Below are positions 1 through 64,000 of a DNA stretch of 64,000 bases, piece after piece. The notes under the pieces were generated by a model. It worked only from the letters and a program-made list of their open reading frames with translations, was not told the origin of the DNA and did no database searches. The position numbers and the translations under genes were made by a program. Within the stretch, counting starts at the first letter, position 1, and the number at the start of each line of letters is the position of its first letter. Origin of the DNA: Styela clava (Eukaryota; Chordata; Ascidiacea; Stolidobranchia; Styelidae); NCBI RefSeq assembly GCF_964204865.1, contig NC_135262.1, positions 17,537,650 through 17,601,649 on the forward strand, in the 5' to 3' direction.

Positions 1-3000
1 GTATCCTGGGAACACAGCAGATATATTACAAGATAATATGAATTATTCAACAAGACCTGGAGATGATTCTGTTATATCTGAAGATATATTGATCAGTTCA
101 ACATCAGCACAGACAGATTTTGGTGCGGAGTGCCAAATGCAACAGAATGAAGGTACTGTCAATTTTTTGTGGTCCAGGACAAAGGTCTGACCGGTGAAAC
201 ACCTCTTAGGAGTATCATCAACCTCTTGGTGTTTGCTTCCCTGATCCCATTTTGTATGGTAATTTTCAAAAATTTACTACCTTAGGCTGTTAAACTTCAC
301 TCATGGCTCCTTAGTTTCTTCAGCGAGATTAATTTAAGAGATTTTATCAAGCGATCAAGCCATTTTATCCATTTATTCCAGCCAATAGTCGAAAATATTC
401 GAGATATTTCGCTATTCTGTGATTGCTAATTTTTTTTACTATATTATCGGGAGGTTGCAAATTCAGATGACTGTTTTGATGTCTTATTACTGCACACCAG
501 ATTTCAAAATGCAACTTGACTAGCCCTTGGAGGGAGTATCACTATTATAAGGACCCACCTATACCCATTTTAGTTATATACACCAGTGTTGCCTGGGCTA
601 TGACACAACAGCTGCTCCAGATTGATGCTATTTATATAGCTCACTGGCACTATTTTTTGATGATGCTGTAACCCCTTTTTCCAACATACATGGCCCTTGT
701 ATATGTCACATCTAGTAAGATCTAATATCAATTCTTATTAACCTCAAGTTAATACATAATACAACGACCTTATGGTTTTAAATTTGAATTTCATATTGCT
801 TGATCCGTTTGATACATAAAATATTACCTTCACATTCTTCCTTCAAATTTTTTAGTGAACCAACAGCAACTAGGATCTCTAGGAATTGGAATGGTCACCA
901 ATACCAGTATTACATCTCTTATGCAGCAACTTCCATCACTGCAGAATCCAACTATTCATCAGCAGAACAATTTCACTAATAATCAGCAACAGCAGCAACA
1001 AGTTTATATTCACATCTCACCACAGACCCAACTCGACACCCAAAAAACATACACTTTACAACCAAGGGATCTAATTAATGTTTGTATTTAATATTTTTAT
1101 TATGATTGTTTGATTTAGAAAAGTTTCGAAATAATGAGATAGCACAGCGGACAATTGACTATATCAGTTAAGAGAACGAAAAGATTCTGAAGTGATCGTA
1201 TGCAACGGAGAAATTTGCATACATCATTAGATATTCTAAAATCTAATTGAAGCAGCTTTGTTTTTGGTATTCGATTGTATACAATAGATAGAAAAATGAA
1301 TCTGAATGCTATTTTTGCCTGACTTTCAGTATCGGGCGATATTTGCGTATAATGACATTGGCAATTGCTCAATGAAGGAATTTTAAATATCTGTCTGAAC
1401 CCATGACTTTATCATATGGAAAATAATGATATGTATTCAAATATTTGATTTGTTTTGTATTTCTCTTATTTGTTTCAACTCAGGACATTCAAGTAGGTAG
1501 TACCTTTTTGGAGTTTAAAAATTGACATTTTTAATAATTTAGCATGAATCTTGTGAAGGAAAAAAAAAATATGAGATTCTGAATTTTTATCTCGAAATAG
1601 AGTAGTGGCAGCTTTAATAGAAATAGCCTGTCATAATACTATCATTCAATTTAGCCACCAATTTGAAGTCAAGTACATCAGATCAAAAAGATTCTTTGTT
1701 TTGGTGAATTTTGAGTTTTTGCTCGCAATTTTAGCTTATGACACATATCGGTTTAAGAGTCAACTTTATCTTTTTGAAAAATTGATCTCTATCACATCAG
1801 CTTGTTTATTTATTTTTTTTATTTCAGACGAATTCTGCTCTAGGATTGAATTTATCAGCCCTGAATTTAGCCCCATATACAGTTGCAACCACAAATGGAA
1901 ATTTCACAACCATACAACAAGATATTCAACCACAGAGATCTTTGGTAAGATTCTCACCTGTGCTAAAAATAATGCATGTAGACTGTAGATTTTCCGCAGC
2001 TTTTTTTAACATTTTAACAGGGGTATTCCATTAAAAATGTTCTATTTCCATTTCATCTTTCAAAGTTCTAACTGAGGCCAGTCTGATTCGTTCTTAAATC
2101 TTGGCCAATTGCTGACTTTAGAAATAAATATAAATCTTGAAACATTAATTTTAAATCTTGAACTCAGATGGTATTACAGTAGTTCATTCAGTGAAATCAT
2201 GATTTGTGCACATACGCCATACAATACACTATTATATTTTAATTAGGCCATTTCCCATCAATTATGGCCTTATCACATTATTTCACTCATAGTTCCCTAT
2301 GTTGAATGATTCTATTTGTTTCTTGCAATAAAATTTCTTTCCATTTTTTCACCAGAATCTTACTAAACATACTCCCATACTTGCTCGCCCTGAGAATATG
2401 ACAACAATACCTCAGCAACAAACTATTCCTGGTTCTAGTATTGCCATAAATGAAGAAGTATCCAATGTTCAGAGGTATTATATCCTTAAATTATCTCTAG
2501 TCCATGATTTTTTTAAGATATCAATCAAATTTGGTTATGTCCTGTAACAGTGGGCCCAAAATCGAAATGGATGTTTTTTTTTATAATGTATTGATATTGT
2601 TTTAATGTTGTAATCCGAATTATGTTTTCATGTAGTACAACAACTCTTAAAACTATTTGCTCTATTTTTATTTCAATTATATTTTTGTCAAATTATAATA
2701 AGAAAAATAGTTATGATTTTAGTGAAAAAATATCAAATCTACTTTACTTCAAATTGAATTATGTTAATCATAAGAGTTGATTGACTATTAAATTTTGATT
2801 AATTGCAGTACACCAGGGCCTGACTCGACATCTGAGGTGAAATCGAAAAAGAAGACATCTTTAAAATTTACATGTCATTTCTGTTCAAAGGGATTTTCAA
2901 GAGGATTTGATTTGGAACAACATGTCAGAAGCCACACTGGTATGCTTTTGAGTTTAAATGCTTATAGTATTTATCTAAGTCCGGAGACACGGTTTTTAGT

Positions 3001-6000
3001 GTTGTTTTGAATCTTCATGTGTTGTTGTATATGCAACTATTCAGATATTTAGAATTATAAGATTGGAATGACCAGTATGTTCTGTTACCCTACATAGTTT
3101 ATGAAACCTTAGGTATGATACAGTAATGTAGTACGGTAAGTGCTAAAGGATTGAGCTGGCCCGTACCCAAACCTGATATATCCAACTTATAATACTAACA
3201 GCATCAGGCTATCACACACTATACCTTTCTGACATACAATCTAGCTCAGGGTGGTGCAAACCCAGGCCCGCCGCGTCATAATCTGTGGCCCGCGACGCAT
3301 TTGCGCGAAGGTAAACAAAAAATCGCATTTGGAGTTGTTTTGTCATAAAAATGACCAAAAAGTATTTTGATGTCCCTTAATTGAGTAGTGTTATGGCTAG
3401 CTGAAGCAGCTAGCGAAGTTGATTTATTTGCTTGGGTAGTCTAAATTGTTATCTGGCTTTCTCATTTTCTGGTCGGGGAAATATGCTAACAAAATAGGCT
3501 TCATAGAAAACTAAAAATCGAATAAGGAATCTATTGGCCTGAGTCGGCTACAGGGATGGCCATTTCCGAATACTAAACTATTCCGAATACATTCTAAAAT
3601 AATGTTTTCGAATCTGGAATTCCGAATACATTCTAAAATCGAAAATAACACATTTTTGTTTTAGTTGATTAAAACCCAGTAAATTAGGAAATAAGCTTCA
3701 ATAGAAATATCAGAATGAAGCCACAAACCAACAGTATATGTACACAAAGTAATTGATAGTTTATAGCTATCAATAAAAAATAATAGCAACTTGTGACACA
3801 GTCAGTTTATTAAAATTATTCACTTTGTACAAATGACCATATGAAAAGATAGCCAAGGAGTTGTCCGACGCTTTCTATCATTGGTACCATGATATTACGA
3901 TAATAGTCAAGTCTATTGACAAAAATACTACTTGTATTCAGATAGTTGTGTATATTTTCTGAGAGTAATAAAATTTATTGGCAATACAGGCAACAACAAT
4001 CCATTATGCCTTTAAAAATTCTAATATTTAAGCCTAGAGTATTCTACTACCTACCAGTATATTTGTATATTAATTTATGTGAACCATATTGGTATTATGT
4101 GTAATATATTGTTGTGTTTGGAATTAGAAATAAATTAGTAGAGAATAGATCACCACCACTGCCAGCGCGCAGCCAGGATTTTCGAAATCGGAAATTCCCA
4201 TTGCCGCCTGTAACACCCACCGCGATTCCGCGCTCGTTAAAAGAGCCGTCTTTTCAGCATATAATGATCATTCTGTTACGTAAAATATTCAATCCATGAC
4301 AACTACGAGATTCTAAAATATCTTTATATATTAATTTAATGTGTCCAACGTAACTCGCGGTTGCTTCTTCTTAAGTCAGAAAAAGAAACATTCCTATTCG
4401 GTCCACGGCGATCTGTGACCTAAAATTACGAGATAAACTGCCTGATGTATTTAATTTTTATACGTATTTTTGCAATCTTGCCTACTCGTTATCGCCGTTA
4501 GAAAAATCTCAAATAATTATATAAAATCCTGTTAAGTGTAGAGTATAATTCATTTCATACAATGAATATACATATAAAGTTTAGCAGTAAATTAAAAATA
4601 CATATTCATCGCCGCGATTATGCCACCTGTTAAAAGAGTCGACTTTTACAATAAATAATATAACAACGAATATATATTTTTCTGTTGTGCAAAGTGATGA
4701 ATTCGTGACCGTCACGGGCATATTTAAAATGTCTTGCTTTATTAATTTAATTGTCTTCAATTTAACCTGCGGTTGCGTCGACAAAATAAAATCCTCACCA
4801 CTCCTATATACCATTGCAATCCGCGGTCATATAAATAAAAACGTGAGGTGGACTGTCTGATTAAATATTGTTTTGATACGTATTTTGCGAATTCAGCAAA
4901 TATTTATATGTACTTGTTAACAGTGACTCCGCTCGATCGAAATGCTGCCACTCGGATTATTTTTAGATAAAACCGTTCGAAAAAACCATAAATATGCTGT
5001 AATATCTCAAGAGTAAAAATTATTTCATTAAAATAAAATTGATTGAATATACTTTAGATTAATTATATTATATACATCCTCACAACCCGGGAAAAAGTCG
5101 CGTTTCAAACCTTGTATCGTGTTAACACGAAAATATTCGACGGCAATTTAAAGTAATGGATAATCAGGCAAATCCCGCCCTCTATTAGTGACGATATGTT
5201 TCTAAATGCCGACCAAACATAATGTGTGCCAGAGGCACACGAAATTTTGCGATTTTCACTGCCTAGAAAAGCGTTTTTTAAATTTTCGTGGGCCTCAATA
5301 AAACTTATATTGTTTGCGCTTTTATTTTCAGTATTTCAAATTGCCGCTTTTCTATCAAAAAGTTGCGTTGTCTTTAGAAAATCGCCGCCGATGAACGTAT
5401 TTAAAAGATTCACAATTCCGTGCGTGTACAAAAATAAAATAAATGTTATCCTTATCGTGGAACAAATTTGTGGAAAAATTTCGTTTTAGAGAAAATAACA
5501 CAATTGTGAAGGCGTTTACGGGCTTACATAACACGTTACGCTGATGAGTGATGAAAACAATCACGTGCAAGTTTCTATCGAGAATGTTTTAATTTAACGG
5601 AAACGTCTTGAAAGCGGCGTCGAAAATGTGTGACGTCACACAAATATCCGATATTCTTATGAACGTGAATTCCGATATTCGAATGACGAGATATTCGAAT
5701 ACATTCGAATACTTTATTCGAATTGGCCATCCCTGGTCGGCTATGCATGTTAACTGAATATAATTTCTGTCGGATCTTTTTTGCAACCAGCTTAAACAAT
5801 ATTACAAAAATTTAGTAGTTATCCTCTTGTATCCTAAATTTGGTAAAATTCGGAAATCAATCAATAATTTGCAGTTATTTTGTAAACATGAGTTTAAAAA
5901 GAAAACTGAACGATTCATACAGATTTTTGACTGGATATGGGATACCATACCATAATGCTCGCCTAATATATATGTCTGTAAGTTGTGCCGGTGACAATCT

Positions 6001-9000
6001 AAAACGACATTTTCTCCGTTATGAAAAGATTGAAATCTTACACTAAGTGAAGATATAGTAAGATTTCTGCACGTTTTAGTGAGTTTTTTTGGTGCTTTTT
6101 TCAAGTTTTAGCCTGATAAATGACAAATAATGATCAATGTGTTTGGACAATAGAAGTGTTTGTTTTGTATTGCACTGTTTACCCATTCTAGACACTATTG
6201 TGGCCCGCGAACAATACAAAAATAATGTGGCCCGCGAGGCAAAGAACCTTGGATCACCCTGATCTAGCTACTTTAGCGTAAATTGTGATGTTACTTCAAA
6301 AAGTGAATTTTTTTATAACAATTTGAATAAATGAATGATGATAAAATTTGACTGAACTTCGAAAAGTGATAACACAGAAGCATTTTTTCAATATGTTTAT
6401 AACTTTTACCGAATATATTAATAGATCAGAGAATAATCGAAGTAAATGGGAATTACCTTTCACATTCAACAGGTGAAAAGCCATTTCAATGCATTGTATG
6501 TGGAAGAGCATTCGCACAGAAATCTAATGTTAAAAAACATATGTCAACCCATAAAGTATGGCCGAAGAAAGCACTCGATTTTTTACCCAGTCTTATTCTA
6601 TTGGATGAAGGCAAAGGTCTGTGAGTTTTAGTATTGCTAGATGTTAACAAGCATGTTTCAAGCATGGATAAGCAGTTATGAATACTGTGGTATAATTTTG
6701 ATAATTCTACCTGTACCATTAGGCATCAATTAATTTTAAATGAAATGTGATATCACTGGAAATATAGTATCGTACATTATAAGATACGGCACTCCAAAAG
6801 TGTGTGTTTGTGTACCAATGTGGAGGTAACTAATTTTGTTTGCCTACTTTACATAAAGTTGTGTAAAGGGACTGAAACCTATGGGCAGGGGGGATATTTG
6901 ATTGTCTAACACAGACAGTCCCCGAACTCGTAATAGAACTAAAATAAGGAAAATTGGAATAAAATTATGGCCTAACCCTAACCTGGTACACACACTACTG
7001 GAGTACCAAAAATACCATGTTATAACTGACATAAAATTTTTAAAGGTTATTGTAAGATTCTTTAGAACAAGTTGAGTTTCCTTGAAGAAGAAATTATCGA
7101 AATGGTATAATGGTATTCCCCAATTACTAATGAAGGGATAGGAGAAAAAAACAAAACAGTGCAAATTCATCAGAATCCAATGATAACTTTTTTCAATAAT
7201 TAGATGTTGCAAATTCTAAAGACAAAGAAGATAATGCCAATGATCCGATTTCAAATAAGCAAAGTAGTGAGTCTCGGAGCAACTCGTTTTCTTTTGTTTC
7301 AACGACAGTGCACTCATGTCCATATTGTGACCAAGTATTGGGTTCATTTAAGGAAAGAAAGTCTCATATGCTGAGGCATAAAGATAAACAGGTATTTATG
7401 ATGATCATGGAATATTTCGAAGTGAATAATTTTACATTGTTGTGATAAAAATGGTTGGTATTGCAAACATTTTATAAAAAATTATATTTTAATTTGTCAT
7501 TCCGTGATACAGACTGATAGAGCATAGATTTAAACTGTTGTTGCAATTTGAGATACAGTTAGAAAAATAAATTCGGATGAAAGCCATTATTTTTATTTCT
7601 ACATATCAAAATTTCATCTCTTGTCTATGTGATATGGCTTGCTATTGCACCTCTGATTACCCCAAAGGGTCCCCCGAATTGGCCTTGCCTATTCTCATAC
7701 TCGACATGGATAATAATCGGACGAGAGGCAGGGGAATTCCTACCCTTGAATGTTGCATATTTGCTATTTTCAAGATCTCAGATCATACCATTTTGACCGT
7801 CCTTTATTGGCTTGAATATCATTTATTGATAACAAATTAAGTATTATTGTCATTCTAGTAAATTTTTCTCTGCATAACCCTGGTTATAAATCTTTAATGC
7901 ATATCTTTATAGTAAAGTGCACTTTCCTACTTTTCTAGTCAAAAACAATTATACCCTATTTTTCATGTATCATCTGTACTTGAAATCATAATAACAGGAT
8001 GTGAAACCAATTATCATTTTACCGAAAAATTATTTTCAGGTTTATAAATGTGTAAAAGAAGGATGTGAGCAAACATTTCAAGATTTAGATGATTATGTAG
8101 AACATGTCAAGGTTACATTTTATTATTTTAATTTTAAATAATGTTTTGTTTCATGTACTTTAATACTTTCAAGTATTGTTTAAAATGTATTTATCTTTTG
8201 AATTATAAATGTATTCAATAGTCAGATTCTTTGTAGCATGCTTTTAAATCATAGTATAGTAAATAGTATAGTATGTTTCAAGAATTCCTGATGAAAAAAA
8301 AATTAAAGAGTTTAGATAGTTTATGGAATTATTTCGATCACAATTATTTTGGCTTTTTCTCCAAAATACCAGGTTATGAATATAAGCAATGAGGAATTAT
8401 AAGGAAAAACCCTTTTCTTTATAACCATTGCATATATGAAATTTTTAAGCAAATTCAGGACTTGAACTTTTCATGTCTCTTTCACTGGTATGGTTAGACC
8501 CTCCCCCTATTCCACAGTTTTTGAATTCTTTGGGCTACTCTTTTGAAAGCTATAATTTACTTTGTAGTTTATTTTTATTTATGATTGTCTATTAATAAGT
8601 ACTGTATTTTGAGGGCTGGTATTTTGAGTATAGGCAATAAAGCATACAGCGCTACCTGCCCTGGCTTATTATGCGTACAATTGATTTTTGAGAAAGAAAG
8701 AATTTAAAGCGTGCCTTACGTTCCTAAAGTATGATAATATTATTCATTATTTATTCATTGTTGTTCAGGTCCATGAAGGTTCAATGACATACAGATGTCA
8801 TCACTGCCATCATATATTTGATACTTTACATAATCTTGGTGTTCATCAGTATCAAGCACATTTAAATGATAAATCAAAAGCAGCTAAGTAAGCCAATTTA
8901 TTCATTTGGATTTGGTGGTGATTTTTTTTATTATGCAAGCAAGATTATGTTAATATAAATATTGATTTATTGATTAGATGTGGCACATCTATGGTATGTC

Positions 9001-11289
9001 ACTGTCATTTATATTAGAAAATTTGGTACTCCCAAAGTATGTGAACCAAGATGGCAGACACCAGAACTTAGTTCGTTCAGGTACAAATACTACGGGAGTC
9101 ACTTAGCTAGTCCCTGAAATCGTAATAGAACTAAAATAAGGAAAATTGGAATAAAGTTATGGCCTAACCCTAACCCTAACCTGGTACACATACTACGTTC
9201 CGGGGTCTGCCATCTTGGTTCACATACTTCAGGAGTTCTGAAAATTTGCTATAACAACCTGATGACATATTATCAAATATGACAGTTATTTTAACATTAC
9301 AGATACCCGCGATTATATTCATGTACATTATGTCCTGGTAAATTCTCTCATCCTGAATTGTTACATAAGCATTCAATGACAGAATCTCATAACCATCCAT
9401 GTTCCTTCTGTCCAAAAAGATTTTCATGTGACAGATATTTAAGAAAACATATTGCTGCTGCTCATTCAAACAAGCCACAGAAGAAAGTAAAGTAAGTGTG
9501 TAGCCAATAGTAAGGGTATTATTGTAAATGTCTCTTGTTAGAAATGATTACCTATATGTGAATAATTTGTTTTTTTATTTCGTTTTTCATATTTAATTTT
9601 CGATTTTGATACTTTATAACAAAGAACGAGTTAACATTGTTATTTTGACTAGTACTTGGGAGCCAGAGCATTGCTCCTTAGCAATGCTGGAGCTGGAAAC
9701 AGCTTACCATCTTAGATAGACGTAGAGCCAGAGTTTCCAGAAACTTCAGTGGCTCCAGCCTTAACCATCCAATCATTTTTGTGCATTTATAATTTTCCAA
9801 AGCTCAATACAAACAATGAAATCTATTCATTTCAGCGTATGCTTTTTTTAATTTATTTTCTAACATTAATATTAAAGTTTACAGTTAATTTTAAAATTTT
9901 CATATAATCACATCATAGTTTGGAGTCCCAACTTTGTGCAACTGCATTTGAACTGATGTTTCCAGCTTCCACGCACTGCTTTTGACAATGCTTTTTGCCA
10001 TATTTGTATTTTCAGGTGTGATATATGTGGTGTTAAAGTACGAAGCATATACTACATGAGATCTCATATGATGATTCACACTAAAGAAAAACCATTCAAA
10101 TGTTCTATGTGCCAGTCTTCATTCAATCGGAAAGACAAATTAAAACGACATATGGTTATACATGATCCTGTCAAAAAATACAAGGTCTACTTGTACTACA
10201 ACTCATTTCTACTGTTTTTTGTAATGCAGATTTCAAAAGTTTTAAACTTAATTTAACTAATTCAAGAATTCAGCTTTAAAAAAGTATAAGATTATGGTAA
10301 TATATTCAAATGCTGCGAACTAGCCGACATCTCAAGATATCAGAACTGAACGCTTCTGTTTTATAGTTTAAACATTTATCACATCCATTTTTTGCTGGAT
10401 TATGACATTATAGATCTCACACAGATGTCACATAACATAACGTTTCATGTAATTTGATTGTAACAATATTATAACAAATCAAGTTGCAATTGGAAATTCA
10501 TTACGTATATATATTGGCAGATAAAGTTTTAAGCTTCATGCTTTTATGTAAATATCACTACTCGTCGTGGATCTTGACTATCATAAATATCATATTTTGT
10601 AATGTCCTGCATTTGTTTTAGTGTCCTCTTCGATCAGTATTAGGATGTACAAAGGAATTCAGTCGTCCTGATAAGTTGAAAGCTCACATAATTTGTCACA
10701 ATGGTGCCAGGCCACATAAATGTTCATTCTGTCCGAAGACATACACAAGAAGATGTTTTAAGGTAAGATTTTTATATGAATATATTATAGAATTGCCTTT
10801 CCTCTCCCCCGGGATGAATATGTAAATACAATTCTATTGTAGGTTGCACATGAGCGAACTCATAGTGAAGAATTCCAATGTCAGGCATGCAAGAAAGGTT
10901 TTACCGACAATCTTCGTCTTCATTTACATAAGTGTAAACCTGTATCAGAGAACGATGCCAACTCAGCCATTGCATCCAAAAATGTAAAACGACGAACAAG
11001 ACCCTTAGGATTGAGAAAACCTATCAAAACCTATGGAAATGAAAGCCATTTGGAAACTGAACCAAACTTAGTAGGACCTATGTATGCTATACGTAGTGGA
11101 TCCAAAAGGAATTTTCGCAAAAAATCCCAGAAAACGGCTCAGGATTCTGGCGATCTATCCACTTCTAGTACAAGAACTGATAAAATAAATGTAGAAATTG
11201 AACTTCCGGAACAAGACGAAGCAACTTCCGGTGATGAATCTGAGGTCGAAATTGATGTTGAAGCTGATGATATTGATTGTGTTATTTAA
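1..11289 (+). CDS. ZNF341: ZNF341-like C2H2 zinc-finger transcription factor (5' end missing)
   Basis: Nuclear DNA-binding protein; vertebrate ZNF341 is a multi-finger transcription activator (family knowledge). Exons read by splice sites and phase: 1-152, 856-1079, 1828-1944, 2356-2474, 2809-2939, 6473-6616, 7204-7391, 8040-8111, 8769-8887, 9303-9491, 10016-10184, 10622-10762, 10843-11289 (stop). Phases agree across all junctions. The first four exons encode a Gln/Asn/Thr-rich, low-complexity N-terminal region. Exons 5-13 encode about twelve C2H2-type fingers; the fourth has a C-x4-C spacing and the last ends in Cys rather than His. The finger starting at 6473 contains [18 protein letters not shown] followed by THKVWP, which I recognise as essentially the vertebrate ZNF341 sequence; the ninth contains [11 protein letters not shown] and the tenth [12 protein letters not shown], also ZNF341-like. 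The tail is acidic ([14 protein letters not shown]). The donor at 1080 (GTTTGT) is weak. The upstream start and first finger lie outside the window. Confidence 0.9.
153..855 (+). other. Intron 1 (in window) of the ZNF341-like gene
   Basis: Starts GTACTG after ...GAAG and ends in a pyrimidine tract plus TTTTAG. Nothing else is recognised in it. The other gene-internal gaps of more than 300 bases without a listed repeat (1080-1827, 1945-2355, 2475-2808, 7392-8039, 8112-8768, 9492-10015, 10185-10621) are likewise ordinary AT-rich introns. Confidence 0.7.
3247..6261. mobile_element. Non-autonomous hAT element (outer), interrupted by a second hAT
   Basis: The left end reads CAGGGTGGTGCAAACC and the right end, reverse-complemented, CAGGGTGATCCAAGG. 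An exact 8-bp target-site duplication ATCTAGCT flanks it (3239-3246 and 6262-6269). The subterminal GGCCCGC-rich sequence is typical of hAT ends. Without the inner element it would be about 0.8 kb. No transposase is visible. It lies in the 3.5 kb ZNF341 intron 2940-6472. Confidence 0.85.
3551..5735. mobile_element. Non-autonomous hAT element (inner, nested)
   Basis: The termini are inverted repeats CAGGGATGGCCA (left) and TGGCCATCCCTG (right). The exact 8-bp target-site duplication GTCGGCTA sits at 3543-3550 and 5736-5743. Subterminal regions are rich in TTCCGAATA/ATTCGAATA repeats on both sides. At 2,185 bp it is long for a miniature element but has no convincing reading frame. It interrupts the outer hAT 3247-6261, so it is the younger insertion. 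Confidence 0.9.
6788..7007. mobile_element. MITE with embedded telomere-like repeat (copy 1)
   Basis: Begins GGCACTCCAAAAGTGTG and ends CACACTACTGGAGTACC, flanked by imperfect 8-bp repeats (TAAGATAC and AAAAATAC). It carries the core CCTAACCCTAACC and the 'gtaccaa..tgg' subterminal motif shared with copies at 9025, 22234, 37016 and 56797. It lies in an intron of the ZNF341-like gene. Confidence 0.7.
9025..9239. mobile_element. MITE with embedded telomere-like repeat (copy 2)
   Basis: GGTACTCCCAAAGTATGTG at the left and the near complement at the right; the inner arm ACCAAGATGGCAGAC is inverted-repeated. The exact 8-bp target-site duplication GAAAATTT sits at 9017-9024 and 9240-9247. The centre carries CCTAACCCTAACCCTAACC, about three telomere-like units. 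The 8-bp duplication points to a hAT-type transposase in trans. Confidence 0.8.
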
Positions 11290-11338
11290 AGCATTTTTTC
11301 CCTATATGATTTACAACGTTGCAATATTTGATATCTTT

Positions 11339-11344
11339 AATAAA
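11339..11344 (+). terminator. Poly(A) signal of the ZNF341-like gene
   Basis: AATAAA lies 50 bases after the stop codon at 11289, in an AT-rich 3' region. It is the first canonical hexamer downstream of the gene. Confidence 0.6.
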
Positions 11345-12459
11345 GTTATAGCTTTTCACGCTTCGTATTGTTAGCTTTCAAATCATCTTCTATTTTTATC
11401 ATATAAATTCCATTAATCCTTTAAAATCTGGGCGGAATCATTTAGCGATATTTCATAATCGGCACCGAGGATCATATGCGTCACGAGTTAATCACGGTTA
11501 AATAATCCGAGTATGTTTTGATCACGAATGATTTAAAAATGAGTATGATATTCTTGTATATTGTTACAGTAAGTAAGATACTTGAATGAGGTCGTGCCAC
11601 CCGCAATCTGTTTCAAATATTAATCAATCTCTAATAATTCTTCTCTATTTCCCATGTGTGTAGCCGTCTCATTTGTTTGTATATATGTTTCATATACTTG
11701 CAACCACAACAAAAAACGAAATTAAACCCTTTCAATTTTCATCATGGTCATAGCGACATTTCAGTATTATGACCGGGTGAAACCCGATATATCTACGCAG
11801 CTACATCTCTGTTGAGTCCGGCGCTAAGTTAATTCTATCATAAACTGAATAATGAAATATAAACAGTCTTGTCAATTGTATTTTTCGGCGGATCAATTAT
11901 AGTCTTCATTCTTGCCGATAAAGAGAAATAATCGTTTCAAATGGCTTAGTCGACATTTTAAAAAATCCCCAACAATAACAACAGTTTCAACATAACAACG
12001 GGGTCTTCAATTATCTGAATCTATTTCGTTCACACGAATCCTTTTTAAAATTACCAAACTTTTGTTTTCACTTGAAGTAAATACCCGTGTATCGGACGCC
12101 GAATAATTTACAGATAAACAAGTACAATTATTCACTCTCTTACATTTTAAAAACAAGCATTCAAAAAGAGCTACGCAGCAAATCCCGTTGTTTACGACAT
12201 TAAACCACTGAGCAGAAAAAAAAACGATTGCGTAGATTTTTCTCTCACGGTTGTTTTTTTTAATATCTAATTATTCACAGTAACTCCGACTGATTTTCAC
12301 TCAATCACGCTGTGGTCTTATCCGTCAAGAAGGCGGGAAAACAACTGATCGTGCTCAAGAGTCGTTTCACGCAACACCCTTTTTTCTAAAACTCGAAGAC
12401 CCTTCAATAAAGGCCAGTCATGAAAGACCAGGGCAATACCGCAGAGAATAGATGTTGTA

Positions 12460-12560
12460 TAGTTTTGCGGTTGCAATCATAGATCTTGCGGATGCTACCA
12501 TAGGTTTTGTGGATGCTACTTTGTGTTTTGCTGGGGCTATCATAAGTTTTGCGACTGTGA
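12460..12560. repeat. Short 21-bp tandem repeat
   Basis: About four to five degenerate 21-base units of the type TTTGCGGATGCTACCATAGGT. On the minus strand they give a repetitive reading frame (VASTKPM-like heptads), which I take as a by-product of the repeat, not a gene. Confidence 0.6.
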
Positions 12561-12954
12561 TTAGTTCATTTATTGTAATATAAAGCCAAAATAGCTTCAC
12601 TACATATTCACATACCAAAGATTCATGATTCGAACTGGAATAATGTCTGTTGGCTAAACCATGCAATTAAATAAATATCAAAATAGGAGGTGCCGTTTCC
12701 ATTCATCAAGTGTATAAAATATGGGTATGTTCATACTAGACCGGTCCTCTGTATCCTGTAGCTGAGTGAAATCGAAACTGGGTCAAGATCATATCTATTT
12801 TAAATGAGAATAAGCAAATCATGTTATTGTTATATATATATTTTCTTCCTATATTAATACGAAATCAGCAGCTTTTAGTATGCAACAACACTGGATTTCC
12901 TGTTCGTCTACCAAGAGTTGTTTACAGATGGTGGACGAAAGCCTGTAGTGTAGA

Positions 12955-13190
12955 TCTCTTTTATAAAGCAATTGGCCAGGCCATTAATAAGAATAAAACA
13001 GAGATCCTTTGTATTAATTAACGGGCCAGAGATATACTATCCTTCTCGGCCCATAATCAATACGCAAATGACACTGTTAAAATACTGGGAATTTATTTTG
13101 GTAAAAATCAGGCCAATAAGACTTGGAATGAAAAAATATATACTTACCATCAATAAAAGAATTATTAATAAACATCGAAAGTTATTAGTT
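12955..13190 (+). pseudogene. LINE reverse-transcriptase remnant
   Basis: The frame from 12955 reads YKAIGQAINKNKTEIL, matching the '(F/Y)..ASG..IN..KTE' segment of non-LTR retrotransposon reverse transcriptases. After a stop and frame change, 13066-13142 reads VKILGIYFGKNQA followed by WNEKI, the usual next motif of this family. Stops and frameshifts make it non-functional. The clade cannot be decided from so short a piece. Confidence 0.6.
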
Positions 13191-14517
13191 TTATCTATTG
13201 TCAAACCAGAAATCAGGCGCAAATATACGTTTTATAAACTGCAAAAATCATTTCACCAATGAAGCGAAATTTATATAGTATCAGACATATGAATGTACAT
13301 GTTTGTTGTGATTTTCTTATAAATAAGGTGGCATGACGATACTCCAGTCCACAGGCAAGACGAAATTCTGACGACGTATTAAAGTAGATTGCGGGAATCA
13401 ATGAGAACTGTCTGTGTGCGGTATCGTTATCAAGCAATATTTTTTTCTCATATTGCGTCAAGAAATATTTTTGTGAGGACTATTGTACGGGAAATATTTT
13501 TTCATTGAAAATATTGCTGCTGTTTGCGAATAGCTTAATTAAGTGTGCGAGACAAACGGATAAAACAGTTAGTGTTAGTGATCCAGATGCATTAATAGCG
13601 TGGCACGAGACTCACTACCAAGTGTTCACTGGAGTACTTAAATTAATCGCACCGAAATTTGCTTTGTACGTATATGGAAACATGTGTCTCAACATTTTCA
13701 AAAAAAAAAATTATGCTCCTTTCGGTAGGCGTTTCGCTGTGCATCGGCGCTAGGGATAGGTTTTCGATTAGAAAACTCATAGCGGTAAATGTCAGGCAAG
13801 AATCTTGTTCCAGTTTCTACTCGCGAGGATGTGGCGGGCTTGACGCAGAGAGGCAGATGTCGCAAATTTGATTCCATCACACACAAAACTAGAATTCCAA
13901 CACCCGTATACTAACTTATCTTTTAAAACATTTTGGACCAGATTAAAAATGTTGAATTTATCCGTTTTCATTCGGCCGATATAAATATCGATACCAAAAA
14001 GGTGACATTTATTGCCGATACCGATACGTCTCTAAATTGAATCAAGCTTATTTTAGGTGGTTTAATTCGTCCGCAAAGTTAAAAATCTGAGTCTGAAATC
14101 TGATCTGAATTTTAAAGTCTGAGCAGTCAATCCGGAATATTAGTCAGTGAAACGTTTTATAAAAAAGTGTGGTATCAATATTCTGATAAGACTCGATACA
14201 AACGCGATTTCTGTGAAGAAAAGTCCACGCGTTTAGGATATATCGCTTCATTTTATGGCCTTCTTTTCATTTGACATAGCCGACCGGTTCACTCTGAGAT
14301 AACTTTAATGAGTTTCGCCGGTGTCGCCCATCATGATGGCCGGAGACACTATGACCGTCAGCTGCGGCCGACCTCGACTGTACAGATATCCTTCACTTCG
14401 TGAACTGTATTTCTGGTAGTGCTTCACTGTGACGTCATTCCTTGTTCTGTGCGACAAAGTAGTGTAGGGCTTTCTCATAAACAAATGGTTATTGTCGGAC
14501 GGATTTTCCTTGACGCT

Positions 14518-14620
14518 GGCGTAGTCTAGTCTATGGGCTACTTCAACCGAGATAAAGAAAAGTTCTTCTAAACTTACCCTGCGGGTTTAAATCCCGCCCA
14601 TTATACCACGGACACTATCC
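14518..14620 (+). repeat. tRNA-like sequence (probable SINE head)
   Basis: An A-box-like TGGCGTAGTCTAGTCTATGG is followed about 60 bases on by a T-arm/B-box GCGGGTTTAAATCCCGC. The 5' and 3' ends do not pair as a clean acceptor stem, so I call a tRNA-derived repeat, not a tRNA gene. Its layout resembles the copy at 21880-22020. Confidence 0.45.
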
Positions 14621-15514
14621 AGTGCTTCTTTTCTACGACTGACAAAGGAATCCATTAACTCGACTAACTATATTTCCGGACCCTATAAGACGCGATGCCA
14701 ATTTAGGATTGGCTTACGCAATAATAAAATTCAAATGTTAGATGTTTCAAATAATAAAATTTAAGTATCTCAATTAAGTAACAAACGTCAGTTTTGTAGC
14801 ACTGGCCGGGATTTTATCTGTGGAAATAAATGTAACCGATTAGAATTTTTAAAATTCAAATCAGTAGTCACCTTGAACATTAACGCCGTAGCAGCGTTCT
14901 TATCACTCGTGAGATCTATTGCTAGGTGTTGCCATTTAAAATAACGTTGGTAAACTTTTCTATGTTGTAATTTGATCGTCAGCTGCCTGCAGGTATGAAG
15001 GTGTCGGTAGAATTGAAACCACGAATAAATCTAAAATTAGACTTGAATTATTTTCTGAGTTAAAGCTAGAAAATTATTTAAGGTGTACTTCATATTGGTT
15101 TGTCGTGATTGGGCACTTTGAAAGAATAAATAACTGTAGTGAGTTCACCATATTCGAGATAGCAATTTAATTAGTGTACAGGAAAAAGTTTATGCCGATA
15201 ATTTTATACGTTTAGATTGGAACAGTCGTTGTTCGGGACATGAGAATTTTTATATGGTATAATGGAGCAATAACACGAAACCCTTATATCTTAGGTTTGG
15301 ATGAGGCTATGATTACTATGCAGTTGGTACAAGTTGTATCGAAACTTAAAGACGGCATGAACTAAGAAAAGTTTCCTAGAAATACCCTCTAGAAACTCGC
15401 TACACGGCAGTTTGGCTTCTTTCTGATAGCGCTTGGTCGAATGTTCCAGCCATTAAACCTCGACACTCTGTTCCTACGTATCATGAAAGTTCTGTTCGTT
15501 TTTAGAATAAATAT

Positions 15515-16304
15515 ATGACAATGAGTACTATCGATACTATTTTGCCGGTACTGAATATTTTGCTACTATGTTTTGCGAGTGGATACTCCGTTTTTGAGTT
15601 TGAATTTGATGAGGAGAACAAAGTTTACGCGTTGGCACAAAGCAGTATGGGTATGACTATAAACTTTCCTAATCTACATTAGCAACCACTTTACATAATT
15701 GAGTCGAGCGGCGTAGTTAATTACATAAACTATAATTAAAATAATTTCTTCAATTTGTCAGTGCAAAGGATGTGGTACCAATTGGCGTTTTCATATTATC
15801 TCATAGCGAGATTTCTCAATAGTAAGAATCTTTTTTAAATGCTTGCTCCCTGGATAAGTAAGTAAGCATTAAAAGTATGGTACACGATTGGACAATTAAA
15901 CTATGTGAGAACTTTGGGGTTTATACATGTACTCGTTTTCTGCTCAGGACTATCACACAAAATTTTGGGTTGCTATACTCTATTTAGTCAAAATAAGTAA
16001 TCTCGTGTTGCTGCAAAATGCATTGGGCAGTATTAGCATCATGTGTTCGAATTATTGTGAGATGCTCTTCGGTTTTTGCACCGGAAACAAATTTCTTATA
16101 TTATAAGTTGATTCAATTAATTTAAAACATTTGCTGTCATGGATTTTAGGTCATTGTGGTTTTGACATATCTAAAGTTGATGCCTATTGCTATTGGAATG
16201 TAAAGACGGAAACATGGAAATGTGCTTATACATGCAAACCTGGATATTTTGTTTTGGTTATAGATGACAATACTTATCCTTTTATTGTAGAAGATTGTAA
16301 GTGA
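15515..16304 (+). CDS. Secreted cysteine-rich protein, 5' exons (unrecognised family)
   Basis: Exon 1 (15515-15650) starts ATG and encodes a signal peptide (IDTILPVLNILLLCFASG) and a short acidic stretch. Exon 2 (from 16150) joins in phase and encodes GHCGFDISKVDAYCYW... with five cysteines and a TCKPGY motif loosely like half of a sushi/CCP or other disulfide module. Two endings are possible. Either exon 2 reads through EDCK to TGA at 16302-16304 and this is a small two-exon gene of about 96 residues, or it splices at GTAAGT (16297) or GTGAGT (16301) into the exons at 18475-19481. Neither donor joins those exons in frame, so a small exon would have to lie between. I do not recognise the family. 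Confidence 0.55.
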
Positions 16305-18474
16305 GTATGTTATCTGTGAGTAAAATTACTTAATACGACATTGAATGTTGAGGCCGTCTATGGCGGTAAGAAGATCATAATAAATATTTAAAAGGTCTTT
16401 TCTACCCGCAATACACGTGTTTCATTGATGTGGAGACTAGTAAGGCTTCCTTTTTCACGTTTAAGTGCTTCTGAAGTCAAGTTTAAAAACTCAACTAAGT
16501 TGAAGAAAAACTCCAAAAACTGAAATTACATAGTTTGTTATATTTTGGACTCTTAATGTACCTAAAGGTTGATATTTAGTTGTGAGATAATCCCTTTTCT
16601 CTACAACTAACTAATGGACCAATCGATTTCAGTGCTTAAAAATGGATGAAGCCGCTGGAAAGCTATTACTTTTAAATTTTGCATAAATATTACTATACGT
16701 GGCGCTGCGTTAAGCTTGTCTGTCGATCTTTTTGCAAAACTCGTTGCCCAACTAAGTAAGTGTCGATCAGTACCTGTATATTTGAACGTTGTTGTATTGT
16801 TGTGAAAAAATTATGCATTTCAATCGATATTTTTCGGAACAACAAATTTTTCGCCCCCATCAAATTAAAAAATGAATTTCTGCTCATGCTGGCAAGTTTA
16901 ATTTCCAGTTCGTACATTTATATTTTATTTTGGTGCTATTGAAAGCGATTGTGTCATTCCCAGAAGACACTGGGCGCGTTATTATTATTCCGAACCGAAT
17001 AAATAACACATAATTGCACGCTTTGACGATGCGGACAAACAAACAAATTCTTTGTCCACATTCACGTCAAGTGTTGACGGCGAGAGAACGAAAGATAATG
17101 GTTTTATATGAAATAATGTTCATATTGAACATTATTTCCCTCCGGCGTGAACAATCATGCAAACTTTGTCATAGCTAGCTTACCGGAAAAGGTTTGTAGC
17201 GTCAGATTGCAGAAAAACCTACAACAAAAAATACCAAAATATAAGCTTTATATTCATTTAATAAAACTTTAGTCCGTAGCGAGACTGAAAACCTTTTCTC
17301 AGAAAACACTGTTGACTTCGCATACAGGATACTGAGAAATCACTGATGAGTCAGACGCAACATGATGTGATTAATCTCATGCTTAATTAACGGGTTCAAA
17401 TGGCAAATTATTCTGTGCTTCGGCGTGCGGGGGAAGTAGCACGTGATATCAATAGTAATCTATATAACATTTTTGATACTTTGTCACTAACAGCTACAAA
17501 GAAGATGAATGGCTGGAAAACAGATGTGTTCCTGAACAAGACGTTGATCATTTTTGTCTTGGAGATTACGTTGAACAGGTCTGCTATGTTTTGTAAAAGA
17601 ATGAACTGTTTAGGAAATTCTAAAATAAACTCATGTTCTCAAAAAAAAAATAATCTCTTGATAGGCATTGTCAAAGCATAAGTCGTGGCAAATGATGCAC
17701 AATACACAACACATTGTAGTTTCGGGTCCAGTAAAAATTATCCAATGTTATTTTTTGTAATAACTTAAGTTGAATGACAATTGTCATTCAAGTGTTATTT
17801 TTAGTTTCTCAATCACGACGTATAGAAAGTTTCGATTACCAAAAAATTACTTTCAAAACATCATGGAAACAACAGATTACCATAAATGATATGGTTGTAT
17901 TGGTTTGCGATTTTAACAAAATTTTGGAAATATCATCGACTGAAAAGTGAAGATTTTAGCAGACAGAAATTTCACGGTCTCTGGTCTTTTTTGCTTTGTC
18001 GCGTAACTGTGTTAATTATTGATGATTTCTAGCTGACAGGTTTGATTACGGCTATTTGTCGTACCTAAATCATTCAATCACCATACACTATTTCAAGCCA
18101 ACACGTATGATATAACAATGGGAATTCTTGCTCTGAGTATAAAGTACTGAAATATAAATGGGATGGAACAGACGTAAAAATTCATTATTAATCTCTGTCC
18201 TGATTCGCAGAATGATAAAATACAGCGTTCAAAGATCAAAGCGTCTTTTTCCATATACTCGAACACAACAAAAAATGTACACTTTTTCCAGCTACTATGT
18301 GTGACTGGAAGACTTGTGGTATTATACTATCATCCGTATTCTAATAACGCGACAGGCATATTTATTCTAATTTCCCAACGTAAGGTAAAAATTACTCTCT
18401 TCAGGAATTAGGACAACAGTAAGAGTAGGCGTCATTGCAAATTTAAATATGAAAACAACTTTTATTATTTTCAG
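16305..18474. other. Probable intron with no recognised content
   Basis: AT-rich sequence between the two exon groups of the cysteine-rich gene. A missing linking exon may lie here, but no acceptor-ORF-donor set convinced me. The frame 17400-17681 shows no family features. Confidence 0.4.
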
Positions 18475-19481
18475 ATAGACCTCTGTCCATATTCGATAGA
18501 TGCATTGTTAACTTGGTACAACGAGACAGATGATTACATGTTCAAACGACCGCCATTTCAAGCACAGTCACTTGGTTTCTTACTACAAGTACAACTACAA
18601 GTCGAGAATGATAATGACGTACAAAGAAGTTTTAAGTCAAAGAGAAAGGTAGGAAAATTGGGATCATCAGCGGGCGAAAAAGGGACAGAGACAGAACACT
18701 AAACAGATAAGCAAAATATATTTTCTGATGGGTTAGGATGAATAATTCAATCGCTTGTTTGTCTCTTGGCCAGCTCTTTCTAATTGTCCCGAGTTATGAG
18801 TTTGAGCAGTGTTAAAATGCATCAAGCGCTTAACTACTGTGATTTATAAGAATAACAAAATCTCTCTCCGCGAAATAGTAAGCTTATTAATGAGCTTTCG
18901 CTAGACCACAGTTCAACTTCTTCCGATGAGACAAAATATAACTACAAAGATAAAGATCGTAACATTTGTTGAGTCAGGTTACTAACTTGACTAATTAATA
19001 CAGATGGAATCTGTGCTGGTCGTTTGACTAGATTTCATATATTTCTACGTGGGAAAGACCTGCAATCTGTCCTTGAATGCTCTGTACTTTGTGTTTGTAT
19101 GTATTTATCATTGAACAAAATTGTAGTTCATAAAATTTTTTTTTTCATAGAATACGTGTCAGGTGAGCGGATACTTTCCCTGTACCACTCTGAGTATGTG
19201 TCCTTGGCAGAGAAAGGGGAAGAAATGTGGAGGTAACCGTAGATTTTAGTAATTCTGTTCCACTTTTGCCTAACCTTAGTAACAATTTACAAAGTACTCT
19301 CATCTTAATGTACAATTTCTACCTTATTCCCGTGGCCAAATAACACGAACGGACAAAATATTTTTCAGCTGTAACTCAATGCGGATTTGACTGCAACAGA
19401 ATACAATGCATGAAATATTGTCTAAGATGCAAACGTGGACGTCTTGCTGCTAAATGTTTTCAATACAAGACATTTGCCTAA
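18475..19481 (+). CDS. Secreted cysteine-rich protein, 3' exons (unrecognised family)
   Basis: Three exons join in frame: 18475-18648 (AG acceptor after TTATTATTTTCAG), 19151-19232 and 19369-19481 (stop). They encode about 122 residues with eleven cysteines: one near the start (IDLCPYS) and ten in the last 65 residues, in the pattern NTC, FPC, SMC, KKCG, TQCGFDC, IQC, KYC, LRC, KC. A basic stretch KSKRK just before the cysteine-rich part could be a proprotein cleavage site (inference). There is no in-frame ATG before 18475, so it is the continuation of an upstream gene, most likely the one starting at 15515. Five plus eleven cysteines make an even sixteen, which fits one disulfide-bonded product. 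No homologue is recognised. Confidence 0.55.
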
Positions 19482-21780
19482 ATACTAATTTCCTCTCATG
19501 CTGTCCCGAATATGATTGACTGTTGAGAAGTATTTTAGGGCAATATTCTTGTCTTATATATATAAATATATACATAGCTGCATTGACTTGTATGTTTTGT
19601 TAAATGAACCCATAATTTCACGCGTGATAGCCACAACGAAATTTCCATAATTTTTATTTGCGCCTCACGAATCACATGTTCAACATATTTTCGTGGTGAT
19701 CAATTAATGTAAAGGAGAATGTAATAAATTATGTGAATTATTGAAAATTTCCATTTTTTGGCATACCCAAATCTGCACATTTTAATAGTGGCGGCAAGGA
19801 GTTGATATCCACCTGACCCAACGGGATTACAATAATTATATATATTTATTTTCACTCTGAAGCTCACTCTATTAGTTGGGATATAAATTAGGCATGTACT
19901 CATCCTGATCATGGCGCCTAAGAATTCGCTAAATTCATTACATTGATCTTTTCTCACCACCAAACTTGTTAAAAAGGTCTGTAACAATTCTAATTCACGT
20001 ATATATTTTTTTTTCAAAAAGTCTGGTATTGAGTATGTTAGATGAATTTAATGAGATTGATCCTGAGATGTCAAGAGTTACTAGCTAGAGCATGAACTCT
20101 ACCTTTCATGATCCGTAGTCCGGTTTCATAGATTTTTCTTCTGTGAAAATACCTGGTTTTGTTTTAATGCGCTACTCCACGTTTAGTAATGGAAAGCAAA
20201 CAAACGAAAGAATTAATGCATTGCAGTCTAAGAATTGAACTTAACGCGGTCAATTTCCTCAAATTAGTATAATCATGTAGAAAGGTAGTTAGCGGAGTTT
20301 TTGCTTATGACTCCCATAGAACCGCCTTGAGCCGGGGTTGATTGGACACTATTCGACCGTTGCACCGTCTGTAAACGGCCAAACGGCACCCTCAGGGGCG
20401 CTATCGCCATATACGAATCTATATAGACTTCTTGTTGAAGTTTTTCTCACACTTGTTTTTCTCTTAATCAGCTGTTTCTAATTGTGGCAAGCTGTGAGTT
20501 TAGGCAGTGTTAAGATACTTGTCGTGTTGTGTACGCATTTGCTATTTAGTTTAGGTAAAAGGATTGATTGATATTTCGCAATGATGTATTAGATTTGCAT
20601 CTTCAGAATTGAGTATGTCATTTGGTTGCCTGTTCGATTGGTCGTTAATTTTAACAACCCACTAACCATTTTCATCACTATACCCACTATCATCCCCCGG
20701 ACTACATCATCTAACATAATTTACCACTAACTACTACTATCCTCCTGCTATCGACGACCAACCAATAAAACCACGTCATTTCCATCTAATTTAGCCCAAT
20801 TAAGCATGTAACGAGCAGTTAATGAAACGTCTCGTAGCACACTATGCAGGAAAGGAAGCTGGACAAACGAACACAAAACATATGCTTTTGCTCCAGCAAA
20901 AAAATAGGCGATATTTTGGAGGTGGCTCAGCCTTCCACGTGATTGCAAGCAATCAGGTTATATAAATATATAAAAAATGGGGGATCATTTACAATACAAC
21001 GGTATGACTTGTGCAGATGGACGTATACTACCATCAGTCTCCAGTCGGAGGATCTCTTGCGAAGATGGTTATTGAGATATGAAAACGAAAAAAAATGATT
21101 TTCAGTCCAGCTGTCGACTACAAAAATCTTGGCGTATTCAAGTGCATTCTATTGGCAAATTTCGATTTACAACCTTTTCTATTTCGACTGGAAATTTCCA
21201 CTTTAAGAAGATTCAAATGTCATTCCGAGGAAATTTGAAAGTGCCAAACTCCTCCTCTGATTGCAACAGAATTGGTAGGCTATTTCTTCAAGAAAAACAT
21301 TTGCGCGAACAATTTTTTCCACCACGCATTCGATTTTATATATCCAATGTAACCATTTGGCTGAGGTCAGACTCTTCGATTTCTTCAAAACTTCATATTG
21401 TTCCAAGGTCCGGTTATTTGGGAATGAAATTAGTCAGGAAATAAAAGACTGCAGTTGCGCATGCTTCGCCAGCAAACTTTTTAAAAAATATATTGATAGC
21501 TACAGTTGACATTGGTCGCTGTTGGTAGGAGGGCAAGAAACTATTGTGTTTTAACATATTCAATTGAGTTTTGATTTTTCCTCTCCTGTGTTAAATTATT
21601 TTCAGTGTGCGTTACTCTGGCTCAATATCGTTGACAAAATGTTAATTTTATATATGTTTTTTAAAAGCTGTGACTAACTCGGTGACCTAACGGTCGCTTC
21701 CTTACAGCTCGTCACAATGCCTTGAAATTTAAACTACGTATTTGACATTGTTGACGGGATAAAATACTACTGCCTTTATG
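19482..21780. other. Intergenic region
   Basis: No supported gene. It has short frames without motifs and AT-rich low-complexity sequence. Several minus-strand and plus-strand frames of 60-120 codons here look random. Confidence 0.5.
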
Positions 21781-21784
21781 CGTA

Positions 21785-22050
21785 TGCTGTGTTTTTCAAC
21801 AACGCAGGCGAATGGAGAGAATTCACAAGCGTACAAAAAAGGTTTTTTTATGCTTGACTAATTCAGATCGATATATAGTAATAATGGGCCTCAAATCTCT
21901 CGGCGCTGGCATAGCCTGGTGGTTACTTCGCAAATCAAGGTTCAAGAAATGTTGCTCAAAACAATCTCTTGCGGGTTCGATTCCCGCCCCCAACACCACG
22001 GGCGCAGCCCGGCGTTTTTGCAATTTTAATCATCATATTGAAGATTAAAA
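21785..22050 (+). repeat. tRNA-derived SINE copy 1
   Basis: A-box TGGCATAGCCTGGTGG and perfect B-box GGTTCGATTCC (in GCGGGTTCGATTCCCGC) are about 65 bases apart, as in long-variable-arm tRNAs (Leu/Ser type). The 5' leader GCTGTGTTTTTCAACAACGC, AGAGAATTCACAA and the 3' tail CACCACGGGCGCAG are shared with the copy at 24930-25120, so this is a dispersed repeat, not a single tRNA gene. Confidence 0.65.
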
Positions 22051-22233
22051 GATATTCTTCATTTTCACAGGACCCGCGATTCAAACTAAATTACGATCGT
22101 ACCTTTTTACGGGACTTTTTCTCAAACTCAAATGCTCGCTGTTGAATGGTGATATATCTGCAATAATGATGTCACATTGTCGACTACGTAATTTCATTTC
22201 ATCACAAGATGATAAATGTCAATAGCCCAATAA

Positions 22234-22315
22234 CGAGTACTCCCGTAGTGTGTGTACCAAGTTAGGGTTAGGCCATAATTTTATTCTGATTTTCCTCATT
22301 TTAGTTCTATTACGA
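22234..22315. mobile_element. MITE with telomere-like repeat (copy 3, partial)
   Basis: Left half only: AGTACTCCCGTAGTGTGTGT, then ACCAAGTTAGGGTTAGGCC and the conserved 'ttttagttctattacga' segment. It stops abruptly at 22315, where a hAT-like end begins. Confidence 0.6.
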
Positions 22316-23004
22316 CAGGCATGTTCAACCTTTTTTGTGCCGCGGGCCACTTTTAAATTAGGAAACTCATCGTGGGCCTTAAACTCAATATATATATCAG
22401 TTCTGATTTAGAATTTGCGCGTCGCCAAATCAAATTGGATTGCACAAATCTATTGCGGATATCTGAGCACAATATGAAGGCATTTTTACGCAGTGCTTGT
22501 TTTAAATCAATTTTTTCCTGTATCTTTTGAATTTGTATTGAAATACCTTTTGCATCGCCTTGAAACTATGCCAAAATGTTGCGTTCTGGCAGCTGCACAA
22601 GCTGATGAAATAATATTTTTAAAAATGTAAAAAAAAATTCTTGATTTGACTTTCACTGTCATCGCGAAACTATGTATATCGCTAAGTTAGTACCTACACC
22701 AAAGTCATAAGATTTTAACAGGAATATTCATCCTAGTTACGGGCAAGATAAATACGAACAAAACGTCATGGCACCACATGATATAAACCCGATATATTAA
22801 TACTCGTTTTAGTGAGATATGACTTAGATGAATTAGTATATTACATGGCTATATATCGATATATTTTTCATAAAATAAAGGCATTATTACCGTAAAAACT
22901 ATTAATTTATTTGACCGTATTTTAATCTTTTAATTGGTGAATATTTGTAATTAGTACCCTGAATAATAAATAATTACAGAAACAAAAACCTGGTTGAACG
23001 AGAC
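22316..23004. mobile_element. hAT-like element, boundaries uncertain
   Basis: The left end CAGGCATGTTCAACC and a GCCGCGGGCC subterminal block look like a hAT terminus. A candidate right end GGTTGAACGAGACTTG near 22989-23004 is a partial complement. No target-site duplication was found, so the 3' limit is tentative. Confidence 0.4.
22490..22740. repeat. Dispersed repeat, copy 1
   Basis: Shares TGCTTGTTTTAAATCAATTT, TTTGCATCGCC, CTGGCAGCTGCACA and CCAAAGTCATAAGA in the same order as 52565-52810, at roughly 70% identity by eye. It lies within the hAT-like element starting at 22316 and may be its interior. Confidence 0.6.
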
Positions 23005-23456
23005 TTGGGTAAGAATAAAAAGCGAAAGATACGCAAATGTATTGAACTCTCGGGCTGTTGTATGCTTCTTCAAAGACGCCTAATGATAATGTCCAATTCT
23101 GATTCTTACAGTATTAGATGTTTTGAAAGGATGAAAATATAAAATTCAAATTTTAATCCTTTTTTCCTTTTATTTGAAAGATAGTACAGTGATACAGCAA
23201 TATACAGAGTACCTATTTATTCACATCTATCATTAATCTTCTTTTGTGAGCATAGCTACAGAAGAGTCTGACTAGCCAATGATTCTCAATAACTGCTCAT
23301 CGGGTTAACATTCAGACTATACCTGTCTTTGTAAATTACATCCGAAATAAACAATATATATATCATGACTGCCGTCCATCGAACTCATTGGGTTTTTTAC
23401 GTTTTACCTACGCTTTCACAACAGGTGAACGGGAGAGTCTAGTCCAGACTCTAGAC

Positions 23457-23765
23457 CGGGGCTACTCAACTATTTTTACCGAAGATCCGCATATAAAACT
23501 TTTAAAATATTTGGGTCCGGTCTTTCCAGAAATTATATTTCGGCACCTTTAAATACGCACTTCCTCGTCCGACTAATCATTATTAGCTAATCAAGATTGT
23601 TGTGTTCTAGTTATTTTCATATATATTTGAATCTATAAAAGGGATTTCATAAAAGGAAACCTCAAAAGTGCGGCTAATAATTCAAAATAAAGAATTAGAC
23701 GCGGTCCGAATCGAATACCCGAAAGGTCCGGATTTGAACCGCGGTCCGCCAGTTGAGTAGCCCTG
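23457..23765. mobile_element. hAT MITE, tandem dimer unit 1
   Basis: Left end CGGGGCTACTCAACTA, right end AGTTGAGTAGCCCTG. Flanked by CTCTAGAC (23449-23456) and CTCTAGAA (23766-23773), matching 7 of 8. Internal sequence is about 80% like unit 2 by eye, including GGTCCG and GCGGTCCG blocks. Confidence 0.85.
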
Positions 23766-23773
23766 CTCTAGAA

Positions 23774-24089
23774 CAGGGCTACTCAACTATTTTTACCGAA
23801 GGTCCGCATACAAAACTTCAAAAATATTAGGATCCGGTCTTTCCGGAAATTATATTTCGGCATCTTTAAACACGCAATTCCTCGGCCGACTAATGATTAT
23901 TAGCTAATCCATATTGTTTGTTATGGCGTTATAGTTCTTTTCATTTAGATTTAAATCTATAGAAGTAATTTTATAATAAAAAACTTCAAAAATGGAGCTA
24001 ATGATCGAAAATAAAGAATTAGGCGCGGTCCGAATCAAATAGCCGGAAGGTCCGGATTCGGACCACGGTCCGCCAGTTGAGTAGCTCTG
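23774..24089. mobile_element. hAT MITE, tandem dimer unit 2
   Basis: Left end CAGGGCTACTCAACTA, right end AGTTGAGTAGCTCTG. Left flank CTCTAGAA is shared with unit 1; right flank CTCTAGAC is at 24090-24097. The layout duplication-element-duplication-element-duplication is a head-to-tail dimer. Confidence 0.85.
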
Positions 24090-24159
24090 CTCTAGACCAC
24101 AACCACGGCAGAACTTACTGGGCTGCGCTCCCGTTTTCTCTGCACAGTCTCCGAAGATA

Positions 24160-24485
24160 TGGTTCTCAAACGGTGGGGCGCGCCCATCATAAAAATGTTT
24201 GCTAGATTTGCTCGTGCGCGCCCCATTTTGGGTGTTTAAATTTCTTGTTTTGTCAGCTAAAAACTACTGCACCAATAAAAATAACAACGAATTTCGCTTG
24301 TTTTCAAAACTTCAATTATTTCATTATTTAAGTTCCATCTCCGCATTTCAACGTGTTTTTTGAATAAAACACACTTTCGATTTACTATATGTTATTTGTA
24401 GCTTATTGTAAGTTAGTTATCTTTAAGGTGGGGCGCGAGATTTGACAAGTTCTCAAGAGGAGGCGCGGCTGAGAAGTCTAAAGGT
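24160..24485. mobile_element. Probable hAT-derived repeat
   Basis: Left part GGTTCTCAAACGGTGGGGCG and right part with GGTGGGGCGCGAG and TTCTCAAGAGGAGGCGCG resemble degraded hAT ends facing each other. No clear target-site duplication. Confidence 0.4.
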
Positions 24486-24491
24486 TTAAGG

Positions 24492-24855
24492 CAGGGGTCG
24501 GCAACCTACGGCCGACGCTTCCCTGAATTATAGTAACAAAACAGCTGTTTTGACGATTATATTTTTTACGTTACACAATTCATTGTGAGAGCGTGTAGAC
24601 TAAATTATATTATATTCTAACAATGGCAAAAAAACGTAGATAAGTTAATGCTAAGTGCAAAGGGTTCAATGGCGCCAAAAATACAATGCAATGAGGAAAT
24701 AAATTTATAGTCGATTCGAGAGATTTATCACTGCTCCATTTTTAATTTAAAAATTATCATTCGTTCGGTTTTCAACTTTTTGAAAATATGTGCGGCCCGC
24801 CAATGACTTGCAATCATTGTTCTGGCCCGCGAGCGACAAAAGGTTGCCACCCTTG
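24492..24855. mobile_element. Non-autonomous hAT MITE
   Basis: Left end CAGGGGTCGGCAACCTACGG; right end, reverse-complemented, CAAGGGTGGCAACC with CTCGCGGGCC inside. Target-site duplication GTTTAAGG (24484-24491) and GTTTAAGA (24856-24863), 7 of 8. Confidence 0.8.
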
Positions 24856-24919
24856 GTTTAAGACCTCACGCCAAACATACGCTGAGTGCTTCGCGGACCG
24901 CACGTTCGTCACTTCTGTT

Positions 24920-25120
24920 TTATACCTATGCTGTGTTTTTCTTATTTGAAAAACGCAGGCAAAGGGAGAGAATTCACAAAATGAGAAACTTGGACAGTTA
25001 TATAATAATAATGAGCTGAAACTCTCTCGCGCTAGCATAGCCTGATGGTTACTTCACAAGTCAAGGTCCAAGAAACAACACCACGGGCGCAGTCCGACGC
25101 TTTTACGGCTTCCACCACCA
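24920..25120 (+). repeat. tRNA-derived SINE copy 2 (B-box region deleted)
   Basis: Shares the leader GCTGTGTTTTTC and AGAGAATTCACAA, the A-box-like TAGCATAGCCTGATGG and the tail ACACCACGGGCGCAGTCCG with the copy at 21785-22050. The stretch holding the B-box is missing, so this copy should be transcriptionally dead. Confidence 0.6.
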
Positions 25121-26551
25121 TCGAGTTTGAACTGGCTATCTAATCCCATACCCGACATGCACTACGGTAACCGGACGAGAGGCCTTGGTTCGCCATATTA
25201 TTAAGTCGTCTTATTGAATTTACTCTTCCTCGGGATAAATATGTAAATACTAATCTCATTTTAACGTCCAACAATGTAAATGTATGTTAATGAAATCTAT
25301 ACGAAGCGGCACCATGTCGTCACCACTGATTGAGCTCATACTATGAGCCATGAGTCCATGACATGTATAGAATATAAAGTCACTGTGGAAGTATTGACTA
25401 TTTAAGATCGTATACGTAATCTCCAACTTAAAAAACATTGCTCACTGCACTGCAATAAAACTGCATAGGCCTACAGTGCTGACTGTATTAGATAATATGT
25501 ATATGAAGGGTCCTATTAAATCGGTCAGAAAACTTGTGGTTAGGTCACAAGTGAGCCAAAGTTATGCTTAATTTTGAATACGCTCGTTTACTTTTAACTC
25601 GATAAAACTTGTTGGGGACGTACTCGTCCACGCCAATTGAACTATCAATTGAAATACATTAGTAATTTCAGCTGAAAATCACACAGATTCAAAGGATTTC
25701 GAGTAGTGGTTGTAGTTTTTTCAAGATGATTTTTGATTTAATTGAGATATTCTTTATTCATTTGAAAGAGAAAATTTCAACATCTTCAACTATACGATTG
25801 CGGTTTAACGTACAAGCTCGATATCATGGACCATTAATTCTATAAAAGAATTTCGAGGAATCGCTCATTTCTGATCGTCAATACGAGGGATTGACACCGC
25901 AAAGACTGAAGTATTATGTGCCGCGAGACCACTCGAAATCAGGTTGTTAAACATTAGCTAGCATATTCGAATCAACAACTTGAATAAATATGACTTTGCG
26001 TAGATGGCACTGGAATTATATGATTACTTTTTGCAGTTTAAAAAGCAGTGCAAAAATAGGGAGTAAAAATAATGGTTTTGTGGGATCATAGCATTCATTT
26101 ATGGAAATAAGTTTGATAGCATAATTAATATTATACAATCTGAATGTTGCATAGCCACATCGAGTCAGCTAAAGCAAACGTCTTTAAACTATAAAAAGGG
26201 CCTATGTTGGTATTTTGATAGTTTTTTTTTATTGCCATACGAATGTTATATTTACACAGTTTTATGGCGACATATCTCCTTCTTGCTGATGAAAGCGCCA
26301 CTTTGATAGCGTCCATGGGTTATTATAACTCGGCCTGTTGGATGTGATATTTATTCTGGAGGGGGACAATAGGCTCGTTGAGTCGCCGGCATTGTATCTC
26401 GATTTCGCCCTTTCGGGACAAACTAACCGTGTCGAAAGTATGTATGAACGACGCGCACTTTTCAACAAAGTTCATTTATGCAACAAGCTCTCGTTTTTGT
26501 AAGACGACAAAGACGATTAAATGCAGAAATACGTGGTGACCTATGTAAGGT
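25121..26551. other. Intergenic region upstream of the MATCAP-like gene
   Basis: No supported gene. The last few hundred bases probably contain the 5' UTR and promoter of the gene starting near 26552; a possible extra 5' exon ending ...CTATGTAAG at about 26546 cannot be excluded. Confidence 0.4.
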
Positions 26552-29500
26552 ATGGGTACCGATTTACATCACAAACCTCGGTGCTTGCCAGCCGGCTTTG
26601 TTGGTCAGATTGAGAGAATAGAGGATGAATTGTTATTACCTACCGGTACCTGCTCGTTAACTCAGCCGAATTGCGATGTTGTAGCTGACAAGTTGGAATC
26701 TGGCAGCCCACATAAAAGCTTAAATTTAAGCACATTGAGCCTGGTTGAAACAATAGAATACAATTTCTTGCATCGAAACTCGGAAAATGGCTTTGCGATG
26801 GGATCGGGCGTGAGTACGAGTAGAAAAGCAATTTTGACACAGAATAATGATACAGAAGATGACGTTGTTGTCGACAATGAAAGACCCCCATCAGTCGAGG
26901 TTTGCGCTGATCCCGGATTAGAAGAGGCAGAAGGCATAGCGCATGCACAGATATTAACAAAAATCAACTCTACATTTGATGCAGGCATTGCGTCCATAGA
27001 CAATAATATGGAAAATATTGATTCGACTGGATTTGCTAACATACTCGAAGAGTACAAGTTTTCTGGAGGGTCAAGCAAAACCCAACAAACAAAAAATCAA
27101 AAAACTCGATTGGGACAACTTCCCAAATCAGATCAACCGAAGCTCAGTGGCCTAAACTTAACACTAACCGGACTGAAGGCCAAACCAGTCAACAGAATGA
27201 GTGGTATAACACCGCGTGGTTTATTGTCACGTGATAGATCCCAACGAGCGAGGAACCCGAATGTCATGAAATCTATGGAGGAAAGGCTCAGCACTGCACG
27301 CAATAATAGTAAACGCCCTGGTTGGAATCAAAACTTCATAAATAAAGATAAGTCAAGTACAGCCAAACCAACAAGGTTTAGAAAGCCCCCGAGAAAATTG
27401 AATATCCTTGCAGCTATTAAACCGAGCAATCTTGATAAGGAGAAGGAGAAATTTTTTTCATCTAATTTCACAATAAATCCTCAATTTGAATATAAATATC
27501 CGCCGAACGAGAACGTCTTACAGCGTTACAACAATGCATCATCATTATATGTGGAAGAGGTAAAATTATATTTTTCTCCTGCAGTCACAATAATACAGTC
27601 TAATTTAAATAGAGACAATTTAATTTAAGACAAATATAACTATTATACAGGGTGTTAAAAATACGCAAAATTAGAGTAAATTTTTTTTCTCATGGCAACG
27701 TTAAAAAGTACCTGTTGAAAAACGGTAGTCGTGAAATGTAATTCAATACTGTTGAAAGATGTCAGTCGTTAAATATTTTAAGTAGCATTTCATCTTAACT
27801 TCTGTTAATTTTGCGTTACTTTTTTACACCCTGTATATTAGCAAATTTGAAATCGTAATTAGATTGTGATTTGTATAAGCTCTATTTAATGAGTTAACCT
27901 GACGATGTCACCAATACAATTCCCATCATGCCCCAAATTAATTTGAATTGAGTGTGAAAACCCGATGGAGATTTTATTCCAGTCGAAACTATTACAATAT
28001 ACACAGTTTATTGACACTGTTGTATTGCTTAATAGTTATTTCGACATAAAAAATCGTATCATGTTATCAACACCTTTTATACAAAAGAGAAACTCATTTA
28101 AAACCCTGAGTGGGGCAGACACTGCCGGTGGATCGGTATCAATATCACACAAGGCACCGTATTGACAAAACATCGCATCTCAATTGTTTCAAAGTAACAT
28201 TATACGACACCTGAAATCAATTCGTGAATTGCGAAATAGTAACCTTGGATTGTCTTGTTATAGGCTACGGCACATGAAGCTTGTAAAAACTTGAAAAATT
28301 AAAAACACATATTAGCACTATTGAATTCACGCTATTCGGCTTGGACTTATATACCACCAAGCCTGAGAGCCAATAACAGACTGATAAAACCAAGTTTTAT
28401 ATCAACATAAAATATCCGATTGCAGAACTGATCATATTTTTTCATTGTGTGACTTTTGTATCTAGGTTAAAGGCCCTCTCATCGACTCTCAAATGCCTTG
28501 ATTGCTGTTTTCTTAACTTATTTTTCTGACTGACTGACTGACTAAGCGTGACTTTCCAAACTTCCATATTTTTAACGCGAAAATGTGAACAGTGTGATTG
28601 ACTGTGATTGAAATTGTCCTCCTGAATAATTAGTGATCAGAATAACATTGTTTTGCAGGCCGTTGCAATAATGCGTCGTGTTTTAACAAGGTATGGTAAT
28701 TACGAAAAATTTGAAGCCGCGACTGGAGGTCGGCTGCTCACTCGGACAGAAATTTGGAACACGTAAGTCAAAGCAATTGCTGAGTACTGGACGTGAACTA
28801 ATTTGAAATACTAAATAATGTTACACTGTAGCCTAGACAATTTATCAGCCGATCACGTTTCTTCGTATCCTACTGTGCGTACCCAAGTATGTTCCCAAAT
28901 CAAAAGATGCTTTTCATGTTTGATCGTTTCGGTAATTGCACTATCCCCTTGCATGGCAGGCAGACCTTGGTTATTGCAGGCACACAGTTTCAATAACACA
29001 TTCTGCTCGTCAAGTTAGTAGTAAGTTAGATTTTATTAGCTGCAGCGCCACATTATAGTTCCTTTAGTATGATGGAGCAAGTAAAGAATTTAGATATCGG
29101 GCCGAAAAGTAGGGATTGAAACATTACAGAATTCTTTTAAATCTGTATATTGTGTTGTCAACGTAAATATAACACTAAGTGTTTCTATATTTAGTGTTAA
29201 GCGCTACTTGGAGCGTGAAGGTTTCTTTGGTGAAATAGTAGTAGACATCAGCAACGACTTGCTATCCCGGGCAGCAATGACGATAAATGGTGGGCGACCG
29301 ACACTCAGCATCCGAGAATCATCGGCGAGAGAGTATTGGGTTGAAGGACTATTGCGTCATGAAGTCGGTAAGTGTTTGCATATCTTGAGGTTTATATCGC
29401 GGATTACGAAAACAGAGATCTTAATACCGTTTAATGAGCTCGTACAGTAATATTATTCTTTTCCTTTGGCATGCCTTTGAAATCGTCAACCGATTCTCTT

Positions 29501-31050
29501 TCCGTCTATGGAATTGCCGAAAAATAATATTGTTCTCAGATGTGAAGTCTTTTTGGTGTATCTAATACCGCAATCAAATTATTATCACGTTAGGAAATGA
29601 AAAGAGTAATACATGGGTATTTAGAATGCCTCACCTAAAGTAGACGGCTCGATGATTTTCTGATCTTGTTACCACTATTGATGGTCAAGAATCGTTAGCT
29701 ATTTAACGCTAAGCTTAACGATCCAGCATTCTCGCACCTTCTGAGAACATTTCTTGTCTCACTTACTAAACCCCGGGCTACAAGTTAAGTGGTCCTTAGT
29801 GAATGTTTTATGAATCCTAAATTTTTGTTTTATCAAAAGGCACTCATCATTTGCGATTTCATAATAATAGACAGCAAGTTTGGCACAATTGTAACACACG
29901 GCGTCAGATGGAATTACAACCTGCTAATCCCACCGAAGAAGGTCTAGCAAGTTTACACAGCGTTCTTCTTCGGAAGTAAGAAATTATGTTCACGCCAACT
30001 CAGTTATTGTTCGTAATCGAGTTAACGGCAACACCCTTGCTCGTAAATATACTTAATGGCGATTTAATTAATCAAGTTATAGAAAAGGCTTCTGAATAAT
30101 AATACGAAACTAATTATAACATATACTATTTGACTTAGCACTGCCAAGATAAAAAAAAATATAGTAAGAGCTGCAATCAATAGCCTCAATTAAATGAGAC
30201 AGCTGTAGTCCACATTGTCTAATAATCAGTGTATAATCGTGCCTGTTTTATAATCGTCTCGACCACGGTGTGCATATCATTTACTGTTTGATGCAACAAA
30301 TTTTCACGTCGAACATACTATTGTAAAAAGTAATAGACCACCAATTATGTGTGACAGCGCTACTTTATTACATTCTAATAAGCAGATAAGACCTTTGATG
30401 GACATTTTCGCTGGACTTTTCGCATCTTAGGAGAGGGTAAAAACCTAAAATTCACAAATACTAGTCAGTTGTTAATTATGGTATAACAATTTAATATCAT
30501 TTCCAATTAAAGGGATCCATCATTATGGAGAGCAGCTATGTTATATTACGCGGTATACAAAGCATCTAAATTATCTTTTGTGCAACTATTTGCCGACCTG
30601 GGTAAATTTTTGGATAGCCCCGAAGTGAGATGGGATTATTGCCTGCGCACAAAACGAGGACAAACAGACACATCTAAACCAGGTAATCATGTAAATTTTG
30701 ACATATAGCGTGCTTGATTTTAATAGTTTATGAGATTAGAAAATGTTACTTAAATTTTGTTGTTACAAGGTTGTTTCTGCAAAGATCAAGTCTACCTAAA
30801 TGGGATACTAGCTTTGTTACAGCGACGTAAAACTTTGGATTTTCACATGCTGTGCACTTTGGGTAAAGTATCTCATGAGGACATCGGAAAACTTCGTGAA
30901 AACTGCAACAAAGAAGGAACGAAGATACCGACGTTTATGAAAGATATCGACGAATATCGAAGGAGGCTCGACTATATTGTAAACATGAATGGACTTGATA
31001 CATTTTTGGAAGGCACCTCGGGTAACGATCGAAATGACGGGGGTTCCTGA
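26552..31050 (+). CDS. MATCAP1: Microtubule-associated tyrosine carboxypeptidase (MATCAP/KIAA0895 family)
   Basis: Family enzymes remove the C-terminal tyrosine of alpha-tubulin on microtubules. Exons: 26552-27559, 28659-28762, 29195-29367, 29840-29975, 30513-30682, 30770-31050 (stop); together 1,872 nt, 623 residues, all phases consistent. Residues 1 to about 300 are poorly conserved, with basic Ser/Asn-rich stretches, probably disordered and microtubule-binding (inference). From about 310 (EKEKFFSSNFTINPQFEY) the catalytic domain follows: FEAATGGRLLT, the metalloprotease motif H426-E427-V-G-T-H431, N-P-T-E-E-G (458-463, zinc-ligand glutamate region), LWRAAMLYY, KRGQTDTS, and GCFCKDQVYLNGIL. 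The HExxxH is split by the exon 3/4 intron between G429 bases. The family has two vertebrate members; the choice of MATCAP1 over MATCAP2 is uncertain. The start Met is the first in frame, but an upstream coding exon is possible. Confidence 0.9.
27646..27835. mobile_element. Mariner-like MITE
   Basis: TACAGGGTGTTAAAAATACG at the left and its near complement (TTACTTTTTTACACCCTGTA) at the right, flanked by TA on both sides (27644-27645, 27836-27837). The 190-bp size, TACAGGGTG ends and TA duplication fit a Tc1/mariner-type miniature element. It lies in intron 1 of the MATCAP-like gene. Confidence 0.75.
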
Positions 31051-32769
31051 CCACATTAACTCACAAATATATGTAACTACTACTTTAAGTATTATTTAGA
31101 CAATGTTCGATGTTACAATCTGATGGAAATCCGCTTAGATACTTCCTAATGAAAAATATGAAACGGATATCTATTAGGTATAGGTTCTGTTGAGTGCTCT
31201 GGATTTCAGTAAACAGTGCACATCAATACAATGACCGTACCAAATAATCGCCGAGCAGCAACGTTTTCGTTATGCAGCTGTCTACACGATGCAGCGGTAC
31301 GTTTTATGTACCGTTTATGTTCAAAAAGAGTTTTATTAGTTTCGTACTACCTGTTCCTGCTCGGTTACGATATTTATTTGCTTCCAAAACAATTATATTG
31401 TAACTTTTCTCAGTATCACTATTTTACTCCATCTGTTTTCTCCCTTTTCTCTCTCTCCCATCCATCTCTCTCTTTTCAAATTATATTTTTGTATCCTAGT
31501 AAATTATGCAATATTGATTCTGTTAAAACATTAGTACGGAGATTCTATGAATTCACGTCCAAGTTGTACTGTTCGTTGAGACCAGTGATGGCATTAAAAA
31601 TTTTAAAAAGAGTTTCTCTTTTGTATTGACTCACTAACAGCAGGTCCACTTATTTCAGAAACCATTCAAACTTGTAGCTCTTAAAAACAAGATCGGTTAC
31701 GCTTGCCTTCACGATTTCCAAGAAATGGTTCGCGCGGATTTCTGAATACACCATCGTCACAAGGTTACAACGCAATTTTGCGTGATCTCATCCGGGTATC
31801 AAAATTTTTTACGAATCGAGAAAGTTTCATGGTCGTTCCGCTGCAAGAGATAGGCAGCATCAGCATGGAAGTATTTTTAACCCGATCCCGTTAGTAAATG
31901 TCATGTGACAAATTTTTAGTGTTTGATGTGAAATTCCACTTTGAGATATCAAAATGAAATCCGGCTACAGCTCACCACTGAGATTAAGGGTTTTGAAAAT
32001 TACCATATACCGGAAGTTAACAATTTGAATATAAGCGATCGCAGCCCTGACTGCCCAACTGACGGTACATTATAATAGTTTATTTACTGTTAGATTAATT
32101 TAAGGCCGGTTTTATCAATTTTTATCACTGATATGTTAGCATTTATTTTATTTTATTCGTGCCTTGTTGGATTCACAGTAAAACGCGATGGGTCATGCTA
32201 AAATTGCGTTCTGCCATAAGTCAAGTAGGTAATAAGCACAAATATGAGATATTCGTTTTAATGTGCAAATGTTTCATATTGTATTCAATTAAATTATACG
32301 GAGAGGTAGAATGAATCAAAGCTTGCAAATTTTGTATATCGATAAGCATAGAAAAGTGTGATGATAAAATATTGGAGGACTTTAGCCTATACACATTATT
32401 TGTTGCAAGTACCGTTACATAACATACACATTTTATTTGTGAGCGCAAAATTGTGCAGCCTTTCTACTTTGATATTAAACTAACAGCGCCTCACCAATTT
32501 TAGGTCGTTCGTTGTTAGACCGAACAACATATTGCTGTCAGATTCAATTGCTATTGTGAAGTATGCATAACAAAACTTATCGCAGTACAATTTAAATCCA
32601 ACACAAAAGTTTGAAGCTTATACGGTCAATTTGCGATGCTAACCTATGGACCATACATGGCACATCTAGATCAATATGTGGAAACACCGGTATATCTCGA
32701 GGAAAAACTCAAAAATTAATGCAGTCAGTTCGAGTTTTAGTCATTTTTGAGTGTTAGTGAATAGTTTTG
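31051..32769. other. Intergenic region between convergent genes
   Basis: Separates the 3' ends of the MATCAP-like (+) and LamG membrane protein (-) genes. It contains pyrimidine-rich sequence near 31430-31480. One open stretch 31661-31734 after a TTATTTCAG acceptor reads KPFKLVALKNKIGY and could be an orphan exon, but no partner was found. Confidence 0.4.
32432..32437 (-). terminator. Candidate poly(A) signal of the LamG membrane protein gene
   Basis: AATAAA on the minus strand, about 335 bases beyond the stop codon at 32770. Another lies near 32140-32155. Confidence 0.35.
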
Positions 32770-35700
32770 TCAAACCAACGCTTCTAAGACTTGGTCTTCC
32801 GTATTGGCTAACGATTGCTTCAATTCTTTCTCCTTTTCACATGCTGGTACGCAACAATGCACCACACATAACCAAATTGATACCGCTAGCAAAAGCAGAA
32901 AGCTACATATGATAACAACATGAAACCAAGTCTGCGAGTAAAACCAACCATTGTATGAAGTGCGCCATGGTCTGGTTGTAGTAGTTGTACTGGCGGTAGT
33001 TCGTATTTCTGTTACTTGTACAACATTTTCTCTAGTTTGATTTTCAAAAATACTGACATTTGTATACTGCGGAGAAAAGTCGTTTGGAACGAAACTAGTA
33101 GTAACCTTTTCGTTGATATAGTATTTAGTAGTGCCAGGTAGAACTATGCTTTTTCTTGTTGCATTGTACGTTTTAGGTATCTCAGTTAGAACTGGCATGG
33201 TTTTAGATGTACTGGTCCATAACACCTCGACTGTTACATTAGTTGGTATGTTATATGATGTAGTTGATGACTGCGCTGTAGTAGTTCTAGGCCCTGGTGT
33301 CTGTTCCGTGGTTGAGGTTGTACTGGAAATTGATTTAGCTGTTTCTTCTGCTATAGCATTTTCTGAAACGAAAAATAATTTTTTTTGGAGGATGATGACT
33401 TTGATGCCCGAATTCTGATCAATAACTTTCCCACGAAGAAGAAACGGAAATGAAAAATCCTCCTTGCATGACAGCATTCTTTTTTCAGATTGACTCGAAA
33501 TACATCGGAATGAGATAAGTAATTTAATTGATACTGGCTCTCTTTTTCTCTCTTATTCAACGTTCATATTTATTATGTGGATGATTATTGGAATAAGTTA
33601 AATATAGGATTGAATTTATTTTGAAATCGTCCTCACCATACAAACTGAGAATTTCCTCGGCTGAAATATTTTGATAAAAAATCCAAAACTCGTCAAGAGA
33701 AAAAATTGGTCCAAGAATATCGCCAACAACAAAATCTACCCTCATGGGATATGATCGACGTACGTCTTTGACAGAAGGCGTGTCAGTATACTCATTTTGA
33801 TGAAGCAGGGTACCGTTGATGGACACCTGCATACATGAATCGCATGTTTATGTAGTGGTATGAATTAGAAGAAGTATGTAAGCGCTTTGCAAAGTCTAAG
33901 GAAACATGAAAGTAAAATGCGACTGAGTGGTAATTTGATATAATGAAGTAAGGGGAGATATAAAGGATAATACACAAGTTTAAATGGTGTAGATCAGTGG
34001 TTCCCAACTTTTCTACTCTGGTGGCGGACCGGTAAAATGAAATAAAATGTACTCCCGGACCGGCAAAAATTGAAATGAGTGAAACAGAAAATAATAACAT
34101 ATTTTGCGTAATGTCGGACAATCGCTATGCTTTTAGAGAAAAAGGGTACATTTAATAACATTTCATGTGAGGAAAAACTATCAAATAATGTGCCGGCCAA
34201 AAATTGAAATGGGTGGAACATAAAATAATAACATATATTTGCGTAATAAAATACAGTGCTGGGCACCCATTATACGTAGAAAAGGCACACAATCACATAA
34301 AAAACATGTGCATGCCAAATCATCTACAAACACAATTAACTCCAGTGAGAATTTTGCTTCCATTTCATTCCAATACAGGATTGCGAACGAGGCATGAAAT
34401 AAAGGTTTTGCAACACGTAGATCTGCAGCGGCTCACGCAGTCAATTTATTTGCTTCGTTTTAATTAAAGCTAGAAGTAACTGGTTGAAAATTCGGACAAC
34501 AGTTTGATTACTCGATTGCTTAGCGATAGGTATTCGTTATCAAGAGAGCTCAAGAATGAATTGTGACAATGATTCATTTATAAACCTGGACTGTAAAGTA
34601 GAGGTTTCATCGGGTTCATTTTATCAATCCCTCTGCAGTTGATCGACGCCCCAAACAAAATGAATTTATATTACAATGATAAAGTCGTTGCTAACTTGGC
34701 ACCAGGCTCAAAATCCTGCTGTGCATCACCCGGAAAATATCTCAGCGGCCCCCGCTTTTGTTTTGCGTTTCGTGACCACCTGCAGGGTCGCAACAAGTTC
34801 ATATCTCACTGGGTGTCATAATGAAGCTCTGGAATATTATACTGTTCTTGACAGTTTTCTGGTTTGAACAAGGAAATATTCATAACCTTTTATTTGGATG
34901 GTAATATTCAGGTCTACCCATGGGACATTTTTTTCTGTCCCATCCCATCCCATGGGATTCCCATTGATATTTGATAAAAATTGTTAAATTTAGGTTTAGC
35001 TTCTACTAAATAGGCCTACATGTACGAAGAGATATGCAAAACAACAAAATTTGCGGACTTTGTTAATTTTATATTCATACCCATTGTAAATGTGTCCATC
35101 AGCTCCTTCACTAAGTATATTGTTAACGCTGAATATATGTAGCTCTTCATAACTTACAAGAGAGCTATGCTTAAATATGTGAACACGAATTCCATAACGA
35201 AATGTTTTACCATCATTTCTCTGAAAATCATATGGTTTTCGTGTCCCATGGGAAATACAAATGTGTGCTGTCCCATCCCATCCCATAGACAAGCCTGGTG
35301 ATATTAATTAATCGAGAAAAGCATGCGGAACGGAAAAAGCACACATGCTGATTTTCAGGTTTCTGATACTTGCGAGATTTGGCGGAGCGCTTTCGCGATA
35401 AATCGGAAGCGAAAAATGTGATTACTCGGAGCCAAGACGTCGCCGGGCAATTAATACCGCACTTATCAAACACCAATATGACGGCGGAACCGAAATTGCG
35501 TAATAAACCAACGTAACTTCGACTTATTAATCAAGAAAAGCATGCAGAATGGGAAAAGCACGCATGCTGATTTGCAGGTTTTGAATCTTGCGAGATTTGA
35601 CGGAGCGCTTTCGCGATGAATCGGAAGCGAAAAGTGTGATTACTCGGCGTCAAGACGTCGCCGGGCCATACCGATCGTATCAAACAGCAATATGAGGACA

Positions 35701-38700
35701 GGAGAGGAATTGCGTAATAAATCAACGTAACTTCGTCGTTTCGGCTTCGGTAAAGCGACGGTAGAAAAACAACAAAATGAAATTTCCCGCGGACCGGCAC
35801 CGGATCGGCGGTTGGGAACCACCGGTGTAGATTACATCAATACAGTATTATACTTTAAGGGCGGGTGTATACATATCTATTGTGGGACTACTCGTCTTTC
35901 ATTTGTGTTTCAACTAGGATGATACACCATTCACCCCCAAATCATTCATTCAACTCGCTTCAAACTTTAATAAATAAAGTCATTGCAAAATAATCTGAGA
36001 CAAAAACAGCTCACTTTATGCCGGATTTAAAAATCGTGCATTGCATTTTTGTGAGAACATAAACCTCATATTTTCATTCATTCAGGATCTATTCGATTTG
36101 AGCTTTTAAACAAGCCCTACCTTGTTTAGAAACAATACTTAGTTTTTCCGACATTCATATCTAAATTTGTTAATACCTGTATTCCAGTATGGTTGTTCCA
36201 ACTCATAGCAACATGAGTCCATCTACTCATAACAAGAGTTCGTTGTAGGTTAGCTTCGTATTGTTCACCTAAAAAGGAAAAAAAATATCTATAAATATGG
36301 GTGAACGAATGTGGAATAAAAATAATTTACTCAATGAAAACGAGTCATTTCTTCCTTATTATTAAACTAGTGCACGAAGATTTTGTAGAATCAATTAATA
36401 TTCATTGGAGATTTGCTATTCATATTTTCTCAACGTGCTGTCTTATTTTTAAATCGAATTCATCTTCAGCGTATGAAATTTATTCAGCGTTAATTTATTT
36501 ATCCGAAACTAAAGAATCGTATATTAAAATGAAGGCCATTTTACTATCAACGTCGCTGCTTTATATGTTACAACGTGGAGCAAGGAAACAGCATAACATT
36601 GGGGAAAAAAATTTTCGTACACGGTGGGCCAACAGATTGTTTTGTTGGTGATGTTTGTAATCTACTTTTTCTTGTTGTCGTTGCGAAAATCGTCGCTAAA
36701 AAGTTCTTACTTTTATTATTTTAAAAATTCCATTGGACTCTATGCTACTCGTTTTTCGTCATCATCACCGGTATTTGTAAGATACGTTTTTATGACATCG
36801 TGTATTTTGCAGCATGATTTTGCTAGCGTTTTGATAATATGAAAGCGACTTTAATACTTCGTTATCGCTTTCGTGTCCATGTATTTGAGCATTGCTCTCT
36901 TGTTTTATTTTATACTTATACGAAAATATTTATATCAAGCATGAAGCATATTTATTCTATTCCAGGGTTACCATATTTAAAAAAGCTAAATTCCGGACAG
37001 TGAATGAGTATTTTCGGCGCTCCCGAAGTATGTGTACCAAGATGGCGCACAACCTATACTATGTTCAGGTCGTGCGCCATCTTGGTGCACATACTTCATG
37101 AGCTTCATATTTTCACGAGACCATATATATGCGCTACCGAAATGCTGAGGCTGCAAACGCTGTACGATACTCATTCTAAAGCGCCCGCTACCGAAATGAA
37201 AAGTATTGTCTTCAGTCACAAGCAGAATCTCACACCAGGCGGGTGAGCACTCTCTAAAATCTCAACTTCAGAGTGGAAAATAATAATGAGAATTAGGTTG
37301 TGCCGAAAAGGAAAAACAGCAATTACATGCTTAGGACAAATTACAGATACGCGTGTAAGTCAAGTCACTACAAATTTACTCTTCTGACCATGCATATTTT
37401 TCTGGAGATCTAATTCTCTTAAATAGGGCATTTGCAGTTGTCTACTGTAAATGCCACACATTTTTTTTAAAGCATCATTTTTTCCAAGGGGTCTTTTACA
37501 TAAGTGGCAATTGTGTCGGCAGTCTCGTTTGCCTTGTATGTAAACTCAATCAATTTTGATTGCAAACCACCTTTCCCCCAGTCAAAATATTGAATAATTA
37601 TAGGAAATAATTTCAGTTCATTGTGATTGCTGCCATCTGTTGCGACGCCAAAATACGCGATATCGTTTTCTTCAAAACTTTTCAGAACAGCATCAATAGA
37701 ATATTGCGCAAGTACGCTAGTAACAACTTTTTCTGTCTTTGTGCGGCCACTACTAAACTTCTTCGCTACATTAGAATCAGGGAAAAATCAGGGAAAATCC
37801 TATTAAGTAAAACAGATGTACAGTCCATGGACAAAAAGCTACGATGATGCTTAACAGCGTGAAATGCAAGAGTGCCTTCTGCGGCAGTGATTTCATCTTC
37901 GCATTTGCTTCCTGCTGTAACAAAATAATTTGTCATTTTCGTTGATGCAACAGCACCTCTTACTGGTTTGCGATGTTTTTCCGATTGCAGATGTGTGTTT
38001 AAATCACCATTACCATTGTGCACGACAGATATATAGGTTCCTGATTTGCAAACCAAGCATTCTGCCTCATAATCATTCCAGCCTTTTCTAAAACATGGAT
38101 GTTTTTCTTGCATCTCGTTAGTGAATGTGTACTTTCGTTTAGAATTAGCCATTTGAAATAATATATTTTTTACTAACAATAAATACAACCCAACTAAAAA
38201 TGCATACTCCAAAAAACAAAGTAATTTACCACCAGACTAACTGAATCAAAAGACTTCAGAGACTAGCACTTTCGTTCCCGAATTCCTGACTAGCTTCTTA
38301 TTCAAACAGAAAAATCCACACGTAAAGCTTTGTGGTATTCTGTATTAAGCTAACTTAACACGGAACTAGCTGCTATCAAATACACTTGCAAGTTGCAGCT
38401 GCTCAACGAAACGGGTAAAATAGTCAGCGAATAATAATCAGAAAGTTCAGAATAACAAGAGAGCTATGCTCAAATATATGGACACGTAGCGCCACCCAAT
38501 GGCAATAATTTTGATGACGTCATAGCGAAAAAAAAAAGTAATAGCCTTCTGGAGAAAAATTTTATCTTCAACCACTGAAAATTTCAAAGCAATTGGTCCA
38601 GTATTCGAAGAGAAAAGCGACTTTTTAAAAACGTGTCAAAGAACAAGAACAACAACAACAACAACATAACATTGAAACGATCGTTATGTCCACTACGTGT

Positions 38701-41700
38701 CCAATAATAATAATAATCAGAAAGTGGTAAACATCTTTGATAAGGAAAACGCTCTGTTACCTCATAATTCCACACAACCTCGTAGTATTAGCAGTGTGCA
38801 CAGTACGATTGCAGATGCAGTAAAATTCCGGATTCCGGACATTTGAGCATTTTTTAAAATTCTCCCCGGACGAAAAATTTAACCCTAAATTCCAGACATG
38901 GCAACCCTATTCTATTCATTATGCTATATCGGCAGGCTTGTCCATGGGAATGGGATTCCCAAACGGAAACGTCTCATGAGATGGGATGGGACAGCACACA
39001 TTTGTATTTCCCATGGGATAAGAAAACCGTATGTAAACCATTTCGTTATGGTCTTCGTGTCCATATATTTAAGCATAGCTCTTTTGTTAGTTAAAAAGAG
39101 AAAAATATATATAGCATTACCAATATACTTAGTGAAGGGGCTGATAGACACATGTACAATAGTTATGAATATAAAGTTAACAAAGTCCGTATATTTTGTT
39201 GTTTTGCATATCTCTTCGTACATGTAGTCCTATTTAGTAGACGCTAAACCTAAAATTGGGATGTGATGGGACAAGCAATAACATTCATAGGACATGAACT
39301 GGTGTTTTACGTATATATTTAAGGCAGAAAATACACAAAAACTGGTGTGAAAGGGATTTATGTATTCACGTTACCTTCAGCAGTTCGAACAAAAAACAAC
39401 AGTGAGTTTTCATCTTTGTCGTTACCACCGATATATATCCCTGGTCGGCTTTTGTAGGATGTTGTGCTTCTTACTACTACTTGATTTCGCCGTGATGTGA
39501 ATCCCTTTACGTTTAGCCAGAAAGCCAGAGTCAATCCATCTGAACAAATTGAATTATATTTTTTTTTAATTTCGCAAAATTGATATCAAAAAAAAATTTG
39601 CTATGCTTTCTATAGAAATAAATGAAGAACTACTTAGATTAACTGTTGTAAATTGTAGCAGGCGTTAATTAATATTGCTAATTTAACCACACATTTATTA
39701 TTGTTTTATAATGCTTATTTTCAAATAGAATTAGTATCACCATGTAAATGTTCAAAATAATGATACACACAGAGATGATACTGGCATTTTGCACTTGGAA
39801 AATTTATTGATTTAATGAAAAGCAGTTATAGTGGGCAGTGCTTTAACAGCTTTTTATCAACCACCAAGAAATTATACAAGACAAATACATATTTCATAAC
39901 CGTATGGTGTAGAGCGCTTTGAAAACCGCATTTTTGAAAACCGTAAGTAAAATTTGGGCTAGGAATTAAGAATTTGCAAAATAGTGATAAAAGATTATAA
40001 ATCGTAAAACATTGTACACAAGTTATTACATTAATTCTTAACCATAATTACAGTACCTTTACATTCAACTGGATTTCGTATGCAATCGGATTTCCAAATA
40101 TTTTCAATTAATTCAATTTTTTCTTTGTTCAAATGTAATGCGTTGCCTTTTATTCCCGCTTGAACATCTATTGAATACGATAATAAAACTAGATTCATGT
40201 CAACATACCATCAAAAGAACAACATGAATAAACGTCAAATTGTGCTTACCAATGCGTGTAACGTGCATATAAACGGAAATGAAAGCAATATAACTATACC
40301 CATGTTGAATTAATATTGTATTCATACCACATTTTGTTATTTTGATTAATATACTTGAAAGAGTAAAGTTTGTTTGATAAATCACTAGTAAGAGAGAGAA
40401 TAGGTAACTGATATATAATATATTGGTATGAACAATTAAAACATGTCAACAATTCCGCAATATGACAGATTGTAATTTATAAGACGATAAAAAATTTTGA
40501 TTTTGATTTTCGGTAGTGTTAGAGTTAGTAACTGGATTCTATGAAAATGACTTTATGAGATCACGGTAATCGAGTGGGATCGCATACCAAAGTGACACCA
40601 AATTTGAATAGGTTTATTGTCATTTCTTCAGATCCTTCCTGTTTGTCACACCTATAAGTGGCACGCACTAGGTACTTATTATACCCTAAAATCTATCGCG
40701 ACATAGTGAAATTTATAATTGCAGAATTGCTACCATTTTTCTCTATGATGAATGCAATGCATTGGTTTGTGAATAAATTTCACGTAATTTGTAACACACT
40801 TACTGTAGGTACAAAACAATCATACAACTAGCGAACAAAGTGTATTATCAGCCGACTGTAAATAATTAGAAAATTTTATTAATGCTACTAGGAGTATAGA
40901 ATCGCAGACATAAACAATGTGGTCACATTGTTGTTTGACTAAGCGTTTTGGTTAACAATGGGTAACACCATTAAGTAAACATGCCGTGGACGTATAAAAA
41001 ATTCTTCTGTACAATCTATACGAATTCGATATATTAAAAACGACAAAGACCTGTCTACCGCATCAATACAAGCCACGATGAACAAACATCTGGTTCAGTA
41101 TTGTTCAAGTAAGAAGATATCCAAAAGTTTAGCAACAAGGCTCAAGCACATAACGCATCGTCCAAATCGAGACAAGTTACTGACGATAAAATGTGGGTAT
41201 TGAAGCCATAGTAAAGATGGTACAAAAAATTCAAGCACTTCGATTTGCTAAGAATTCATTTCACCCATAAAACTGACACGAGAAGTTCGGTCGACCTTGA
41301 ACCTGATATAAAACTAATGACATAAAGACAATTTTTATTGAATTTTACTGTTTAATCCAGAATATAATTGTAAAAAAACCATAAAATTTGCCCACACTCC
41401 ATGTTTCCCAAGCTTGTCAAATCACACGAATATTTATCTTTATCTCCGAAGTCGGGCAGCAATGTTTCACCGTCATACGTGTCCATTGACCAAAACACGA
41501 GAGGATCCGTCTTTATACCTGGGAATAATCAGAAAACTCGACATTGACTTTACAGATAATATTTGTGTGGGCATGATCATATTGCTCCTAGCGTCAGAGG
41601 GGGCAATTGTTTTTTAATTAACGATAAATTGTATGAATTTACGATCATTTTAAAGCGTTTTGTTCACATACAATTAGCTGCATTCAACGTCATACGTTGC

Positions 41701-42609
41701 CGAGCTGATTAGAAATCCGTAGGGTTATCGCACATCGTCTCATGACTACGGGTAAGGTGCCGACGCCCCAAGGTTTATGGTTTGATGGAGCTTACTTTTG
41801 GAATATTACTTTTGCTCGGTGCACGACTATAATGGGTGGGATTAGACCGTGTGATTTACCGAAAAGGGTATTGACCATCAGTGATACGTGTTGATGTTGC
41901 ATCTGGATCCTATCCGCAGCATGGCTCGGTTCGTATAGTTTTATCGATTAAAAAACTTGTGGAAAACTCAGTTGTTCGGATTAACGTAAGCTAGTGATCA
42001 GATTCGCAAATTATTATGCTGTAGGTGACGCTTTTTTTAAATATATTTCGTCTAAAGGCTGCTAAACGTTCGCAGAACAAACGTTGAAATAGCGGTGTGT
42101 AACAATGTAGAAGTATATATATTATTTCGTATTTATAAATTCGTATTATAAATTTGTAAGCACCTAGACTAGGATATTTATTATTACGCAAAGCATATTT
42201 ATATAGACAAGTCGTATGATGTAACGTAATTAAGTAGCTGAAAGTTTCGAGAGGCAGTTAACACATTGAAAATCAGGTCAACTATACTCTAAATTAGAAG
42301 AAAACGGTTAGAAATAATACTGCGACTTGCTGGGGAATATTTAATTATGTTTGCATATAGTCTCATAGGCTGGCAGGTAGGTGAAAGGTAAAAAAAATAT
42401 TTGGCGAAAATGGATCACAGCCCAAGCTTCTAGATATGAACTAATTAAATAAAGATCTATTAAGATCTATTGCAGGATTATGCCTCCGGGGCAATCGAAG
42501 CCTCTACGTCCACCAGCACAACCTAAAATTAAATCGTGTGATACAGAAATAATTGCTCACCTGCGACTTTTCCAATAAGGAAGAGGATTGTCACGAAATA
42601 AAATTCCAT
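32770..42609 (-). CDS. Single-pass membrane protein with LamG/ConA-like ectodomain and Ser/Thr-rich stalk
   Basis: Six exons in transcript order: 42609-42561, 40167-40057, 39539-39375, 36268-36177, 33826-33637, 33362-32770 (stop); 1,200 nt, 399 residues, every phase fits. Exon 1 gives a signal peptide (MEFYFVTILFLIGKVA). Residues about 20-200 form a laminin-G/pentraxin-like jelly roll: GIKGNALHL, GLTLAFWLNVKG, WTHVAMSWNNHTGIQVSING, and DEFWIFYQNISAEEILSLY, the typical closing strand of LamG_3 domains. Residues about 203-345 are a Thr/Ser/Pro-rich stalk with several N-glycosylation sequons, mucin-like. A transmembrane helix spans about 349-371 (VVIICSFLLLLAVSIWLCVV), followed by CC and a 25-residue charged cytoplasmic tail. 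This is a type I surface protein; an adhesion or recognition role is inference. I do not recognise a named orthologue. Introns contain several hAT elements. Confidence 0.8.
34909..35297. mobile_element. Non-autonomous hAT MITE (family E), nested
   Basis: Left end CAGGTCTACCCATGGGAC; right end, reverse-complemented, CAGGCTTGTCTATGGGAT. Target-site duplication GTAATATT (34901-34908) and GTGATATT (35298-35305), 7 of 8. It is rich in CCCATCCCATCCCATGGG. A second copy lies at 38934-39276 in the opposite orientation. Confidence 0.75.
35312..35748. repeat. 219-bp tandem duplication inside a hAT
   Basis: Two direct copies (35312-35530 and 35531 to about 35748) share GAGAAAAGCATGC, CGAGATTTG.CGGAGCGCTTTCGCGAT and AAGACGTCGCCGGGC, about 85% identical by eye. 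They lie at the right end of the element 33995-35824. Confidence 0.8.
37016..37105. mobile_element. MITE copy 4 (short internal-deletion form)
   Basis: GGCGCTCCCGAAGTATGTGT then ACCAAGATGGCGCAC, followed almost at once by the complement GTGCGCCATCTTGGTGCACA. It is a near-perfect palindrome of about 35-bp arms without the telomere-like core. Flanks AGTATTTT and CATATTTT match 6 of 8. Confidence 0.65.
37440..38152 (-). pseudogene. hAT transposase remnant, N-terminal part
   Basis: Starts MANSKRKYTFTNEMQEKHPC and carries a BED-like zinc-binding pattern (C-x2-C ... H-x4-H: AECLVCKSG ... NTHLQSEKH). A frameshift near 37770-37790, where AATCAGGGAAA is duplicated, moves the frame to one reading KKFSSGRTKTEKVVTSVLAQ and then GVATDGSNH and LFPIIIQYFDW. 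These are the DUF4371-like start of the hAT catalytic core. The rest of the core and the C-terminal dimerisation domain are missing. It cannot be active. Confidence 0.7.
38934..39276. mobile_element. hAT MITE (family E), second copy
   Basis: CAGGCTTGTCCATGGGAATG at the left and ...CATAGGACATGAACTG at the right; interior GGATGGGACAGCACACATTT matches 34909-35297 in inverted orientation. No matching 8-bp duplication was found. It starts 16 bases after the duplication of element F. Confidence 0.6.
39540..42560. other. 5' introns of the LamG membrane protein gene
   Basis: Introns 39540-40056 and 40168-42560. They are AT-rich, without a recognised gene or element; frames here show no motifs. Confidence 0.5.
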
Positions 42610-43813
42610 TTCTCTTTCGTGTATTCCAACTTTTGAATTTTAATTCACTGCACTGTAGCTTGAATAAACTTTAACGCCGAGGCAAACAACGCATTCGTCT
42701 AAATGTACATAGTAAACTATCGGCCTATTTACGTGCCATTCATAAATGAAAGCACCGCCTCCCTAACCATAAGCAATAACGCAATTGAAGTTACGTTCGC
42801 GCGTTTAGGCATAGCCGACGTGACTGGAGGCCACCTATACACTTTATAATACGACAAAATCCACGCCTGAATGATCACGGGCTAGGTAAATCTTTTGTAG
42901 TAACATGTAAAGACGCATACGCCGTCAAATTGCGTGGTTATAACATTCCCGTACAATGTTTTAAGGATTACTTTTTGCATTATCGAAATACCAAGTCACA
43001 CTTATCGCGCGCATTCTGCCACGAGATTGTGTACTTAGAACGAAATGCTGGGAAAGAGACAAAGTGTATCGAATTCCTCGCTAAATTGTTACGGCTTTAA
43101 CTTGCATCACAGCAAGTCAATCAATGATATGGAACCAATCAACAACTTACTTAATTATTATTATATAGTTAGAAATGGTGAATACTTGACAATAAATCAT
43201 TTTGAATTGGAAACCTTTTACTAATATATTTATATTAAAAGCCAATTACTACAAAAAAAAAGAAGTTTTGAAAAAAAGTAACGCGAATTTAAACAAAGAT
43301 TGATCTGTGAATATAGCAACCTTTCGTTCCGTTCAATTTGGTCATTCTGATGACCCGTCCTGACTGATCTGACCAAAGGAATGCGAGATCTTGTAAAAAT
43401 AGTTTCACAACGCTCTTAGTTTATGCATTGAAAGAATTTCGTCACTCAGCATCTATGCCGTTAATTAATTTTGGCTCAAAAAATCGTCAGGACCATGATG
43501 CAATTTCAGGTATCAGCACTATGAGTTTCGTATTGAATTCACTCGCAATTGGAATTCCTTGTAATATAGAATATTGCTTGTTTCTATAGGTTGGCTTGCC
43601 CATGAAATTAGGAGAGATATTGCGTATTGAACTTCTTCCTTTCATTTCTCCTACTCCCCTCATAAATTAGGGATTTTTTTTTAACTGGACGTTTAACTGC
43701 AAATTTTCCTTTTCATCATAACAGGTTGAAAAAATATTCAGCCCTTAGAATTTATTTGTAATTGCCAAACTAAAATTATTACTTTAGGGAAACATTTATA
43801 GATTGAGAATATT
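42610..43813. other. Intergenic region
   Basis: Between the 5' end of the LamG membrane gene (-) and the 3' end of the carrier paralogue (-). Nothing recognised. Confidence 0.5.
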
Positions 43814-43819
43814 TTTATT
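43814..43819 (-). terminator. Poly(A) signal of the minus-strand carrier gene
   Basis: AATAAA on the minus strand about 100 bases past the stop codon at 43921; a second lies at 43751-43756. Confidence 0.5.
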
Positions 43820-43920
43820 TCAGATTTTTAGAACATATACAACATTGAACATACAACATTGAATCATTATGGCTGTCATAAATTTACAATAGTGCGTCAT
43901 TCTAGTCTTCTAGTATCTTC

Positions 43921-46900
43921 TTAAGGTTCTGATAGTTTTTCGGATTTATTTCCTGGAACGTAGCCTTCTGGTACAGGATCTAAAATAAGTTTGGACAAAA
44001 TAATCAGTGGCGGCGTGTGGTCATTTTGACAACAGGGGCAAGCTACTGCGGGACCAAGTCACCCCCATCTACGGGGACAGGATGAGCGCTGAAAGTTCTC
44101 CCATCATTTTATGAGTATAAAAACCATTCCATCGGTAACAACCAATCGGCAAAAGCGACATTTTTTAACGATAAGAAAGTGTCTTTGAAACCGGTCCAAG
44201 TCAAGGGATTAATAAATATAGACATAGTTTATTTTGAAACCTCTTTCAAAAGGAAAGGCAATATTTATCCAGATAAATACAATGACATATTAACAGAAAC
44301 TTCGGGAAAGCAGACAAAACCTAAAATAAGGTTTAAAACGTTACTATGAAGAAAGGAAAGGTAATGCAAAGATAAGGACATGCGTCGCTCACTCATAGAT
44401 ATATATGCTGCTAGACTTCTACTGCTTGAACATATATGCAACACGTCGCGGTTTCTTGGAAGCAAAAGGCTCAATAACGCGCTGATTAAAGTCATGCATC
44501 CCAGAAATAACGTCTCTGTGAATGGATAAAACAGCCAAGGAATTTGCTTTATTTTGCTTCATTGTGTTTCTGAGATACGTTTTAATACGCTTCAGCGTGC
44601 TGAATGTTCGCTCTGCGTCGGCGGAAGAAATAGGCGTCGTCAAAATGATGTCCAGAAATTTTGCAGACGCCGCATAGGTAGTTACTAGAGTGTTATCTAT
44701 GAGGAACCCATAGAGCGCGCAAGTTGATGTGATGTTCAAAAAAGTTTGATTGGTGTATATACATCGCAATTCATTTTCCAAATAACCCACGATTATCATG
44801 GGGTAAAATTTGGAGACAGTAGCCAACAAATAGATGGGAAATTGACGTGCAAATTTTGTAAAATTTTTGGGGTTCATCAAAGAGAACGCGGCAAGGTGTT
44901 CAATGCGCAGACGATCGCCTATTTGATTCACCAGAATTTCACAGCATTCCTTTGCAGACAAAATCAAACGCTGCGTTGTTTGCCCGCGGCGTAAAGAAGC
45001 ACTCCATGTGTCGTCGTATTTTATTATTTCCCGGATACGAGATACAGCATCGCAGAAGTCTGAAGTACACGACTGCACAGACGCTCCATCCATTAGCCTT
45101 GACTGCAATGCGCCGTATAATACATCCACGTGATAGAATATTGTGGAGAAAAGAGCGAGAAAAAATGAAAACTCACCATCTTCTAGCAGACGCTTTAGAC
45201 CTGCCGCCTCCCTCACAGAGCGTTCGTCCCAAACCGGAGAGCTCTGAATGCCATTGAAACACTCAATGAGCTCAGACCTAATTTTGGACACGCCCTGCAC
45301 CACGCGTGATTGGAAGTTCCAACGTGTTGGTGCACAAGCTGGGAGACGGCGGCTACATATCTGGCGAAGGAGGTCAGAGCGCTTCGGCGGGACGGAAAAA
45401 AATGAAGAAAACCCAGAAACATTTGCAAAAAATATACGGACGAGAGGGGTATCAAGACACATATTTTTAATAACGAGGTTAAATTGGTGTGCATAACAAT
45501 GTAAAAAATGCGCATGAGGAAAATCTTCTTTTATATAAACTTGAACACCATGTTTCGACCCACTCATGACTGCCGCGCCGTCATAAGTTTGAGCTATCAA
45601 TTTTGACTTCGCGTTGTAAGGCTGTAACACTTCTTTCAGTACAGCCGATATCCTGCAAGCCGTGCGATCAACGATTGTTACAAAGCTGTGAAATCTCTCG
45701 GTAGGTTTACCATCTTTCACAAACCGAAAAATCACAGCCAGTTGGGAAACGCACGTGATGTCAGTTGTCTCGTCAGACTGAATCGAAAGGAACTGGCAAT
45801 TCTCAATTTCCAGAGCAAAATGTTGTAAATAAATTTTATACATTGAGTCGAGCAAATCATTTTTTGGATATCCTTGGATGTCCCTTTCGAAACAGTTGCG
45901 GCATCAAGATGATTTCTCAATACTGTATCTAGGGATGTGGTGTATTCCACCATATCCAAAAATACCCCTCTATTAGAAGAGCCAGCCTGTTCATCGTGCC
46001 CACGGAGGGACAGCTCGTGACAACCAATGACCTTCAAAACATCTATCAATCGACCGAGAACATGGCGGTTTTTCTCGACATTTTGGTTGTGCCGACGAAT
46101 AGAAACAGCGCGTCCTTCATCCAACTGTGCTGCAATATTAACATTTCCGAATGTTCGGTATTTTACTGCATTGTCCAGATGCTCCATAGAAGATAGATGA
46201 TCCCTGGCACGCTCGGAAAGATGTTTAAGATCTCTAAAACCAAATTTACACCAACGTGAGTCACGGGCAGTAGCAAAAAGTAGGCAATAAAAACAAAAAA
46301 GTGCATTTTTGTCCTCGCTGTAACACAACCATTCGTGTTTTTTATACCAAGTTTCTGCGCAGAATGTACGCCGACGCTTTCATCCGTCATGGGATTGTTC
46401 CAGTGAACAATTTTTTGGTTGATAAGGCCCAAGACGTTGTACCTCTAATTTTTGTTCCAGCGGCAGCTGCGAAAACGGAGTGCGAAGTAGTGCATCAACC
46501 TTATTCATTATGAGGTCTAAGGCTAAGAAATGCGAAGCCGGAAAGAAGTGAGGAGCTCAAAAGGAATGTGGAAAATCGAAAGCAAATGGACTAAAGGTCT
46601 CTAACTGATTCAAATAGCGAAACAAGCGACAAAAACGAAGGCGAGGAAACTATCAACTCTCCAAGCAACCAACGAACGAGAAGGAATGCGTGAATATGTC
46701 AACACGTTGTTGTAAGAAACGTCGGCATTGTGTCGTCATAATTTCGGGGCTAGCCCCGATCGGCCCCGATGATTTAGTAAAAGAAACAGAAAACAAACGA
46801 GACAAACGCGGCGAGTGGAAGATAAAAGAGAGAATACGATATACAATGAGCAACCGGGGCAAAATTGGCGTCGCCCCGTCGACGTTCGGCGAAGGCTCTG

Positions 46901-49900
46901 CGAACGAAAAATGAACCATGTCGGTAGAATATGGCTAGTGTAGACAGTCTGTGCAACCGATATTGAGGTATTTTTCGAATATTTTTTATTATACCGAAAA
47001 AACAACCGGGGCATTGGTTGGCCCTATTGACGCGCCGCCACTGAAAATAATGATCTTGTATCTATTATTTTGAAGGTTACTAGAATAAGTTTCAAATAAA
47101 ATTTCCCTCAATGCTCATTGAATACTCTTTTAATCGTAATATTTGACACACATTTCCTCGATATTACAACTGAATTGAGTTTTATCCCCCAACCTGGTGG
47201 ACCAATTAGTCTGATGAGAAGGTGCAAACTGTGATAAAATTTTAATAAGACAAATATTGCATAATTGCGACAACGATCAAAGTCAAAGAAATTCACATTA
47301 TTGATGTGGCAGAAGGATAATGCTAGGGGCATTAATTCGTTATCAGATAATAAGAAAAGAAAGTGTAAATTTGTACAAACCGGTCTCGTGGCAACGAAAT
47401 TTTGGTGAACTAACATCCAAGAAAGCAGCACCATTTATTCGCATTAATCTTGAAATTAAATCGAATGTAGTTTCTCCCGGTTTCGGGTAAACGCCTAATA
47501 TATTAGATAGCTTTCTGTTAAAAAGAAAAATACAATTATGTTGTTGTACTGGTCAATACAACGAAAGTTGATTTAGGGTTGATTTAGTATGGAAATTAAC
47601 TAGAATAAACACAGTATACTTTTTTTTTTCATTTGAAACATACCTACAACTCCACGTTTCGGGATCATCGCCCTCACGTTTTGTTTTCCATAGACCTATC
47701 AATGCCAACGACGTCATAGGTTTATTTTCAATTAATATTTGTCCGTCCTTCATTTTGAATAGATTTTCGATGACATAATTTCGCATGGCGCAAATAGTTT
47801 CGTTAAGTTTGGTTTTATTAATCGTTGAATTCGGCATTGTAAGTAGGCAATGTAGGGCAGGAAGAAGCTTTATGGTATTTTCTAAAAACAGAGAATAATG
47901 AATACATTTAGCCTTCTGTGATTCAAATATTTTATTATTAAATACACCAAAATTTAAAAAAAAAATTTTGCACGAATTTATTAATTGGGTCATATATACA
48001 AAAATGGTTTCAGATTTCAAAAAATAAATTGCGTCCGGTTACAAGAAATTAAAGGAACTCACGAAGAAATTCAGAATCTCCAAAACTGCCGTTTTTGTTT
48101 TGACCTTCAATGAGTCTATTCACAAACCAACCTTCGAAAGGAATACCGCTAATACATACTGATCCAATTCCGATTGATAGCATGTCGTATCCAACAGTTG
48201 GAAAACGAGCTGAAAAAGTGGCAAAACTAAAAACAAACAAAGTTACTTGATGTTTGCTCAAATCAAAATCGCATGGATCGGAACAAAAACGAATTGGATG
48301 TATTTGGAAACAATAATTAATGGTAGAATGAGAAGCGCGCAAAAATTTCAAAATAAAAATCAGAGTATTTTTTGCACTTGCATCACGGTTGTTATTTTTA
48401 ATTGAAACTCCTGATTCTCTATTTATTAATTGAACCTGCGAAAATGTGTAATGAAACAAATTCGAGGCAAACGAAAAATGTCGAGATTTAGTCCTGTTCT
48501 CGTATAGGTTACAATTATACTAGTAGAAAGAATTTAATATTTAACATATCAGATAGATGAAACGCCTACCATCATCGGGAAATTGCATCTTTATTTCATC
48601 AGAAACATTTCCAGCGAAGTCAACTCCGTCGATACTACGGACATCAAGACACATACTTTTTGCTGAAATGATGTGCTCGGCTTTCTGTCTCATTGTCATT
48701 CTTATATAAAATATTACGGAAGTAAAATAGAAATGACCATGATAATAAGCAATGCTTCCCCTCTGCCATGCTTTATTAACGCAAATTAAATGGTATACAT
48801 TTTGCAGAAGGATATTTGCAAGAAAGTAAGTGGTTTACTATCCCATAAACTGTTAACGAAGATTAGTGAATGACCCCGGCTCGACAAAATTCTCTCGAAA
48901 AAGTTCTCTCGAGTATTTACAAGGCCCATTATTTCTTTTTCATAGCAACAATCTGGCTCAAAACAATATCTTTACTTTATATGTGGAGTATTTATTTAGT
49001 AGAGCATTTGACATTTTACATCGTTAAACATAAATGAATGATTGTTTGAGGGTAATAAATATTTTCTTTCTTCTGGATCAAGTTCATGTTGGCATATTGC
49101 GTATATAATAAACTCAACTAAAGCATTGTTAAAGTTTATTTTCTTATGTCGCGAGCAAAGGAAAAAAAAATAAAAAAACTCACTAACGAAGCAAAATTCG
49201 TGAAATATAAAAGTTTACTGTACTCTTTGAACTTTGATTTTATATTTTTCACAAGAGCATTTGCAGTTTTTCCGCGACCAAAGAACGTTTTTTGCGCCGT
49301 AAGCTGCAAGATAATTGGCGTGGTCAAGTCTTCCCACGTCCAATCCGGTTTTCTATTCTTCATTAGCATTTTAACAATTTGCTTCGTTGCCTGTTTCACC
49401 TCTTTTTTCGAAGTTGGATCTCCTGAGAATGTGAAACAAAAATTGCTGTTTTTAATTTCACTAATGTTTAGGTAGTTTTTCCCAAAATTGTGACGCGCCA
49501 CGAGATAGAATGTTGATTAAAACGAACTGGAATGAGCAATAGCGTTAAAAAACGGAAACTGAATTAATTTATCTATAATCTATTTCAGCGAATGCCATGT
49601 ATTTTGGAAATGGATTAGTAGAAAGTTGCATGTAGACCCACATTAGTTACCCTTTTTAGAAATACGAAAATCCCCTTCATTTACATGTTTTAAACAAACT
49701 TGAATAAAGTAACTATATAATTTTATTTTATTTACTTGCCCCAACAAGTTTATTTTTGAATTCTTGAAATATGTACGAATTTTACATTCAAACCTTTAAT
49801 GACTAATCAAGCAATTCAAATTTACTTATTCCATTCGACGTCAGCATATAAACATCTCTAAGTTCAAATTATGTAGGTTCTCATAAACTCGTGTAAATTT

Positions 49901-50291
49901 TCAAATGCTCCACTGGAAGCAATGATATATAGTTTGACACAGAGTTTGAAATAACATGAACCTAAATTAGAACACCAACTGGACACAAACATTCTTACTT
50001 ACGGTATATATATGTATATGATTCTCTGAAGCAGGCTAAAATAATACCAAATAACCCACTAGAATAAACAAGACGATTCATAACATTTGTCAACCCTTTT
50101 TTTCATAATTGACAGCTTAGAATCACATTTCGACACAAATAGGAAACCTAGCCTCAAACCAAACCCGGATTCAGGCTCAATTGCTAATTAAAAAGAAATT
50201 CAAACTCACCGCAAACTGTCGCAGAATCGTCCACGGAGCCAAAAGCTAGGGCGACAAGCACCAATATTAGCGTTAATATCAACAACTTCAT
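43921..50291 (-). CDS. Secreted intrinsic factor/transcobalamin-like protein, alpha-domain only (paralogue A)
   Basis: Vertebrate relatives bind and carry cobalamin outside cells. Exons in transcript order: 50291-50210, 49422-49224, 48700-48570, 48209-48063, 47881-47644, 47514-47381, 43979-43921 (stop); 990 nt, 329 residues, phases all consistent. Residues 1-18 are a signal peptide (MKLLILTLILVLVALAFG). The rest matches the alpha/alpha-barrel domain of intrinsic factor: C27, C111 (AKSMC), C156 (GIGSVC), C198 (ALHC), C265 (WSC) and C307 (FRC) correspond in order to the six disulfide cysteines of that domain, and GAAFLDV precedes the last as YLDV does in the family. GQNKNGSFGDS marks a toroid helix turn. 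The C-terminal beta (DUF4430) domain is absent. The acceptor of exon 3 is an unusual AAG. A hAT occupies the last intron. Cobalamin binding is inferred. Confidence 0.85.
44005..47043. mobile_element. Full-length hAT transposon (family G) with nearly intact transposase
   Basis: Terminal inverted repeats start CAGTGGCGGCG at both ends, followed by imperfect inverted similarity (GGTCATTTTGACAACAGGGGC against GGCCAACC...). Exact 8-bp target-site duplication AAAATAAT at 43997-44004 and 47044-47051. Size 3,039 bp, encoding a minus-strand transposase. It is inserted in the last intron (43980-47380) of carrier paralogue A in the same orientation. Confidence 0.92.
44419..46507 (-). pseudogene. hAT transposase (ZMYM1-like, TTF zinc finger and DUF4371), two lesions
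   Basis: Transposase of the element 44005-47043. An N-terminal frame from 46507 leads into a TTF-type zinc finger (TWYKKHEWL, NALFCFYCLLF, then CKFGFRDL and H...H). It then has the DUF4371/catalytic core (LSIQSDETTDITCVSQLAVI, TYDGAAVMSGSKHGVQ, HCYAHQFNLVIK) and the hAT C-terminal dimerisation motif (SSADAERTFSTLKRIKTYLR). Two breaks were seen: an in-frame TGA near 46380 just before the zinc finger, and a one-base loss in an A run near 45862 that splits the core from the N-terminal part. The intact 3' frame is 45855-44419. Either break could be a sequencing error in a homopolymer or a real mutation. Catalytic region and C-terminus look undamaged. Confidence 0.85.
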
Positions 50292-51134
50292 ATTGTGTCC
50301 ACTACTTCTAGAGCTAATTATATCGAATATCGTATATATCTTATAGTCTTTATGTAGAGAACTATGTGGCGACCTGCTCCCATCACAATACCTGAAACCA
50401 CTTCAATGCTAATCCATTTTAAAAACTGCTCAACGGCTAAAAAAATCTTTATCTTAAATTCCGAGTATACTGGCTTTATGTATGTTATGTATCTTCGGGC
50501 AATGTAATATATAATGTTAATCACCAGTGTTGTATGATCTGAAAAATTGAAGCACGACAGTTAGGTTAGAAACGAGTTGAATTAACCAGTTTATTTCAAT
50601 TTATTTCTGTTTAGTTCAATTTGTTTATATGACTATACATGAGTGAATTTTACAAAATTGACGAATGGCTGCTACCCTGCACACGTGGTGTATTATTCCC
50701 TACTTTTGTAACATCTGTCCATGTCACAATAGAAAAAAATGTGCCAATTTGCATCGGTGTGAAGTGGGAATGCACCGATGCTTATCAGACTCACTTGTAA
50801 TAAACATTTTTCGCTCTGATTAATGCATGCGCAAAATTTCAGACGTTTTGCAATGATGTCTGGAATGTTTGTTATGGTCTTGCTTGAAATAAAAGCTAAT
50901 TTCATACGCAGCAATATAAGAATGAACATAATATGCCATTTGGAAGTGATAAAAAATCACTTACATTCAAGCGTGTACTTCCTGCTGTGATAGGAAAACG
51001 TCACACAACAAGAAAATTCGTTCGAGTTCGTCTTCATTACTATTCATAGCATTAGGGTGTCGCTATTTCGGCGCAAATGAAAATAGAACCTTTTTTTACT
51101 TCAAAGAGTGGTATCCATGGGTGTGTATATATGT

Positions 51135-51605
51135 TTAAGAGTGCAAAATTCCACGGGTGCAATAGATGCGAATATCTGCGGGTGCAAATGTACGCGGGTA
51201 CAATTGTACGTCGGTGTAAATGTACGCGGGTGCAAAAGTATGTGGGTAAAAAGTACGTGAGAGCAAATGTACGCGGGTGCAAAAGTACCAGGGTACAAAT
51301 GTTTGTGGGTTCAAATGTGCGTGAGTACACTGGCGCAAATGTCCGCGGGGGCAAATATGCAAGATGCAAATGTCCGTAGGAGCAAAGGTGTTTGGGTGCA
51401 AATGTAGGTGGGTGGAAACGTCCATGGGCGCAAATATCCATGGGTGCAAATGTCAATGGGTGCAAATGTTCATGGGTGCGAATGTTCATGGGTGCAATCT
51501 GTATGTTGGTGCAAAAATCTGCTTGTGGAAATGTATAGATGCAATGTTCGTGGGTGCAAAAGTAGGCAAGTGCAATTGTCCCGTGTGCAAATGTAAGTGG
51601 GTTCG
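51135..51605. repeat. 16-bp minisatellite, locus 1
   Basis: About 28 degenerate units of GGGTGCAAATGTACGC (period about 16, with 15-18 variants). On the minus strand it gives a long open frame rich in HLHP/TFAP/ICT, which is a repeat artefact: the period is not a multiple of three, so the same unit is read in all frames. Confidence 0.9.
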
Positions 51606-52564
51606 TAGATAATGGCTCTTTGCGTATATGCCGCCTAATTACATGACAGCATTTACATATGGCGAGGTTAGTGAATTTCAAACAGCTAACAGCCAGCTAA
51701 AAATCTAGTATGTATTTTGGCCGCCATCGTTTTGAATGTTACTCATCAGTAATGGTGATCAAAGAGGCTAATTACAGAACAAATTTAATCCACGCAAGCA
51801 ATCAATCCGGTCCGAACCGGGACATTATTTTGACGCACTAATCACTGAATGAGATAACCAGAGGAAAACAAAATCCCGATTTCATTTGCAAGCCACCCTC
51901 ATTATGGTCTTGAGTCTGAAGTAAACATCAAGCTATTTTTTGGCGTACAATTGCTAGACTATCATTTGTATTGTTGTCACAACAGTAGGTTTCTTTGTTT
52001 CAAACATTAACACGGCGAAAATTAATTGGATTAACCCAACGTCTATGCATAGACAAACCGGTATATAGGATTATATTTAACAAATGACATGATGACAATG
52101 GTATGAATTTGTATTGTTTTGCTATTCACTATTTTAATTAAAATAAGAAAAAACCTGTATCAAAACTATAATCAAAATATAACGATTGGCTCCTAAATTC
52201 TCAATACAAAAATGCCGTTTGCGTTGGAATTTATTTGGCAAAAAAAACAACATATCGAAAACGTCAAATCTCACATTGCCTGACTTTGTGTGATTACCCA
52301 TAAACAATTTTTCATGTGTCAAAACGTTCTACACCAATTTGTTGGCGGTGATATATAACACTAAGCCAATCGTTCTGCTTTAGGCTGACGTATTGGCATT
52401 TCTACAGGCTGGCAACGAATCCGATACTGTAGTCCGAAATTGTCATATTAATATATTTATTTTTCTTTTATGGCAGAATTATATTTGTTCGTTCTACGGT
52501 TTAATTTTACAATATTATGTAGGGTTTTGTTTTTTATCAATTCTAAAAAAAAACATCGTGTTTT

Positions 52565-52810
52565 AAAACAAGGGCTTGTTTTAAATCAATTTTTTTTCTG
52601 TATTTTTTGTACTTTTCATCGAAATATCCCTTGCATCGCCGCGAAACTACGCCAAAACGTTACAATCTGGCAGCTGCACACGCAGCCGGATTTACAATTT
52701 CAAAAATGTGAGGAAAATTTTTTATTTTGACTCTTACTATTGCGTACATTTATCGCCACGTTTGTATTTCAACCAAAGTCATAAGACTTTACCCGGAATG
52801 TTTAGCCGAG
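52565..52810. repeat. Dispersed repeat, copy 2
   Basis: Same order of blocks as 22490-22740 (GGCTTGTTTTAAATCAATTT, CTTGCATCGCC, CTGGCAGCTGCACA, CCAAAGTCATAAGA). Probably an old transposable-element fragment. Confidence 0.6.
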
Positions 52811-53519
52811 ATATCAGAGGAACGTCTTGAGTAAGAAAAATCATGAAAATTAGCTCGCGAGCAACCTACAAAAGCAATTAGATCAAGTGCAGTCCTTCGG
52901 CAAAACGAGTGGGTTGCGATAATGAAGAATATGGTTATATCGGCGGTAATCTACTGATATAAACGATGAGACGCCCTAGCCTAGCTTTTGTTAATTGTAA
53001 GAGTCCTCTGATGCAAATACGCCACAACTAATCTGTTATGACGCCATAATATGAATTTCGAGTTCATGTATTGACATTTTTCTCATAAAATGATGGCGAT
53101 TCTACGGTTAATACTGTTCGGTTATGGTTTCATCGCAGCAGGGTCATTCACATAATGACTTATCGGTTGCGTCTTACTGCGCCAACCACTGAACTACAGC
53201 TTGAGAAGGTGTGCATGAGCCTATATCGATATTTGTAGCGTTTTGAAAGATTTATTGCAAATAGGAAGCGCTTGGCAAGTTTTTACACCCATTTTTCTTC
53301 AACCTATTTAATAAAAAAAATCAAATAGTACAGCCATTTTGAACAAAGAGGCAAAAAAAAAACTTGATTCAAAACAATTATTTTAAAACAATTCTCTTTG
53401 AACAAATAATATTATGCATGGTTTTTGTTTGCCCAAAATTCGCAGGGGGGATGAAAAGAAAAAAATCATAGTCCTAATAGGGTAATATTCCTGAGCTCTT
53501 GTCGGGTCGCCTTTAAAAC

Positions 53520-53861
53520 TTGATGAAGACGTCGGCGAAGCGGGAAAGTGGAGGGTCTTATTTCAAGCGTGGGATCAAATTGCAAGTCTACCCACTGGAG
53601 TCAAGTATTCAATATGTAAATAACAGTGACAAAAAAGCAATAACAAATAATTCAAAATTCGATAACAATAAAACTCATGACGGACGAATATCGCGGGTCA
53701 TAAATAATCAAATATATGAAAAATATAGTGATAAACTTCATGATAGCATATTTCATTTAAATGAATTCGTAAACACTTTACGTAAAATCGATGATTCCCA
53801 AGATTTTTATCACATTCATATTGGTATCGTCATCATAAGTATATATATCAAAATAACGTGA
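53520..53861 (+). CDS. Hypothetical reading frame, 113 codons
   Basis: An uninterrupted frame in AT-rich DNA, starting MMKTSAKRESGGSYFKRGIK and rich in Asn, Lys, Asp and Ile. It has no signal peptide and no family motif. It could be a first coding exon, or chance. No splice partner was identified. Confidence 0.2.
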   Translation: MMKTSAKRESGGSYFKRGIKLQVYPLESSIQYVNNSDKKAITNNSKFDNNKTHDGRISRVINNQIYEKYSDKLHDSIFHLNEFVNTLRKIDDSQDFYHIHIGIVIISIYIKIT

Positions 53862-55088
53862 CGTTTAAACTGTATGTGGAGATTTTTGAAACCTCACAAA
53901 ACCTATAGGCGTGGTCTTTATACTATATTCACTACTAGACGACAAGAAACGTGAAATGCTTTTCATGCAGAAAATTTAGCGTGTAATGTACGAAAATATC
54001 TTTCGACAACTTTCGACCATAATAGTGCTAAGTAATAAACTATTTATTGTGCATTTAGGATTATCCTGACAGATATGTTGGCAGAGATATTTGAGGCAAA
54101 AGAGTCCAATGAAAGGCTGTAATTGCCGGAAATTCGCAGTATGCTACAGTGACATGTAATGTTTATTTTCAATACTTTTTAAATATATCATTTTGGAGAT
54201 GCCATGCTAAAATACTATTAATCTATACAGAAAACACAATTATCAATACTTCCAATGTTTTAGAAAAAAATGATTTTTTTTGTTTAAATTCATTATGAAA
54301 AGTCGCGAAGTTACCTATCATGGTTAGAATTTTATTCTTATATTCATATATATATTCCTGTTAATGCTAATGCTTTTCTCCATACTGATTATTGAAGTTG
54401 TATGACGGGCAACAAACTGCTGTTGAATTTAATTTGCTGATGCGCCCATGGTAAACTATGCCACGTTTTATGACTTGATAAGGACAAAACACACCCATTT
54501 GAGAAAAGATGCAAAAAATAATTCTTTCCCCAATCATTATCTCACGACCTCTTTATCGTTATTCAGATACCGTCTGTATGATTGAAATGATGATTTTTCA
54601 ATAATCACAAAGTAATAATTTACAAATGAGTATACGTTTGAGTTGACAAATAGATCTGAACATTTTTTTTTAATTTCAATTTGAGTTCATAGTGAAGCAA
54701 AAAGTCCAAATCATTGTATCGATTGCAATGTTTGATGAAACATCGTCGCCAAAATTTTCACCGATGAGGTGCTAATCTCAAAGGTTTCTGAAACGCCAGG
54801 TATCAGAAGGACGTTATATACAAATTCATTTTGATCACCTTATCGTATCAACAAATCGCCTCTATCGTGACCAAACGGTTTATTTTTATATATGCATCGT
54901 GTACGATTTCATAAACATTTTTTTAATAATGGTCGTGCTTTAAAAATGACTCGTCAAATTTACGCGTCTGCTGATGACTACGAAAGATAATAAATACAGA
55001 CGGAATATAATATATAAGAGAATTTTCTGTTTTGAATCATTTGTGTGAAATTCCGACAAGTAAGAAGAAGCCAAGGGAACCTAAGAAG

Positions 55089-57560
55089 ATGAAGTTGACT
55101 TATATTATTTTAGTTACATTAATAGTTGTGGCGACATTTTGCTCATCCGCTAATGCAACTTCAATATGTGGTGGGTGGAATTTTAAAGTAATACTAATAC
55201 TAATAATTAAATATCAGTTGATGAGATCGGTTGAAAAGGTTCATGAAATAAATCTTTAAAAATATACCAAAGCATCATCATTAAATAAAAGATAAATTAT
55301 TTCAATATGATCTTCTTAGGAGATCCGCAATCCGAAAAAGACGTTCGTCTTGCGACCAAAGAAATTGTGAAACGTTTGATGGCAAGGCGAAAATCTGATT
55401 GGACATGGGATGCGGTTACAACGCCTATTGTCTTCCAAGTTAGTGTTCCAAAAATGTTTTTCGGTCGTCAAAAAACAGCAAGATCTATTGTGAGAAAAAT
55501 GAAGAAGAATTTTCACAGGTATTTATATCAAAAGCTATATCTAGTAACAACAAAAATCGGAAATTAATCCAAAAATTGTTTTTAGAATGACGTTGAGACA
55601 AAAAGCAGAGAATATTATTGCTATAAAATCTTTGTGCATGAATGAAAGAGACGTCGGAGGAATAGATCCTGTGAAAAACGTATCGGAAGAACTAAAACTA
55701 CAATTTCCGAATAACAGTAAATATTAACTTCAAACACGTCAAAACAACTCTTTAAAAACTTTTGATCGAGACATGCGATAGCTTTTTTACCTCATTTTAT
55801 CGACGATATAAAACAAATAGGTCTAAATAAATATTTTTGGAATGTCTCTATGATAATTACAATACAATAAAATACTGTAATTTTAACCTGTTAAACCTTT
55901 TTAACGTTATACAGCTCGTTTTCCAGCGATCGGATACGGAATGTTTTCCATTGGGATTGGTTCGGTATGTGTTAGTGGATACCCGATTGAAAATTGGTTG
56001 TTTGAAAAATTTATATCTGGACAAAATGAAGACGGAAGTTTCGGAGATTCAAATTATCTTAGTGAGTAAAAAATTCATACAATATGAGTCGCGTTCAAAA
56101 GTTTATATCCCAAATTTGACAATTTCTGTTTCGAATGATATACTACGTCCAGTTAAAAAGGCGATAATATATAAAACAAACCTATCTAAGAATGCAACCA
56201 ATGTATTCCATAACGCAATGCGCGCAGATCATTTCTGATTTGTTTCTTTTCAATTAAAGGCTATACTTATATGCCAAACATTTCTTTAAGTATTACCCAG
56301 TTTTTACTACTGAATCTACATATTGGCACATCTGACAGTTTGTAATTATTTTTAATTAAAAATAACAAATTTATGAACTATAGTAATAAAAATTCAGCAT
56401 GGTATAAATTCATCTCTCTACAATTGAGTTTGACAGTTTTAACAATGACAGTAACCGGCAAAATGCTGCGATTTTTTCAGTGAATACCATAAGGTTACTT
56501 GCTCCTACCCATTGCCTGCGCCTGATGAAAAATCCTGCTTACAACGCGACAAAACTCGATAATGTGCTTTTAAAAATGAGAGATTACATAATGAAAAACA
56601 TGATTACCACTCGTGCTGGGGAAGTGTACATTGAGAACAAAAGTTTAACTTCACATACGATACTTAGTTTATGGAAAACAAGAAATGAAGGAGAAAACCC
56701 CGATAAATGGCGTTGCAGGTATGCTACGTTTTTGCATTTCTTACACCAATTTTTCTCGTGAAACTCTATTTGGTTGTTTATGATAGTTGTCAAATCGGCG
56801 CTCCCGTAGTATGTGCAACAAGATGGCGGATATCTGAACATAGTATGTGTACCAGGTTAGGGTTGGGCCATGATTTTATTCCAATTTTCCTTATCTTAAT
56901 TATATTACAAGTTCGGGCACTAGCCGAGTGACTCCCGTAGTTTTTGTACCTGAAATTATGGCCTAACCCTAACCTGATACACATACTACGTTCCGGTGTC
57001 CGCCATCTTGTTGCACATACTACGGCAGTACCGTCAAATCAATTTCCAATATGGGAGTTCAACTTTATTCATGTTTTTGTGGTTTGTGCAGGGAGCTATC
57101 AAAAACGTTAGGAATATATCCAGACCCGGACGAAACTTTGTCTCAGTTGACTTCTCGTTTGATGCGTCTTCATGGGGCTGCATACCTGGATGTCGGATCG
57201 CCGCAATTCACCTGTCAAAAACCAGGTAGTGTGTTTATGTCAGATTTACTAACGTTTTCAAATATTAATACCCATGTACTAAATCCAGATATGCAAAGCA
57301 TTTAGAAAACTTGTTTGTAACAGCTGCATTGACACCTACCTACACGTAAATACATATATATCCAATCGTTATAATGAGGACCATTGTATAATATGAGTGA
57401 GACAATGTCTGGATAACTTCTCTGGGTTGACTGCTATTATCTCACTTATATATTTAGTTTGTTATGATTGTGTTTTCATTTAGATCCTGTACCAAAAGGT
57501 TACGTTCCTTCATGTAAGCCACACAAGCCATGGACCTGCAAATCGAAGAATCCAAAGTAA
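55089..57560 (+). CDS. Secreted intrinsic factor/transcobalamin-like protein, alpha-domain only (paralogue B)
   Basis: Exons 55089-55170, 55320-55518, 55586-55716, 55915-56061, 56481-56718, 57092-57225, 57484-57560 (stop); 1,008 nt, 335 residues. The first six exon lengths (82, 199, 131, 147, 238, 134) and all phases equal those of paralogue A. Signal peptide 1-23 (cleavage after SSANA). Family cysteines C27, C111, C156, C198, C265 (WRC) and C307 (FTC), with GAAYLDV before the last, match the three-disulfide alpha/alpha barrel of intrinsic factor and transcobalamin. GQNEDGSFGDS lies at 173-183. The tail carries two extra cysteines (C321, C329), which paralogue A lacks. No beta/DUF4430 domain follows. 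Intron 5 holds an 8-bp-TSD MITE. Extracellular cobalamin or corrinoid binding is inference from the fold. Confidence 0.87.
56797..57032. mobile_element. MITE with telomere-like repeat (copy 5)
   Basis: GGCGCTCCCGTAGTATGTGC at the left, ...CATACTACGGCAGTACC at the right; exact 8-bp target-site duplication GTCAAATC at 56789-56796 and 57033-57040. It has two inward GGTTAGGGTTGGGCC / GGCCTAACCCTAACC blocks facing each other. In intron 5 of carrier paralogue B. Confidence 0.85.
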
Positions 57561-57829
57561 CAGGAAATTGCAGAACAAATAAATCAGAATTCGAACGAGT
57601 TAAAAAGGAACATTCCTCTATTTTTATTATGGATTTTCATCAATTTCGCCGCGACAAATCTTTCCATTAGATTTTGTAAATATGAAAAATTTCAAGCAAT
57701 TTATTATGCTCTCCCACACATAAAAATTGAAAAGTGACAAAATCAAGATTCACGTTTCATTTTCCGTGTGCTGTCATATTTTATGACTAAAGTTATTTTG
57801 TTTTGTGCTTGTATTTTCTGTAGTGTATC

Positions 57830-57835
57830 AATAAA
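57830..57835 (+). terminator. Candidate poly(A) signal of carrier paralogue B
   Basis: AATAAA about 270 bases after the stop; another AATAAA at 57578-57583 lies only 18 bases after the stop. Confidence 0.4.
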
Positions 57836-58030
57836 TATTTTCATCCTAATAGTTTAAGCATATGTTTTAACATGTGTTACAGTTGTATTATCGTTTAGCA
57901 GAGTGCTTAAAAATCATTACCTCGTCGTTTGAGAGGTGACCATGCCTGCCTGCCACCGGCGATGTATCATTTACATAGGAATTATAAGATATTACATAAT
58001 AATCAAACTTTCAAAAACGGCTCCAACGTC

Positions 58031-58290
58031 TTTGCACCCATGTACATTTGCACTTTATACTTTTGCACTCATGGACATTTGCACTCGCAGAGTTTAAAAT
58101 CAACATATAGTTTGCACCAACGAACATTTGTACCCACAGATATTTGCACATACGGACAATCGTACCCACAGACAATTGCACCCGCGGACATTTGCACCTA
58201 CATACATTCGCACCCGCGGACATTTGCACCCCTGAACGATTGCACCCGCGTACATTTGCACCCACGGATAAATACCCATGGGTAAAGATG
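58031..58290. repeat. 16-bp minisatellite, locus 2 (opposite orientation)
   Basis: About 15 units of the type TTTGCACCCACGGACA, the complement of the unit at 51135-51605. It ends at ACCCATGGGT. Confidence 0.85.
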
Positions 58291-60887
58291 CCTATGTGTG
58301 AAAATGTCATGAAAATGTCGGTTTCCTATAAATAGCTATGTTCAAATTTCCTCTGAGTCCTTTTTTTCGAATCTAAAAGTTTGTTGTTTATACCAGCGAT
58401 TCTCAAAGTTGGCGATATTGCACACTTCTTCTTTATTGTGATGATGCTATAAAACTAATCAATGCAATAGTGTAAAATTTTATCGTATATCTTGTAATTT
58501 TGCTAACGGCAATGTCTTGAAAATAATCTTGAGCGGCTCAAATTTAACATATTACCAAGATCGCAAAAATGCGAATCAGTTCTAAATATAATCGGACAGT
58601 ATACCATTATTACCATATATTTTGATGTACGCAGATTGTTCATTTCAAAGCAATATTATTTTTATTGTATTGTAAGTAGACGCAACGGCGAGTTACTTTG
58701 AAAATAATGGAATTATTACGGCAAATCCTTGTTATTACCTGTATCGGCCATGGACTGACTATTTTGCGCAACAGAAAAATCATGATTTGATTTGCAATTT
58801 CGATTTGAAGCTTCCGAAAAAAACGATAGCGTATTTTCTTATAAGTCACAAAGGCTATGGTTGGGCGTTTGAATTTGGTGTCCGTATATTTGAGCATTGC
58901 TCTCATGTTTTTCTTTTATATTTTATTTATACTCACATCCTCCAGCTCTCTAGAAAATTCAGTGTTCTTAACCTTTATGCCCTTAGGCAATATTTTTGTT
59001 TTGGTACTCTGCCAACGTATTTTATCTAGTGCGTAACATGCTTTTAAAATTTCTTAGGGCAATTTGTTCTCCATTTCGTCCTCAGTAGAAAAGGGCAGAA
59101 CCTGATCAGGAAAGTAATTGACTGGAAGAGAGTGCTATGCCGAAAACTTGCGATTGTGCTGTAAATTTAGAAATTATATATAAGACTTAAAAATCTTATG
59201 ATATCGCCCAATTCACAATAAAAAATTCATGTATTCGCAGAATCACTTGATTATCCTAAGTGATTTGAGAGTCTTGCTGCACACTATCACAAATATATTT
59301 CTGTAACGTTTCGTTTGACCAAGTTCATACTATGTATGTCTGAAGAAGTCTGACCTTGGTCAGACGAAACGTTACAGAAATATATGTGTGTTAGTGTGCA
59401 GCAAGACTCTTAAATCACATAGGATTGTTATCTCTACTCTTGCTACAGCATCCTTGCAATATATGCATACGGATCCACCGGCACAAAAGCATAGAAGAAG
59501 GATAAGTAGTTAGTCTCGCAGAAACCAAATAATCAGCGTCACTTGATTATGCTTGATATTGCTACTGATGTAAAGAAGTTGTGCAATATGTCGGTAGTCC
59601 TCGTGGTCCTAAGTTTTAGTTTAGTTCGGGCTCGTTCGATTGAATATCGTCATCGTGATAAATATAGCTATCTTGTCGTTATCATTACTGTTGTCTTTTT
59701 TCTTTTGTGTCACCATTTTTCGTAATGAGTATACTAGCGTCCGGTTAAACTCAGTAAAATGTTCAGGATTGCAAGAAATTATTTTTTTTCAGTTTGGGAT
59801 TGCAATGCTTATTTATGACGTTGTGGTTTGAATTAATTCAGTAGTCTCGTTTGTAGCATCTTTTTTATTGTATTTCGAATTGTTCGATATAACATTATGA
59901 TATTTGCATGTCTACAGCTCCTATTGTACTATATTTATAGCTACTGTTATTCCTTGGTTTTATATCTGCCGTTTTGGCAATATGCTGTTATATCGAGTTT
60001 GTGTATAGGGATTAGTTCTCTATTATATATATGATTTTTCCTTGATCATTTATTTGTTGCTAATTATTTCATTTATATTTTAGTCAACCGTTTTGAATAT
60101 TCTCAATAGAAAGAGTCTGGCAAAGCGAATTATCATTTCTGAGTACCAAAATTGACACATTAACATTTGTTATATTAATAGACCTAAATTCGATGGAGGT
60201 GCGTTATGTATAGTGCGCGATCCAATCACAACATACAGTTGCAGACGTTAGCAGATGTACCGTGTAACATTATGTTAGCGGAAATTACAGTTTCCTGTAC
60301 CTTACTGCGAGTGATATAAAATGGTGATGACGTCATCAGTATGGGCTACTGCGAGTCTTTTCGGGTTATCTTTTTTTGACAATGTATAGGTTTCATCCAA
60401 ATACGAAAAGGCGGTTATTCGTTTGAAAGAAAATAGAACAAAAAATATCGAACATCTTTCCAAACCGACAGAACTGGAGTTTATGTACTATCATAATACT
60501 GGTGTTAAGTAGAAAGCTACACACTTGGTGTTACGATTGTAAACGTACGTTGTTTACAAATTTGTCGTACATTTTGCCTCTGTACGCAGTGCATCGTGCG
60601 TTACCTTGTATAACCAATCATTGTAGACCCATTATTACCCCTTTTTCCTTTTGCTTGTAGCGTAAATTAGTAATTTTTTCCGTTGTCGGGTTCAGCGTTT
60701 CCCTCTCCGTCATTTTCGCATCACTTATTCGTCGTGTAAGAGCCGCGGATATTTGGCCGTATTGTTTGACTGTTTACTTATCTCTTGACGTTAAGCGAGC
60801 TCAGGTTTTCGGAGGCGCAACTTGTGAAATACGTGCAGTGGCAGATGTTTCCGAAGGTTTTGGAATTACAATGGGAGTTGCGGGAAG
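58291..60887. other. Intergenic region
   Basis: AT-rich; holds the long fold-back at 59261-59417. No gene is supported. Frames near 59543-59831 are hydrophobic but short and without homology features. Confidence 0.5.
59261..59417. repeat. Long inverted repeat (fold-back) with an inner stem
   Basis: The left arm TGATTTGAGAGTCTTGCTGC...ACGTTTCGT is matched by the right arm ACGAAACGT...GCAGCAAGACTCTTAAATCA, about 52 bases each with a few mismatches. Between them, CTGAAGAA is followed by a perfect 8-bp stem GTCTGACC/GGTCAGAC with a TT loop, then GAAAC. Confidence 0.8.
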
Positions 60888-61070
60888 GTGATTTGGAACA
60901 AGTCTAACAGCTCCCGCGCACTTCGTGAACTTTCTCCCGTTATGGACAGCTTCGGCGTAATGCGTGTGGGAGGTCGTTTGGACAATGCGCCAATACCATA
61001 TGAATTTAAACATCCCACCATACTGCCAAATGAACATCATTTAACCTCGTTACTGATAATTAAGTGTAAT
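60888..61070 (+). pseudogene. BEL/Pao LTR-retrotransposon fragment (integrase zinc-binding region)
   Basis: Reads FGVMRVGGRLDNAPIPYEFK then HPTILPNEHHLTSLLI, the conserved segment before the integrase of Pao/BEL polyproteins. It is a short fragment, broken at both ends. Confidence 0.65.
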
Positions 61071-61407
61071 GTACAGAAACTCCTCTTGAACCATCATCGG
61101 CTGGATTTAATTTAGTTGGAACGTGGCGCCAATTTGAAACATCACAATTCTGCTCGATCGTAGTTAGTCGGTTAGCAACAAACGTTGTAACCGTTTCGAA
61201 GAGTTACGAGTACTCTGTAGTATGGCAGTCGAATTCGCCCAAAAGAAGTTCTGTTTCAGTAAAAGGTCTAGCTCTTTTCTAATTATTGCTCCCAATCTCA
61301 CGGCTAAGACCGCCGCAGTTAACTCCAAACGAGGCACTGATACGGGTTCAATTTAAGCTAATCTAGATTTGCCCATCAGAAAAGTGCAATGAACTCTGAA
61401 TTGGTCG

Positions 61408-61690
61408 TCACTCGAGACGCAGATATGCAACGGCGCTGTATCCGTTATTCGATGCGCCTGCAAAAATATGTACGTTACTTCGACTGGCGCGTCCAAAGTC
61501 AAGCGGTCTAAGACTGCGACAAATTTTCAGGTTTTCCATTAGTTGAATTTGGTTGGCCCAGCTATTTGCATCACGTTCACAAATAGCATCGTCCCAGCCG
61601 ATCTTCTTACGGCATAAATCCTGTACCAACAACTTAGCAGTCAACGTGGCAAAAGCCTAAAATCCAAGGGGATCAAATAACGAGCTTAAC
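61408..61690 (-). pseudogene. BEL/Pao LTR-retrotransposon fragment (reverse transcriptase/RNase H junction)
   Basis: The minus-strand frame reads SLFDPLGF, a stop, then LTAKLLVQDLCRKKIGWDD and later HIFAGASNNGYSAVAYLR. It matches the Pao family 'LFDPLG...K...W..' and 'F.DAS...YG..AY' segments. It contains stops and lies opposite to the fragment at 60888-61070. Confidence 0.65.
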
Positions 61691-61941
61691 GCGACAAAAT
61701 ACCGCGCCGAGTGAACTCTCGAGCATGGATATCAATCTTGCACCCGCCCTTTTTTAAACAAGATTGATAAAATCTTGGCCATGCGTTAATGCCTTAGTTG
61801 CTGCAAATAATTTTGCCTATATGAAAATGGAAGTCTAAAGAAACAAATGCGAATTAGTTGAATTTTGCATTAATCATTGATACGAACGTTCCCGTTATAC
61901 TATTATAGGGTTAGCATAATAAACCTTCAGAAATATATAAA

Positions 61942-63025
61942 ATGAAATTGGACGATATCGAGGAGAAATTCGGTGGCATCAGTCGTTATCAAATATTTGT
62001 CATCGTGATGACAGCAACAGCTGTCTTTGGAACTTCATCGATGTCCCAATCAGCAATTTTTTTCAGTGCCGTTCCAGATCACAGGTGAGTTGGCGCAACC
62101 AATAATTTTGGAGAATATTAGAGCTAGAAGTCGGACCTCAAAATTTTATAGATTGCGTAAGTTTTCGTTTATATCAAGAGTACATTAGTTTCTGTAGAAA
62201 TGAACTTGCTAAAATCGCAGCTTGATGTGCATTTTCCTGTGTTATTAATTCCAACAATGTGTGAACAAACACTACTTCTAGTCAAAGTAAGTACTGTACA
62301 CTGGCCTTCTGCGAATTTTTTCAGATGTGCAATACCACAAATCGACAATCTTACGCTTCTACATTCAAATACCACGGAACATAGCATTTCTTCACTATTT
62401 ATACCGGTTAGTATATATATCACATCGGAACAATGAAGACGGCTCTGGAACTTCTTTAAATAAATCACCACATTTGGATTCCATCAAAAACCTAAAATGT
62501 GCTCTAGCTTATTTAAAACGAACATTAAGAAATTATTATATATATATATTATATATATATATATATTACTATATATGGAGCTGCAAAACTGAATCCTGAG
62601 TTATTTGAAATAAACTATTTTGTCGAGTCGAAACGAATCTCGAATGTGTATATTGTTTTATTCTTTGATTATAACAAAAGCATACAAAGAATACTGATAT
62701 GTATATATATATAAAAATGTCACGATACTCTATTCTAAGGAAAAAATATTCTGTTTATGATTATGAGAGTAAAATATTGATAGAAAGTATAAATTTTAAG
62801 TATTTCGAGCTTGCAATTCATCGAGTATTGGATAAATAAGATAATCTCAATTATGTTGTTTTGCAGCCTGGAGATTCTTGTCATAGATACAACTATAATT
62901 TATCTGTATGTGATGAACATGGAGACTTATCTTGTGTTACAAACCAAACAAAAGTAGAAAAAATAAAATGTGACAACGGATATGTTTACGATAAAACTCA
63001 TTTCAAGAGTACGACGGTATCTGAG
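61942..63025 (+). CDS. SLC22-like organic ion transporter, 5' exons (3' part outside the window)
   Basis: Plasma-membrane major-facilitator transporter family for organic cations, anions or carnitine. Exons 61942-62084, 62325-62406 and 62867-63025 join in phase (128 codons). The start MKLDDIEEKFGGISRYQIF matches the family N-terminus, followed by transmembrane helix 1 (IVMTATAVFGTSSMSQSAIF) and the large extracellular loop. That loop has PDHRCAIP, SCHRYNYNLSVC with several sequons, and CDNGYVYDKTHFKSTTVSE, the SLC22 signature before helix 2. Exon 3 appears to end at GAG|GCAAGT, a GC-AG donor. If not spliced there it would stop at 63082 as a truncated protein. Substrate cannot be told from this part. 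Confidence 0.8.
62530..62576. repeat. AT microsatellite
   Basis: Runs of (TA)n interrupted by TTA, within intron 2 of the SLC22-like gene. Confidence 0.85.
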
Positions 63026-63318
63026 GCAAGTTTTCTTTGCCACAATCTGGTAGAAAATACCATTAATTCAAGTATTAGTTAATGCGATAGCCCATCACGA
63101 AGCAAAGAATTTAAATATAAATTGAGAATATATAAACAACATTGTCCAAACTTTGTAATGATTACAAGGATATTTCTCAGCATAATGAATACATGTTCAA
63201 TATTGTAAATTACCATTGATATTATGATTTACTTTTTAATATAAGATAATGGTTTTCATCCATCTTGCCTTTTTTTTTATTTTCACATGGATCACTTATA
63301 ATTCTTGTTTTCGGTTCC

Positions 63319-63512
63319 ATTACATTTGAACCCACGTACATTTGAACCCATGACAATTGCACCTGTATGCTATTGCACCTATGGAATTTTTTTTGTTTCA
63401 CGGATAGTTAAACCCACACTAACCCTAACCCATGGGTTTTAGCACCCGCATATAGATTGAACCCGTGGATATACCCATGGGTTCAAATGTACATGGGTTC
63501 AAATGTACGGTC
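63319..63512. repeat. 16-bp minisatellite, locus 3, partly inverted
   Basis: Units such as ACATTTGAACCCACGT run to about 63475, where CCCATGGG forms a centre. After it, the unit reads in the complementary orientation (GGGTTCAAATGTACAT). This suggests an inversion within the array. Confidence 0.75.
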
Positions 63513-63674
63513 ACCCTTGTTTTCATGTGCGTGGGTTTCATGACCATGTATGTTGACGCCCTTGTCCCTGTTGTTTTGTGGAATTTTTGAATTTCACACA
63601 TATCCTGGCACATTGTAGTCATTTTTATGGTCGAGAGTGTATGTTAAAATGTAGCCTGTGCTTATATGCTAGAT

Positions 63675-64000
63675 CAGTGGTTTGCAACCTTTCTACCCTG
63701 TCGGACAGGTAAAATTAAATTAAATGTACTCGCGGGCCGGCAAAAAATTGAAATGATCGGAACAGAGAATTGCGTAATATTAGGCAATTTCAGGCACTCA
63801 ATATGCTTGTAGACAAAAAGGCGCACTTAAAAACACCACATACGAAGAAAAACCATCAAATAATGTGCCGGCCAAAATTGAAATGGGTGAGAAACATAAA
63901 ATAATACCATATATTTGCGTAATGAAATTCAGTGCTGGGCACCCATTATGTGTAAGAAAGGTACACATAAAACATCTCACATAAACAACATGTACATGCC
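63675..64000. mobile_element. hAT element (family D), left end, cut by window edge
   Basis: Starts CAGTGGTTTGCAACC and follows the left part of 33995-35824 closely (CGCGGGCCGGCAAAAA, AATAATGTGCCGGCC, GTGCTGGGCACCCATTAT). The right end is beyond the window. Confidence 0.75.

Follow-up and report, generated by a model that had tools for sequence, protein, structure and literature searches.

A divergent gene pair of Styela clava encoding probable relatives of the alpha-domain of vitamin B12 carriers

The window analysed here, a stretch of 64,000 nucleotides of the ascidian Styela clava (contig NC_135262.1, positions 17,537,650 to 17,601,649, forward strand), contains two genes, A and B, whose best explanation, to which we give an even chance, is an old inverted pair of secreted alpha-only carrier relatives in which the barrel acts alone and does not clamp cobalamin (Cbl). 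B12 carriers are known as two-domain clamps, and fish also have forms consisting of the beta-domain alone. The two genes would encode secreted, probably N-glycosylated and disulfide-locked alpha/alpha-barrel proteins, putative relatives of the alpha-domain of transcobalamin (TC), intrinsic factor and haptocorrin that stop just past this domain, and the open face of the lone barrel may serve as the binding site for a small ligand or for a receptor. Clamping of Cbl would not be expected because the beta-domain, which is the first to capture Cbl in vertebrates, is missing and the corrinoid motif of the alpha-domain is not retained.

Genes A and B were reassembled exon by exon from the window sequence, giving the following features.

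A exon 1, 50210..50291, minus strand: signal-peptide-like start, Cys27; Kyte-Doolittle hydropathy averaged over 11 residues peaks at 3.59 (residue 3)
A exon 2, 49224..49422, minus strand: rebuilt model; weak donor AAAGA/gtacag
A exon 3, 48570..48700, minus strand: Cys111
A exon 4, 48063..48209, minus strand: Cys156, QNKNGSFGD
A exon 5, 47644..47881, minus strand: Cys198, Cys217, Cys265
A exon 6, 47381..47514, minus strand: FLDVSSPKFRC, Cys307
A exon 7, terminal, 43921..43979, minus strand: DPVPEGYVPGNKSEKLSEP, stop; homologous to B exon 7
B exon 1, 55089..55170, plus strand: signal-peptide-like start, Cys18, Cys27; Kyte-Doolittle hydropathy averaged over 11 residues peaks at 3.1 (residue 6)
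B exon 2, 55320..55518, plus strand: rebuilt model
B exon 3, 55586..55716, plus strand: Cys111
B exon 4, 55915..56061, plus strand: Cys156
B exon 5, 56481..56718, plus strand: Cys198, Cys265
B exon 6, 57092..57225, plus strand: YLDVGSPQFTC, Cys307
B exon 7, terminal, 57484..57560, plus strand: DPVPKGYVPSCKPHKPWTCKSKNPK, stop; donor-like CAT/GTAAGC, GT at 57514

Gene A (minus strand, 50291-43921) and gene B (plus strand, 55089-57560) have seven exons each and encode proteins of 329 and 335 aa, respectively; the start codons at 50291 (-) and 55089 (+) diverge across 4.8 kb, the introns are GT..AG in 12/12 cases and the reading frames are open. Exons 1-6 are identical in length (82/199/131/147/238/134 nt) and phase in the two genes, whereas exon 7 measures 59 nt in A and 77 nt in B. 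The weakest donor of the pair is that of A exon 2, scoring -0.5 by an approximate position weight matrix (PWM), but it reproduces the exon length of B and keeps the frame. Six cysteines (27, 111, 156, 198, 265, 307) are common to both proteins, with one extra cysteine in A (217) and three in B (18, 321, 329). The rebuilt genes and proteins agree with the earlier note on this DNA, which had described two genes diverging across a 4.8 kb gap, six exons equal in length and phase and six cysteines at the same residue numbers; the note is silent on the extra cysteines of A and B.

A and B are identical at 157/310 residues in an alignment that is ungapped through residue 310, and they differ at 118 first, 66 second and 187 third codon positions, out of 310 each; dN is 0.36 and dS 1.92 by LWL85, while dS is not computable by NG86. 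These figures argue that the duplication is old and that both genes have been maintained as protein-coding copies under protein-level selection. A pseudogene reading is ruled out by the open frames, the ungapped alignment and the codon-position bias, and a recent copy by the synonymous distance between A and B, which is 1.92 or not computable.

As regards the surroundings, the last intron of A carries a hAT-type transposase relic (44422-46379) and intron 5 of B a 23-bp sequence present as an inverted pair. Positions 21903-22019 hold a predicted vault RNA gene; the loss of vault protein is placed at the base of winged insects in an excerpt of PMC11219742, a review describes the vault as absent in insects (PMC7916137, excerpt), and B12 enzymes are reported in 0/19 insect genomes (PMC2667541, excerpt). 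Assuming that vault RNA accompanies vault protein, the prediction points to an animal other than a winged insect, to which the lack of B12 enzymes in insects need not extend; that lack was therefore discarded as an argument about A and B.

The spacing of the six shared cysteines, 84-45-42-67-42, is to be compared with 95-49-43-60-42 in the rat TC alpha-domain, and an equally good match is reached by 51 of 1,000,000 random cysteine sextets, or by 202 of 1,000,000 with the ends fixed. In rat TC the alpha-domain disulfides are 21-268, 116-310 and 165-208, and a fourth disulfide exists in rat (83-96) and human TC, whereas bovine TC has three only (PMC11107200, excerpt). The A/B cysteines have the alpha-domain order and spacing for three disulfides 1-5, 2-6 and 3-4, which is the pairing of rat TC, in accordance with the correspondence to the three vertebrate disulfides proposed beforehand; these same pairs are presumably bonded in A and B. 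A carries six NxS/T motifs; B carries five, including one within the signal region.

The relation to the B12-carrier alpha-domain was assessed on residues 137-310 of A and B, that is on the C-terminal half only, by global alignment with 1000 shuffles against four fragments from PDB (intrinsic factor 2pmv, haptocorrin 4kki, transcobalamins 2bb5 and 8ixt). The alignment of this half is colinear with all four vertebrate fragments, with z values of 3.8-7.8 in 8/8 comparisons; the real score was reached by 1/1000 shuffles in one of the eight, and with the cysteines masked z is still 3.0-6.3. Control z values range from -0.7 to 3.8 for reversed sequences, from -1.1 to 2.0 for the N-terminal half and from -1.0 to 4.9 for rotations, and in 8/8 rows the real alignment scores above every reversed, N-terminal-half and rotated control of the same row. 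The highest controls, 4.9 (rotated) and 3.8 (reversed), both come from A against haptocorrin and equal real z values of other rows, so helical periodicity contributes to z.

Profile methods give a different picture. The alpha-domain family PF01122 has no match in A or B at E<=1 in Pfam, with 2/2 vertebrate alpha fragments detected as a positive control at more than 200 bits each; at the same threshold A matches two sub-threshold unrelated families (E 0.11, 0.15) and B none. The hhalign comparison of the A/B alignment with the carrier alignment yields a probability of 3.9% over a non-colinear stretch, and its score of 23.8 against a best of 21.3 in 100 column shuffles is not convincing. No carrier was found in PDB with a two-row A/B profile, and phmmer with B gave zero hits there. 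Of the 36 positions that do not vary among the four vertebrate fragments, A retains 10-11 and B 8-9, and 7-8 are retained by A and B alike, depending on which of three alignment modes is used. The alpha-domain kinship claimed at the outset is supported by the cysteine spacing and by the colinear pairwise alignment of the C-terminal half and not by PF01122 or hhalign, and homology of A and B to the carrier alpha-domain is, on balance, highly probable. A and B share with the TC, intrinsic factor and haptocorrin alpha-domain the order and spacing of cysteines, a hydrophobic signal-like start, an alignable C-terminal half and WxC, as well as the YLDVxxxC of intrinsic factor; they differ from the carriers in the lack of a PF01122 match, of TNYYQ and of a beta-domain and in the invariant residues, of which A and B both keep 7-8 of 36.

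The beta-domain DUF4430 is absent from the A and B proteins in Pfam. A search of the whole window with a profile of four vertebrate beta-domains gave no score above 6.1 bits among its 2128 open frames of at least 20 aa. Three spiked pieces scored about 60-130 bits, a weak control since the pieces come from the training sequences. Pfam detected no DUF4430 in 38/38 plus-strand frames of at least 44 aa lying 3' of B (57484 to 64000), nor, at E<=1, in 26/26 minus-strand frames of at least 44 aa lying 3' of A (37000-43990). The sensitivity of PF14478 at E<=1 was 3/4 vertebrate beta pieces, 1/4 being above the curated cutoff and a 40-aa piece being missed, so small or divergent beta exons could escape. 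The best tblastn beta-domain match in the window (53630-53559, minus strand, E 0.081, 24 residues), located upstream of A, was taken as chance.

Loading of the known carriers starts at the beta-domain, which takes up Cbl before the alpha-domain closes over the ligand, although isolated alpha- and beta-domains are described as capable of Cbl binding (PMC11107200, excerpt). The motif TNYYQ, which in TCN1 is suggested to form four H-bonds with the corrin ring (PMC4350170, excerpt), is aligned with VGYDM of A and IGYGM of B, with 1/5 residues kept; it varies among vertebrate carriers too, according to the same excerpt, and is thus a weak criterion of family membership. Ordinary cobalamin transport is unlikely for a protein that has only the alpha-domain and in which this motif is changed, and A and B are probably not B12 clamps; the former suggestion that an alpha-only form would have another ligand or weaker binding fits this altered motif.

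An unlikely alternative is a split carrier, in which A and/or B would be the alpha subunit and a secreted DUF4430 protein from another gene would join it around cobalamin or another corrinoid. In its favour, TC alpha and beta expressed apart assemble only upon Cbl addition (PMC5599065, excerpt), fish possess beta-only proteins (PMC10778862, PMC4350170 and PMC1796856, excerpts), and in a caddisfly two adjoining 'CG3556-like' silk-protein genes are listed with values of 15 and 14, read as kDa (PMC11092239, excerpt), whose products are beta-only by a guess of ours. Against such a split carrier stand the failure to find a beta-domain in the window and the non-conservation of the contact motif TNYYQ in A and B.

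The 3' ends of the genes concern a quite unlikely alternative, that the models are incomplete: the alpha-only form would be a shorter product, and another transcript of B, perhaps also of A, would run on into a beta exon beyond the window or hidden in it. The last exon of B contains the donor-like CAT/GTAAGC, whose score of 8.1 by the approximate PWM is above that of 4/6 used B donors and which makes a longer alternative transcript of B possible; in contrast, the last exon of A has no donor site scoring above 2 by the same PWM. Moreover, exon 7 of A and exon 7 of B are homologous to each other, with a blastn piece of 28/30 nt, five of these being intron bases, and AATAAA is found 102 and 165 nt 3' of the stop in A and 18 and 270 nt 3' of it in B, which favours real gene ends; the frames downstream of B, searched with the sensitivity given above, also speak against a hidden exon. 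In agreement with the earlier note, which had the proteins ending right after the alpha-domain, the short homologous last exons and the lack of a detected DUF4430 exon within the window make the alpha-only state of A and B likely.

It is very unlikely that the lone alpha-domain is directed to a carrier receptor, docking as a decoy, competitor or signal: TC is recognised by CD320 through its alpha-domain only, but zebrafish is said to be without a CD320 homologue, both statements being found in an excerpt of PMC10778862. Equally improbable is that A and B are alpha/alpha toroids of another, terpenoid-cyclase-like branch that reached the cysteine plan independently, since the unmatched PF01122 and the profile hits in PDB (three at E 10 or below, each a diterpene-type synthase, the best on a QxxDGSxGD stretch at a non-significant E of 0.11) are countered by the order and spacing of the six cysteines and by the colinear carrier alignment including the YLDV...C end. 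A and B resemble terpenoid cyclase and diterpene synthase barrels in the QxxxGSxGD stretch and differ from them in the signal-like start and the six shared cysteines.

Under the preferred explanation, that of secreted alpha-only relatives acting alone, a parallel is given by the fish beta-only carriers Tcnba and Tcnbb, which likewise consist of a single half of the two-domain carrier; unlike A and B, they represent the opposite half, and they bind cobalamin (PMC10778862, excerpt). With slightly less than even confidence, which allows for such a branch being already recorded elsewhere, we regard the pair as a putatively undescribed, secreted alpha-only branch of the B12-carrier family mirroring the fish beta-only forms, in which the barrel would work with a separate beta subunit or with a new ligand. 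An alpha-only carrier was not noticed among the matches on B12 carriers listed from an open-licence library, which does not show that none has been published, and similar invertebrate protein entries may well exist unremarked. Two short peptide patterns, a narrow test, gave 76 matches in viral contigs and 77 in prokaryote genomes, none of which was confirmed as a relative of A and B. If true, a maintained alpha-only form would mean that either carrier domain can evolve separately from the other, and A and B, if alpha-only, would be natural proteins for asking what the alpha barrel does when it stands alone.

The following features are located in the window that contains genes A and B, the divergent paralogues resembling the transcobalamin/intrinsic factor alpha-domain:

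21903-22019, plus strand: predicted vault RNA gene
44422-46379, minus strand: hAT-family transposase relic
51055-51696: degenerate minisatellite-like stretch between genes A and B
56804-57025: two copies of a 23-bp sequence in inverted orientation, in intron 5 of gene B
57911-58332: degenerate minisatellite-like stretch shortly downstream of gene B

The hAT relic sits in gene A's final intron, oriented like the gene itself, and consists of two overlapping frames with a match to Dimer_Tnp_hAT (E 3.8e-9) and, in both frames, a DUF4371 match under its own cutoff. The copies of the inverted pair, which we take to be MITE-like, are separated by 176 bp, and a third copy with 3 mismatches is found at 37023-37045.

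Approximate PWM scoring of the terminal exons gave no donor-like site above 2 in gene A and a strong one at 57514 in gene B. Frames in the two minisatellite-like stretches encode repeats, such as F(A/V)PTDIC.

The vault RNA prediction, which helps to assign the source animal to a lineage, matches the RF00006 model over its full length with 56.4 bits, versus a gathering cut-off of 34 bits, and its 3' end is TTTTT.
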